Assembly (NCBI GenBank): GCA_963969365.1
Contig: OZ017765.1
Coordinates: 53,501-117,500, forward strand
Direction: 5' to 3'
Source of the DNA: Asterochloris sp. CNOR1
Lineage: Eukaryota; Chlorophyta; Trebouxiophyceae; Trebouxiales; Trebouxiaceae
Length of the DNA: 64,000 bases
Below, piece after piece: positions 1 to 64,000 of the stretch. How positions within the stretch are numbered: the stretch's first letter is position 1; each line of letters starts with the position of its first letter. The position numbers and the translations under genes were made by a program. The notes under the pieces were generated by a model. The model was given only the letters and a program-made list of their open reading frames with translations, was not told the DNA's origin and ran no database searches.

Positions 1-986
1 TTACAAATTGTTACTGCCGTGCAAAGCAACAGCAATTGTTTAGTGCGCCTTTCTCTGACCATAGGTGACACAACACTTATAGCCAAAGGCTCACCTCTCT
101 GAAGCTAGCTGAAGCGTAGCTACCTCTAGTGGTTTGCTCTTTGTCTTGCTTGGCACTTGTAGCCAAAGGCAGCACTTGCTTCGCGATCGAAGTTAGACGT
201 GCTTCTTTCGTAAAGATGGTTTGTTTCATATTATTTAATTGTTTAAAGTATACCTAGATATTGCTTGTCAAACGGATTGCTTTACATCTGTGGCTTTTCT
301 TTTCCTACGAGCTAACTTTTATGCAAAAAACTAGCTCTGCTTTCTCTCGGTTCATTTTCTTGTAGCCGAAGGCTGAGCAAAGCTAGTGTTACCTAGTTAT
401 TCTGCATAGGTAAGGTCCACCAATCTTGTACGAGCTTGTTATTGTGGCCAAAGCCAACACCTCCTACCGCGTAGAACCGTAGAACCGTAGAACCGTAGAA
501 CCGTAGAACCGTAGAACCGTAGAACCGTAGAACCGTAGAACCGTAGAACCGTAGAACCGTAGAACCGTAGAACCGTAGAACCGTAGAACCGTAGAACCGT
601 AGAACCGTAGAACCGTAGAACCGTAGGTAGGACGCGCACGTCATGTTTTGCACGAAAAAGACGCCGCACTATAATCCGAATCCGAGTGTTCTGTATGAGG
701 TATAATCGAGTGCGTGCTACCTATTGTGCAAAGCAACAGCAACATGTGATCCTTTCGTACAAGGTAGGACAAAGAGCAAGATTAACCTTGAGCTAGTTCC
801 GCTTTTAGCTAATATTGTCTTTCATTACATCACTTACTGCTCGATACAGAATTTTATTAGAGAGCAGAACGCAATCAAGCAATCACAAATAAAAGTCTAT
901 TCCTTTCTTTTTAACTCAGGGGTTAATTAATAAAAACTCAAACACTCTTTGAAAACATTTTGTATGCTTTGCACATACTTAGCACA
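1..986. other. intergenic, repeat-built
   Basis: No gene is supported here. The stretch contains copies of the dispersed 'tagccaaaggc' family near 74-86, 155-170 and 364-373, and the large 8-bp tandem array at 471-626. The short frames seen here are products of the array or are too short to support. Confidence 0.7.
471..626. repeat. 8-bp tandem array, about 19.5 copies
   Basis: The unit gtagaacc repeats without visible interruption for 156 bp. Because 8 is not a multiple of 3, every frame has a 24-bp (8-codon) period. On the minus strand this gives stop-free frames with a repeated V-L-R-F-Y-G-S-T peptide, which I treat as artefacts. Single degenerate units occur elsewhere (16361-16374, 30570-30588), so the array probably grew from a unit of a dispersed repeat by replication slippage. 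Confidence 0.95.
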
Positions 987-1059
987 AGCCCACTATCGGA
1001 GTTGAACCGATAACCGTCGGTTTACAAAACCGATACTCTACCAATTGAGCTAAGCGGGC
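987..1059 (-). tRNA. trnT-UGU: tRNA-Thr (UGU)
   Basis: Read on the minus strand this folds as a 73-nt cloverleaf. The acceptor stem gcccgct/agtgggc includes one G-U pair, the D-arm is agctcaattggtagagt, the anticodon loop contains TGT, and the T-arm has ggttcaac. The anticodon reads ACN threonine codons. CCA is not encoded, as is usual for plastid tRNAs. No intron is present. Confidence 0.95.
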
Positions 1060-2275
1060 TGATAAAATCTTTTTAATTATGTTACTCCAAAAACAAAAGC
1101 AAGTCAAATCCTTTTTGCTAAGCATTTATTTGTTATGGTTTCAAACGGTTTTATCAACTCTTGTATAGTTGTATGGTTAAATGAAAACCTTACCGTAACA
1201 AATTGTTTTAGTTTTTATAACTGAGCAGATGATCCTCATTTTTCTATTTCTTCTACCAACTTGAAAACAATCACTAAAAAACAACGAAAGTACTGATTTA
1301 AGGCCAACTCAGTAGAGCGTATAACAAGAAGTATTTGATCCATTAAGCGAGTAAAAAAGACTTGCTTTTGTTTCTTTTAGTATTTGCGATGTGCGCCTAC
1401 GTCTTACCGGCGTTCAAGGAATTGCTCCGCACAAGAAGCTCGTACTGTTGCTACGTCCTAGACGCTAACTGGAGGTAGTTGGAACTAGCTAGGCTCCAGC
1501 TAGTTCCAGCAAAGGTCTTGCGTGCTTTGCAACGACAAGGTCCATGTCAACCGATTGCTTCTGACCAAAGTGAAACTGATTGCTTCTTCTACCTACTTGT
1601 AGCCGAAGGCAACACAAGAAAGACGTGCTGGTGAAAAAAATTGTTTTTGTTGAATCAGGAGTAGATACTGTTGTTTTAAGGGTTTTTGTTGTACCTAAAG
1701 CTTTTCCTTAAAAATAAAAAAACGTATTCTAATTTAGGTAATAAAAGAGAGTTATTACTGTTATTGTTGCGCCACACCTTTTGGTGAACTCCAACGGGAG
1801 CACCTCTCTATTCGAAATTAACTAAAAGATAGAGTTGTGCGTAGGATAGATAAAGCAAAACTTTAATTCCGATGCAAACGTTTTTTTCCTTTCCGGCCAC
1901 TTTTATGCTTGTAGTGGAAAACACTACTACTTGTGTTGCCAAAGGGTGCAAGAAGTTTCTACTTGGTATCACGTCTTTTTTTACCAGCAGGTCTTCCTTG
2001 TGTTGCCTTCGGCTACAAATAGTTAGAAGAAGCAAGTCTTTCTTGTATACCCTTGTGCTACCTCCAGTTCAGCAAGAATAGCCTTTGCCGAAAACCGAAG
2101 GTTTTACTAAAGCATTACCTTGGGTTGTAGCAACACGTAGGGTACATCACGTAGGGTACATCACGTAGGATCAGAAACGGTTGCAACATGCATAAAGACA
2201 ACATGTTACACTTGTACCCTTCGTCCTTGCTTCGCGACCCATCCTTGATCGAAGATAGGACGTAGCAAGCAGTAT
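1060..2275. other. intergenic between trnT and petD
   Basis: The first 300 bases are AT-rich with no recognisable gene. The rest holds repeats. There is a perfect 10-bp-stem hairpin at 1481-1507 (ggaactagct / agctagttcc). A segment near 1391-1443 is closely matched near 61588-61640. A 14-bp tandem (cacgtagggtacat, about 2.6 copies) lies at 2134-2170, and a dispersed hairpin element at 2224-2269. Confidence 0.7.
2224..2269. repeat. dispersed hairpin element (family B) just after petD
   Basis: This full-length copy of the family is described at 13041-13085. Its outer arms (cttgc...gcaag) and inner arms (cctatc-type) can fold into one stem. It begins a few bases beyond the petD stop on the minus strand, so it could act as the 3' processing or stability hairpin of the petB-petD transcript. 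That role is inferred from position only. Confidence 0.7.
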
Positions 2276-2758
2276 TTAAAACAATCCAAGAGTTAAAGAG
2301 ATATCGATAGGTAAAGTTGCTCCGATTCCCAACCAAATAGAAGCTACTGTTCCAATTAAGAAAACAGCAGTTGCAACTGGACGACGAAAAGGGTTTTGAA
2401 ACTTGTTGATGTTTTCAATAAAAGGCACCACTAACAACCCTGCCGGTACTGCAGCCATTAAAAGAACTCCTAACAATTTGTTAGGCACTGTTCGTAAGAT
2501 TTGAAACACAGGATAGAAATACCATTCAGGTAAGATTTCTAGAGGTGTTGCAAATGGGTTTGCTGGCTCACCTATAGCAGCCGGGTCTAAAACAGCAAGT
2601 CCTATAACCCCTGCGAATGTTCCTAAAATAACAACTGGAAATATATAAAGCAAATCATTAGGCCAAGCCGGTTCACCGTAATAGTTGTGACCCATTCCTT
2701 TAGCTAATTTTGCTTTTAAAGCCGGGTCAGAAAGGTCTGGTTTTTTTGTTACAGCCAT
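2276..2758 (-). CDS. petD: cytochrome b6f complex subunit IV
   Basis: The 160-residue protein is the usual length for plastid PetD, the thylakoid subunit corresponding to the C-terminal part of cytochrome b. The N-terminus [21 protein letters not shown] and the PEWYFYP motif (about residues 77-83, lining the quinol-oxidation Qo site) are typical. Three hydrophobic segments follow in the expected places. The start is preceded on the minus strand by an AGGAG ribosome-binding site within 'aaaaggagaatttttt'. It lies downstream of petB on the same strand with a 395-bp spacer, consistent with a petB-petD operon. No intron is seen. Confidence 0.98.
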
Positions 2759-3153
2759 AAAAAATTCTCCTTTTAGGGTTTATAAAAAGCATTACGTGAA
2801 ATGCTAATCTTCTTGTACGTTGTGGTTTTAACCATTCCTGCGGACGTAAGCGCAGATGTTGCTTCCTACCTACCGTTTTGGAAGGTCATAAGACGAAACA
2901 GCAGCTGGAGCGTAGCTAACTCAAGGTGAGAACGGTAGCTAGCAATAGAAGTAACGTATTGCCACGCCCAAAAGAAAGGTTTTGGTATGTAGAAGGAATA
3001 CAAATCAAGCAACAGGTGATCGACTACCCTTTGTCCGTAGAAAACAACACGTGCTTCTTATTGTGGCCAAAGGGTGCACGTAAACACACGTTGGCTACAA
3101 TTGCTGAAAACCAAAGGTTTTACTACCCTTCAAACTTGGTGCGTTAACATGTT
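2759..3153. other. petB-petD spacer with repeats
   Basis: This 395-bp spacer is unusually long for the petB-petD pair. It contains 'gtggccaaagggtgc' and 'aaaccaaaggttttac' type dispersed repeats. The 73-codon plus-strand frame here is opposite to the operon, is built from repeats, and is not supported. Confidence 0.6.
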
Positions 3154-4302
<1,149 letters not shown>

Positions 4303-4509
4303 CTAGGGATCGCGCAAGGCGTCGTCCTTGCCCTTGTCCTTGTCCTTGTTGTCGTTGTCGTCAACCAGCTTCTCCAACCTTTTCTTGTACTCCTCGAGAA
4401 ACTCGAGATACTTCTTGCGGTTGTATCTCAACCCGGAGTAGTTGTCGTCCTTGTCTTTGTCTTTGTCCTTGTTGCTGTTGCTATCGTCGTAGTTGTCTTT
4501 GTGTATCAT
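4303..4509 (-). CDS. small charged ORF of unknown function
   Basis: This 68-codon frame starts with ATG 45 bp downstream of a near-consensus promoter -10 box. I do not recognise the product. It has two low-complexity D/K/N-rich arms (NKDKDKDKDD near residues 13-22, DNDNKDKDKGKDD near 51-63). These flank a central segment rich in K, E, L and Y (about residues 30-49) that could form an amphipathic or coiled-coil helix. The DNA is a degenerate array of ccttgt/gttgtc units on the plus strand, so the frame could be a by-product of repeat expansion. An upstream-ORF role for petB is possible. There is no clear ribosome-binding site. Confidence 0.35.
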   Translation of the reverse strand: MIHKDNYDDSNSNKDKDKDKDDNYSGLRYNRKKYLEFLEEYKKRLEKLVDDNDNKDKDKGKDDALRDP

Positions 4510-4553
4510 AACTAAATTTTTGTTTTTGGTTTTTTAAATAGATTTTGTCTATT

Positions 4554-4583
4554 ATTATATCTTTTACAAATTGGTTTTTTCAA
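4554..4583 (-). promoter_or_regulatory. sigma70-type promoter reading toward petB
   Basis: On the minus strand there is TTGAAA (4578-4583), an 18-bp spacer and TATAAT (4554-4559), an almost consensus bacterial-type promoter for plastid-encoded polymerase. Transcription would start near 4546. It would run through the small charged ORF at 4303-4509 and on to petB and petD, all on the same strand. Confidence 0.6.
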
Positions 4584-4599
4584 TACTGTACTTTTAAAA

Positions 4600-5444
4600 T
4601 AACTTTTGTGCGCAGCAGGTGTTTAAGGAAACAACTGCTTTTTTAACACAAGCGAGCAAATACAAAAGCAACGCCTTTTCCATCCGTAAGAAAGGAGGCC
4701 AAGCAATTAGTAAAGGTTGGTTTACAACATATCACCCTGTTTTACCTACGGTTCAGGAAGAGTTGTTTTCTTCCCACATTTGTATTACAAAAGGACAAGT
4801 AAACAGACCCAAGACCTTGTGTTACCTAATTGTAGCCAATTGATTGCGCCGAAGGAAGCACCTGCTTGTAGCCAAAGGCAAAACTACGAGTTAACTTTAG
4901 TTAAACGTTCACGCAACACTTGGCTACAAGTCAAGAAGTTGCTTTTAAGAGGAACGATTTGGTCAAAAAAACATTGTGCTTTTAACCTTTGCTCAGCATG
5001 TTCACCTTTTTACCTTAAAAACTGCTTTAATAGGTCACTGTTATACAAAGCACTCGTTGTTTTATACCGAACGAAAACAGATTTAACCTTTGCACAAAAA
5101 TCTAAACAGAATTTGTTCTTTGCTTTGCAGAAGCAATCACACAATTTCTACTTTTGGTCTTGATACGCTTAGGTTTTTTTACGGCCGAAAGATCAATGTT
5201 TTGCTCTTCGTCTTGCCTTGTAGCCAAAGGCAACACCAAGTGTTGCGTTAAACCTTTAGTACCTCTTAGTGTTGCCTTTGGCTACAAGGGCGAAGGGTAC
5301 GATTCGTGTTGCGTCCTGTGGCCAAAGGCACTGCTTGTAGCCGAAGGCAACACAAGGAAGGGTACAAGACGTACCACCAGAAGCAAAAACCAGGAAAGGT
5401 GAAGTAGCAAAACGGCAAGCAAAAAAGATTAAAGTTAAACCCTA
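4600..5444. other. intergenic between promoter and chlB end
   Basis: Frames of 74-148 codons at 4619-5163 share sequence with dispersed repeats (for example 'gtagccaaaggc' at 4863-4875) and match no family I know. The 5200-5400 part is dense in family A repeats. I see no gene. Confidence 0.5.
5217..5288. repeat. inverted pair of dispersed family A repeat
   Basis: Two exact 20-bp copies in opposite orientation lie at 5217-5236 and 5269-5288 (core tgttgcctttggctac), separated by 32 bp, so they can fold as a stem-loop. Other exact or near-exact copies are at 4158-4177, 8154-8173, 21688-21707, 43514-43533 and 55661-55680, with many degenerate ones. A longer version that adds 'cctgtggccaaaggc' occurs at 5305-5365, 11385-11430, 22340-22406 and 23630-23690. 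Confidence 0.85.
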
Positions 5445-7019
5445 TCAAGCTCCAGCTGCTTCTTTTGCCGCGTACATTACTTCCACACTAATCTTAGCAA
5501 AACCGTTTTCTCGGGCAAATCTCTCAGTGTTTCTTTTCACTTTACCACGAACAAATCCTGGGATTTTATTTAACTCAGCTAAACCATCAGGCGACCAAGT
5601 TAAATTTGAATCTGTAGATAAAGATTTAGTAATAACCTCTTTAGTGTCATGACCGCCAAAAATCTCTAAAAGATGATCCTCCATACCAAGGGTAAAAGAA
5701 TTGTAAACTAAGTCTGCAATTTGATTTGTACCCTCATACCCCAGAAAAGGACGATACCCTAAAGGAAAGTTTTGAATATGCACTGGAGCTGAAATAACAC
5801 CACATGGAATATCTAACCTTTTTCCTATGTGACGTTCCATTTGTGTACCAAAAATAGCGGCCGGTTCAATCCGAGCAATCATATCACCAACTTGAGTATG
5901 ATCGTCAGTTATTAAAACTTGGTCGCAAAACCCTTGAACTTGGTCCCTAAACCAATCTGCATCGTGTTTACAATAGGTACCAGCGCAAGAAACGCGAATT
6001 CCCATTTCTCGAGCTAATATTTTTGTTATAGAAGCCGCATGTGTACTGTCACCAAAAACGACTGCTTTTTTGCCTGTTAAATTCTGGCAATCAATAGAAC
6101 GAGAAAACCAAGCTGCTTGCGAAACGAATCTCGTTTGTTGGTCGATATATTTAGTAAAATCAAACCTTTTCGTTTTTTGAGACTCTGCTCCATTCGAAAG
6201 TGGTTCGCTCGTACTCTTTTGTAACCGGTTTAAAATCGACTCAATCTCATAAATAAAAGAGCCTGTATCTACTAACCCCATTGGTGTTATCCCTACATAA
6301 GGCATTGCAAACCTGGTTTCTAACAGATTTGCAGCCATTAGACCCACTTCACGATAAGGAACAATATTAAACCAAGCTTTTGTTAAGTTTTTTAAATTTG
6401 TAACAGACCCTCCTTCTGGTATTACCTGATTCACTTGAATATTTAAATCCCTAAGAAGTCGTTTTATTTCTCTGGAATCATGCTGATTATGAAAACCTAA
6501 AGTAAAAACACCAATAATATTGGCCGAAGGTTGTTCTGTTTTGTCTAAAGGTAAAGTACCTTCTCGAGTACCCTTATCAATGTAAAAACGAACAATTTGT
6601 TCAAGGGTTCGGTCAGCTGCTTGCAATTCATTTACTCTATAATGGTTTACATCAGCTAATATTACATCTGAATTTGATTCCATACTAGCACGATCTACAA
6701 AATTTTGTAAATCCTCTTGTAAAATACTAGAAGTACAAGTTGGTGTTAATACTATTAAGTCAGGCTGTTCTTCTTTGTCCTTGCGGTTAATGTTTTCTAC
6801 AACTTTTTCCTGTGAACCACGTGCTAAAACATGTCGATCTACGATACTAGCTGTTACAGGAGTAAAATCTCTTTCTCGTTCCAACATAGAACGCATCACA
6901 TTGAAATAGTCGTCACCAAGTGGTGCATGCATGATAGCATGAACGTTTTTAAAAGAACTCACAACGCGCAAAGTCCCAATGTGTGCAGGGCCAGCGTACA
7001 TCCAATAAGCTAATTTCAT
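5445..7019 (-). CDS. chlB: light-independent protochlorophyllide reductase subunit B
   Basis: The 524-residue protein matches full-length ChlB. With ChlN it forms the nitrogenase-like catalytic component that reduces protochlorophyllide in the dark, fed by the ChlL Fe protein. It begins [19 protein letters not shown]. It has the [13 protein letters not shown] segment with a conserved cysteine (about residue 95), GLVDTGSF (the segment holding the conserved aspartate), and the [17 protein letters not shown] region. It ends with the typical C-terminal domain (WSPDGLAEL...[14 protein letters not shown]). An AGGAG ribosome-binding site precedes the start ('aaaaggagattaaag'). Its presence implies chlorophyll synthesis in darkness if chlL and chlN lie elsewhere in the plastome. 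Confidence 0.98.
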
Positions 7020-7178
7020 TCTTTAATCTCCTTTTAACGTGCTTTTTGTCCGTAGGATGGAATCGCTTTGAGAATATATAAAACCATTACTAATCTCTTG
7101 CGTGCTTCTGGTGCGTACCAAGTAGATAAAAGCACCATGTTAAAAAAAACGTCACGTGGTACATGCTTTGTAAACCCT

Positions 7179-7223
7179 GTGTTACTACATCCCAAGGATA
7201 GGTCGCGAAACAAACGGTACAAG
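7179..7223. repeat. 45-bp dispersed repeat (family G), copy 1
   Basis: The core is acatcccaaggatagg followed by a 'gtacaa' end. Two more copies of the same length lie at 37457-37501 (after rpoB) and 59563-59607 (between atpB and atpE), with only a few substitutions each. All three are intergenic and in the same orientation. Confidence 0.85.
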
Positions 7224-7383
7224 TGCTTTACCTGCTTGGTACGCACCAGAAGCACGCAAATGGTTTAGTGTTTGTCCGATCACATGCGTATCAATCTCTT
7301 TGCTTGAAAGAGAAACGGTGTGTTACGTCCTATTCTACGGACGCGTGTTACTTTTGGTTACAAGCACAAAATTACAACACATG

Positions 7384-7458
7384 TTGGTACGTGGTGGTAC
7401 GTGGTGGTACGTGGTGGTACGTGGTGGAACGTGGTGGTACGTGGTGGTACGTGGTGGT
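7384..7458. repeat. 10-bp tandem array, about 7.5 copies
   Basis: Unit gtggtggtac, with one variant unit (gtggtggaac) in the middle. It leaves several frames open across the array, which explains the overlapping frames on both strands. Confidence 0.95.
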
Positions 7459-9462
7459 GAAGCAAAGATAACGGATAATTTTACGTCTTGCTTTGCACAA
7501 ATCGTACCCTTCCTTGTATTCCCTTCCTTGTGTTCTCTTCGGTTACAAGTAGGTAGGACGCAACACGTGCTTGGCACGCAAAGGGTACAACGCTTTGAGT
7601 TGAAAAAAAGAAAACAGAAGCAACTTTTTGTCTAACGTTTAGTAGCCATTATAACAAATAACAACTTTTACAGTTAATCTAATAACCCTTTAACATTTAT
7701 CGGGTCAAGCATGTTTTGCTGGGTTTACGTTTTTCTGTCCGGCGGAAAGCGAAAAATCAGTGCGCCTACCTTTTAAGTTACAGTTTTTTGGTGTTGCTTC
7801 GCATCAACACCAACACCAACACCATTAACAAAACGTTTTAAATCTACTTGAAAAAGAATACTTTTTTTACCAGTGCCTTAGGGGTTAAAATTTTTCCCTT
7901 TTTTCCATAAACTTGTTTAAAAAATCAAAGATAAAAACCAAACTTGTGTTATTATAAAACAATTTTACATTTTTAAAAACTTTTTTGGTTGCCTTTTACA
8001 AATAAGCCCAAGGTGTTGGTTGGTTGGGGTTTCAACAATCGGTTGTGGGGAATAACCCAATTACTTGTTATACACGAACTAGCCTTTGTGGCCAAAAACA
8101 ACATTTTCTTCGAATGCAAAGCAATAGAACCGTGTCACCTTCTTATGAGGTTTGTGTTGCCTTTGGCTACAAGTGGTACACAAGAGTATCTTTGATTACA
8201 CTAACAAATCAAATGTTTCTTGTTACTAACGGGTAAAGGAAAGTTGTTTCAGTAAATGTCAACGAATAGTACCATTGCGTTCTTACTAAGCAGATGTTAC
8301 TTGGCATGTATTCGAAAAGTTCTAACGGTGCATTTCTATTTGATAAGGAAAAAGATTAAGCAGGTCAATCGGTTGGTTTGTAGGAAGAAATCGTGAAAAG
8401 GTAATACTACGAGGTGGTCCGCTCCACGTTTTGCTTGTGTTGCCTTCGCTTACAAGTAGGTAGGACAACCAACACTTTTAAATTCTTATAAAAAAGATTA
8501 TACTTGTTTAAAGTAGAAAATTTGTAAACTGTTTTCGATATTCACCCAAAGCATCACTACGCGTTGGTTGTTTCACCTTCTTGTAACCGAAGGCAACACA
8601 AAAAACCAGATTTAGTTTTTGAGTCTATCGCCTTTAATTACACACTTTTGCTGCGCACAAGAAACAATGTAAGATTTGGGTTTAAAGTAAAGGTCTTGCT
8701 TGACACAAAAAGATTTAAACCTTTTTCCTTGCTTTAATTGCTTAAGTAAGATTGAGTTATACAAAATAGATTGTTGTTATTGGTTCTATTCTTTAGTTTA
8801 ACTCAAAGTTATCAAGAAGAATACCTTGAGTGTTGTTTTTCTTGTACTTTTATCTGTTGTGTGCAGAACAAAACCAAACCCTTGTTTGTGGCCAGCAAAA
8901 ATGTGTTTATAACAAACATTAGTTGCTATCTAATTGATCCATTTGCGTTTTTTTTTGTCCGGCTATCTTGCTTTTTCCTTACCTAATCAAGCTATTTGCG
9001 TGTTTAGCGAAACCTATTGTTACCTTTGTTCTCGAAACAACAGTTAGTACGCAGCAAACCTTTTGTTGCCAAGCAAAATGTGATGTCGCCTTCGGCTACA
9101 AGTGGTTCGCTCGAAAACTCTGCAAAGTTGCGCAAAACCTTGGGTTACATCTCTTGTTGCGCACGAAAAAGAGCAGAATTCGAGAACACTTTGTTCGCAA
9201 AAATTACTCGTGTTGTGTTTTACCTATGTTCCTAGGTCCTACCGTTTAGGAAGGTTACAAGATTTGTATGCTGTAGTGACACTAAAGGTAACTAATATTG
9301 CTTCGCGATCAAAATGCATAGAATGCACACAGCGAAAACAAGATGTAATCACTTTCGTACCCTTTGCCAAGAACGAGAGAAAGACCTATCCTTGATCGAA
9401 GATAGGACGTAGCAACACAAGTAACTCTTTTAAAAGCAAATTAATTTAATGTATCTATTTTT

Positions 9463-9594
9463 ATGACTTTATTGCTTGCCAAATTACCTGAAGCTTACGC
9501 TCTTTTTGACCCAATTGTTGATGTATTACCAATCATTCCCGTTTTCTTTCTACTGCTTGCTTTTGTATGGCAAGCGTCAGTTAGTTTTAGATAA
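9463..9594 (+). CDS. psbK: photosystem II reaction center protein K
   Basis: The 43-residue product has a short leader followed by [20 protein letters not shown], the hallmark of mature PsbK, and one hydrophobic helix ending in [10 protein letters not shown]. PsbK is a single-span subunit at the edge of photosystem II near CP43, and in the family the leader is removed by processing. The start at 9463 is chosen because an upstream ATG (9450) meets a stop after five codons. It is the first gene of a spaced psbK-psb30-psaM group on the plus strand. No strong ribosome-binding site is seen. Confidence 0.95.
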
Positions 9595-10722
9595 TATTTT
9601 GTTAGTCTTTTGGTACCTTCTACCTTGCTTGTTACCTGCCTGAATTGGATTTGCGCTGATTGGGTGCAAGGCGGCATGTGTTTAGTTGTTGACCTTAGGG
9701 TTGTAGCCAAAACACGTGCTGTTTCACACGTCAACAAAACCTGATCAATCTTGTACTCGCTTTACACGTCGACTTGTTTTGTAAAAAAAACAACAATGTT
9801 TCTTATCTACAGAAACCTGTTTTTGCGTGATAAACAATATGTGCAAACCAACAACGCTGTAAGCAACACACGTTACTTGTAATAGAACCACGTTTAAAAC
9901 CCAAACTAGTTGCGTGTTTTGCAAGCACCAGTGTGATACAAGCGAATAGAGCCGGTGACATTCAACAGTAGTCCTCTGTTCGACAACTGATTCGTGCCTT
10001 TGCTTGAGAGAGATTTCGTTGTTTCTATCTAATTGTTGTTTATTTTTGGTAGAGTAAAAGCCCCGTGTTAAAACTACCCACACTAAGAAACAAGCTTAAA
10101 GATACCTGTTGTTTCATAGACCGTTATAGAGGTGATGCTTTGCGACGTGCTTGATTCGTAGAGGGTGAAAACAAAAACAAAAATTGTGGCTCTTTGGTTA
10201 GTGCTAACTCCTGTGCGAAGCAACAGCAAGACGCGCCAAGCAACACCTGATCTTTTACGTGCAAAGCAAAACGAAAAGCAGCAATTCTATTATTACCTTT
10301 ACCTTCACCAATTTCTCGTTACTTTTACGTAAACCCTTTCTGTTGGTGCTTGGCTAAAGGTGCGCTTTCTTCTTGTTGTATATCTCTTGGTACAAACGCT
10401 TTTTTTAATGCAAAGATTTTCAGCAACCACTAGTTGTAGCCGAAGGCAACACACGCGCAAACGTAATTTTCCATTTCTGTGTGAAGCATAAAGAGTAAGA
10501 CATAATTAGAAGAAACAACCATGTACTGGTTGTGTTACCTTTGGTTACAAGAGGTGCTTTGCTTTGTGCCTTGCGTCCAGTATCGATTCCTTTTCTGTTA
10601 CGATTCACAGTCCTTTAAACTTGACCTGGGATTAGTGCTTGTGTACATATGTAACCCATCTTCACAAGCACTTGCTACGGGACCGCAGGTAGAGGTTTTA
10701 TTTGATATTTTGTTTAAATTTT
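9595..10722. other. intergenic between psbK and psb30
   Basis: 1.1 kb without a recognisable gene. A 112-codon minus-strand frame (9745-10083) has no family resemblance I know and no ribosome-binding site. Family A repeat copies occur near 10434-10452 and 10530-10552 in opposite orientations. Confidence 0.55.
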
Positions 10723-10824
10723 ATGAATATTGAGATTTTTTTTCAATTGGCTGCTGTCCTTTCAATTTTAGCAGCAGGCCCTCTTGTAATTGTTTTGCTG
10801 GCTAGCCGTAATGGGAAATTGTAA
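10723..10824 (+). CDS. psb30: photosystem II protein Psb30 (Ycf12)
   Basis: The 33-residue product runs MNIEIFFQLAAVLSILAAG and ends in LLASRNGKL. It matches the Psb30/Ycf12 pattern: an N-terminal MN-x-E, a single transmembrane helix containing GP, and a basic RxGxL tail. Psb30 is a peripheral one-helix subunit of photosystem II near cytochrome b559 and PsbJ. It sits between psbK and psaM on the same strand, an order known from other green plastid genomes. There is no strong ribosome-binding site. Confidence 0.93.
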   Translation: MNIEIFFQLAAVLSILAAGPLVIVLLASRNGKL

Positions 10825-12142
10825 AGTTTTTGTTTTACGTTACACGTGATGCTTTTAATAACAAGCAAGAGGTACGAGAAAAAGTAATTGTTGAACCGCC
10901 CATACCTACTCGGCTTTTTTTGCTTGTTGCTCGTGTTGTGCCATATGTGCAAAGTTTGTTTATACATGTTTCGCGATTCAAGATGAAAGCAACTTTTACT
11001 TTTCTTAGTGATAAAAAGCAGTACAAGTGCAGCACGTCTTCTATCTTCCCTAGGAAGAAACAAGTGTTGCTTTGCGTGCAAAAACAGTTCTGTCTTCAAA
11101 CAAGCAAATCAATTTTGGCTAAATCCGGGTAAATAAAGCGAATCGTAGAAGAAAGTATAACATAATAAGGATTACATTCAACTCAATCGCACGTGTTACG
11201 TCTTGCCTATGGCACGAAAAGTTACAAAACCAACACATACAAACCAATTTGTTGGCAAAACGCCTTTACACGCTTGTTAATTACACAATCTTGCAGTGGC
11301 TGGAACCACGTGCTTGTTTTACTTGTTCTTTGTTTCGCACTTGTACCCTTCCTTGTGTTCCCTTCCTTGTGTTCCCTTCCTTGTGTTTTTTTTGGCTACA
11401 AGTAGTGCCTTTGGCCACAGGACACAACACGTGCTACCTGTGGTCCAGCAATTTGGTTGAGTTTTTTGCTTGGAAATCGCGTGATGCTTCGCACCTAACA
11501 CATGCGTGTCAGCACATAGGAACCATCTATTATCACCCCAAGTAATGGTTGGCACAAGCAGTTTTATCCTTACTTGTGCACAACAAAACCTTATAAGAGT
11601 AAAAACTATAAAAAAACAAAAGCTTCTCTTATAAGAAAAATGTTTTGGTTTAAAAGTAAAGGTAATGCTGGTTGTATGCAACAAGTCCCAATGTATTCCT
11701 ACATTCGAAGGATAAATCGCAAAACATATTTTCTATAATAGCCGGCGGCAAGGGAGTTGTTGCCTTTGCTTGGCACAATCGACGAAACAGGCGCTTTCAA
11801 TCTTTGCAGCAAGTGCAAGTGCTTGCAAAAAGCTTTCGAGCGAACCTATTGTAGCCGAAGATAACACCACATTTGCCTGTTTTCTATCTGAATGGTTGAT
11901 ATTTGCTTTGTACATCATTTCTTTTAATCGCTTTGCTTACACGAATTATCTGGAAATGGTATCGTTAGTGATGGTCACAAAGGGGGTTAGAACAACTATT
12001 GTGTGACTTCTAATTACTTTAACCTAGAACAAACAAGCGTTTAGTAGTAACACTATTTTGGCAAGGAAATCAACAACCAGAAAATAAATTCAGACAAGCG
12101 ATTGTTTGAAATATAAAAACCTTAAAAACAAGATTTCAAATT
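10825..12142. other. intergenic between psb30 and psaM
   Basis: 1.3 kb without a supported gene. A 14-bp tandem repeat lies at 11346-11387 and is followed by the long version of family A (to about 11430). Frames of 98-121 codons here share repeat sequence and lack family features. Confidence 0.6.
11346..11387. repeat. 14-bp tandem repeat, 3 copies
   Basis: Unit cccttccttgtgtt is repeated exactly three times. The unit is itself a fragment of the dispersed 'acccttccttgtgtt' element seen at 7505-7532 and 54996-55010, so this is local amplification of a dispersed repeat. Confidence 0.95.
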
Positions 12143-12238
12143 ATGGAAGTTTCTACTTTTCAAATATTTATTGCCCTTTTTACCGCATTAGGTGCGGGTT
12201 TGTTGGCTGTTCGACTAGGTCTTGAATTATATAAGTAA
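12143..12238 (+). CDS. psaM: photosystem I reaction center subunit XII
   Basis: The 31-residue product starts MEVSTFQIFIALFTALGAG and ends RLGLELYK. It matches PsaM in length (29-31 residues), in a single transmembrane helix and in the diagnostic R-L-x-x-E-L-Y-K C-terminus. PsaM is a small one-helix subunit of photosystem I. It is the third member of the spaced psbK-psb30-psaM group. A TATAAA-like sequence lies about 35 bp upstream, and no clear Shine-Dalgarno is visible. Confidence 0.93.
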   Translation: MEVSTFQIFIALFTALGAGLLAVRLGLELYK

Positions 12239-16023
<3,785 letters not shown>

Positions 16024-16600
16024 TGGTACACGTTTTGTGTTATTGAGAATCCAATTAACTCTTACAATCTTTCACGTGCAAAGCAAGATCTGTTATCTGT
16101 TCGTTCTCTTGATGCAAAGCGGATGCTTTGCGACCATTTGTAACGTTAACCTCTGATTGTACGTTTCGCTTCTTACAGCCGGAGGTAACACAGGTGACAC
16201 CGAGTACCTTGTTATGTCGGAGAAACAGAAAGGTAGACCTTCTTGTTTTACCCTTGGTTCTACGGTTCTACACGCTAGTAAGTGTTGCGTCAACGAGTTA
16301 CGTCCTATCTTCGATCAAGGAATGGTTACACTTGTTTCGCACGACGGCAACACCTCCTAGCGCGTAGAACCGTAGCGCAATCGGTTGGCTACAAGTAGGT
16401 AGAACGCAACACGAATTTTAGCCTTTGTTTTTGCTTGGCACTATCTTAGGTTAACGCGCACGTCCATGTAACAATTGGTTTTTTTTTAACCTCTTTTATA
16501 GCATGCAAGAGGGCCATTACAAATTTAATCTTTGGTTTTCTTGTTTACTTTTTTCTTTTAAACTGTTACAAGTTTATCTTTACATCTATCAATAACGACA
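16024..16600. other. spacer after psbC
   Basis: Repeat-rich up to about 16440, including a partial family B element (16297-16330) and remnants of the 8-bp ccgtagaa unit (16361-16374). It then becomes AT-rich with no feature. No psbZ-like frame was found downstream of psbC. Confidence 0.6.
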
Positions 16601-16617
16601 AATTAAAAGCAATTATG

Positions 16618-16840
16618 GAGAATCTTAGCAGAACTTTAAATCTAAATAGGGTTGGGCCTATCAATTAGCTAACTCAGGCTTGCATAAATGTTGTTATGAG
16701 TTACTTTACGTCGCCCTGTAGGCGAGACTGGGTTTCAGGTATACAACTAGTGCGGCAATGTCTTGGGCGTGCTTAAGACGTTAATCCAAAACTGATGCAA
16801 ATTATGGTACAAGAGTATACCTTCACCACGCAGCCGAGAT
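16618..16840 (+). ncRNA. unidentified hairpin-rich segment, possible structured RNA
   Basis: This stretch lacks the dispersed repeats that fill other spacers and holds several consecutive small inverted repeats. They are atagg/cctat (about 16646-16661), taactca/tgagtta (about 16670-16703), tcgcc/ggcga (about 16709-16723), gtctt/aagac (about 16760-16779) and ggta/tacc (about 16805-16822). I could not match it to RNase P RNA, tmRNA, 5S RNA, a tRNA, or a group I or II intron core. A degenerate reading frame follows directly. The strand is assumed from the neighbouring genes. It may be a novel RNA, a diverged known RNA or chance structure. Confidence 0.25.
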
Positions 16841-17647
16841 CTTATGTTTGTTTTAGCAGGAGGCGGGTTAAATGCAAGTTACAATTATCTTAAAAACAAA
16901 TCTAGGAACAATCTTAAAAAACAGTTTCGAGAACAAAACCAGCCCGAAACCGAAAGTTACAAAATCGAATCATTTGTTTCTAACATAATTTATACCAACA
17001 ATTACCAAGGCATTATGTACCGCAAAAAACCAAGGAGTCTTTAGTGAGCATGCACTAATTGTTCAGTATACAACAAGTTATTGTTTGTTTTCGGTAACCA
17101 AAAAGTAGTTACAACACGAGTCTTTAAATTTAAAGCAAACAAATTTGTTTAGCAATAAAAGGAATTGGGTTTAACTCGGATTGATAAGAGAAACAAAAAC
17201 AAAGTGTTAGTGACGTTGTACACTATAAATAAAGAAGGTCCCTGCCAAAAAGAAATCATTGCTTCAAGACTAGACGACCAATTTGTAAAAGACTCGGAAA
17301 CGTTGTCTCATCATAGAGATTTTGCGTCTATCACTTCTTCTTGGCTTGCACTAACCACTAAGACGAGATTGAACAAAAAAAGTGTCGATGATTCTTTTAG
17401 CAAGACGTCGATCTCAACCAGTTCAGACAATTTACCTTTTTCTGTTATTCGGTATAAACAAATTGTTCAACCTAACAACCAAAAATCCAAAATTAGGCAA
17501 CAAATGATTTGCTGTCCGCCATCTTTACCTGCGACACGTCAAGGACGTTTTTGCACCCGATTTTTTGATTTCTTTTCGTGCCGAAGCTTTGTGCTTTGTT
17601 GGTACAGGTTTCGCTTTGGTGCGTTGGCTTTGCCGAAACGATTCTAA
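16796..17647 (+). pseudogene. degenerate reading frame of unknown origin
   Basis: One frame is open from 16796 to 17647 apart from four stops: TAG-TGA at 17042-17047, and a TAG and TAA just before 17160. The first part (ATG at 16844, 66 codons) is rich in N, K and S. The last part (17165-17647, 160 codons, no ATG at its start) is one of the longest frames in the window outside named genes and is not made of the dispersed repeats. I recognise no domain. It could be a decayed gene from a transferred element, or chance openness in an unusual stretch. No ribosome-binding site is visible. Confidence 0.25.
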
Positions 17648-19513
17648 AGAACCTAACACGAATAATAACTAGAAAAAGAATAAAAATTAGTTTTATATCT
17701 TAACTTGTGTATCCTTCTTAATTGCTTTCACTTCAAGTAAATTGGGATAAAAAACAAAACATTAACCGATTGCTACTAACCAAAGGTTGTCTTGATACGT
17801 CCGAAAAATAGTAAAACCTTGGGTTTTCAGCAAAAGGTACAATTGTTTCGCGTGAAAGTGCACCAATCCTACGTTTTGTACTTTCTGCGATTGGCAGGTA
17901 AGCAAAGCAAGTATTGCATGCAAAGCAAAGGGTACAAGTGTTGCGTGCCAAGTAAAAACGAAAGGTACAAAACGTTGGACAAGCAAAAGGTACAAAAACT
18001 AACTGCTTGCAAATGAATCTCTGGTAAAGAAAAACGTGATTCTTATTAAAAACTTTGCTTGGCAAACTATCCATACCGACGATAGAACGTAGCAACAGTA
18101 CGAGTTACCTTTGGCTACAAGAAAAAACTCGTACAAACCTTCTACCTTTCCGAGATCATAGGTAAGGCGCAACACGAATGGTTACACGTTTTTCTTTCGA
18201 TATGCAACCGGTTAACGTAAGTAGTTGCAAAGCACTACTACTAACCGTAGGCGCAAGCACGATTTAATAAGTATCATGTCTTCCTTTAGAAGAAGGTATT
18301 TCTACATGTTCTTTACTAGGAATCTATTTGCAAGCAAGACTTGCTTGTTTCAAAGATCTACCTTCTACCTAGAACGCAGGTAGGTGAGAAACTCTACCTT
18401 TGGTTGACGTGCTACTTTGTAAAGAAGGCGTGAAACAAAGTAAGATCTTCTCGTAGCCGAAGGTAACACAAGTATTAGTGTTTTGCTTTATCTTTGTTTG
18501 ACCTGCTGCTTTTTAATTGCTTGTGACATGCGCGTCCGAAGGAAATGTTGGTACAACCCAAGGTACTGCTTTGCATGGGTAAATCTACATCCGTAGGAAT
18601 TGCTTTGCACTTGCTTGGCACGCAAAGGGTACAACAAGAAACACGTGTTGCGTCAACCGATTGCCTCGCGAACAAAGATAATGTTTGCTTTGGTGCAAGC
18701 ACGAAGGGTACTCGCCAAAGATTGGTTACAAAGAGAGTTACCTTTGATTACACTTTCGAACCAAGTACTACTATTAATCGATTGTTTCGCGACTGAAAGT
18801 AGTTCCAAGCAATGGTACAACGTTCTCCAATTGCTTCTTGTACCAAGCAAGTAGGTAGACCAAAGGTGGAATGCAGCACGTTTACGGGGTGGAGCTTCCT
18901 TCCGCACACCCCCACGTTCTCCTTTGGACAGGCAATTAGGAAGTACCGCTTTCGAGCGAAGCACTACTACTAAGAAGTTTGTACTTGGTATCACCCCCAT
19001 CTCTCCCCTCACCTTTACGTGTATTTACGAACGATTGCTTCCGGACGTGTTGCACTCATAGTGTTTTGCAACCACTTGCGTTTACCTAGAACGCAGTTAG
19101 GTCGAAGCACGCAATTGAGAAACAATCGTTTCCTTTGGCGCCTGTCAACCCAAGGTAGAGGTTCGACCTAACTGCGTTCTAGGTAAACGCACGTCTTTTT
19201 TTACCAGCAATTCGGAAAAAGCAACCGGTTGACGTAACACGGGTCTTTGGAACATTACATTATGACCCTTAGTAAACACCAACTAATAAGGTTTATATAT
19301 TTTGCTTTGTTTTTTTACAGGACTAGCAGTATTAATGCTTGGAGTGGTTGTCAAGTAACACAAGGAAAAGTACAACCGTTTTGCTTTGCATTAGCTAGAA
19401 CGCTATTAGCTTACGTACAAAACCGCACTTGCAACTTTGCATGTCCAAAGCATTTGGTTATAAACCAATTAAGTAGGGCTAATACACAAACTAAGCGATA
19501 TTTGAACAGTTTA
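17648..19513. other. intergenic, repeat-built, with a large inverted repeat
   Basis: 1.9 kb. No gene is supported. It contains family C copies at 18366-18388, family A fragments, and the 29-bp perfect inverted repeat at 19078-19190. Frames of 74-120 codons run over these repeats on both strands. Confidence 0.6.
19078..19190. repeat. 29-bp perfect inverted repeat (family C arms)
   Basis: Left arm 19078-19106 and right arm 19162-19190 are exact reverse complements (core cctagaacgcagttagg), separated by 55 bp. Single or degenerate family C units also occur at 18366-18388, 23487-23513, 26779-26801, 31496-31530, 56549-56570 and 57208-57230. The arms could form a long cruciform or an RNA stem. Confidence 0.92.
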
Positions 19514-19584
19514 CGCGGGTAGCCGGATTCGAACCGGCGAGAAGAGCTTGGAAGGCTCACATGTTACCACTACATCATACCCGC
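19514..19584 (-). tRNA. trnG-UCC: tRNA-Gly (UCC)
   Basis: The minus strand gives a 71-nt cloverleaf with acceptor gcgggta/tacccgc, D-arm with gtagtggtaac, an anticodon loop containing TCC and T-arm gccggttcgaatccggc. It reads GGA and GGG glycine codons. No intron is present, whereas this gene has an intron in land plants. Confidence 0.95.
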
Positions 19585-20258
19585 ATTTATTGAAAATTAT
19601 CATGTTTTATCTAGAAAGTCAATCCCGTTTTTTCCTCTTATTCTCATCTCCTTGATTAGATACCTAACCAACTTCTATGAGGTGCACCTCCACGTCTACC
19701 TACTTGCTTTGCACAGAAAGCAATTGGTCAGAAGCATCACTTGTTGTTTTGTTTGTGCAATCTGTTTGATTTCTCGTAGAAATGAACGTGTGTGTATCCT
19801 TTCGGGGTTAAAAAAACATCATGTAATCTGGATGAATCGCCTTTATGCAAAACACTAACTTCTGGTGCTACATACAAAGCAATCGTACCCTTTCTAGACT
19901 TGTAGCCAAAGGCAACAGTACGGGTTACCTTTGGTTACACGTCGACGCAACAGGCAACCCGAATGGTTACACGTCTTTCTTTGGACATGCAGTCGGTCAA
20001 CACAAGTGGTTGCAAAGCACTACTGCTAACCGTAGACGCAATTAATAATCTCTTTTTTTATTAGCACGTCTTTACAAGTAGGTAGAAAAAGAAAGTCCTA
20101 CCTAGAACAAAGTTGGTTTTTGCTTCGCACTTGCGTGTCGACGTGTAACCAAAGATAGGGCATAATTGCCTTTGCCTACAACCCTTCCCTGACAAACAAG
20201 GAATACAATAAGAAGCACGCAATCGTTTTTAGATAGAACAAAGTAAGTAACTAAGTCC
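19585..20258. other. intergenic between trnG and unknown pseudogene
   Basis: About 670 bp with family A fragments (19900-19945) and segments similar to 18100-18250 (for example 'gttacctttggttaca' and 'gttgcaaagcactact'), suggesting local duplication. No gene is supported. Confidence 0.55.
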
Positions 20259-20290
20259 TTGCCTGCCGTGTGTTCTCACTTGGCAGGCAA
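20259..20290 (-). terminator. 9-bp-stem hairpin downstream of broken ORF
   Basis: ttgcctgcc (20259-20267) and ggcaggcaa (20282-20290) form a perfect 9-bp stem with a 14-nt loop. It lies 18 bases after the stop of the minus-strand frame ending at 20309. This is the position of a plastid 3' processing hairpin, although no T-run follows. Confidence 0.5.
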
Positions 20291-20308
20291 ATAGTAAAAG
20301 TTGTTACC

Positions 20309-20883
20309 TTAAAAATCTCTTTTTTGTTTTCTAAACCTGTTTAAAAGTTTCAAGATAAAATTACTAGTTACCTTCTTGTTTTTTTGTTTCACTACCTTTC
20401 GCAACCGTTCAACTTTTTGCATTAAAAGAGGAAGTGGGTTCTCAAAAGTCAATTTGCACGACAATCTAACAAATCGCTCGAACATTTTATCTAGTCTATG
20501 TTCAATAATTGGATGGAATTGGTTGTCCGGGATAGAACATATTTCCTCCAGCAGCTTTTTTACGGCTAGCATCTCTGCTATTAGCTCCCAATCTTTCCTT
20601 TGAGTTGCTTCACGAAAATCTAAACCAATCTCCCAACAATTTTCAAGTCAAACTTCTTTTTCTTTATAAATAACAGCTTTTTTTTTCTTCCTCAAAAATT
20701 AAATTCCAAGCCTCTATTTCGAGTGAGTTTCTTAATCCTATAAGCCTAAACATCTCCATTTTTCTTTTCAGAAGGAGATTTTTGGGGAGCGCAACCTACA
20801 TGTAAGGAGTGTACTTGGCTTGCAAGCTCGAGTAGTTGACTTCTCCAAGGTTCTGAAAGATCTTGATATCGTTTCACGTACAT
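20309..20883 (-). pseudogene. frameshifted gene of unknown family
   Basis: On the minus strand an ATG at 20883 opens 45 codons (MYVKRYQDLSEPWRSQLLEL at the start) and ends in TAG at 20746. A second frame continues directly from 20747 with charged helical sequence (SLEIEAWNLIFEEEKK). It fails just after a run of nine A at 20678-20686. A third frame carries on, with one in-frame TGA (20648-20650), then 112 codons (DFREATQRKDWELIAEM to RFRKQKRDF) to TAA at 20309. All three pieces look protein-like (W/E/L-rich, then basic coiled-coil-like), so I read this as one decayed gene of about 190 codons. I do not recognise the family. The area lacks the dispersed repeats and is AT-rich upstream (20884-20960), which suggests a late arrival. 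Sequencing error at the A-run is an alternative. Confidence 0.45.
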
Positions 20884-22175
20884 AAAAAAATAAAATTAAA
20901 AAATAAAATCAATCACACAAAGTATAGATTTGATAAAATCTAATTTAATTTAATAATACCATTTCTTTAATAACAACTTTGATTTATTAAAAATGGAAAG
21001 AGTATAACCTCGATTTTGTCATGGCTTACAACTAGCAAAGCTATTTGTATGGTTTGTTTTACGTTTTGTAACCTTTGGCAACACAGCTTTGCACCCTTTG
21101 GTTAGTAGCAACACAAACGATTCGTGTTGCATCAACCGAAGGTAGTGTTGCCTTTAGCGACAATAAGAAGCACACAATGGTTCGTAGGTAGAACAAAGTA
21201 AGTGCTTGCCTGCTTGCGTACTAGCAACGCGTGCCCTAAGTTAGCCTTTTTAGACTTATAACCAACCCAAGTCAAGGCAATGCTTGCTTTTTACGCACCA
21301 CGCACCAAGTAAAAGATGCAACAATTGTGGCCAACCGAAGGGAATGCTTGTACCCTTCCTTGTGTCACCTTTGGCTATAAGTAGGTAAGACGCAACACGT
21401 GCTTTGCATGGCCAAAGGCAACACGTAAGGGCCATCGGTTGATGCAACACGTGCAACATAATTCGTCTTGCTACGTTCGAAGGATGGGTCAGAGGACAAA
21501 GTAAAACCTATAAACAAATTAAAAACCAACTCAACACCAAACAGAGAGTGCAAAAAATAGGGTTGAGGTTAAGCAATTCTTCATTTTAAAACAAACCTAA
21601 AACAGCCCAACCAAATCAACGAACAATGATAAAGTAAGATTAAACTCTATCGGTTTAGGTTCTTTGGTTTTTTGTTTTATTCACATTGTGTTGCCTTTGG
21701 CTACAAGTGCAAAGCAAAGGTCGTTCACATTTAATAACAAAATTTACTGTTTTTTTATGTTTTAGAGGTGCTGCTGTTGCTTGGCACAAGCACGTAAGGA
21801 AAAACCCCTTGTGTAGAGCAATATGTGATTTTTTCCTGACTTTAGGTAAGGATTACGGCGCACAAGTGACACGTAAAGCAATATCTCCAGCAAAGTAGTT
21901 TGTAACAATAGTATAAAACAATTGTTTATACCGAACAAAGCTTACTGTTTTGTTTTTGTTAGGCGGTTGTTTGTTGTATAAATGGGTAATCTACTATTTA
22001 CACTTCTCATAAACCGTGTGCTACTATCACATGCTTTTCTGTTTCCCTTGACTTTTGTTTAAACCGATTTGGGTGGTATTTTCCCGATTAAAAGTAAAGA
22101 ATTTGCAAAGCATGGAGCGGACCGTAAGTAGCATAGAAACGCCTATTAGCTTGGCTTTTACATGAATTGAAACTG
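20884..22175. other. intergenic between broken ORF and psbM
   Basis: An AT-rich leader lies at 20884-20990 and repeats at 21060-21480, with a family A copy at 21688-21707. A near-perfect palindrome at 21911-21931 (gtataaaaca / ttgtttatac) follows. No further gene is seen. Confidence 0.55.
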
Positions 22176-22280
22176 TTATTCTGTCTCGCTAGCCGTTTTT
22201 ACATAAAGAATTAAAAGAAAAGAAGTAGGGATAATAATAAACAGTGCAGTAGCTATCAATCCTAAGATATTAACTTCCAT
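22176..22280 (-). CDS. psbM: photosystem II reaction center protein M
   Basis: The 34-residue product begins [19 protein letters not shown] and continues into [13 protein letters not shown]. This is the PsbM signature: an MEVN start, one transmembrane helix and a Y-V-K-T tail. PsbM lies at the monomer-monomer interface of the photosystem II dimer. It shares the minus strand with psaC, about 530 bp away. There is no strong ribosome-binding site, and 'acttataaaa' lies about 10 bp upstream of the start. Confidence 0.95.
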
Positions 22281-22812
22281 AATTTTTTATAAGTTAAGGT
22301 TTAATTTGTGTGCAAAGCACGCAAGTCATGTCTGTTGTGCTAAGCAATTCGTGTTGCGTCCTGTGGCCAAAGGCGCTACTTGTCGCCGAAGGGAACACAA
22401 GGAAGGATATCGCAGGTAACACGTACATGGAAAGTAGATTGAAGGTATTACCGCCACGTTTTTAACTTGTTGTTTTGCATGTCCAAACCATTACTCTCCG
22501 TCACAAAGCAACTCGTTAAATGTGCTTTCCTACAGATGCAATAGTGGTAGAAAGCATTGTTGGGTTTGTTTATTCTAAATATAAGCAAAAACACAAATTG
22601 TCTGCTTTCAGTCTACCTACTTACGTGCTTTGCAAGCACTTGCGCTTACATCCTATCTTCGATCAAGGAATGGTTAGAAGCACGAAACTGCTTTATGAAT
22701 AAAAAACCCGTACCGTTCGTGTCATAGGCAAAACGCAACTCACCTTTACTTGCGTCACAGAGTAGCAATATAAAGATGTTAAATTGGAACAAAACACATC
22801 CAGTAATTGAAT
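22281..22812. other. spacer between psbM and psaC
   Basis: Family A long-version repeat at 22340-22406 and a family B partial at 22646-22680. No gene is supported. Confidence 0.6.
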
Positions 22813-24589
<1,777 letters not shown>

Positions 24590-24841
24590 ATGTCTGGTGC
24601 TACTGGAGAAAGACCTTTTTCTGATATTTTAACCAGTATTCGTTACTGGGTAATTCATAGTATTACAATCCCGTCTCTATTTATTGCAGGGTGGCTTTTT
24701 GTGAGTACAGGTCTTGCGTATGACGTTTTTGGAAGTCCGCGACCAAACGAATATTTTACCGAAGACCGCCAAGAAGCTCCATTAATTACTGACCGATTTA
24801 ATGCATTAGATCAAGTAAAACAATTGTCTGAAGTAAGTTAA
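24590..24841 (+). CDS. psbE: cytochrome b559 alpha subunit
   Basis: The 83-residue product starts [20 protein letters not shown], the PsbE signature. It has one membrane helix and His23 as the axial heme ligand shared with PsbF. Cytochrome b559 is needed for photosystem II assembly and protection. An AAGGAG ribosome-binding site at 24576-24581 sits eight bases upstream. It leads the ancestral psbE-psbF-psbL-psbJ order on the plus strand, but here the psbE-psbF and psbL-psbJ spacers have grown to over 500 bp. Confidence 0.98.
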
Positions 24842-25561
<720 letters not shown>

Positions 25562-25580
25562 AAACCTTAAATTAGTAATT

Positions 25581-25697
25581 ATGGCTAAACCAAACCCTAA
25601 CAAACAATCTGTTGAATTAAATCGTACTAGTTTATATTGGGGACTGCTTTTAATTTTTGTCTTAGCTGTTCTATTCTCGAGCTATATCTTTAATTAA
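25581..25697 (+). CDS. psbL: photosystem II reaction center protein L
   Basis: The 38-residue product ([20 protein letters not shown] start, SSYIFN end) is full-length PsbL, a one-helix subunit at the photosystem II dimer interface. It starts with a genomically encoded ATG. It lies 19 bp after psbF, so the two are surely co-transcribed. Confidence 0.98.
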
Positions 25698-26231
25698 AAG
25701 GCCAAACCTTGTGCTTCTAGTGGCAAAAAATCCCTGCGAACGTAAGCGCAAGTGCTTGCAGAGCACGCAACTCTGAGGCCGAAAGAGAACGTGTAACCAA
25801 AGTCAACTCCTAGCAAAACACATGTTTCTAACGTTGGTCCGTAGCAAAAGGTTGTTTGCTTACCCAAAATGCAGTTATTGTCGCCAAAAGCAACACGTGT
25901 TGTATCTCAGCTAACTGCGTTCCAGCTAATGCAAAGCACTAACCTCTTGCTATGCACTAATGTTGAGCAAAGCGCTTTCCTTTGGACCATCTTTGGTTAA
26001 ACACGCAAAAGGCAAAATCGATTCTTTTCAAAACCAAGCTAATGTTACGTTCTACGGAATCTAATTGAAAGTTCTGTGAAGCGACACGTTTAGGGTAGGT
26101 TGTGTAAAGTAAAACATGTTGTTTCCTTGGCCGCAACAAGTTGAATCCTTTTACTCGGACAAAGTCACAAGCACCAGGTTTTGGTATGCACGTGCTCAGT
26201 TTTTTAAAATTAAATATTTAGGAGAAATAAG
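25698..26231. other. psbL-psbJ spacer
   Basis: 534 bp with degenerate family A and C fragments and no gene. Confidence 0.6.
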
Positions 26232-26369
26232 ATGTCTAATACTAATAATACTGGAACTACTGGACGTATTCCTTTATGGCTTGTGGGCACCGTTGTAGGT
26301 ATTGCAGCACTTGGTTTGCTTACTATCTTTTTTTATGGATCATATGTAGGTTTAGGTTCATCTCTATAA
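26232..26369 (+). CDS. psbJ: photosystem II reaction center protein J
   Basis: The 45-residue product has an N-terminal segment [20 protein letters not shown], one helix, and ends [13 protein letters not shown], all typical of PsbJ. The S/T/N-rich start is a few residues longer than the common 40-42. A GGAG ribosome-binding site (26220-26224 area) lies seven bases before the ATG. PsbJ takes part in photosystem II assembly near cytochrome b559. It is the last gene of the expanded psbEFLJ group. Confidence 0.97.
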
Positions 26370-27334
26370 TCTGATTGCAAAGCATGTATTAAATTAAAAA
26401 TGATAGGTTTTGCCTGTGTTGTGCTTGCTTAAAAGAAAGCAAGACGTGTAACCATTCCTTGTGCTTCTAACCAAAGGTGATCAGATCTTGCCGCTTTACG
26501 AGATCTTTTTAGCGCACGTCCTTCTTGTGCGCAGCAATTTATGTTTTTTTCGGCTACAAGTAGGTAGAACAATCAACCGGTTAACATGCTGCTTTCTAAT
26601 TGCTTTTTGTGCTCGCAAAGCACGCAAGAAGGAAAACGTGAAACCAATTAAGATCTTTGGTTAGTAGTAGTGTTGCGTCAACTAATTGCTTGTTTTATGT
26701 TTTACTTGCCGCCTTGTACCCTTTGGCAACACGAATTGCTGCGCACAAGGAAGACGTGAACCAACCGAAGGTACTCCTATCTGGAACGTAGTTAGGTTTT
26801 GTACCCTTTGTGTTTGTAGCCTTTCTGCTTGTTTAACACTACTTTCGGTTAACGCAACACGTGCTTGTGGCTAAAGGGTACACTACCTCTGGTCCACGGT
26901 ACACCAATCGTTTGTGTTGCTAGGGTACAAGGCTGTGTTGCGAGAGGGTACAAAACGTGGAACAAACCATACAAATATTTTTGCTTTTGTAAGCGACAAC
27001 TTTTTGTTATCTAAAAACACAGATAAGTTGTTTTCTTCCTTAAAAAGTGAAAGGTTCAGTAAAATCTAATCAAAAGAACCCTCTTTATTTTATTTATACA
27101 GACAAAAGAACGGAATAGTGTTTTGGCCTTTTTCATGCAAAACACAACAAAAAGCTACTTTTGCAAGGTATAAATGAAAACAAGGTATTGAACAGGTTTT
27201 TTTGGTTGCTTAAAGTGTTCTGTGTTTTCGTCAAAAGTTTTGTCAAGTTTAGTTTAAACAAGCAATATCCTTGGTTGATCTTTTTTTTGCTCGCCCTAAT
27301 TGTGATTACATGTTATGCAACGTAAATCTTTTAA
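26370..27334. other. intergenic after psbJ
   Basis: Repeats (family A and C fragments) up to about 26960, then repeat-poor AT-rich sequence. A hairpin with arms ttatct/agataa lies inside caac/gttg near 27001-27034. No gene is recognised. Confidence 0.55.
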
Positions 27335-27556
27335 CTTGTAAGAGAAAACGAAAAACTACTCTTGCTAAAATTACAATTTTGTATCCTGGAATTACCCATT
27401 TACGCGCCAGATAGACTTTTAGTTTTGTCGTGTACACACGGTGTAGTGCAAAATATCAATATCTTTTATGGGCGTGATACGCGTTGCAAGATACATGTAA
27501 AGCAAATTCGCTCTAAGATAATAACAACATATCAACCAAAAACGGGGCGTAAATAG
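27335..27556 (+). CDS. small ORF of unknown function followed by a hairpin
   Basis: The frame is open from 27335 (TTG at 27362 is the first possible start of 65 codons) to TAG at 27554-27556. The product is unknown to me: a hydrophobic first half and a basic second half (GRDTRCKIHVKQIRSK near the end). A perfect 11-bp-stem hairpin begins 11 bases after the stop. That, together with the lack of dispersed repeats in the region, is the reason to list it. There is no ATG and no ribosome-binding site, so it may be a fragment or chance. Confidence 0.2.
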   Translation, partial: LVRENEKLLLLKLQFCILELPIYAPDRLLVLSCTHGVVQNINIFYGRDTRCKIHVKQIRSKIITTYQPKTGRK

Positions 27557-27567
27557 AGTTTGCTTTT

Positions 27568-27604
27568 AGCACAAAGCGAGTGCTTTACATTGGCTTTGTG
27601 CTAG
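27568..27604. terminator. 11-bp-stem hairpin
   Basis: tagcacaaagc and gctttgtgcta are exact reverse complements around a 15-nt loop. It may stabilise the 3' end of a transcript from either side. Confidence 0.5.
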
Positions 27605-28617
27605 AAGCACCTTAATTCTTTCACATGTCCAACCAATCGATCGACAAAGATGGTTTAAAAGTAAACCTGGTTTTTGGTCTGTAAAGTGGGAAACACGTAC
27701 ATTGGCTTTTGAAATGTTTCTTCATGTGTAAAACGCTATTTGGTTATACCTGTTGCGGCCGCGGTATCGAATTTTGCTTGTTTTTTCTGTTGACCTAAGT
27801 GCTTTGCATTAGCTAGGTTTAAAGCTACTTTTGCTTTCCTACGGAGACAGAGAAAACAGTACACTCAAAACAGTAAGTTACAAGTCACAGAACAAAAACG
27901 TTTTGTTTGTCGGACAAATTGCTTTTTATCTTCTTGTAATCTACGGGAATGCAAAGCAAATTTCTCTTTAAAGTGTTTCGCTCCTCCAACATAAACGTTT
28001 CATTTAACTTTTTGCTACGGTTACGTTTTTTAAGTAAGGGGTGGTTAATACTTTTTACTATACATAATTTTCGGTTGTATTTTTTGTTTTAAACTAGATT
28101 GTAAATAAACGTAACCAAAGACAACACAATGTAAAGATAAACTACATAAAGTAACACGACTATATAACAATAAATTGGTTTTGCTACCGTGATTCCATGT
28201 TTTCAGTTAAAGGACTCGGCAAATCAAAAAGATAGGTTTTCCTTGTTCCTGCAATCGAAAGTCCAGGTAGACCTGTTTTTATTAAAAAAAGCTTTATTTA
28301 AATCTTTTCATTGGCCGGTTGTAACGTTGTATAAAGCAAACAGATGAAACACGTGTTACCTTTGTTTGTGTTACCTGCTACTTTTAACCAAAGGTCTAGC
28401 TATCCTTAAAATTGCACTTCCAGAAACCAGCTTAACCGTTCGAGTACACAATAGGACAATGTTACACGCAGACGAAACAAAACCAAGGCGTGGTTTACTT
28501 TTGCTAACAATAACGATCACAACGCCCCCAAAAAACATTTTAATAAATGTAATTTAGAGTCTGTTGAAATAAGAAATCATAAAAACCTGTTTGAAAGGTA
28601 ATCGGCGGCCTTATAAT
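27605..28617. other. intergenic upstream of ffs
   Basis: 1.0 kb, poor in dispersed repeats. A start-less frame at about 27574-27730 contains a protein-like stretch (WFKSKPGFWSVKWETRTLAF) that I cannot assign. Otherwise nothing is seen. Confidence 0.4.
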
Positions 28618-28723
28618 CCAAAACGGTCTAACTTCTGTAACGTTAAGTCTTGAACCATGCCAGGACTCTCAAGTAGCAGCATTAAAGGTTTAATGTAGCC
28701 GGAACAGTTAGGCCCCTATTTGG
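28618..28723 (+). ncRNA. ffs: plastid signal recognition particle RNA (4.5S-like)
   Basis: The segment tgaaccatgccagg (28650-28663), then act-ctca-agt, then agcagcattaa, matches the conserved domain IV of bacterial-type SRP RNA. In that domain GAACC, CAGG and AGCAGC flank a short stem with a tetraloop. Here the apical stem act/agt closes the loop ctca instead of GGAA. Outer pairing supports the ends: ccaaa (28618-28622) with tttgg (28719-28723), and ggtctaac with gttaggcc. The length of about 106 nt fits a 4.5S RNA. The product would work with cpSRP54 in co-translational targeting of thylakoid proteins. The ends are approximate. The motif order and pairing are seen directly; the function is from family knowledge. 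Confidence 0.8.
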
Positions 28724-29480
28724 TTGTTTTGATCTGCCGTCAATCGATTGTTTGTATCACCTTCTACCGTTTAAGACAAGTTGTCTTACCCACTTGGTGC
28801 GCACAGGAAAAGAATTGCAAAGGGTGTAGAACAAAGGTGTTGCGTTCTTTTTGATTGACTTGCTTAAGCAATTGTTCTTGCGAAGCTAGATGTGTAGTCA
28901 AAGACGTGCATAGCGCGTAAACACAAGGTTTTAATCTCCTTGTGTTTTTATAGTACCAAAATTCATATTTTTTGAGTACTAATATAAAAAATAAAAATTG
29001 TTAACAACAAAAGCAAAACAATTCAAGCGATTGTAAAAAAAAACTGATAATATCTCAGAATCACTTAATTTCTTACCCCGATGCTAAACGATTAATCTAA
29101 AAGAGTCTTGCTTTGCACGCGAAGTGAATGGTTTGTAATATTTATACTGTTAGAACTTTCTCACGATAAGCGAAATACTGTTTTAAAAAAGCAAAGACAA
29201 GTAAAACAAAAGATTACGGACAAGTGATTGCCAAACCTGTTAGACGTTTTAAGTAAACTTTGATCCAAACTGAGTTGATTGCCGTTCAATCAAATGTTAT
29301 GAGCGAAACCGCGTTTATTTACAATGCATATGTGACTGATTGTTTTGTAGGCCAGATTGATGTTACGTTCTTGCATAAGAAGAGGTTTAGTCGATTACGC
29401 GCCAATTGATTTTATCTTTAAACTTTATGTACCCTTTCCTTTGCAGCCGAAGGTAATAACACAAACAAAAGCATACTTTT
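28724..29480. other. intergenic between ffs and trnC
   Basis: About 760 bp, AT-rich from 28940 to 29110, with few repeats and no gene seen. Confidence 0.55.
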
Positions 29481-29552
29481 AGGCGACACCCAGATTCGAA
29501 CTGGGGGATGAGGGATTTGCAATCCCCTGCCTTACCACTTGGCTATGTCGCC
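29481..29552 (-). tRNA. trnC-GCA: tRNA-Cys (GCA)
   Basis: The minus strand folds as a 72-nt cloverleaf. The acceptor is ggcgaca/tgtcgcc, the D-arm has ccaagtggtaagg, the anticodon GCA sits in loop ttgcaaa, and the T-arm is cccagttcgaatctggg. It reads UGY cysteine codons. Confidence 0.95.
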
Positions 29553-32103
29553 AATTTTATTAAATTTCAACCAAAGCCACGTATCTGTCCACATTCAAGA
29601 CAACAACTGTTTGATTGTTTATACCTCTACTTTGCTTGCGCGAAGCGATCGGTTAGTGTTATACCTTACCCTAGACCTGCTTTATTCGTAAAATGTAGTA
29701 AAAATAATTACCACCTGTTACATGTGCCACGTGGCACACAAGTTGTTTCACACATATCAAGTCTTTTTTCGGTCTTGCTTGTCCTACCTATTTGTAGCCG
29801 AACGGAACACAAGGAAAGGCACAAAACGTAGAGCAAAGCACTTTCGAGCGAACCACTCGTAGCTAAAGGCAAAACAACCAAAGGTTAAACCTTTGGTAAG
29901 TAGACCAAGGGTAGGAAAAGTTGCGTTGGAGGCAACTTTTACATATCACACACCTCTTGTGTCCTTTGGCAACAAGAGGTATGTGCTTTGCATTCGCTTT
30001 GCTCTAACATTAACCAATCGATTATACTCTGTATATAATTCACAAAAGGTACGTGCTTCGCAAGGGCAACAGGTATTGATTTATAGTTTTTAATTTTATT
30101 TTAATTTGTTTTTAAAGTTAGGTCAATAATTATTCCTTGATACAATTTCAAAGATCACAACCAAAACAATACCCATAACCCAATGCTTTGCATGTTTTAA
30201 GTCTAGTCTAGCCGATAGGTTAGTTTTCCTTTGGACAAGCAATATTGTTCGCTTTGGTTTTGCTGTGTAACCACTGGTAGAGCGTTATCATCCTTTGCGT
30301 CAAAGGTTATTTCGCTCGTAAAAGGCAAGCAGTACGCCTTGCTTCGCACGAATTGCCGTGCGTACTCATCAAACCTTTCAATTTAATGATTAAATAAAAA
30401 AGACGTGTTGCTTTGCTTGTGTGCGAAGCAAGTCTTGCTACGCCCTATCTTCGATCAAGGATGGGTCGCAAAGAGAGAACAAAGAGTAGAATTGCTTGAC
30501 AGTACGAGTTACGTCCTATCTTCGATCAAGGAATGGTTGCACTTGCTTCGCACGACCGCAACACGTCCTAGACCGCAGAACCGCAGGTAGGACGCGCACC
30601 TCTTTTTACTACCGATTGGTGTTGGTACAACCTAAGGTACTCTTTTGCATAGATAGTAAAACCTTTGGCCGCCAAGCAGAGGGTACAAAACGGCAGGTAA
30701 AAGGTAGAGGTACCTTTGGTTGGCGCGCGTGGTTTTTTTTACCAGCAAGTCTGTAGAAAAGGATCATTTGTCGCGTACGCAAAGTGAGTGCTTGCCTACA
30801 CATTTTGTCTACAGCATAACCAATACTTGGTACAGCAAAAAACGACAAAGCAAAAAGAACAAGGAAAAAGCAACACGTGCAAAACAATTTGTTAAAAAAA
30901 AGGTCTTGCTTACCTTGGGTTGAAATTGGCACGAGATTCGTTCGAACAAAACACACCAAGATTACCTCGTAGATACATTTTGTCTGTCTTTAACGCAATG
31001 ATTTCACGGTCGAAGAGAAACACAGTAAGACGGGCAAGTTATTCTTTGAGTTAATTCATTACCACTAAACGCCAAAAGAGATCAAGATAACAAAAGAGAT
31101 TTAAAGGTTGTGTTGTGCTATGTTATACGTACCAAGAGCTCTCTTCAGCGCACAATCTCGCTTTGCACAATTTCCACCAATTGATTACAACACAAGACGT
31201 GTTCAAGTATTTTGTTGCAATGATCACAAAACAGGACGTGTCTGGATATAACAAATTTGTCACTGATTTGATAGGCTTAGCTGAAGGTTATTGTTTTTAG
31301 ATGTAATTAGCCACTCGAAGACTGGTTGTACTCACGTTTCACTGTACATTAAAAGTTGTTTTGCGACCACAGCTATAAACATACTCTAACAGCCTTGGCT
31401 TTGGAATGTGCTAGAAGAGTTTATACCAAGTACAAACTTCCTATTGCTTTTTTTTCAAAGAAAAGACCAACTACGCACTTGTTTTGTATTACGAGCTTCG
31501 ACCTAACTGCGTTCTAGGTAGGCGCACATCGACGTAACTTTTCCTTGCTTGTTTTACCTACGGTTCAGGAAAACATGGTACGCTGTCGTCCGTAAGTAAG
31601 ACAGCGTAACACGTCCTGTACTAGGCCAAAACAAGTTTGCTTTTACTGTTAACCGCCCACTTAACTGAGGACAAACAGGTTAAATTATGATAGTGCTTGA
31701 AAAATGTATGACCCACGTTGTGGCAAAACAAACCACCGTTGTTTGATTTGCTATTTTACTGTGTAATTCACAGGAAATAAGGTTACCTTTGCTTTACGAG
31801 CCAAACACTCGCCCTTACGTCCTATCTTCGATCAAGGAATGGTTAGAAGCAAATGTACTCTTCGTACTTGCTTGGCACACAAGACGCAACACAGCGACTT
31901 GCGTGTTTTGCAAGAACAACCTGTTGCTGCGCACAAGCAGTTGGTTTGCTTTCATTCTTTGCATCAGTTTTACAAGGTCTAGGTTTTAGCTTGGCAACGG
32001 CATTTAAGTTTCCGCTTTTCGTCCTACTTAGGGTCTAGGAGGTGTTGCTTTCGACTAAAAGTAGGTTGGTTTTGCTTGGTACGAAGAAATTAAAAAAAGA
32101 ATC
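29553..32103. other. 2.55-kb intergenic before rpoB
   Basis: No gene is supported. It carries a full family B hairpin (30432-30480), two partial copies (30507-30540, 31813-31850), a family C unit (31496-31530) and degenerate 8-bp array units (30570-30588). Frames of 60-116 codons overlap repeats. Confidence 0.6.
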
Positions 32104-35100
32104 ATGAAATCTCATTACAACATAATTTCGTTTCTTATTCCTGATTTTGTAGAGATTCAAAGAAACAGTTTTGTTTTCTTTTTACTCGAAGGGTTTGTTA
32201 AAAGTTTTTCAAAGAAAAAACGCATTAGAGATAGCAAACGCAGGTATAGATACCAACCAAAACCTTACTTGAATCTGTTTCTTTATCCTGAATATTATCA
32301 GCTAAATTACCCAGAACATTCACCAACTCAAGCGGTATTGAAAGGAAAAACTTACGAAAGTAAACTTTATGTGCCAGCTCAATTAGTTAATAGGCGAACA
32401 AAAGAGGTGTCTACTGAATGGGTGCTTCTTGGAAATTTGCCTTTAATGACCAAACGGGGTCATTTTATAATAAATGGTTCTCCTAGAGTAATTGTTAATC
32501 AGTTGGTCCGAAGCCCTGGAATTTATTACAATCAGGGTTATGACACCCAAGGCAATCTTATAATTTGGGGGGACTTGATTCCGCAACGTGGTACTTGGTT
32601 AAGGTTAAAGAAGGACAAAAATGGGACCGTTTGGGCTTTATCAAAGTCAAAACCAAAGATCGAGGCTGTAGCGCTCCTTCAAAGTTTTGGATTACAAAGA
32701 AAGGAGATAAAAGCTGAAGCACCAAACGTATACAGAGAACTACTGTTATATTACCCACCCCCAGGAGAGAAAAAGGAACCAATCGAGGTCGGCCATTTGA
32801 CGAAAGAGGCTGCCCTTGTTAGGTTGTACTCCTACCTTAACCCAATAGTTGGCGATTCCAATTACAATTACGTTAACTATCGCACGAAAATTATATACGG
32901 TAAAAAGTTCTTATATAACGAATTTCAAAGCGCTGCAAATTACAATTTAAGTGAGTTAGGTCGTGGTCGATTAAACAACCTCTTTGGTTTAAGGGAAGAT
33001 CAATTAACATTAACCACAAGAGATCTCCTTTTCGCCATCAACTTGATTTATGAGGTGGAATACAAAACAAAAACAATTGACGATATTGATAGTTTAAGAA
33101 ACAGAAGAGTAAGAACCTCTGGTGAATTAATTAGGAATCAAATAAATGGTGCCCTTGTCAACCTAAAGAAATCTATTCAAAAACAGATGAAAGAGAAGAA
33201 AAACAAAATTCATCTTCAAAATTTGGTAACCACAAAACACGTCAACGGCTCTTTGCGGGAGTTTTTTGGGACCAACCCACTTTCACAATACATGGATCAA
33301 ACCAATTCCTTAGCAGAAATAACTCACAAACGCCGTATAACCTCGTTAGGTCCTGGGGGCATTAAACGTGAAAGTGCAATTCAAGTTAGAAGTATACACC
33401 CTACTTATTACGGCAGGATTTGTCCTATTGAAACACCAGAAGGTAGAAACGCAGGGTTAGTAAATTCAATTACAGTATATTCCCAAATCAACTCGCAAGG
33501 TTTGCTCCAAACGCCCTTTTGTAAAATATATAAAGGTCAAGTTCAATCAAAACGTGAAGTTTCTCTTTTTTCTACCGAACGCGAGGGTGAAATCAATTTA
33601 GCTCCAGCTGATCTACAACTCTCGAAATTAGGTTTTTTACAACTTGAGAACGTGCCAATTAAAATGAATGAAGAATACCGATCCACTTTATCGAGTCAAG
33701 TAGAATATACAGCTATCTCACCCCTACAAATGATTTCTGTAGCAACATCGTTAATACCTTTTTTAGAACATGATGATGCTAATCGTGCCTTAATGGGATC
33801 AAACATGCAACGACAAGCTGTACCTCTAGTCTCGCCACAAGTACCAATCGTTGGTACAGGTTTGGAATCGCGAACGGCTGCAAATTCTGGACATCTTGTA
33901 GAGTCGAAAACGTTTGGTTATGTATCTTACGCAAGCGGGAAAAAAATACAAATTCAACCTTTTAAAGGTTTACGTTTTCAAGAATCCACCTGCAAAGGAA
34001 AAAGCGCGGATTGCCTTTTTCAAGTGATACAAAGTGGAGATGTCGTTTTTCACAAAGGCGGAAATGCAGATGAAAGTGAAAGTAAAGCTGTGGATCGAGG
34101 TCGAGTTAGGGGAAAAGGTGGAGGTAGAGGTGTTTCGAAACACCTTCACCCTCACCTCCATTTTCAACCCAGCTACCATCATCATCCCGACGCTGGTAAA
34201 CAACCAAATGGATCGCGACTCAAGAACTGTAAAACAATCAATCGTCGGCCTAAGATTACAGTAGTGTTGCTTGGCCCTCTATCTGTTGAAACACCACTAC
34301 GAGATACTTTGTATCACGTCGCGCAGCACGTCCCGAAACAAACATTGCAACATGAAAAAAGGATTTCTCGCCCTTTGCGGGCAAAACACGCCGCAAAGCA
34401 ACACGTTCAAAAAAGGCCGGAAAGCAGAATGCAAACAGAACAAAGGGTGCAGGGATATCGTTTTACTTTTACGGAGCATCTTGCCTGTTCGTGCTTTGCA
34501 CGATCGACTTCAGCAAAAGTCTTGTCTTTGTTTTGTGATTGCTTGTCACCCCCTTTTTACCAGTTGCAAGGAAATGGTCTTGCTTGTCCTACCTACGGTT
34601 CAAAAAGACGTGGAGCGAACCACCTTGTAGCAAAACACAGAACTGTTATTCAGCCGAGATGGGGTAGCAGTCAACTACAAACGTCTTCGTACAAAGCAAA
34701 GCAAGTAAATCTTTATTCGACCTCATCTTGCTTTTTTCGATTGCTTGGCACGACAAAGTTTGCTCGTACTAGTTTGCGTGAGTATGATTGGTTGCAAAAT
34801 CAAGTTAACTTACCGTTAGATGGAAAGTACGTGTATTACGTGCCAACCACATCTTCTTTTACTATTAACTGCCTGTCCGAAGGAAGACGTGTTATCGATT
34901 CATGGGACGCAAATTCATCAGAGGTAAAGCGTTTGGTTGAATCACTTGGTTGTTTTCAGACCTGGAGAAGTTGTTGGGAATGCTTCTCATGGCGGACAGA
35001 ATTCTCGTGTTTCTTGTCTTCGACTTTAACTCTGTTTTTATCTTCACCTAGTACTATACGGAGCAAACATATTGCTTTGAGTCGTAATTCCGATCACAAC

Positions 35101-37176
35101 GTACCACTTGTTTACCAACATGGAATTAATAGTCGTGATTACCTCAACTCTGTACAGTCCGATTTTGTTTTCTCACCTGCGAAGCAACAACTTACAACCC
35201 AAAAAGGGTTGAAAAGCTGTTTTGTGTCCTTTGCGACCAAAGGTAAGACAAAACAAACGATTGGTCGCAGATTTAAAGCGGACCTTTTAAGCCGAGTAAA
35301 GGTTGCTGTTGCATGGACTAATTCGAATGCTTTGCTTCCAAAAGGTTCGGTTTTAACGCTTAAGTCAAATTTGTCTTTAGACGGTACAACAAAACGATTA
35401 AGTTATGCTTTGCCACTTAATGGGTTCAACACATGTTTCACAAGTCTAGTTAATAATAGGCCGGTAAGAGGTATCGAAGGTGTATCAAAGATTCTAGGCT
35501 GGTCCAAATCAATAGAATATCCTTTACAAGTTTATGAGCGATCAAACCAAGAAACCTGTTTGACTCAAAGACCTACAGTTATGGAAGGGGATTGGGTTCA
35601 GAAAGGGGATTTATTGGCTGATTCGTCATCTAGTGTTTCAGGTGAAGTTACTTTAGGTAAAAACGTGTTAGTAGCTTATATGCCGTGGGAAGGTTACAAT
35701 TTCGAAGATGCTATTTTAATAAATGAAAGACTGGTTTATGATGATGTTTTTACCTCAATTCATATTGAGCGATATCAAACCCAACTTGCAAGGTATGATC
35801 TTTGGAATTCCAAAACATACGTACATTCAGTTGTTGAGGAACTTTGGCCTGAGGTGCGAAACACACCTTCTTATATGCGTAAACAGCAATCCACAAACAA
35901 GACAAGACACCTAGATGGGGACGGGATAGCAAAAATTGGTAGTTGGGTAGTTGAAGGTGATATCTTGATAGGAAAGTACCAAGAAGTTGTAGACGACCAG
36001 CTCTCTCCTTACGAGAAACTTCTTTTTGAAATCACTGGACCCTCCTACCAGATGCGAATCCGTGACAAATCCTTAAGAGTTCCAAAAGGAGTAGAAGGCC
36101 GAGTTGTAAGGATTGAGGTATTAGAATCCCAAGAGGATTTGAGTGGTAAGCAATTGGCGATTGGAGCCAAGACTCGTAGTAGGTACCAAACAGGTCTTAC
36201 TTGGAATACTTGGGACCCTTGGAACACACATCGACTTAGGTTACGCGCCAATCAACTGTCAAAGCGAATTGCAAAGCATGTGTCCACCTGTGTTACAGCT
36301 AACAGGTCAAAACTTGCAATTGCAAACCTGACCTCCGTTTATTGGAAAGAGAACAATACGCTTTTCCCTTCTAATAGAAACGCCCAGTTGTTTGGCGGTC
36401 TACGTATTCGTATCTATTTGGCAGAAAAACGGAGAATTCAAGTAGGAGACAAAATGTCTGGTCGCCATGGAAACAAAGGAATTGTGTCAAAAATCTTACC
36501 AAGGCAGGATATGCCTTATCTTCCTAACGGCTCGCCAATTGATATCGTTCTCAACCCTTTGGGAGTTCCTTCTCGGATGAATGTGGGGCAAGTTTTTGAA
36601 TCGTTGTTAGGGTTGGCTGGAATTCATTTAAATCAACAATTTAAAATCCTTCCTTTTGACGAACTTTATGGTTCTGAAGCTTCTCGTAGTTTGGTTTATT
36701 CGAAACTTTACCAAGCCCGCTTGAAAACTGGACAGAATTGGTTGTTTAATCCCGAAACTCCCGGAAAAATGCCCCTTTTTGATGGTCGTACAGGACAGCT
36801 TTTTGACCAGTCAGTAACTGTAGGTCAAGCCTACATGTTAAAACTTATTCACCTTGTAGATCACAAGATTCATGCCCGGTCGATTGGCCCTTATGCGTTA
36901 ATAACTCAACAACCTTTGAGAGGTAAATCAAAAAAGGGGGGGCAAAGAGTAGGTGAGATGGAAGTTTGGGCCTTTGAGGGGTTTGGTGCGGCTTATACCC
37001 TACAAGAGCTTTTAACTGTAAAATCTGACGATATAAAAGGCCGACTCCAAGTAATGGACAGTATTTTATATAAAAGAAATGTAGTAGTGGGTAGACCTGC
37101 TGCGTTTGAAGTTTTAATTAAAGAACTTCAGTGTTTATGTCTTAAAGTAACTACCTTTCGAAACTCTTGCTCGTAA
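32104..37176 (+). CDS. rpoB: plastid RNA polymerase beta subunit, with a ~500-residue insertion
   Basis: The 1690-codon frame encodes the beta subunit of the bacterial-type plastid polymerase. Recognisable blocks in order are LIPDFVEIQRNSF near the N-terminus, GRICPIETPEGRNAGLVNS (about 437-455), FLEHDDANRALMGSNMQRQA (about 555-574), PLQVYERSNQETC (from 1140), MPWEGYNFEDAILINERLVY, DKMSGRHGNKGIVSK (from about 1449), and the C-terminal FDGRTGQLFD...EMEVWAFEGFGAAYTLQELLT. Residues about 620-1135 replace a loop of about 20 residues in bacteria. They have no domain I recognise and contain repeat-derived DNA, including an 18-bp palindrome at 34128-34145. A second insertion of about 90 residues precedes DKMSGRHG. 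I see no intein junctions and no intron. The ATG at 32104 gives the family N-terminus and has a weak ribosome-binding site. Confidence 0.96.
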   Translation: MKSHYNIISFLIPDFVEIQRNSFVFFLLEGFVKSFSKKKRIRDSKRRYRYQPKPYLNLFLYPEYYQLNYPEHSPTQAVLKGKTYESKLYVPAQLVNRRTKEVSTEWVLLGNLPLMTKRGHFIINGSPRVIVNQLVRSPGIYYNQGYDTQGNLIIWGDLIPQRGTWLRLKKDKNGTVWALSKSKPKIEAVALLQSFGLQRKEIKAEAPNVYRELLLYYPPPGEKKEPIEVGHLTKEAALVRLYSYLNPIVGDSNYNYVNYRTKIIYGKKFLYNEFQSAANYNLSELGRGRLNNLFGLREDQLTLTTRDLLFAINLIYEVEYKTKTIDDIDSLRNRRVRTSGELIRNQINGALVNLKKSIQKQMKEKKNKIHLQNLVTTKHVNGSLREFFGTNPLSQYMDQTNSLAEITHKRRITSLGPGGIKRESAIQVRSIHPTYYGRICPIETPEGRNAGLVNSITVYSQINSQGLLQTPFCKIYKGQVQSKREVSLFSTEREGEINLAPADLQLSKLGFLQLENVPIKMNEEYRSTLSSQVEYTAISPLQMISVATSLIPFLEHDDANRALMGSNMQRQAVPLVSPQVPIVGTGLESRTAANSGHLVESKTFGYVSYASGKKIQIQPFKGLRFQESTCKGKSADCLFQVIQSGDVVFHKGGNADESESKAVDRGRVRGKGGGRGVSKHLHPHLHFQPSYHHHPDAGKQPNGSRLKNCKTINRRPKITVVLLGPLSVETPLRDTLYHVAQHVPKQTLQHEKRISRPLRAKHAAKQHVQKRPESRMQTEQRVQGYRFTFTEHLACSCFARSTSAKVLSLFCDCLSPPFYQLQGNGLACPTYGSKRRGANHLVAKHRTVIQPRWGSSQLQTSSYKAKQVNLYSTSSCFFRLLGTTKFARTSLREYDWLQNQVNLPLDGKYVYYVPTTSSFTINCLSEGRRVIDSWDANSSEVKRLVESLGCFQTWRSCWECFSWRTEFSCFLSSTLTLFLSSPSTIRSKHIALSRNSDHNVPLVYQHGINSRDYLNSVQSDFVFSPAKQQLTTQKGLKSCFVSFATKGKTKQTIGRRFKADLLSRVKVAVAWTNSNALLPKGSVLTLKSNLSLDGTTKRLSYALPLNGFNTCFTSLVNNRPVRGIEGVSKILGWSKSIEYPLQVYERSNQETCLTQRPTVMEGDWVQKGDLLADSSSSVSGEVTLGKNVLVAYMPWEGYNFEDAILINERLVYDDVFTSIHIERYQTQLARYDLWNSKTYVHSVVEELWPEVRNTPSYMRKQQSTNKTRHLDGDGIAKIGSWVVEGDILIGKYQEVVDDQLSPYEKLLFEITGPSYQMRIRDKSLRVPKGVEGRVVRIEVLESQEDLSGKQLAIGAKTRSRYQTGLTWNTWDPWNTHRLRLRANQLSKRIAKHVSTCVTANRSKLAIANLTSVYWKENNTLFPSNRNAQLFGGLRIRIYLAEKRRIQVGDKMSGRHGNKGIVSKILPRQDMPYLPNGSPIDIVLNPLGVPSRMNVGQVFESLLGLAGIHLNQQFKILPFDELYGSEASRSLVYSKLYQARLKTGQNWLFNPETPGKMPLFDGRTGQLFDQSVTVGQAYMLKLIHLVDHKIHARSIGPYALITQQPLRGKSKKGGQRVGEMEVWAFEGFGAAYTLQELLTVKSDDIKGRLQVMDSILYKRNVVVGRPAAFEVLIKELQCLCLKVTTFRNSCS
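34128..34145. repeat. 18-bp perfect palindrome inside the rpoB insertion
   Basis: aggtgtttcgaaacacct is its own reverse complement. Flanking purine-rich and pyrimidine-rich segments (gtggagg on the left, cctcca on the right) extend the pairing to roughly 34118-34160. The hairpin sits in the middle of the inserted coding region. Confidence 0.9.
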
Positions 37177-37812
37177 AAAAAGACGTGGAGCAAAGCAGGA
37201 TCTTTGGTTGATGCTTTGCTCGTAAAACCAGCATTTAACCTTGCGTCGCACAAACAAGGAAACAACAAGTTACGGTAACAATCGGTCGATGTGTTCAGCA
37301 CAAGCGAAATTAAAGGGACAAGGAAACTACGTTCTTTTGCTTTGCACAAAGAGCAAAAATCTGTAAAATGTGCAAATCCACTTTGTTTTCTAATCCAAAC
37401 CCTTCTTTTCTTTCAATTACCACTTTGTGAGTGAAACACGTACAAGAGGGAAACACGTGTTGCTACATCCCAAGGATAGGTTGCCAAACAAAGGGTACAA
37501 CGGTATGCAAACAAAATTACCAATCGGTTAGAAACATCGAACCAAGTGAGTCCCTTGTCTGGGCAAAAAAAAGGTTTTTTGTTTGTCCCAATTATATGAG
37601 CTGCTTGTCGTTGATTGGCACAATACAACAAACACATGTTAGTTTCAAGCAGGGCAAACGATGTGCCGTGCTAAACCAACACGTAGTACAAAACTCATCG
37701 TTATTGGCAACTTAAAGAATAGCCAAAAACAGTTAGCCTAGTGTTGCTCAACCTTACGGTGAGATTTGAGTTAGACTTGTAAGACAAACGTTTCTGAGAG
37801 CTGGAGGTTAAT
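37177..37812. other. rpoB-rpoC1 spacer
   Basis: 636 bp with a copy of the 45-bp family G repeat (37457-37501). No gene is supported. A 94-codon plus frame (37431-37715) includes the repeat. Confidence 0.6.
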
Positions 37813-40800
37813 ATGAAACTCAAACAAACTCAGTTTAGTGGGATACAAATAGGGGTAGCATCACCAACACAAATAAAACGTTGGGCAGAGCAGTATTTGC
37901 CTAATAATTACATTATAGGAGAGATTAGAAACCATCAAACACTAAGTTACAAGACACTGGAACCAGTGCCAGGTGGTCTTTTCTGTCAACGTATCTTTGG
38001 TCCAATAAGGAGTTTTAAATGTTCTTGTAGAAACCCAAAAAGTCAGACAGATCCTTTAAAAAAGTTCTGCCCTCAATGCCTTACAAAATTTACTTACTGT
38101 AACGTTCGGAGACACCGTCTTGGGTATATAGGGCTAGCTTTTCCTGTGGTTCACCTTTGGTACTTAAGAGGTCGAATAAATTACATTTCGATCTTGTTAG
38201 AGCGAGAGGGTCGTCGAAAATCTAAAAAAAAAGTAAAAGATATTACTTATTGCGCAACAACATCAAGTTTTTTTGAACCTGAATGTGGATTACTACTTGG
38301 CCCTCTTAAACCTTTTTTCCACCTTTTACCCTTCCCGAGAATGATGATACATCGTGAACAACCGAGGAAATGGAACGAGGAAATAGTGGATCGTTGGGAC
38401 TTTTCTTGTTTTCCTAAATTTTGTACAAACCCCCCTAATTCAACTGATCGTTTACTTGAGCAATATCAAAAAGTTATCACCTTACCGAACTCTACTACCC
38501 GTACGACTACTTTTTTGAGTCACCAAAGGCATCTTTCTTTAGAACAAGCACATCTATTATTACCTTTGACCGCGAATCCTACAGCACCGATTAATCCTAC
38601 CCCAAACGATCAAAAGCCGATCAATTTGACCAATCAAGAAAATGATTGGCATCTTCCGTGTCTACTGCCTTCCATACCAAAGCAATCGGCGGACAATTTG
38701 TTTCCTACGGACAGTTACATGGCCAGGTACTTGCTTCGCACAGGTTCAAACAAAACACCTTTAATGCAGGCTGCTTTGAGGTCCAACATAGAAGTGAAAA
38801 AGGTTGAGCTGCCAACCAAAAGTGTAGTAAATTTAAACAAAGTGGAAACACCTTTGCGATACCAATACTCTACTTTACCAGGTATCTGCACCCATCATAG
38901 ACCGGTTGCTTCTTTGTGGAGCCAAATACCTCTTGCCTTACCACCACGTGCTTTGCTGGTAAACAACGGTAATGTGCGAATTTGTGGTACCGAAATCTTT
39001 TCCGACAAGCAGGTCGAATGGTATTTGTATACCACACAATACAGGTGCCCTTTGTCAACTCTACAGATTTTGCTCAACACCAAGTCTTTACGTTTGCGTG
39101 ATTCTCAAAAACGCGAAATCACGCCAGCCACCCGAAAAAAGCGAATATTACTCTTGAATCGTTCAAACAAGCACCATAACTTGTTTTCCACCAACAACAA
39201 GGTACAAGACACGTTGGTGCGTAGCAAAAGGTGGAATTGGAGCGCACCATCACCTCTCCCTTTGGAGTACAGACTTGGTAAACATGTGTTGAACCCATTA
39301 AGTGCCACCAACCAAGGTAAAGTATTTCCATTCACGTTTAATGATCTGTGCCAAACACTTGGCAAAGCACGTCGCGAGGATCAGCCATTCGATTGCCGCG
39401 CACGCAAATCTCAAGCCACCTTTGGTAAAGCTATTTACCAATCACGTTTTCATACGGAGAACACATACTGTGAAATTGGTCTTGCTTTAGTTAAAGAAGA
39501 GCTATTGTTTATAAAGTATTTGGGCAGGTGGAAAAAACAAATCCGGTGCATTGGTCGATTTTCTGTTTTACCAACAGTTCGAAAACAGTATAGAAGAAAA
39601 GTTAGAAAAAAGCGTTTGCAAGCACGTATCGCCCAAGGTGTTTTGACAGTCGAACCATTTGCAACAATCATTCGGAACAAGCAATTGGAGCAAGCAAACA
39701 ACCGGTTTACTTCGGTAGATGCGATAGGCTTTTACAAGAAAACAAAGGTTAAAGGTTTGTCTCCCAACTCTACTTACAAGTGTAGGTGGGGGTCGAGCGA
39801 AGCACCTTTGTCTTCACCACCACCTAAACCTTGGAGAGTTGTCCCAGCTAACGTGGGTTTAGTTGGTACCAACCGACAAGTAATAGAAGGTTTTTCGATC
39901 CTAAAAGCTCGAATGGATAGTTTAAAAGTTCGAGCGATTTGTCGTATAATAACCTCGATTTTACTTTATAAAACACAAAAAAGGTTTGGGTTTATTACTT
40001 TTAGTCAAGCAGGGGACAAGATACATGAACGGTTGGAATTTAGTCGTAAAAGTGGCCTCGATCAATTTGTTGAAACAATTGGTTGGCTTGGAAACGAGCA
40101 ACATGCGTCAAAACCTGGAAAAGCTGACTTGTACCAAGTAGCGAACTACTTGTCGACTTGCTTTGGAAACTGGTTGACAACAAATCAATCGTCTTCCTAC
40201 AAACGTGCTGTTTCACGACCGCAAATAAGATGGCAACCGCTCAAGGTGCGGTATAAAAAAACTTTGTTTGCATATAACCGCCTTAGAAACAAAAAGAAAA
40301 AGGAAATTCCTCTTGCTGCTATCCAGGCCATGTATGGCCTAAGATTGTGTGATGCTCCGAAAAAGGAAAAGGAAACAAAAAAAGATCGAGTTAAGAGATT
40401 CTTAGGTTGGCTGAAATTACAACCAAACAAATACGAAAAGTACTCTTGCCACAGTTTTAAAAACCCAAGATTTCACCTATTTATTAATTTCCCTTCTGAC
40501 AAACATTCCATTTACAGCACATCGACGAAATGGTCTCGGTGTAACGAGCCACGTCTTGCTTTTTCCCAAGTTGAATCGCTTGACTCGCGACCACAGGTAG
40601 ACCTTCGGTTAGACCCTCGGTTAGACCCTCGGTTAGAACAAGAAACAGTCTTTAAAACCACTTGCTTTGCACGTACACACACACGTGTACCTTACAAAAG
40701 CAGTTCACTTTCTAGAAAATGGTTAGCCACGTCTTTTATCGCAGGTTTAGCGCGTAGTAAGCGTAACTTGCAAAAAGTATCTTTCAAATGGTGGGCCTCT

Positions 40801-43476
40801 CAAAAATTAAATGAGAGTCAAAAACAAATACCCACTTTGTACCAACCTCAACCCGGAGTGTTACTTGATCCTGTGAAATACCCTATGAAAGATCCCAAAG
40901 TATCCGTAAACTGGATAAAAGGTTTCACCAAAGCTCGTGTGAAGCAAAAAAAAGGTGGCGTTCTCCAACAATCTTCACCCTCTCCTGAAATGCGTGCAGA
41001 TATACAACGTAAATGGGCAGGTCTTGCTTCCATCGATCAATTGTGGTATAAGCAGTTTCTATCTTTGGTGCAAAGCAACACGTTGAATGAAGCATCTCTT
41101 CTAGAAGCGAAATACAACCTTCGGTTAGCAATGGAACAAGCAAACAAAGAAACCCTATCACCTGTATCTTTTACACCTGTAAAGTTTGTGTCAAGCAAAA
41201 GAGGTTTGTTTAAAACAAGAGCTGGTTACCCTACAACCAAGCAATTCGAAAAAATACCTTGTCTAGTCCTAGAAAAGCCCCAATACAGGTCCCATTTGTT
41301 ATTAGCTGGTCCTTTGTTTCAACAGGTTTTGTTTTGCGCGGCAAAAGTAGATAAAGAAAGTTCGGCTTTACCTGATACGAGTTTGGTTTCTTCGTGGAGC
41401 GAAGCAGTTGGTACGTTAAAATCATCTGACTTCTACCAACTAACCACTCAATTTGCATGCCGTTCCTACACTCAAACACACACGCGAATCACAATTACAT
41501 TGGGGGAATTTACTGTTAAAGATGCCAACTTTCCCAGACAAAAGTACGTGGTATTTAAACCTACTTCCAAACACAAGTACATGACAGGCAGGCCTAGAGT
41601 GCTTAGGTTTGGAACTAAAGGTATCAATTCTCGTAGACAACTCTTCCGGACGACAAACAGGTTTACCGCACAGAACCCAGTCATATTGTCACCTCTACGT
41701 GAGACTCAAATGACTGGCGGTGTAGCCATTAAAAAAGAACTTAACAGCCTCAACTTGAAACAAATATATAAAAACTTTAAGGTTGAGCAACTTTCTAAAC
41801 TAAATTTTCAGATTGCCAATGTAGAAAACAGAGACTGGCTTCCACGAAAAAGACGAAGAAGACTTAAAAGATTAAATGAGCGTCGGTTGAGGATTGTTCG
41901 TCGTTTAACGGTAATAAAAGATTTGTGCCGAAACAAGATTAAACCTGAGTGGATCACGTTGTCCCACTTGCCAGTTCTTCCACCTGCTTTACGGCCTATA
42001 ATTGAATTAGATGACGGCCAACTTGCAGTTTCTGACCTCAACACCTTTTATCAAAAGGTGTTTCTTAGAAATCAAAGATGTTTAGAAGACGAGAGTGAAG
42101 GAAAATGTAAAACTTACTACCAACGCTTGTTACAAGAGTCGGTAGATGCTTTAATTGAAAACGGAAAAGGAAATCGCCCTGTGTCAACACCAAAAGGCAG
42201 GCCTCTTAAATCATTTTCAGACATATTAAAAGGCAAAAAAGGTCGGTTTAGGCAAAATCTGCTTGGTAAACGGGTTGACTATTCCGGACGTTCGGTAATT
42301 GTAGTAGGACCCACTTTAAAACTTCACGAGTGTGGATTACCACTTGAAATGGCTCTCGTACTGTTTCAACCGTTTTTAATACGCCAGTTAATTGTAACTC
42401 GAGTTGTTTTTACAATTGTAAAAGCCAAGAGATTGTTGCAAAAGTTTAGTCAAAGTTTTTCAAAAACAAGTAACAAGTTTTCTCTTGTGGAATCCACTTT
42501 TAATTCTGCACAACTTGAAAACTTCTCTACAAGCAGCTTTTCCTTGGCTAGTCAATTAAAAATCTTGGAGATACTACAACAAGTTATGCGAAACCACCCT
42601 ATTTTGTTGAACAGAGCTCCTACCTTGCACCGTTTAGGGGTACAAGCATTTCAACCCAAATTGGTTGATGGCAAAGCTATACTTTTGCACCCTTTAGTTT
42701 GTCCTGCTTTTAATGCTGATTTTGATGGTGATCAGATGGCTGTTCATCTTCCTTTGTCGTTAAAGGGAAGAGCAGAAGCTTGGAAGATAATGTGGTCAAG
42801 AAACAACTTGTTGTCGCCTGCAACAGGACAACCTATTCTTGTTCCAAGTCAGGACATGGTTTTAGGTTGTTACTATTTAACAGCTTTAAAAAACAAATCG
42901 TTAGATTATCAAAAAACTAACTTTCGATTACCACAAAGCAAGACCGGATCCAAATCAAAACATCGTGCCAAGCAAGTGCTGTCAAAGAACACGTGTAAGG
43001 CATATCAACCACAAGCTTTGCCCGCGAAACAACGGTTATCGGATACCAATTCATTAGACGTTACTAAACAGCTCAGTCAACCAAAACTCAACTTGGCTTT
43101 ACAAGTAAAAACAGGTACTAAGGAGCCATATTTGGCCTTTTATGATTTTTGTTTCACCGGCTTCAATGATGTGTCAAAAGCTTATTATCAAAACAAACTA
43201 CAACTCCACACCCCCGTTTGGGTTAGAGTTTCTGAAAGTGCCAACCATGAGTCTGAAAAGGGTTTAGAAGAACCTCTAGAGGTAAGAATCTCTTTGTTTG
43301 GTAACTATGATTTGTTGTTTCCAACATACCAATGTAGTTATAACAAAACAAAACAGATTTCGAGTCTATATATACGAACTACTCCCGGTCGAATTATATT
43401 AAACAATGTAATATCTGCAATTTCGAGTACCAAACCAACTAGTTTTTCTAAATTTGACGAGCCTCACCCTAACTAA
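37813..43476 (+). CDS. rpoC1: plastid RNA polymerase beta' subunit (N-terminal half), greatly enlarged
   Basis: The 1887-codon frame is about two to three times the usual plastid RpoC1. The N-terminal zinc ribbon is intact (Cys70, Cys72, Cys86, Cys89). The catalytic core lies near the C-terminus: LLGKRVDYSGRSVIVVGP (about 1484-1501), LLNRAPTLHRLGVQAFQP, and the Mg-binding NADFDGDQMAVHLPLS with aspartates at 1636-1640. The frame ends shortly after TTPGRIILNNVI, as in RpoC1. Between about residues 140 and 1360 most sequence has no family counterpart and is partly repeat-derived, including an in-frame 12-bp tandem at 40605-40639 (RLDP repeats). TGGAGGT at 37802-37808 is a good ribosome-binding site. 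No introns or split-gene stops are present, unlike the fragmented rpoC1 of Chlamydomonas. Confidence 0.96.
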   Translation: MKLKQTQFSGIQIGVASPTQIKRWAEQYLPNNYIIGEIRNHQTLSYKTLEPVPGGLFCQRIFGPIRSFKCSCRNPKSQTDPLKKFCPQCLTKFTYCNVRRHRLGYIGLAFPVVHLWYLRGRINYISILLEREGRRKSKKKVKDITYCATTSSFFEPECGLLLGPLKPFFHLLPFPRMMIHREQPRKWNEEIVDRWDFSCFPKFCTNPPNSTDRLLEQYQKVITLPNSTTRTTTFLSHQRHLSLEQAHLLLPLTANPTAPINPTPNDQKPINLTNQENDWHLPCLLPSIPKQSADNLFPTDSYMARYLLRTGSNKTPLMQAALRSNIEVKKVELPTKSVVNLNKVETPLRYQYSTLPGICTHHRPVASLWSQIPLALPPRALLVNNGNVRICGTEIFSDKQVEWYLYTTQYRCPLSTLQILLNTKSLRLRDSQKREITPATRKKRILLLNRSNKHHNLFSTNNKVQDTLVRSKRWNWSAPSPLPLEYRLGKHVLNPLSATNQGKVFPFTFNDLCQTLGKARREDQPFDCRARKSQATFGKAIYQSRFHTENTYCEIGLALVKEELLFIKYLGRWKKQIRCIGRFSVLPTVRKQYRRKVRKKRLQARIAQGVLTVEPFATIIRNKQLEQANNRFTSVDAIGFYKKTKVKGLSPNSTYKCRWGSSEAPLSSPPPKPWRVVPANVGLVGTNRQVIEGFSILKARMDSLKVRAICRIITSILLYKTQKRFGFITFSQAGDKIHERLEFSRKSGLDQFVETIGWLGNEQHASKPGKADLYQVANYLSTCFGNWLTTNQSSSYKRAVSRPQIRWQPLKVRYKKTLFAYNRLRNKKKKEIPLAAIQAMYGLRLCDAPKKEKETKKDRVKRFLGWLKLQPNKYEKYSCHSFKNPRFHLFINFPSDKHSIYSTSTKWSRCNEPRLAFSQVESLDSRPQVDLRLDPRLDPRLEQETVFKTTCFARTHTRVPYKSSSLSRKWLATSFIAGLARSKRNLQKVSFKWWASQKLNESQKQIPTLYQPQPGVLLDPVKYPMKDPKVSVNWIKGFTKARVKQKKGGVLQQSSPSPEMRADIQRKWAGLASIDQLWYKQFLSLVQSNTLNEASLLEAKYNLRLAMEQANKETLSPVSFTPVKFVSSKRGLFKTRAGYPTTKQFEKIPCLVLEKPQYRSHLLLAGPLFQQVLFCAAKVDKESSALPDTSLVSSWSEAVGTLKSSDFYQLTTQFACRSYTQTHTRITITLGEFTVKDANFPRQKYVVFKPTSKHKYMTGRPRVLRFGTKGINSRRQLFRTTNRFTAQNPVILSPLRETQMTGGVAIKKELNSLNLKQIYKNFKVEQLSKLNFQIANVENRDWLPRKRRRRLKRLNERRLRIVRRLTVIKDLCRNKIKPEWITLSHLPVLPPALRPIIELDDGQLAVSDLNTFYQKVFLRNQRCLEDESEGKCKTYYQRLLQESVDALIENGKGNRPVSTPKGRPLKSFSDILKGKKGRFRQNLLGKRVDYSGRSVIVVGPTLKLHECGLPLEMALVLFQPFLIRQLIVTRVVFTIVKAKRLLQKFSQSFSKTSNKFSLVESTFNSAQLENFSTSSFSLASQLKILEILQQVMRNHPILLNRAPTLHRLGVQAFQPKLVDGKAILLHPLVCPAFNADFDGDQMAVHLPLSLKGRAEAWKIMWSRNNLLSPATGQPILVPSQDMVLGCYYLTALKNKSLDYQKTNFRLPQSKTGSKSKHRAKQVLSKNTCKAYQPQALPAKQRLSDTNSLDVTKQLSQPKLNLALQVKTGTKEPYLAFYDFCFTGFNDVSKAYYQNKLQLHTPVWVRVSESANHESEKGLEEPLEVRISLFGNYDLLFPTYQCSYNKTKQISSLYIRTTPGRIILNNVISAISSTKPTSFSKFDEPHPN
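40605..40639 (+). repeat. 12-bp in-frame tandem repeat in rpoC1
   Basis: About three copies of tcggttagaccc encode RLDP-RLDP-RLEQ near residue 932. The unit length is a multiple of three, so the frame survives amplification. Confidence 0.9.
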
Positions 43477-44427
43477 ACTTTCTATACGTGTGGTCCGATT
43501 ACGTGCCAAGCAGGTGTTGCCTTTGGCTACAAGTAGTGTGGTAAAAAATTGATTGTTTTGTGCCAAGTAAACAGGAACGTTCCTTGTAAAGGTGTATTTT
43601 GCTTGTAATGTTTCGCCCGTCACGCTTGTTCCCACTTGGTACAAAGCAAAGCACTTGTCACTTATATAGTAGTGGTTGGAATCACTACGTGGTCAGCTTT
43701 ACGTGGTGCAATCAAAGGTAATTCTCACCTTTGGTCTAGGAGTTACGTCCTATCTTCGATCAAGGAATGGTTACACGTTTCACGTGTAAAAAACTGTTTT
43801 GCGGACCTTGTTATGCCGTGCTTGTTTCCCATGCAACTCCAGCAGATCCATTTTGAGGTAGAACCAACGGTTAGGCGCCTAGTCTAACCCTTCGTTTGGT
43901 TGTAACTTCGTAATTTGTAGTCTGCAATTAACGCCTACCATCTTTCTTGGGTTATATGCAAAGCAGTTTGTTTAGCGAATTTCGCTTTGGCTAATTTGCC
44001 TTTACAAGCCAAGCACGTCGACCCTTTACGGACAATTTTGATCTACAAATTGCTTTGCATGCAACACTTGCTTTGCACAAGAAAACCAAAATGTGTCTCT
44101 GTTTGTAGTCTTCCTTCGGACGGAGCAAGTGTAAAACATTTGAACACAATTATTGATACTTAATGCTTTTTTTTAGCGCAAAGCATCTATTAAAGCAAGT
44201 AAGTAGATACTTACCCTGTAAGGGGGTAACCTAAAAGATAGCTAGTTACGATATTGAACTGGTTACCACAATATTGTGATTTGAGTTACTCACTCTAAAA
44301 AGTCGCAAACAAACTCTAACAACAGTTGTAGCCGACGGCAACAAGCCACCTATACATTTATCAAAGTTGCCAAAGCCGAGCAGTCCCTTGAATGAAAAAT
44401 TTCTCATCTAATTTAACACTTAAATAA
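43477..44427. other. rpoC1-rpoC2 spacer
   Basis: 951 bp containing a family A copy (43514-43533), a family B partial (43741-43775) and, near the rpoC2 start, small palindromes such as ttaccctgtaagggggtaa (about 44211-44229) and acaatattgt. No gene is seen. Confidence 0.6.
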
Positions 44428-47400
44428 ATGTCAAACTCGATCATGACCGGAAAACCTAAAAACTTAACGCTTTCTTCTATAGGTATTGTTTTGCATAGGG
44501 TTGTTTGGCCTACTACTAAACACGTCGAACTCTACCAACCAGTTGTGCAAGGTGGAAGCGTGCTTAACCGCCTCTACTTGGGGCCGCAAAGCAGTCAATC
44601 AGCAAAGCAACTATGTTGCAAAGCAATTGGTAATGAAACAAGCAGTACGCGAATTGATGGGCCACGAACCGTTCGGAACAATCGGTTGGTCGGTACGCAA
44701 ACAGTCCAAAGTCACAAAGAATCATTGATATGCTCGTGGAAGTCGATACCAACAAGGCAGATGCGAGTTGTGTGGTGTCAAGCAATAAAAAGCCAATCAG
44801 TAAGAAGCGAATGGATTGGTCAAAAGAAAACCTTGAAAAGTACCCCTTTAAAGACAAGCCAAGTTAGTACCTTTTACCTTTTTTGGTTTTCATCTTGGCA
44901 CGTAAAACACGTAGTTGTGCGTAGCAAGACAAAGTGGTTTCGTCCATCTTTCGCGAACGTTTGTTTCTTAACCTGCTGCGCTTTACCTACTTGCTTTGCA
45001 CCAGAAAGTAATGATTTCTTTTTCAATTATTCTTTTGACAAAAACCGTATCAAAGCCTTACTCTCATGGTCCTTAATGCACTTTGGAGAGAAAGTTGCTT
45101 TGGACATGGTAGAAAAAATAAAACAGATTGGTTTTGAATATGGTACACGTGCGGGAGCTTCTCTAGGTTTAGAAGATTTAAAAATACCATTAAGTAAAAC
45201 CGCTTTAGTAGCTCAAGCTGAGTTAGATGTACAATTCACACAAAATTCTACCTTACAATTCAAAGTTACAGCAATTGAACGGTTTCAACATCTTATTGAT
45301 ACGTGGCATAGAAGTAGTGAGAGTTTAAAAAAAGATGTAGTTCAACACTTCCGTTCAACTGATTTGCTTAATCCTGTTTACATGATGGCTTTTTCGGGGG
45401 CACGTGGAAACATCTCTCAAGTGAGTCAATTAGTGGGTATGCGAGGTTTAATGGCCGACCCACAAGGGCAGATTATCAGTTTCCCTATTCGTAGCAACTT
45501 TCGTGAAGGGCTTACTCTTACAGAATATGTTATTTCTTGTTATGGTGCACGAAAAGGGTTAGTTGATACAGCGTTACGAACAGCTAACGCAGGTTATTTA
45601 ACACGACGCCTTGTAGATGTATCTCATCATGTTATAGTTTCTCAGTTTGACTGTAAAACAAATCGAGGTATTTTCCTTACACCGTTGTTTGAGAACGGTA
45701 AAATTCGTCTACCCCTTGAAGCTAGATTACTAGGTCGTGTCTTAGCACAAAACATTTCGAATTCAGAAAAATCAAAAGGCAAACCAGTATCAAATTTACA
45801 AACCAAGGTCTTGCTTGGCGCAGGCAAGAAGAGAAGGATTCCCAAATGTTTTGGTAAAAGATGGAGAGAAAACCAAGCAAGACCTTGGGTTAAGGTCTGG
45901 CAGCCAAATGCAGAACCCAAAGTAGAGCTTATTGGATCACGAAATCAACAGATTTCACACAATTTAGCTGAAAAGATTGCTGCTTTAAGAGACAAAGTAT
46001 TAGTCCGCTCACCCTTAAGTTGTAATCGGACAACTTCAATTTGTCGGTTGTGTTATGGTTGGAGTTTATCCGAAGGCAAACTTGTTCCTTTTGGTGAAGC
46101 TGTTGGTATTATTGCAGCCCAATCAATAGGTGAGCCTGGAACCCAGTTAACAATGAGAACCTTCCACACAGGAGGGGTTTTTTCTGGTGATGTGGTAGAT
46201 GAGATAAGAGCTCCCCACAAAGGGCTGATTGAGTTTTCAACCCCACTTCAAGGCAAATTGGTGCGAACTTCTCACGGCAAAATAGCTTTTCGAACAAAAA
46301 CAAAAGGTGTGTTGAGAATCAACCAATCGGGTCCGCTTGTTTCACCTACGGTTTTGCTTCGCACAAGCGACGAAGATCAAGGGAAAGGAGTTGCTTCGCA
46401 CAGGTATCAAGATAAACAAGAGAGACAAACCAAACAAACGGTACTACCCCAACCAACAGATGCAACTGAGATTACAATTCCACCGTTAACAGTTTTATTT
46501 GTACGACAGTTCGAAGAGGTAGTTCCAAATCAACTTGTTGCAGAGATTCCTGTTGGAGCAACACAAATTGATGAGAAAGTTAGAGAGTCGTACAAGTTGT
46601 TTTCTGAGTTAGAAGGTAAAGTGCTTTTTGACACTTTAATGATACGTCTTGCACAAAGAGATAACAATAAAAGCACTCAAAAAAGTGTTCATTTGGGCTC
46701 GATTTGGGTTCTCTCGGGGAAAATATACAGAGCATCTTATGAGTGGCAGTTTTTTCCCAAAATCGGTGATTTTGTTGACCAAAGGGCTGTTTTAAACCAA
46801 TTCACCACTACCGTTCTGTGGGAAGGCTTTGTTTCCAAGTTGGCACCAACATCACTTTCTACTGGAGTGTACACTACTACTTTAGGGCGGAAAGCACGTG
46901 GCGGTCTGATGAATTCGACTGATTGGTTAGTATCAGATCAATTCACGGGACAGAATTCGCGAACTAGATTAGTAAAATCACAAAGATTAAATCGGATTGG
47001 TCGATACCAAGGCCAACAAAAAGGTTTGTTAAGGGTTTATTTCTCTACCGGCCGGTGGAATCCTGTTTTCGATGCCTTGCCAGGGAAGATTTCGAGGAAG
47101 AAACGTAATTTATCAACAACAAGTACAAGCAAATGTTTGCCTTCGCAAAACCTTGCCAAGCAAACAACCAAAGGTTTAACGTCTCAAAGCAAACAGCGTT
47201 TACAGACAATGTATCAGCAAGAGCAGATTTACGTTAATCAGCCTTTCTTTTCGATCCCATTAATGGACCTTCAATACAAAAGGGTGGGTTATTTGCTTTC
47301 CCTTTCCAATAGCCGAAAAAGCGGATTTTTTTATTCTAGTTTCGTTTCACAACCACTTGGAATTCAAGGTAACAGCTCTTACCTGGCACAGTTTGTTGAC

Positions 47401-50400
47401 ATCGACACTACCTTAGGTTTCTTACCCTTAGAAACTAACTCGAAAAGTTCGAATTCTTGGTTAATAGGGGAAATTCTATCCTCAACAAACCTACTTACAA
47501 CACACGAACTCTGTCTGCGGTTGTACAACCCAAAGCAAGATTTTTCGGGACAACCTTTACACGTAAAAAAACGTAATAAAGTGAAACAAGTGGTTGTATC
47601 GGTATTACGTACCAAATACAAGGGCCTTTGGAACAAGCAGTTTAAGGTAGCAAACAACAATGGTTATGCTTTTTCGTTTTTAGGCAAGGATCACGAGCGA
47701 AGCATGACAACAAAACAAGACCAATTTCTTGGGGTAAATTCTTTGTGTAAAAACTTTAAAACAGTTCGTGAGATTTCCAAAGCCTTCCGTTTGGGATGGT
47801 TTCCCATTCAATATAAAACAGAAACAGGTACTTTAACATACAATTTAGAACTTTATTCAGGTAAAAACTTTTCTCGAGGTTCACTGTTATGGGTTGTTGA
47901 GGAAGGGTATAGAGTTAAGTACCTTCAAGACTGTAGAAAACATTACACCTCTTCTTGGTTATGGTCTTTGTTGCGTTGTAGAAGGATTTTTCCACGCTTG
48001 TTAATTACAACCTCTTTCAAAAACAAAAAAAGTAAGAGTTTTCGTGTTAATCAAGAAATGGTTTATTCCAACAACAAGCAACTGTTATTGGAACAAAATC
48101 TGCACCTATTCCCAGCAACACAAGGTAAAGGTGGTTCCCATCAACACCCCCCTTCGACCGCAAAACAACACCCTGATGTCTACAAGCAAGCAGGTAACAC
48201 CCCGATCATTAAATCAAAACCTTTTGTTCCTGCAAGAAAAGGAAAGGGTGTGCCAACTAATTCTTACAACCGATCGATCAAATACACTACTGGTTTGTTG
48301 GGTGCCAAATATTTTTACCTAGTGCAAACGGTAAAAATAGCTCTTGTTTCACACAAGGTTGAGTTAAAGCCGACTCGTTCAACGACCTTGGTACGAAGCA
48401 ATACTACTTACAGTGGCGAAAAACCTGCGTCTACGAACTCCTTAGTAAACAAAACAAAACTGAAAGCAAACACTTTAGCAAACACAAATTCACCAGCTAG
48501 AGCAATCAGATGGTACGCAATTGAACAGCAACCAATCGAACAACAACATCTCAAAGGAAAACAAAAGTACCGTGTTAAGCAAGATCAACAACTACTTGAT
48601 CCGTACGTGTCCACTGAAAACAAAGAAGGGAGCGAAACTAAAGCAAGACAATTGGTAAGGTTTGCTTGGCACAAGGCTAATAAACTGCGAGTTTCTAACG
48701 ATTCTCTTGGTCTTGCTTTACCTTCGGTCGCGAAGCAACAGCAACTGAAATGGGTAGAAAAGGGGTTTCTTTTAGGATTACGAACTAATTCACAAGGCAA
48801 TCAAGTATCATTAACCGCCCCTTATAACGGGTGGTTGACTGTTAAAGCACCTCGTCCGGAGGGAAAACCTTTTCTTACGTACTCTGCAGAACCAACCAAA
48901 AACGTCCATCATTTATTGGGTAACCGTTCTCGACTTATGGTTGACTTTCCATACACGTTTTCCTTGGGTAAAGACAAAAACAAAAGTCGACGTTCAGTCT
49001 TTATAAAAAAAACCAAACCCTACCTGTTTCGCCATCTTCATCAACACTTCCAAACAGCAAAAGAGATTGCCAATTTATCGATGGTAAAACAGGTAGCAAA
49101 GCGTGTCGCAAAACATTTGGTTGCTTTACTAACCGAAGGTCTTGCTTTGTACGGGGAGGAGGGTGTGTTACTTGGTATCAAAGACGGTGACGGTTTGAGT
49201 AAAGGTTCGACCTTTGCTTTTCAAAGGTCGAAGACCCATTCTCTACAACAAAGTGTAAGCCAGTCTTACCGAACAAGAATTCAAGTTTCTTCGGCCTTAC
49301 TGATAACCACAGCGCGAGAATTAACTTGCAAATCGCAAAACAGAAAAAGATTGCTTGCTTTAAACCTGTTACAAACAAAAATTACACCAGTTTTTTTTCC
49401 TTCTTTAAACCAAAAAGTTGAGCAAACAACTCAAATCTTTTACGGGCCAAGCAAAACCTTTTTTACGGTAAAAAATCGTCTTTTTTCTAATCGACCGTAC
49501 CAATCATGCGATTTAACACCTACACCAGCTAGTTATAACAGCAGGCATAACCTTGGTTTTTGTTCAGGTTTTGCTTTACATGCCTTTAAACCCTTTTTAT
49601 TGAGTTTTTCACGCCGTCGGGCGCACAGATACAAAACTTTGATAGAAAACCCTTGCTTCTACATTGGCTTAGTTGGTGATGTTTCGCAACCCCTTGTTGC
49701 TTCGCACGTACCGCTTACTATTCGAAAGGGGTGCTTTGTAACAAGTGTTGATGGTACTGGTCAAGTTAACAACTGTTATTCTAAAAAACTTTTATCATCG
49801 GGGGTTGGACAAAACTCGTTTTCCAGTGTGGAAGGAGAAACAAGATTTTGCTCTATCAATTGTGGAACCGTTTTTGATTTCCGAAAAGCAATATTAGAAA
49901 GAAAAGGTTGGGAACTGAACCAAATAAGATCAAGGAACGTAACCTTCGATTACATCGAGCCGCATCCTCACTTTAATTACAGCGCGTCACTTAAAGGAAC
50001 ACTTGCTTCGCACAACGATTGGCGCAAAACAAAAGGCTTGTTTTTCGATTTTTGCAAAGCTATACCTCTCCAAAATAACAGTAATAGTTTGTTTATGGCG
50101 AAAGGTAGTGATACAAATCAGTTTAACCCACACCTTCATGCCACTAATCAATTGAAACAAAAAAATGTTTTGGTGCAAAACATCACGCCTAGTGAACATT
50201 TTGAAACAGAGGCAAGTAAATTCCGCCGAAAAGAAAGTCTACTCTTATTGGGTGTTACGCGTCAAACAAAACACCAAATGGTTGGTTTGTCACCTACTCC
50301 TTGCATCTTGGAAAGGAAAGGGCTGCCGTTTGAGTCTTGTTGGCACTTAAAAGCCACACAGCTTGAAATTAAACCCGGTTTGTTCTTTTTCCCACAGACA

Positions 50401-53400
50401 GAAGCGGGTGTTGCTTCACACAGTAATTTGCGGCATGGCTCCTTTGAGACCCCAAATAGAGAGAGTTTTTATCACCAGCGTACAAAGCAACTAGGAAACT
50501 CGGACAGTTGCGCACAATCAGCTTTGCTGCATCAATCTTTTTTATTTCCAGGATCGACGATATCTACACACTTTTTTAAAAATGCACCAAACAAGGGAAA
50601 AACTACCAACCGAAACCAAGATATCTGTTTCAATTCAACTTTTGTTTCTACGAATTGTGTAAAAACTTTACCCTTTTATTCTCTAACTAGATTGAAATCT
50701 TTCTTAAAAGATCAGCTCTATCTTGGCCTTTTAATACAGGAAAACAAAAAGCAGCTAAGATTAACGTCTCAAACAACAAACAAACCGGTTGGTGTTGAAA
50801 GTAGGGGCAGTAATGCAAGTAAAAACGATAGGTCTTATAAGAGTCAAAGGTCTTGCTTGGCACAAAGGTTGGGGTGGAGCAAAGGACTACCACTAACCAA
50901 AGGTCTTACTTGGTATCACGTCGGGCAGCACAAGCAACCACCTCTACAAGAAAACTCTTTCGCCAACCAACCACATTCAAGGCAAGAAGGGTGCGTGATG
51001 CTTGGCTCCAAATTCAATAAGAGTTTGTACTTATCAAGCAAACTTGGTTTTGTTAATCCAGAGAAAAGTGGGTTTTTGAGCACGGAAAGCAATTCCTTTA
51101 CAAACAGCAAAAAATGGGTTTTGAATTTGCTGATCAAACAAAACACAAATTTCGATCAACCAGCTAAAGGCTCGTCTTCAAGCCAAACACCTGGGATTGG
51201 TATAGGACATCAACCTTGCTCTCCTTCTGCGTTTTCGACAGTGTTGGCACGTGGTGCTTCGCTCGAGAACCACTACCCCGGATCAAGCAGATCCCGTGCC
51301 CAGCAATTGTCTCGCTTTAATACAAACACGTGTCCGTTGCCAGCCAGATTAGCTCTTGACTTGACACTCAGAACGACAGACGGTTGCAATTCTCTTTTAC
51401 TACTTCGTTTGATTTCAAGTAAACCTTTACCGATTCCAAAAGTAACTTTTACCTTTTCACTGGAAAACACTTTAACGGAAAACTCATCTTGTAAAGTGCC
51501 AAACAAAACCATTAGTACTACGAACCAATTTGGTCACCAAGAAATGGCTTTGCACCTACCTGTTACTTTGGGCTCTTCATACAAAGCACCACATAAAGCA
51601 AGAACGGTAAATTCGGGCCAGTTAGTGAAACCGCTTTTAGTTGATTTGTATAATGGTTTTGTTCTCAATGAATTTCTTTTACTTTTTTTAATAGTAGAAA
51701 ACTCCAACTCTCGTTGGGCGGTTACGTGTAAAACCTTTCAACCAACCCAGTGCGAACCGACCAGTGATTCTAACAATCTGATCCAACAGGGAGGTACTTT
51801 GCTCAGTTATCAAAAATGGTACCAATTTATAAACCCTGAGCGTACTTACAACGCTTTTCTTCTTAATCCTGTGCAGGAAAACAATCTCTCTACTGTGTGC
51901 CAAGCTCGTGATAAGTGGTCTGAGAAACAAGTTGTGCTGACGAATCGATCGAAGCCAAGTTTGCAAATAGGAAGAATTACTATGAGCGCACCACGTTCTT
52001 CTTCTTGCTATGCACAAGAAGCATTTGATAAGTTTCAAAAAACCACTAGTTGCTTTGCACCAGTTGCTTGGTCGTTTATGAATAACACACATCTTGCTTC
52101 GCACAAAGCAGATTCAACCCATTACTCTGAACCAAGCAACTCTGCAAGCCAAGTACGAGGCAGGAAGTGCTTTGCACCAGATCGCACTCTTCTTTCCAAG
52201 GTTACACCTTTATGCGTAGCAGGACTTGGTACCTTGGTTAACACAGAACGCTGTGTATCACAAACAACCAAACACATCTCTTTGCACCCTTTTGGTTTAA
52301 ATTTGCTTTCTATACTTTTCTTTTTAGAATCCAAAGTTAAAACAACGCAAAGTAGAAAACCTTTTAAAAGGTTTTTGTTTTCTGCTTGTTCTACACAAAG
52401 TCAATCACTTTCTTTCTCTCCGATTGATTTTTCCAACCAAAGGTCGAAATTAAGGTGGCGCGAAGCGTGTTTGCTTGGTACCGCCAATTTACCCATAGAC
52501 CCTTTTTTGTCGGACGAATTGTCTTGTATGGGACGGGATCTTGGTGTATTAGCTCGTAAAATTCAAAGTACCTCGTTATTGACTGACAGCCAACACAAGA
52601 AAATCATTTACCAATCGACTGGAGAAAAGCAAGTGGGCATAAGCCGATCACCTTTTGCTACCCCTACTTCCGGTAATGCGTCGTTCCTAAAGCATGGTGG
52701 TGTAATTGCTTCCCGGCAGAAGGTAGACAGTACTAATCAGTTCCAACACCTAAAAACCGGTTTAGAATTCTCTAAGTTTGATTCAAAATCTAATAAGCAA
52801 CAATCTATTAAGGATGGGGGAGAATTCTTAGAAAAACTTGAAACTCTTGTTTCACTAGGAGTTGATTTAAAGGTAAGAAGACAGTCACCTTTGAAAAGCA
52901 ATCGTGTTTTAAATCTTAGAAAAACCTCTTTCATTCTCTTCTTTGTGCAGTTACAAGTCCCATTAACCTATACCTTACACTTTGGTAAAAACCACATTCT
53001 TCCAATTAAGCCTTTTTTTCACAAAAAAGGCCTTTTCAGCCAAGTAGGTCGATTACGTGCCAAACACCTATACGCAATTAAAGTGCAACCGTTACTTTGC
53101 GAGACAAACCTCTTGCTTCGCACATCAACTAACTCTAACGCTGCTTTTCGGTTATCAAGCAACATAACGTCTTGCTTGCCGAAGTTTAATTGGTCTCGTC
53201 CAAATCAATCACTTACTTCAACAGGATCACTTGCTTTGCTTGTAGCAAGGAGCGGCAAATCGACAAGTTTTTGGCCAAAACAGAGTGACTTTTTTGACAC
53301 TTTTCCACGCGTAGTAACTTCATTGCCCTTTGTAAAGTGTTTTCATTTTACTTTTGTTGCAAGGACCCACCAACTTCCCCAAGATGTATATCGTAAAAAC

Positions 53401-54972
53401 CAAGCTGTTCTCTCAACCAGCATTCTAGCCGATAGAAATGGTAGGATTAGTCAAACAAATCCAGCTTTTTTAATTCGCCGTTTAAGCCCCTATACTGGTG
53501 AAGTTACAAGCACAAAACAAGGACCTAGTTGGTTGGTTTTAACCTCTAACGACCAAATTACTTTTAAACTGTTTAGTAAAAACTCTACGAGGTGGAGCAA
53601 AGCAAGTGCAAAGCAAGTGCCAATCAGCCAAGCGATCCTCAAGCAACCAGCAAAAAGCAATAACAAGCATTTGCTTACCGCCACACAATCTTCGACTGTC
53701 CAAGATACCGAAACTTTAAAAGGGCAGACCTACAAACCAAATCAAAGTGTAGTGCCAAGCAAATCCTTAACTGCCGAATTGCCGAATAGTAATCTTTCGA
53801 TTTCAACCCCAGAGACCCTTGGCAGTAAACCTTTGCGCCTTAACGTTCATATAGGGCAATTGATTTGTTATGGGCAAGAAATTATAGATAAAACAGCTAC
53901 CAATGTTCCAGGTCAAGTCCTACAGATCACAAACAATACAATCACCTTACGAAGGGGACAACCTGTTATGTTTCCTTCAAAAAGTACCTTACATGTTCAT
54001 CACCAAAATCTGATCAACAAGCAAACAACTCTGTTAACGATTTTATATCAAAGATTAAAAACAGGAGATATTGTTCAAGGGATACCCAAGATTGAACAGC
54101 TTTTTGAAGCACGACAAACAAAAGACGGACAGCCTCTTCCTAACAACTTGGCCGATAAATTAGATGAATTTTTTTGTTACTATAAAACCAAATCAAGACC
54201 TCGTAGTAGGGGTGAAACACCTCCATCAACTATCGTTAAAACTAGAAACCTTTTTCTACCAAAAGTTTATCGCTTCACTGTTCCTTTTGATGGGTTGAAA
54301 CTTACAAACAAAAGTGAGCCAAGCAACAGGTTGCCCTTTGCATGGAGGCAATTACCAACTCTAAAAACAGGTATACCTTTCCAGACCAAAGGTAGGACTT
54401 GGAGCGAAACACCACATCTTTTGCAACACACGAGTGCTTTTGACAAAAGCAAAGATATCGGTTTGAAATTGTGGGAGATAGCGGTACGGAAAAGTGTAAA
54501 AAGAATTCAATTGGTTCTTGTAGAAAGAATTCAAAGAGTTTACCTTTCTCAAGGGGTTGTTATTGCAGACAAACACCTTGAAATAGTAGTTCGCCAAATG
54601 ACTTCAAAGGTACGAATCACACACGGAGAGGATGCTGGATTGGTACGTAACGAGTTAGTGGATTTAATTCATGTAGAACGATACAATAGATCATTACCTA
54701 AATTTAATCCTATTAAATACGAGCCTGCAATTCTCGGCCTTACAAAAACCTCTTTAGAAGCTCGAAGCTTTCTTTCTGCTGCCAGTTTTCAGGAAACAAA
54801 CAGGGCTTTAAGTAAAGCAGGTATTCAATCAAAGATTGACCTTTTGGGAGGATTAAAACAGAAAGTGATATTGGGTCAGTTGATTCATGCTGGAACAGGG
54901 TGGAAATGGAATTCGTGGGATTCAAACCGCCAGCCTATACAAGAAGCAATTAAATCGAACGGTCTTGTATAA
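44428..54972 (+). CDS. rpoC2: plastid RNA polymerase beta'' subunit (C-terminal half of beta'), 3514 codons
   Basis: Family sequence begins only at about residue 195 ([17 protein letters not shown]), so the first 195 codons are an unmatched extension and the true start may be internal. The second zinc site is complete: Cys409, then Cys532, Cys539 and Cys542 with the classical 7- and 3-residue spacing. The trigger-loop region [20 protein letters not shown] follows at 555-574, with [16 protein letters not shown] after it. The conserved C-terminus ([48 protein letters not shown]) is intact. The approximately 2600 residues between are largely unmatched, rich in K/N/Q/S, and carry fragments of the intergenic repeat vocabulary in frame. 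No stop interrupts 10.5 kb, so selection for an open frame is clear. Confidence 0.95.
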
Positions 54973-56197
54973 AGGTCTTGCTTCGCACGTATTGTACCCT
55001 TCCTTGTGTTTCCTTCGGCTACAAGTAAGTAGGACACAACACGTGTTGCTTGGTGCGGAAAAGCAATGCCAATCACTAACAAATCTTGCTTCTAACTGTT
55101 TCTGCCGGCGTCGGCGTAAAAGCAAAACACTAGTACTACTTTATCCGCAGGAAAAAACCTACTTTTGAACAAAGTTAGTGCAATGCACTTTCGAGCAAAG
55201 CAAGATTGTTATCCTAACGAATTCTACAGCCCAAAGCGTAGAACGAAGCACATGCGCAGCGAGTGCTTTGCATCAAGTAGTATGAAAGCATCAAGCAATC
55301 CATTACCTTATGTATAAGGGTCAGTGCAAAGCAACAGGTACCGCTTTTTGTACTGAAGAAAACACAAAAACAACTAAATGGGTTAAAAGGTAGAACCAGT
55401 TCTACTCTTTTAACCCCATGCGAAGCAAGATCTTCTCAACATTTAATTGTCTTACCTGTTGGCCTTTACCCACAATTCCCAAGCAAATTGACTGCTTTGT
55501 GTTGATTGCTTTGCCACGTGTAACCAAAAGTTACTCGAGGTGTTTTGTTGGGTTCAAATAGAGATTTTACCGTAAAAGCAAACATAGAAGTAACCTTTGA
55601 AACATAACCACGTGTTGAAGCGAAACAGCACACGTGTTGCGTCAACTTGCTTTGCACGTAGTGTTGCCTTTGGCTACAAGCACTAAGGGTATAAAGGGCT
55701 TTGTTTGCAAGAAAGGACATTCTTCGAACAAACAGGCAACCTTTCTTTTTAATTGCTTTATAACGTACTACTTTTACTTGTGTTTTGCTCGTAAAATTTG
55801 ACCAGTTGCGTGCCAAGCAACACTCGTAAAAGGTAAACAATCGTATCAAGCTTAAAGCAAGCAATTTAAAAAACCAAAGAAATAGGTACAACGCGACGTG
55901 TTTCGCTATTGCTACGCATAATAACAATTAATTTTGTAGATCCTCTAGTTGTAGCCAAAGGCAACATGTTAGTCAAGGTAGTTTAAAGCTCTCTTGATTA
56001 ATATTGGTATAAAGCAACCACGGCAAGTGCTCCGCTCGTCGGCATGTTTTTAATTGTTTACGAGCGAAGCACTTGCTTTTCACAACCTTCAAGCAACACT
56101 TGTTTTGTTAACAACTTTATGATATAATCGGTTTTACGTGTTATGTAAAACACGTTTAATTTCTAATATCTAACTAGTCTTTCATTTTTTTTTACAA
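54973..56197. other. intergenic between rpoC2 and trnY
   Basis: A family A-type element at 54994-55035 and an exact family A copy at 55661-55680. The 153-codon minus frame at 55466-55927 spans repeat copies and has no recognisable domain. No rps2 or atpI frame follows rpoC2, as it would in the ancestral cluster. Confidence 0.55.
56100..56128 (+). promoter_or_regulatory. sigma70-type promoter of trnY
   Basis: TTGTTT (56100-56105), a 17-bp spacer and TATAAT (56123-56128), 69 bp upstream of trnY on the same strand. Box sequence and spacing match plastid-encoded polymerase promoters. Confidence 0.6.
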
Positions 56198-56280
56198 GGG
56201 TCGATGCCCGAGCGGTTAATGGGGGCGGATTGTAAATCCGCTGGTTAATTCCTACGCTGGTTCAAATCCAGCTCGGCCCA
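56198..56280 (+). tRNA. trnY-GUA: tRNA-Tyr (GUA)
   Basis: An 83-nt class II tRNA with a long variable arm. The acceptor is gggtcga/tcggccc with discriminator A, the anticodon GTA sits in loop ttgtaaa, and the T-arm has ctggttcaaatccag. It reads UAY tyrosine codons. A consensus-like promoter lies upstream. Confidence 0.96.
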
Positions 56281-57191
56281 TGTGTTTGAAACCAAGCTGA
56301 TTGATTGGTATTGCTTGCCTTTGGCAACACGTAAGACAAGCAATTCCTTGTACGTTACACTTGCTGAAAACCGTAGGTAGACGCAACAGTACAACTTTTT
56401 TTGTTGTGGCCAAAGGGTACACTTGGTCCTTGCTTCACGACCTATCCTTGATCAAAGATAGGACGTAGCAAGAGGCGCACGTGAAACCAAGTGGTTGGCT
56501 CGAAAGTGGTAGGCTCGTAGACGGTGTAACTTGTTGCTTTCCTTTGCTTACCTAGAACGTAGTTAAGTTAGTGTTTCGTTAATAGGCGGCACAGCAAAAA
56601 CTGTTTGATTACGCTTGTAAAAATCAGAAAGACTAACAGTATTACTATGTCTCAACCAGTTGGCAACAAGTGCCAATCAAGTCTACGAGACGTTGCTTTA
56701 CACCTATTAATCTATTACACGTGTCATTTGTGCATAGCACAATCTACTCTAGATGATGCGTGCAAAGCAAGTGTTGCGTCCTACGCACGTAAGAGAAGGG
56801 TTTTGCTATGCACAAGCAAATATAGTTGTGGAGGGCGCAAAAAGTAACATCTACGTGATTTGCCTATATTTTGGCTTTTACACAGTCATAACAGTATTAG
56901 AGTTTGTTTTATATTGATCTGGTTGCTTCACTTACGAACGACAACCAAGGAGTTGTTTTTATTAACAACTGAATTACCTGGTAAAGATTCAACAGATTGG
57001 CTTTTTCGAAACTACCTTAGTTGTTGACATGCGTGGCAACCAACAGGCTCTCGTTTCGGTGCATTTCCTCTGTAGAATAAGATTATGTCCAATCGAAACA
57101 GATACATGAGATTTTACATATTATCTAAACACAAGTTGTTGCTTTTGGTGCGTAGCAATTCCTTGACGAGTAGCCAAAGGCAACATGTAGG

Positions 57192-57251
57192 ACGTAGACG
57201 TAAAGGTTCGACCTAACTGCGTTCTAAGTAGGCGGACCTTTACGTCTACGT
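57192..57251. repeat. 16-bp perfect inverted repeat with family C loop
   Basis: acgtagacgtaaaggt (57192-57207) and acctttacgtctacgt (57236-57251) pair exactly. The 28-nt loop carries a family C unit (cctaactgcgttct), itself partly palindromic. This nested arrangement resembles that at 19078-19190, where the family C unit forms the arms instead. Confidence 0.92.
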
Positions 57252-57572
57252 TCTACCTTGGGTAGTGAATTAATGTATTCAAACTATCATGTAAAACATG
57301 ATAATTGAGTAATTTTATAGAGATTAAAACTTAGTAAATTTGCTAAATTGAGATTTACTTGAAAACCACTAATTAGAGTGATAAACTTGTTTTAATAAAT
57401 TGATTGCACTAGCTTCGCTCGAGCGTAGCTACTAGAAAAGGTGTTGACTGTTAAACCGAATCGTATGTGGTGCAAACGAACATCTTTTTGGGTTTAAGAA
57501 GGAAACATTTTGTTATCTAATTGCTAATCGTTGTATTATGTTTTACGTGTGAAGCTAGTCAAGAAAGGGTTC

Positions 57573-57620
57573 AGCAGACCTACTAATATTATTGTTAGCA
57601 GACCCACTAGTATTATTGGT
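57573..57620. repeat. 24-bp tandem duplication
   Basis: Two adjacent 24-bp units starting agcagacc differ at three positions. AT-rich, non-coding. Confidence 0.9.
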
Positions 57621-57963
57621 TGGAATCAAGCAATTCTATAAAAGTTTTCCCTTCAAACAAACCTTGGTGCAGCAAAAAAGAAGATAGGTACAACAGATTT
57701 CTAGTGAGGCAAATCAGTTTCTTTAAAACTTTAACCTTTTATTTTGAGAAAAAAAACATTTGTTGCTTTTACCTTCTGTTGACAAGTAATTGGTTCTCGC
57801 AACACGTGGTTGCGTGCAAAGCAAGTGGTACCGACTTGCTTTGCACAAGCAATTCGTGTCGCCTTTGGCAACAAGACCGCAGGTAGAACGTACCAATTGG
57901 TTACAAGACATGGTACAAAGTAAGCCGTTAAATACGTGCCCAAGTCCTAAGTAAGTTGCATAA

Positions 57964-59487
<1,524 letters not shown>

Positions 59488-59859
59488 TCCATTTACTTGA
59501 TACTAAAGAGATATTCTTGCAAACGTAAACCACGTCTTGCCTGTGGTACGAAGAGTTACGTTGTGTTGCTACATCCCAAGGATAGGCCGCGAAGCAAAAA
59601 GTACAAGACCGCAGGTAAAACGTAGAAATCACTTTGGTTGGCGCATTGGCAGAAGCAAGCGGACCAAGAACATAAAAATGGCCTTTGTGTGCAAAGCAAA
59701 TGCAAACCAAGTTTTTTCGTATTAGTACATCGTGCTTTGCATAAACGGGTCTATTTACTTGCAAAGCACTTGCAAAGCACGCAAAGGCTATAAGACGAAC
59801 GGTTGCAACACGTACCATTAGCATCATTTCTACACAATTAAACAGATTGAGAAAACAAA
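59488..59859. other. atpB-atpE spacer
   Basis: 372 bp including the third copy of the 45-bp family G repeat (59563-59607). No gene is seen. Confidence 0.65.
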
Positions 59860-60267
59860 ATGACTTTACAAGTTTGTATAATGACACCTGACCGTATTTT
59901 TTGGAATGAACAGGCGGAGGAGATTATTTTACCTAGTAATTCAGGTCAAATGGGTGTTCTGTCTAATCATGCTCCTTTAATTACCGCTTTAGAGGTTGGG
60001 GTAATGTTGATTCGTTCTAAAAGTGAATGGATTTCTGTAGCCTTAATGGGAGGTTTTGCTCTTGTTAAACAAAACCAAATAACTGTTTTGGTTAATGAAG
60101 CTGAATCTAAAGAGACGATTGCCTTTGAAGAGGCTGAAAAGACCTTTTCAACAGCAAAAACTCAATTAGAACAAGCTGAAGGTCAAAAACAAAAAGTAGA
60201 AGCAAATTTTGCTTTTAAAAAAGCTCGAGCGCGATATCAGGTAGTTAAACAAGACCAAAAACAATAA
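59860..60267 (+). CDS. atpE: ATP synthase CF1 epsilon subunit
   Basis: The 135-residue protein has the normal length of plastid epsilon, which links gamma to the c-ring and regulates ATP hydrolysis. The N-terminal beta-sandwich shows MTLQVCIMTPDRIFW and GQMGVLSNHAPLITALEVGV. The C-terminal part is the usual helical hairpin rich in A, E, K and Q (about 85-135). It follows atpB on the same strand, and co-transcription is likely despite the long spacer. There is no strong ribosome-binding site ('gagaaaacaaa' precedes the ATG). Confidence 0.98.
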   Translation: MTLQVCIMTPDRIFWNEQAEEIILPSNSGQMGVLSNHAPLITALEVGVMLIRSKSEWISVALMGGFALVKQNQITVLVNEAESKETIAFEEAEKTFSTAKTQLEQAEGQKQKVEANFAFKKARARYQVVKQDQKQ

Positions 60268-62152
60268 TTGTTTTGGCGCGAACCAAGGAGTAAGATTTAG
60301 CAAAAAAGCGTTCTTAAAAAAGTAAACTTGCGCGTAGTAGGAGTAGAACCCAAACTAACTTAAAAACCCCGTCCTTGGCATACAAGTTATTGTAGCAATG
60401 ATGGTGTAAAGCCAGCTTTGTGAAGAAACAACAAAAAGCAACATTTCTAGTGCAAACCATTTACTTTTACTCATCGATCTAGAAATTGTGCCTATTTAGA
60501 TCTGCAGTTAAACTCTTTCTACGCATAACCAGTAAGAGCAAAATTGGCCAAGTAAATTCTCAAGCAAACCACGTCTTTCTTTATTACCATGGCTCTGCTT
60601 CTCCTGGTTATTGGGCCGGTGTATGCTCAGCCGTTACTTTGAAACCTATCCTGTGATCGTAGAAGCACAAAAGCAAGTAAGGCCAAATCTCACTTGGCTC
60701 TACTTTCAGTCAGACTCAATCGATCGCAAATTATGTTTGTCTTGCTTTTAGCTACAAGACCGATGGTTGAAGTGGAACAAACCAGGTGTTGTGTCCTTCC
60801 TACTTGTAGTGGAAAGCAACACAAGAGAGGGTACAAGTCGTCCTTGTGTTTCATACGAGGGAATCTATTCGCACTTGGTCTTAAGTTTTGTGCGAAACAA
60901 TTAGTCCATCCTCCAAAAAAAAGGCCGATCAAAGCAATTAGTAAAAGGTACGTATTGTTTGATGAATGACTTGTACCCTCTCTTGTGTTGCTTTCCGCTA
61001 CAAGTAGGAAGGACACAATGCGCATCAAAATACAAAAAATTGCTGGGCTGCAAATCAATAAATTCCTGATTATCCCTACAAGCCTAAACTTTGCTTTGCA
61101 CAAAATCGGCACGTACTGCTTGCCTGACAAAACCTATCGTTTCGCAAGCTGATCAGGACAAAATCCACCCTTAATACAACCTGTTAAAAACGTGAGCTGC
61201 ACTAAATCTTACAACAAACGGATTCGCAAAATGTTATTAAATATTGTGCCCTTTTAAGTTCACTCTTGTAAGAAAAGTTACTTAAAACAGAATGCAATAA
61301 TATAATGGTAAATAAGAAAAACTTTTGGTTTTGTTTTGGATTGTGATCGTGGGTCTTGTAAACAATTGCTGTTGCTCTGCACAGCAAATAGCATACCACC
61401 GGTACCTTTGCTTATGCAGTGTTAAGACACGTTGTTTCTATGCCTTTTTTTGCGACCCAAGAAAATGCAAAGTACTACGAGCGCAGTACGTCTTCCCTCT
61501 TGCTACGCACACGAAGCAACTGGTTTGTATAACCAAATTCTTTGCATGTGATCTTTTCCTACCGACTTGCTGGTAAAAAAAAGACGTGTGCCTACGTCTT
61601 ACCTACGTTCAAGGAATTGCTTTGCACAGGAAGCTCTTGTAACCTTTCGTGCTTGCTTTGCTAACACAAACAACGCATCTGTTTTCAGTCAAAATCAACT
61701 CGTTTGTTTGGCACCTGCTTTTATACGGCTGATTGTGAGTTGTTTTTTATATTCTTCCATCCAACGTGAGTTCCGTCGATTTTTCCTGTTTTTAACTAGG
61801 GAAGGTGCTTGGTTCTACCTTAGGTTGCAAAGGATCTCGTAGTAGTGCCAAGCAATTGTTTACAAACTAGGCTTTGTGGCCTAACCTTATACGGAGCGAA
61901 ACGCATAAGTATTGTTGCTTTTTTTTCCCTAGTTAAAAACATTAGAACCTGGACGAAAGTTACCCAAGTTTCCCCCTGCAAACTCAGTACCCAAACAAAG
62001 ACAATCGAATGTTCGGTCATAAGAATAGCCTGTGAACTTCCTTGATGAAGAAACGGCCTAGATAAAAGTAAACGTACCATCTACAAAGTGAGGTTTGGTT
62101 CTTATTGTATTTTTTTTGATTTGCGGATAAAATAATGAAGTTTATGTTTGCT
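60268..62152. other. 1.9-kb intergenic between atpE and trnR
   Basis: No gene is supported. A 49-bp inverted repeat (60789-61018) gives mirrored frames on both strands. TTACTT-17-TATAAT at 61278-61306 is promoter-like but leads to nothing recognised nearby. The segment 61588-61640 closely matches 1391-1443. Confidence 0.6.
60789..61018. repeat. 49-bp near-perfect inverted repeat
   Basis: Arms 60789-60837 and 60970-61018 are reverse complements with a single visible mismatch, separated by 132 bp. The arms are composed of family A-type pieces (cctacttgtag, gcaacacaag, gggtacaag). Confidence 0.92.
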
Positions 62153-62225
62153 GGGCCCATCGTCTAAGGGATTAGGACAGAATCCTTCTAAGTTTCCAAT
62201 GTAGGTTCGAATCCTACTGGGCTCA
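62153..62225 (+). tRNA. trnR-UCU: tRNA-Arg (UCU)
   Basis: A 73-nt cloverleaf with acceptor gggccca/tgggctc (one G-U), D-arm gtctaagggattaggac, anticodon loop cttctaa containing TCT, and T-arm gtaggttcgaatcctac. The anticodon stem has one T-T mismatch. The D-arm and anticodon region resemble plastid trnR(UCU). It reads AGR arginine codons. Confidence 0.92.
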
Positions 62226-62949
62226 CTTTAACATTCAAAGCATTTCTAAACACTTTATGCATAAAAAGGGGTTTTGGGTTGCAAAGCATTACAATATTCG
62301 AAGTGAGTAGTACAAATCCATCAATCTGTTCTATTTCGTGTAGATAGAGGTGTTGTACTCTACACCCGTTTGCAAAACAACGCGTATAACAAATTGGTTT
62401 GCCAACCAAGTTAGTGTTATGTTGCCCATAGAAAGAGGTGTTCTGTTCAACGGTTACAACATACGGTTTACTTAAGCACGATTGGTTTTTCTTTTTTGCG
62501 TTCGTAAGAAAGGTTTTTCTTTAGACAAACAAAAAACAACAACAGCCAATTACAGTTTGGCCTGCCTATCTGTCAGGAGGGCAAACAAATCAACTCTACC
62601 AAGAGAGGAGAAATAGAGGCTGAAATAGGCGAAAGGTTCTACCAATCAATACATTTTCGAGCAAACCACTTACAGGCGACACATCTCTATGCGAAGCATC
62701 GTACAAGCAAGCAAATCAAGTTTACAAGCAAAAGTCAATCAGAAGCACGCAATATAATAGATTTTGTTTTACACAGTTATTTGTAACCAATTGCTGTTGC
62801 TCTGCACAGCAAGTAGCACAACACAACCAAAAAAAGTACAAGCAAAGCACGTCTTCCTACGGAAGAAGTTTTCGGCTAACGAATTCTTCACTCTTGTTAT
62901 GCTTTTTTAGCGTAAAGCACAATCAAACAAATTCACTTGAGTTTTAAAA
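62226..62949. other. intergenic between trnR and trnH
   Basis: About 720 bp, moderately repetitive. No gene is seen. Confidence 0.6.
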
Positions 62950-63023
62950 GGGCGAACGACGGGAATTGAACCCGCGGATAATGGTGCCACAAACCATCGC
63001 CTTACCACTTGGCTACGCCCGCC
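62950..63023 (-). tRNA. trnH-GUG: tRNA-His (GUG)
   Basis: The minus strand gives a 74-nt cloverleaf with acceptor ggcgggc/gttcgcc, discriminator C, D-arm with ccaagtggtaagg, anticodon GTG in loop ttgtggc and T-arm cgggttcaattcccg. It reads CAY histidine codons. Confidence 0.96.
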
Positions 63024-63032
63024 ATATTAGAG

Positions 63033-63061
63033 ATTATAACTTTTTTGTTTAAACTTGTATA
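63033..63061 (-). promoter_or_regulatory. promoter of trnH
   Basis: On the minus strand TATACA (63056-63061), a 17-bp spacer and TATAAT (63033-63038) lie nine bases before the tRNA 5' end. Spacing is ideal and the -35 box matches four of six bases. Confidence 0.55.
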
Positions 63062-63329
63062 GGGCTTTTTAATTCGTTTTTTATATAAATCGTACTGTTT
63101 CTCTTCAAGTCTGTGCTTTGCTTTCCATTAAGTGCTTTCAAAAATGTTTTTTTAAACATGTCTTGATTCACGTCCCTGTTCTACGAGCTAACTTTGTGCA
63201 AAGCAAGTGCAAAGCAAGTGCAAAGCAAGTGCTGTGCTCGTAAGTGCTTTTGTTTTAAAATGAAAAGTATGAGTTCACAATTTTTAAAAACCTTGTTTGT
63301 TTCAAAGAATTCTAATTCGTTTGTTTTAG

Positions 63330-63434
63330 GTGGAAAAGATTTTGGTAATTTCAATAGCAATTAGTTGGTTTACATTTTTGTATTTATTTGCTTTGTTTTT
63401 TGACCATTCCAATCTACCTAGTTTTTGTAATTGA
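63330..63434 (+). CDS. possible one-helix micro-protein (GTG start)
   Basis: This 34-codon frame starts with GTG, directly after a TAG in the same frame, and ends with TGA. The product has a single strongly hydrophobic helix (ILVISIAISWFTFLYLFALF) and a short polar tail. That size and shape are typical of small photosystem or cytochrome subunits, but it does not match PetL, PetN, PsaI, PsaJ, PsbI, PsbT or PsbX patterns I know. The GTG start and poor ribosome-binding site argue against it. Confidence 0.2.
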   Translation: MEKILVISIAISWFTFLYLFALFFDHSNLPSFCN

Positions 63435-64000
63435 TATATATGTTACGTCTTGCTTGCAAAGCAAACACGAAGGGTACAACCCCTCTTTTAACATTGAAAA
63501 AACTCCTATCGTTTTGCCTTTCGCTATAAGTGTAATACTTGTTTAAACAAATAAGTCTTGCGCAAAACAAATTTTATCTACTTCTAGTAGACTCTTTTTT
63601 TGCATAAAAAGGTGTTGATTGGCCCAAGACTTTACCAAGTTTCAAGGTAATAACACTCTCTTTTTCTGCTGCGAAATTAAGAGCAAAACAGTACAAACTT
63701 CTTATTGCGGCCAAAGGCAACACTTGGCGTCACGACCTATCCTTGATCGAAGATAGGACGTAGCAAGACGCGCAAGTGCAAAGCAATCCCTTAGGGCAAG
63801 TCCTAACAACTGTGTTTCGCCTTTTTGTTAATTTGTCACATCGTCAGTTTAACTCACACAGAAACAAAACATCTCACCCTTTTGCTTTTTCTGCGAACCA
63901 AGACTAGACCTAAGTGGAATCTAAGGTAAACAGAGTTCGCTTGTAAAAGCTTCCCAAGTTTGGCTTGGTGTAATCAGCCTAATTATAGGGGATAGATCGA

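Follow-up and report, generated by a model that had tools for sequence, protein, structure and literature searches.

The SRP RNAs of plastids vary more than those of bacteria, and atypical apical loops are widespread among those of charophytes and bryophytes, according to the accessible text of PMC5115805, which also records that putting GGAA into the apical loop of the Physcomitrella RNA raised cpSRP54 affinity 6- to 11-fold. The plastid SRP RNA gene (ffs) has been lost in many lineages and, where this has happened, the RNA-binding motif of cpSRP54 is mutated (PMC8321541, in the portions available). The question of why chloroplasts were able to dispense with this RNA, essential to the SRP of bacteria, is still open. 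In E. coli the RNA contains a C-loop, formed by residues 75-78 opposite 29-31, and closing this loop abolished translocon-stimulated GTPase activity and left the rate of SRP-FtsY assembly unaffected (accessible part of PMC5454536). Being a small plastid RNA gene, ffs can be missed by protein-centred annotation pipelines. Here we describe a candidate ffs in Asterochloris sp. CNOR1, an alga with a genome assembly of 56.4 Mb in 21 contigs. The candidate had been proposed in an earlier note, and it lies in the window analysed here, a stretch of 64,000 bases that corresponds to bases 53,501-117,500 of a 215,390 bp contig.

Plastid setting of the locus

The contig is a plastid genome, since it carries petB, petD, chlB-like, psbD/psbC-type, psbE, psbF, psbL, psbJ, atpB, atpE and rpoB/C1/C2 genes; our analysis of the window and three further loci (L021-L023) covered approximately 94 of its 215 kb. 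The psbD and psbC genes were assigned by their arrangement, a PF00124 reaction-centre gene overlapping a PF00421 gene in the window. The ffs candidate sits in the spacer between the psbE-psbF-psbL-psbJ cluster upstream (24590-26369, plus strand; Pfam PF00284/PF00283, PF00283, PF02419 and PF01788) and, downstream on the opposite strand, tRNA-Cys(GCA) (29481-29552, minus strand; ARAGORN and RF00005). The next recognised protein gene on its 3' side is rpoB (32104-37176, plus strand; NCBIfam TIGR02013 and NF001616), and no open reading frame of 30 codons or more with an ATG or GTG start overlaps 28624-28718.

Two other features of the window deserve mention. The rpoB, rpoC1 (37813-43476) and rpoC2 (44428-54972) genes are very long (1690, 1887 and 3514 aa, respectively) and their family matches are split into several stretches, which suggests that the plastid RNA polymerase contains large insertions. 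There is also a 176-bit match to the IsrR family (RF01419) at 15052-15238 on the minus strand, antisense within psbC. As IsrR is antisense to isiA, a relative of psbC, this match is probably conserved psbC coding sequence read in reverse and no RNA gene.

Identification of a plastid SRP RNA gene

The bacterial small SRP RNA model RF00169 matched positions 28624-28718 of the plus strand over its full length (model positions 1-97) with 42.2 bits and an E-value of 1.1e-5 (64 kb, both strands, 4227 families), only 2.2 bits above the gathering cut-off of 40. Because this margin is small, an independent covariance model, R2, was built from 26 cyanobacterial SRP RNAs, with the window sequence left out. 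For this purpose 30 of 80 petB loci were picked by their cyanobacterial label; RF00169 found a match in 26 of the 30 genomes, and the four misses were dropped. R2 matched 28625-28717 with 47.6 bits and an E-value of 7.6e-9 (such values are rough for purpose-built models), and nothing else in the 122,004 bases searched, plastid and nuclear, reached E<=10. The whole-genome RF00169 scan did not report the ffs site; it scored 52 of 10,307 first-look candidates, so its silence has no bearing on the matter.

Base pairing was assessed in a joint alignment with the cyanobacterial RNAs, the consensus structure of which does not differ from the one obtained with the 26 cyanobacterial RNAs alone. Standard pairs form in the algal RNA at 25 of the 33 consensus pairs. 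Among 5000 mononucleotide shuffles the average was 12.3 (sd 2.6) and the highest count 21, and sliding the partners by 1-3 columns left 10 to 18. In ten of the 25 kept pairs neither base is that of the cyanobacterial majority, against 6 to 10 such pairs in the slid controls; by themselves such double changes prove nothing, and it is the paired total that discriminates. The SRP RNA identity claimed in the earlier note is upheld by an RF00169 score above threshold, and on these comparisons we identify 28624-28718 (plus strand) as a plastid ffs encoding a bacterial small-type SRP RNA. It appears to descend from a cyanobacterial SRP RNA, because a model made from cyanobacteria only, with the window excluded, gives it 47.6 bits.

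The extent originally suggested was 28618-28723. A terminal CCAAA/UUUGG pairing (28618-28622 with 28719-28723, plus strand) closes the rod in the minimum-energy fold and may mark the full transcript ends, whereas the covariance models end at 28624-28718 or 28625-28717. The whole minimum-energy fold of 28618-28723 has a z-score of -2.9, and the end pairing is without comparative support. An exact TATAAT, resembling a -10 element, occupies 28612-28617 on the plus strand and ends six bases before 28624; with 22 copies of this hexamer on the plus strand of the 64,000-base window, we put the probability that a copy falls by chance no more than about five positions from where one would be expected at near 0.2%. 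A TTGAAA at 28591-28596 is separated from it by a 15-base spacer, shorter than usual and than the 16-18 bases of the scan rule; by that rule there was no promoter at ffs, and the promoter/terminator scan found no terminator-like site there.

Domain IV core and apical loop

The order of motifs read earlier from the sequence proved correct in every element: GAACC at 28652-28656, GCCAGG at 28659-28664, CUCA at 28668-28671 and AGCAGC at 28675-28680. Among the 26 cyanobacterial RNAs 42 columns are invariant, and the alga retains 23 of them: domain IV has kept 14 of its 18 and the rest of the molecule 9 of its 24. The four domain IV losses are a stem base (U to C, still pairing with G) and three bases of the tetraloop. 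The symmetric loop (CAGG at 28661-28664 on the 5' side, AGCA at 28675-28678 on the 3' side, plus strand, from the sequence alignment) keeps the C, A and G of its 5' side and the A, G, C and A of its 3' side, all invariant in the 26 cyanobacteria. Similarly, the asymmetric loop (GAACC at 28652-28656 and UA at 28683-28684, plus strand, from a constrained fold) keeps its two invariant A residues. Both loops predicted to bind SRP54 are thus intact in the algal RNA.

The apical tetraloop, by contrast, is GGAA in 26 of 26 cyanobacterial RNAs and CUCA (28668-28671, plus strand) in the alga, the invariant loop bases G45, G46 and A47 all having been replaced. The ACU/AGU closure that had been described for it was found at 28665-28674 (ACU at 28665-28667, AGU at 28672-28674). 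The loop-closing pair has changed on both sides, from a majority C-G in cyanobacteria to U-A; two cyanobacteria have a U-A or U-G closing pair and yet a GGAA loop. CUCA may be part of a longer loop, UCUCAA, as the energy model finds the three-pair stem alone unstable at 37 C; the ACU-GGAA-AGU stem of one cyanobacterium is likewise unstable alone under the same conditions. The unconstrained minimum-energy fold of the algal RNA lacks domain IV (-27.1 kcal/mol), and holding domain IV in place (-26.8 kcal/mol) costs 0.3 kcal/mol; domain IV is present in the minimum-energy fold of 23 of the 26 cyanobacterial RNAs.

To place the loop among bacteria more widely, we surveyed 398 Bacillota genomes, 271 of them matching a pattern with a fixed core and a ten-base tip, a design to which other tip lengths are invisible. 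At least 19 distinct tips were counted by eye among the matches listed. Eighteen are GNRA (GGAA, GGGA) or URRC (UGAC, UGGC) loops, 17 of these with three stem pairs and the other with two; one further tip lacks any stem pair and probably does not come from an SRP RNA. CUCA lies outside both loop classes of the sampled bacteria, and so the algal RNA does not carry the GNRA or URRC tetraloop of a classical bacterial SRP RNA. Such a loop is not required of a plastid SRP RNA, because that of Physcomitrella has a 10-base loop (accessible text of PMC5115805). The description of the loop as non-standard is accordingly apt with respect to bacteria and less so for plastids, odd SRP loops of which are already described in that text. 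A CUCA loop is not described in the accessible text of PMC5115805, PMC8321541, PMC4605306, PMC6244792, PMC8928634 or PMC2905702, a weak negative from a literature sample mostly without subscription papers and supplements.

Searches for other plastid or CUCA-bearing SRP RNAs gave no relative for comparison. A petB search of IMG/VR gave no relative, and the best 80 petB loci in GTDB contigs comprised cyanobacteria and two plastid-like contigs, yielding no plastid SRP RNA. These two contigs (89% protein identity to the alga) lie in bins labelled Clostridia and Lactobacillus, which are probably contaminated metagenome bins. Each of the two genomes also has one SRP RNA, which we rejected as plastid since its position cannot fall on the plastid-like contig (10,341 and 7,731 bp) and took as bacterial. 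The domain IV pattern found 31 stretches in IMG/VR, of which nine looked SRP-like by eye; Rfam covered these nine, seven passed its SRP model, and a CUCA-like loop is absent from all seven. A search with the exact 22-base core of the alga gave 0 matches. A tandem repeat in an Arthrospira genome (G030, C1:3728356-3729397) mimics the SRP RNA core pattern, with eleven GCCAGG...AGCAGC copies at 102-base spacing.

A bulged element beside domain IV is also changed

A second departure, absent from the earlier note, is the loss of the motif GAUGCU. All 26 cyanobacterial RNAs carry this motif immediately beyond the asymmetric loop, and their consensus fold leaves two of its bases bulged; in the alga four of its six positions differ. 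The placement of gaps in this region depends on the alignment (three deleted bases with R2, two with RF00169, none with MAFFT). With domain IV held, the bulged element is replaced in the predicted algal fold by an uninterrupted 12-bp helix (5' arm 28640-28651, 3' arm 28685-28696, plus strand), compared with a longest stack of 4-7 bp there in the 26 cyanobacteria; this helix, seen in one predicted fold, is absent from the unconstrained minimum-energy fold. The position of GAUGCU is near that of the E. coli C-loop hinge, and by analogy the cyanobacterial bulge may be a C-loop; E. coli 4.5S RNA scores only 25.5 bits against R2.

Nucleus-encoded partners

There are four SRP-type GTPase loci in the nuclear genome. 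The M domain of the cpSRP54 gene, on contig C14, carries SMTPQERSTPELLATGPSRRRRIARGSGRK, close to cyanobacterial Ffh, and matches solved M domains, some entries of which we take to be RNA complexes. Its RNA-binding motif (locus L017) reads SMT...SRRRRIARGSG, with SMT, SRRRR and GSG all retained. In cyanobacterial Ffh the motif was shown in 10 of the 12 loci fetched, and the residue preceding the Arg run is Ser in nine of them and Gly in the other; the Gly-bearing Ffh belongs to the genome of Oscillatoria PCC 10802. The cpSRP54 tail contains KVRRKKG, and the valine form of this tail motif is that of chlorophytes (PMC5115805, accessible text). Given the relationship between motif and gene loss outlined in the available portions of PMC8321541, the intact cpSRP54 motif leads one to expect an SRP RNA in this alga, and one was found.

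The gene on contig C3 is cpFtsY: among solved structures, one of its exons is matched best by five FtsY entries of plant type (E 7.9e-20 to 7e-18), and the others are at 7.1e-14 or weaker. Four of the five bear the label chloroplast or CPFTSY, and 2og2 that of putative SRP receptor. At the positions of E. coli FtsY K399, R402 and K406 (numbering from MG1655) the algal protein has K, R and K. Fourteen cyanobacterial genomes were searched for FtsY and one frame-broken gene was left out; K399 and R402 are present in 13 of the 13 proteins read, and residue 406 is K in 12 and R in one. The solved plant-type proteins have A, K and K in four entries, which we take to be one Arabidopsis protein, and G, R and K in 4ak9, presumably the Physcomitrella cpFtsY. 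In bacteria, FtsY K399 reportedly tethers the SRP RNA tetraloop. Lys399 and Lys406 lie in an FtsY pocket whose residues mostly recognise RNA (accessible part of PMC6059433).

A chromodomain search of the alga genome, made for cpSRP43, gave 37 matches. Many score identically and lie in open frames of up to 1179 aa on nuclear contigs C1-C4, C7-C10, C12, C14 and C16; these are probably chromodomain retrotransposons.

Discussion

From the sequences compared here, we consider it very probable that ffs encodes a functional cpSRP RNA which continues to bind cpSRP54 and in which receptor control has been weakened or changed. The gene would have been inherited from the cyanobacterial ancestor by this green alga, most likely a chlorophyte to judge by the plastid gene set and the cpSRP54 tail, and its RNA would fold into the bacterial small-SRP rod, with the symmetric and asymmetric loops binding the M domain of the nucleus-encoded cpSRP54. 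The resulting cpSRP would dock on cpFtsY and bring membrane proteins to the thylakoid during their translation, mainly those encoded in the plastid. We infer that the algal RNA is transcribed, binds cpSRP54 and functions, and CUCA would be expected to alter the association with FtsY. Since the tetraloop and the bulged element both work with the receptor in bacteria and both have changed, it is probable that the RNA serves chiefly as a cpSRP54 scaffold and that its stimulation of the cpSRP54 and cpFtsY GTPases is weaker or altered. The K/R/K patch retained on cpFtsY fits awkwardly with this scaffold role.

Weakened receptor control, taken to include a scaffold-only form of the RNA, has in our judgement a slightly better than even chance of being right. 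The scaffold-only form itself, in which selection kept the cpSRP54-binding core and released the FtsY-capturing tetraloop and the hinge by which the GTPases can travel to the far end, seems rather unlikely. If it were true, this alga would show a chlorophyte midway towards a chloroplast SRP that has no RNA, by a route separate from that of the moss and with the basic patch of the receptor kept. A core kept intact and two receptor-side elements changed, beside a receptor with the bacterial contact residues, would allow the two jobs of the RNA to be studied apart in a natural system.

A tentative alternative, short of an even chance, is that the receptor contact has been re-tuned and that the basic patch of cpFtsY still makes contact with the CUCA tip. 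This would account for the K, R and K at 399, 402 and 406 in a protein whose cyanobacterial relatives share K399 and R402 without exception among those read, when position 399 of the solved cpFtsY entries is Ala in four cases (probably one protein) and Gly in one. The retention of a four-base loop, against the 10 bases of Physcomitrella (accessible text of PMC5115805), is in keeping with it. However, all three loop bases that never vary in the 26 cyanobacterial RNAs have changed, and coevolution cannot be demonstrated from one protein.

It is very unlikely that ffs is instead a recent relic, decaying or dead, its loop and bulge changes marking a loss of function that leads towards a cpSRP without RNA. 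Of the four tetraloop bases three are indeed gone, as is GAUGCU, 8 of the 33 consensus pairs are non-standard, and plastid ffs has disappeared from many lineages, as the available portions of PMC8321541 recount. However, the change is uneven, domain IV having kept 14 of 18 invariants and the remainder 9 of 24; 25 of the 33 pairs form, including the loop-closing pair with both sides altered (the count of double changes is not above the slid controls); and cpSRP54 retains the very motif that is mutated where ffs has been lost (PMC8321541, same portions). The 8 non-standard pairs and the 9 of 24 invariants retained outside domain IV do count against the reading of a working RNA, and some decay is possible on their account. 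The narrow RF00169 margin, the unconstrained fold lacking domain IV, and the scan that showed neither a promoter by its rule nor a terminator-like site weigh in the same direction. Finally, a chance resemblance in an AT-rich spacer, which the RF00169 score near its cut-off might have suggested, is refuted by the R2 match (E 7.6e-9) and by pairing in excess of all 5000 shuffles, leaving it a negligible probability.

The working cpSRP RNA that we favour can be set beside four known systems. With the cyanobacterial small SRP RNA (RF00169) it shares length, rod fold, AACC, CAGG/AGCA and AGCAGC, and the cyanobacterial core GUCAGGACCGGAAGGUAGCAGC is recognisable in the alga; it differs in having CUCA for GGAA and, in the SRP fold, a continuous helix for the bulged GAUGCU. 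E. coli 4.5S RNA has the same M-domain-binding loops and differs by its GGAA loop and open C-loop. On the receptor side, the cpFtsY of 4ak9, presumably from Physcomitrella, has Gly where the alga has Lys. The Physcomitrella patens plastid SRP RNA also has a non-GNRA apical loop, of 10 bases (AAGUAAAUUA), whereas that of the alga stays at four (PMC5115805, accessible text). Ostreococcus tauri, compared by published description only, has symmetric and asymmetric loops as in the alga and, unlike it, a GNRA apical loop (same text). An odd apical tip is therefore an already known kind of plastid SRP RNA variation; what appears particular to this alga is the combination of a four-base CUCA and the loss of the neighbouring bulge with a predicted cpSRP54-binding core and a receptor basic patch that have both been kept.
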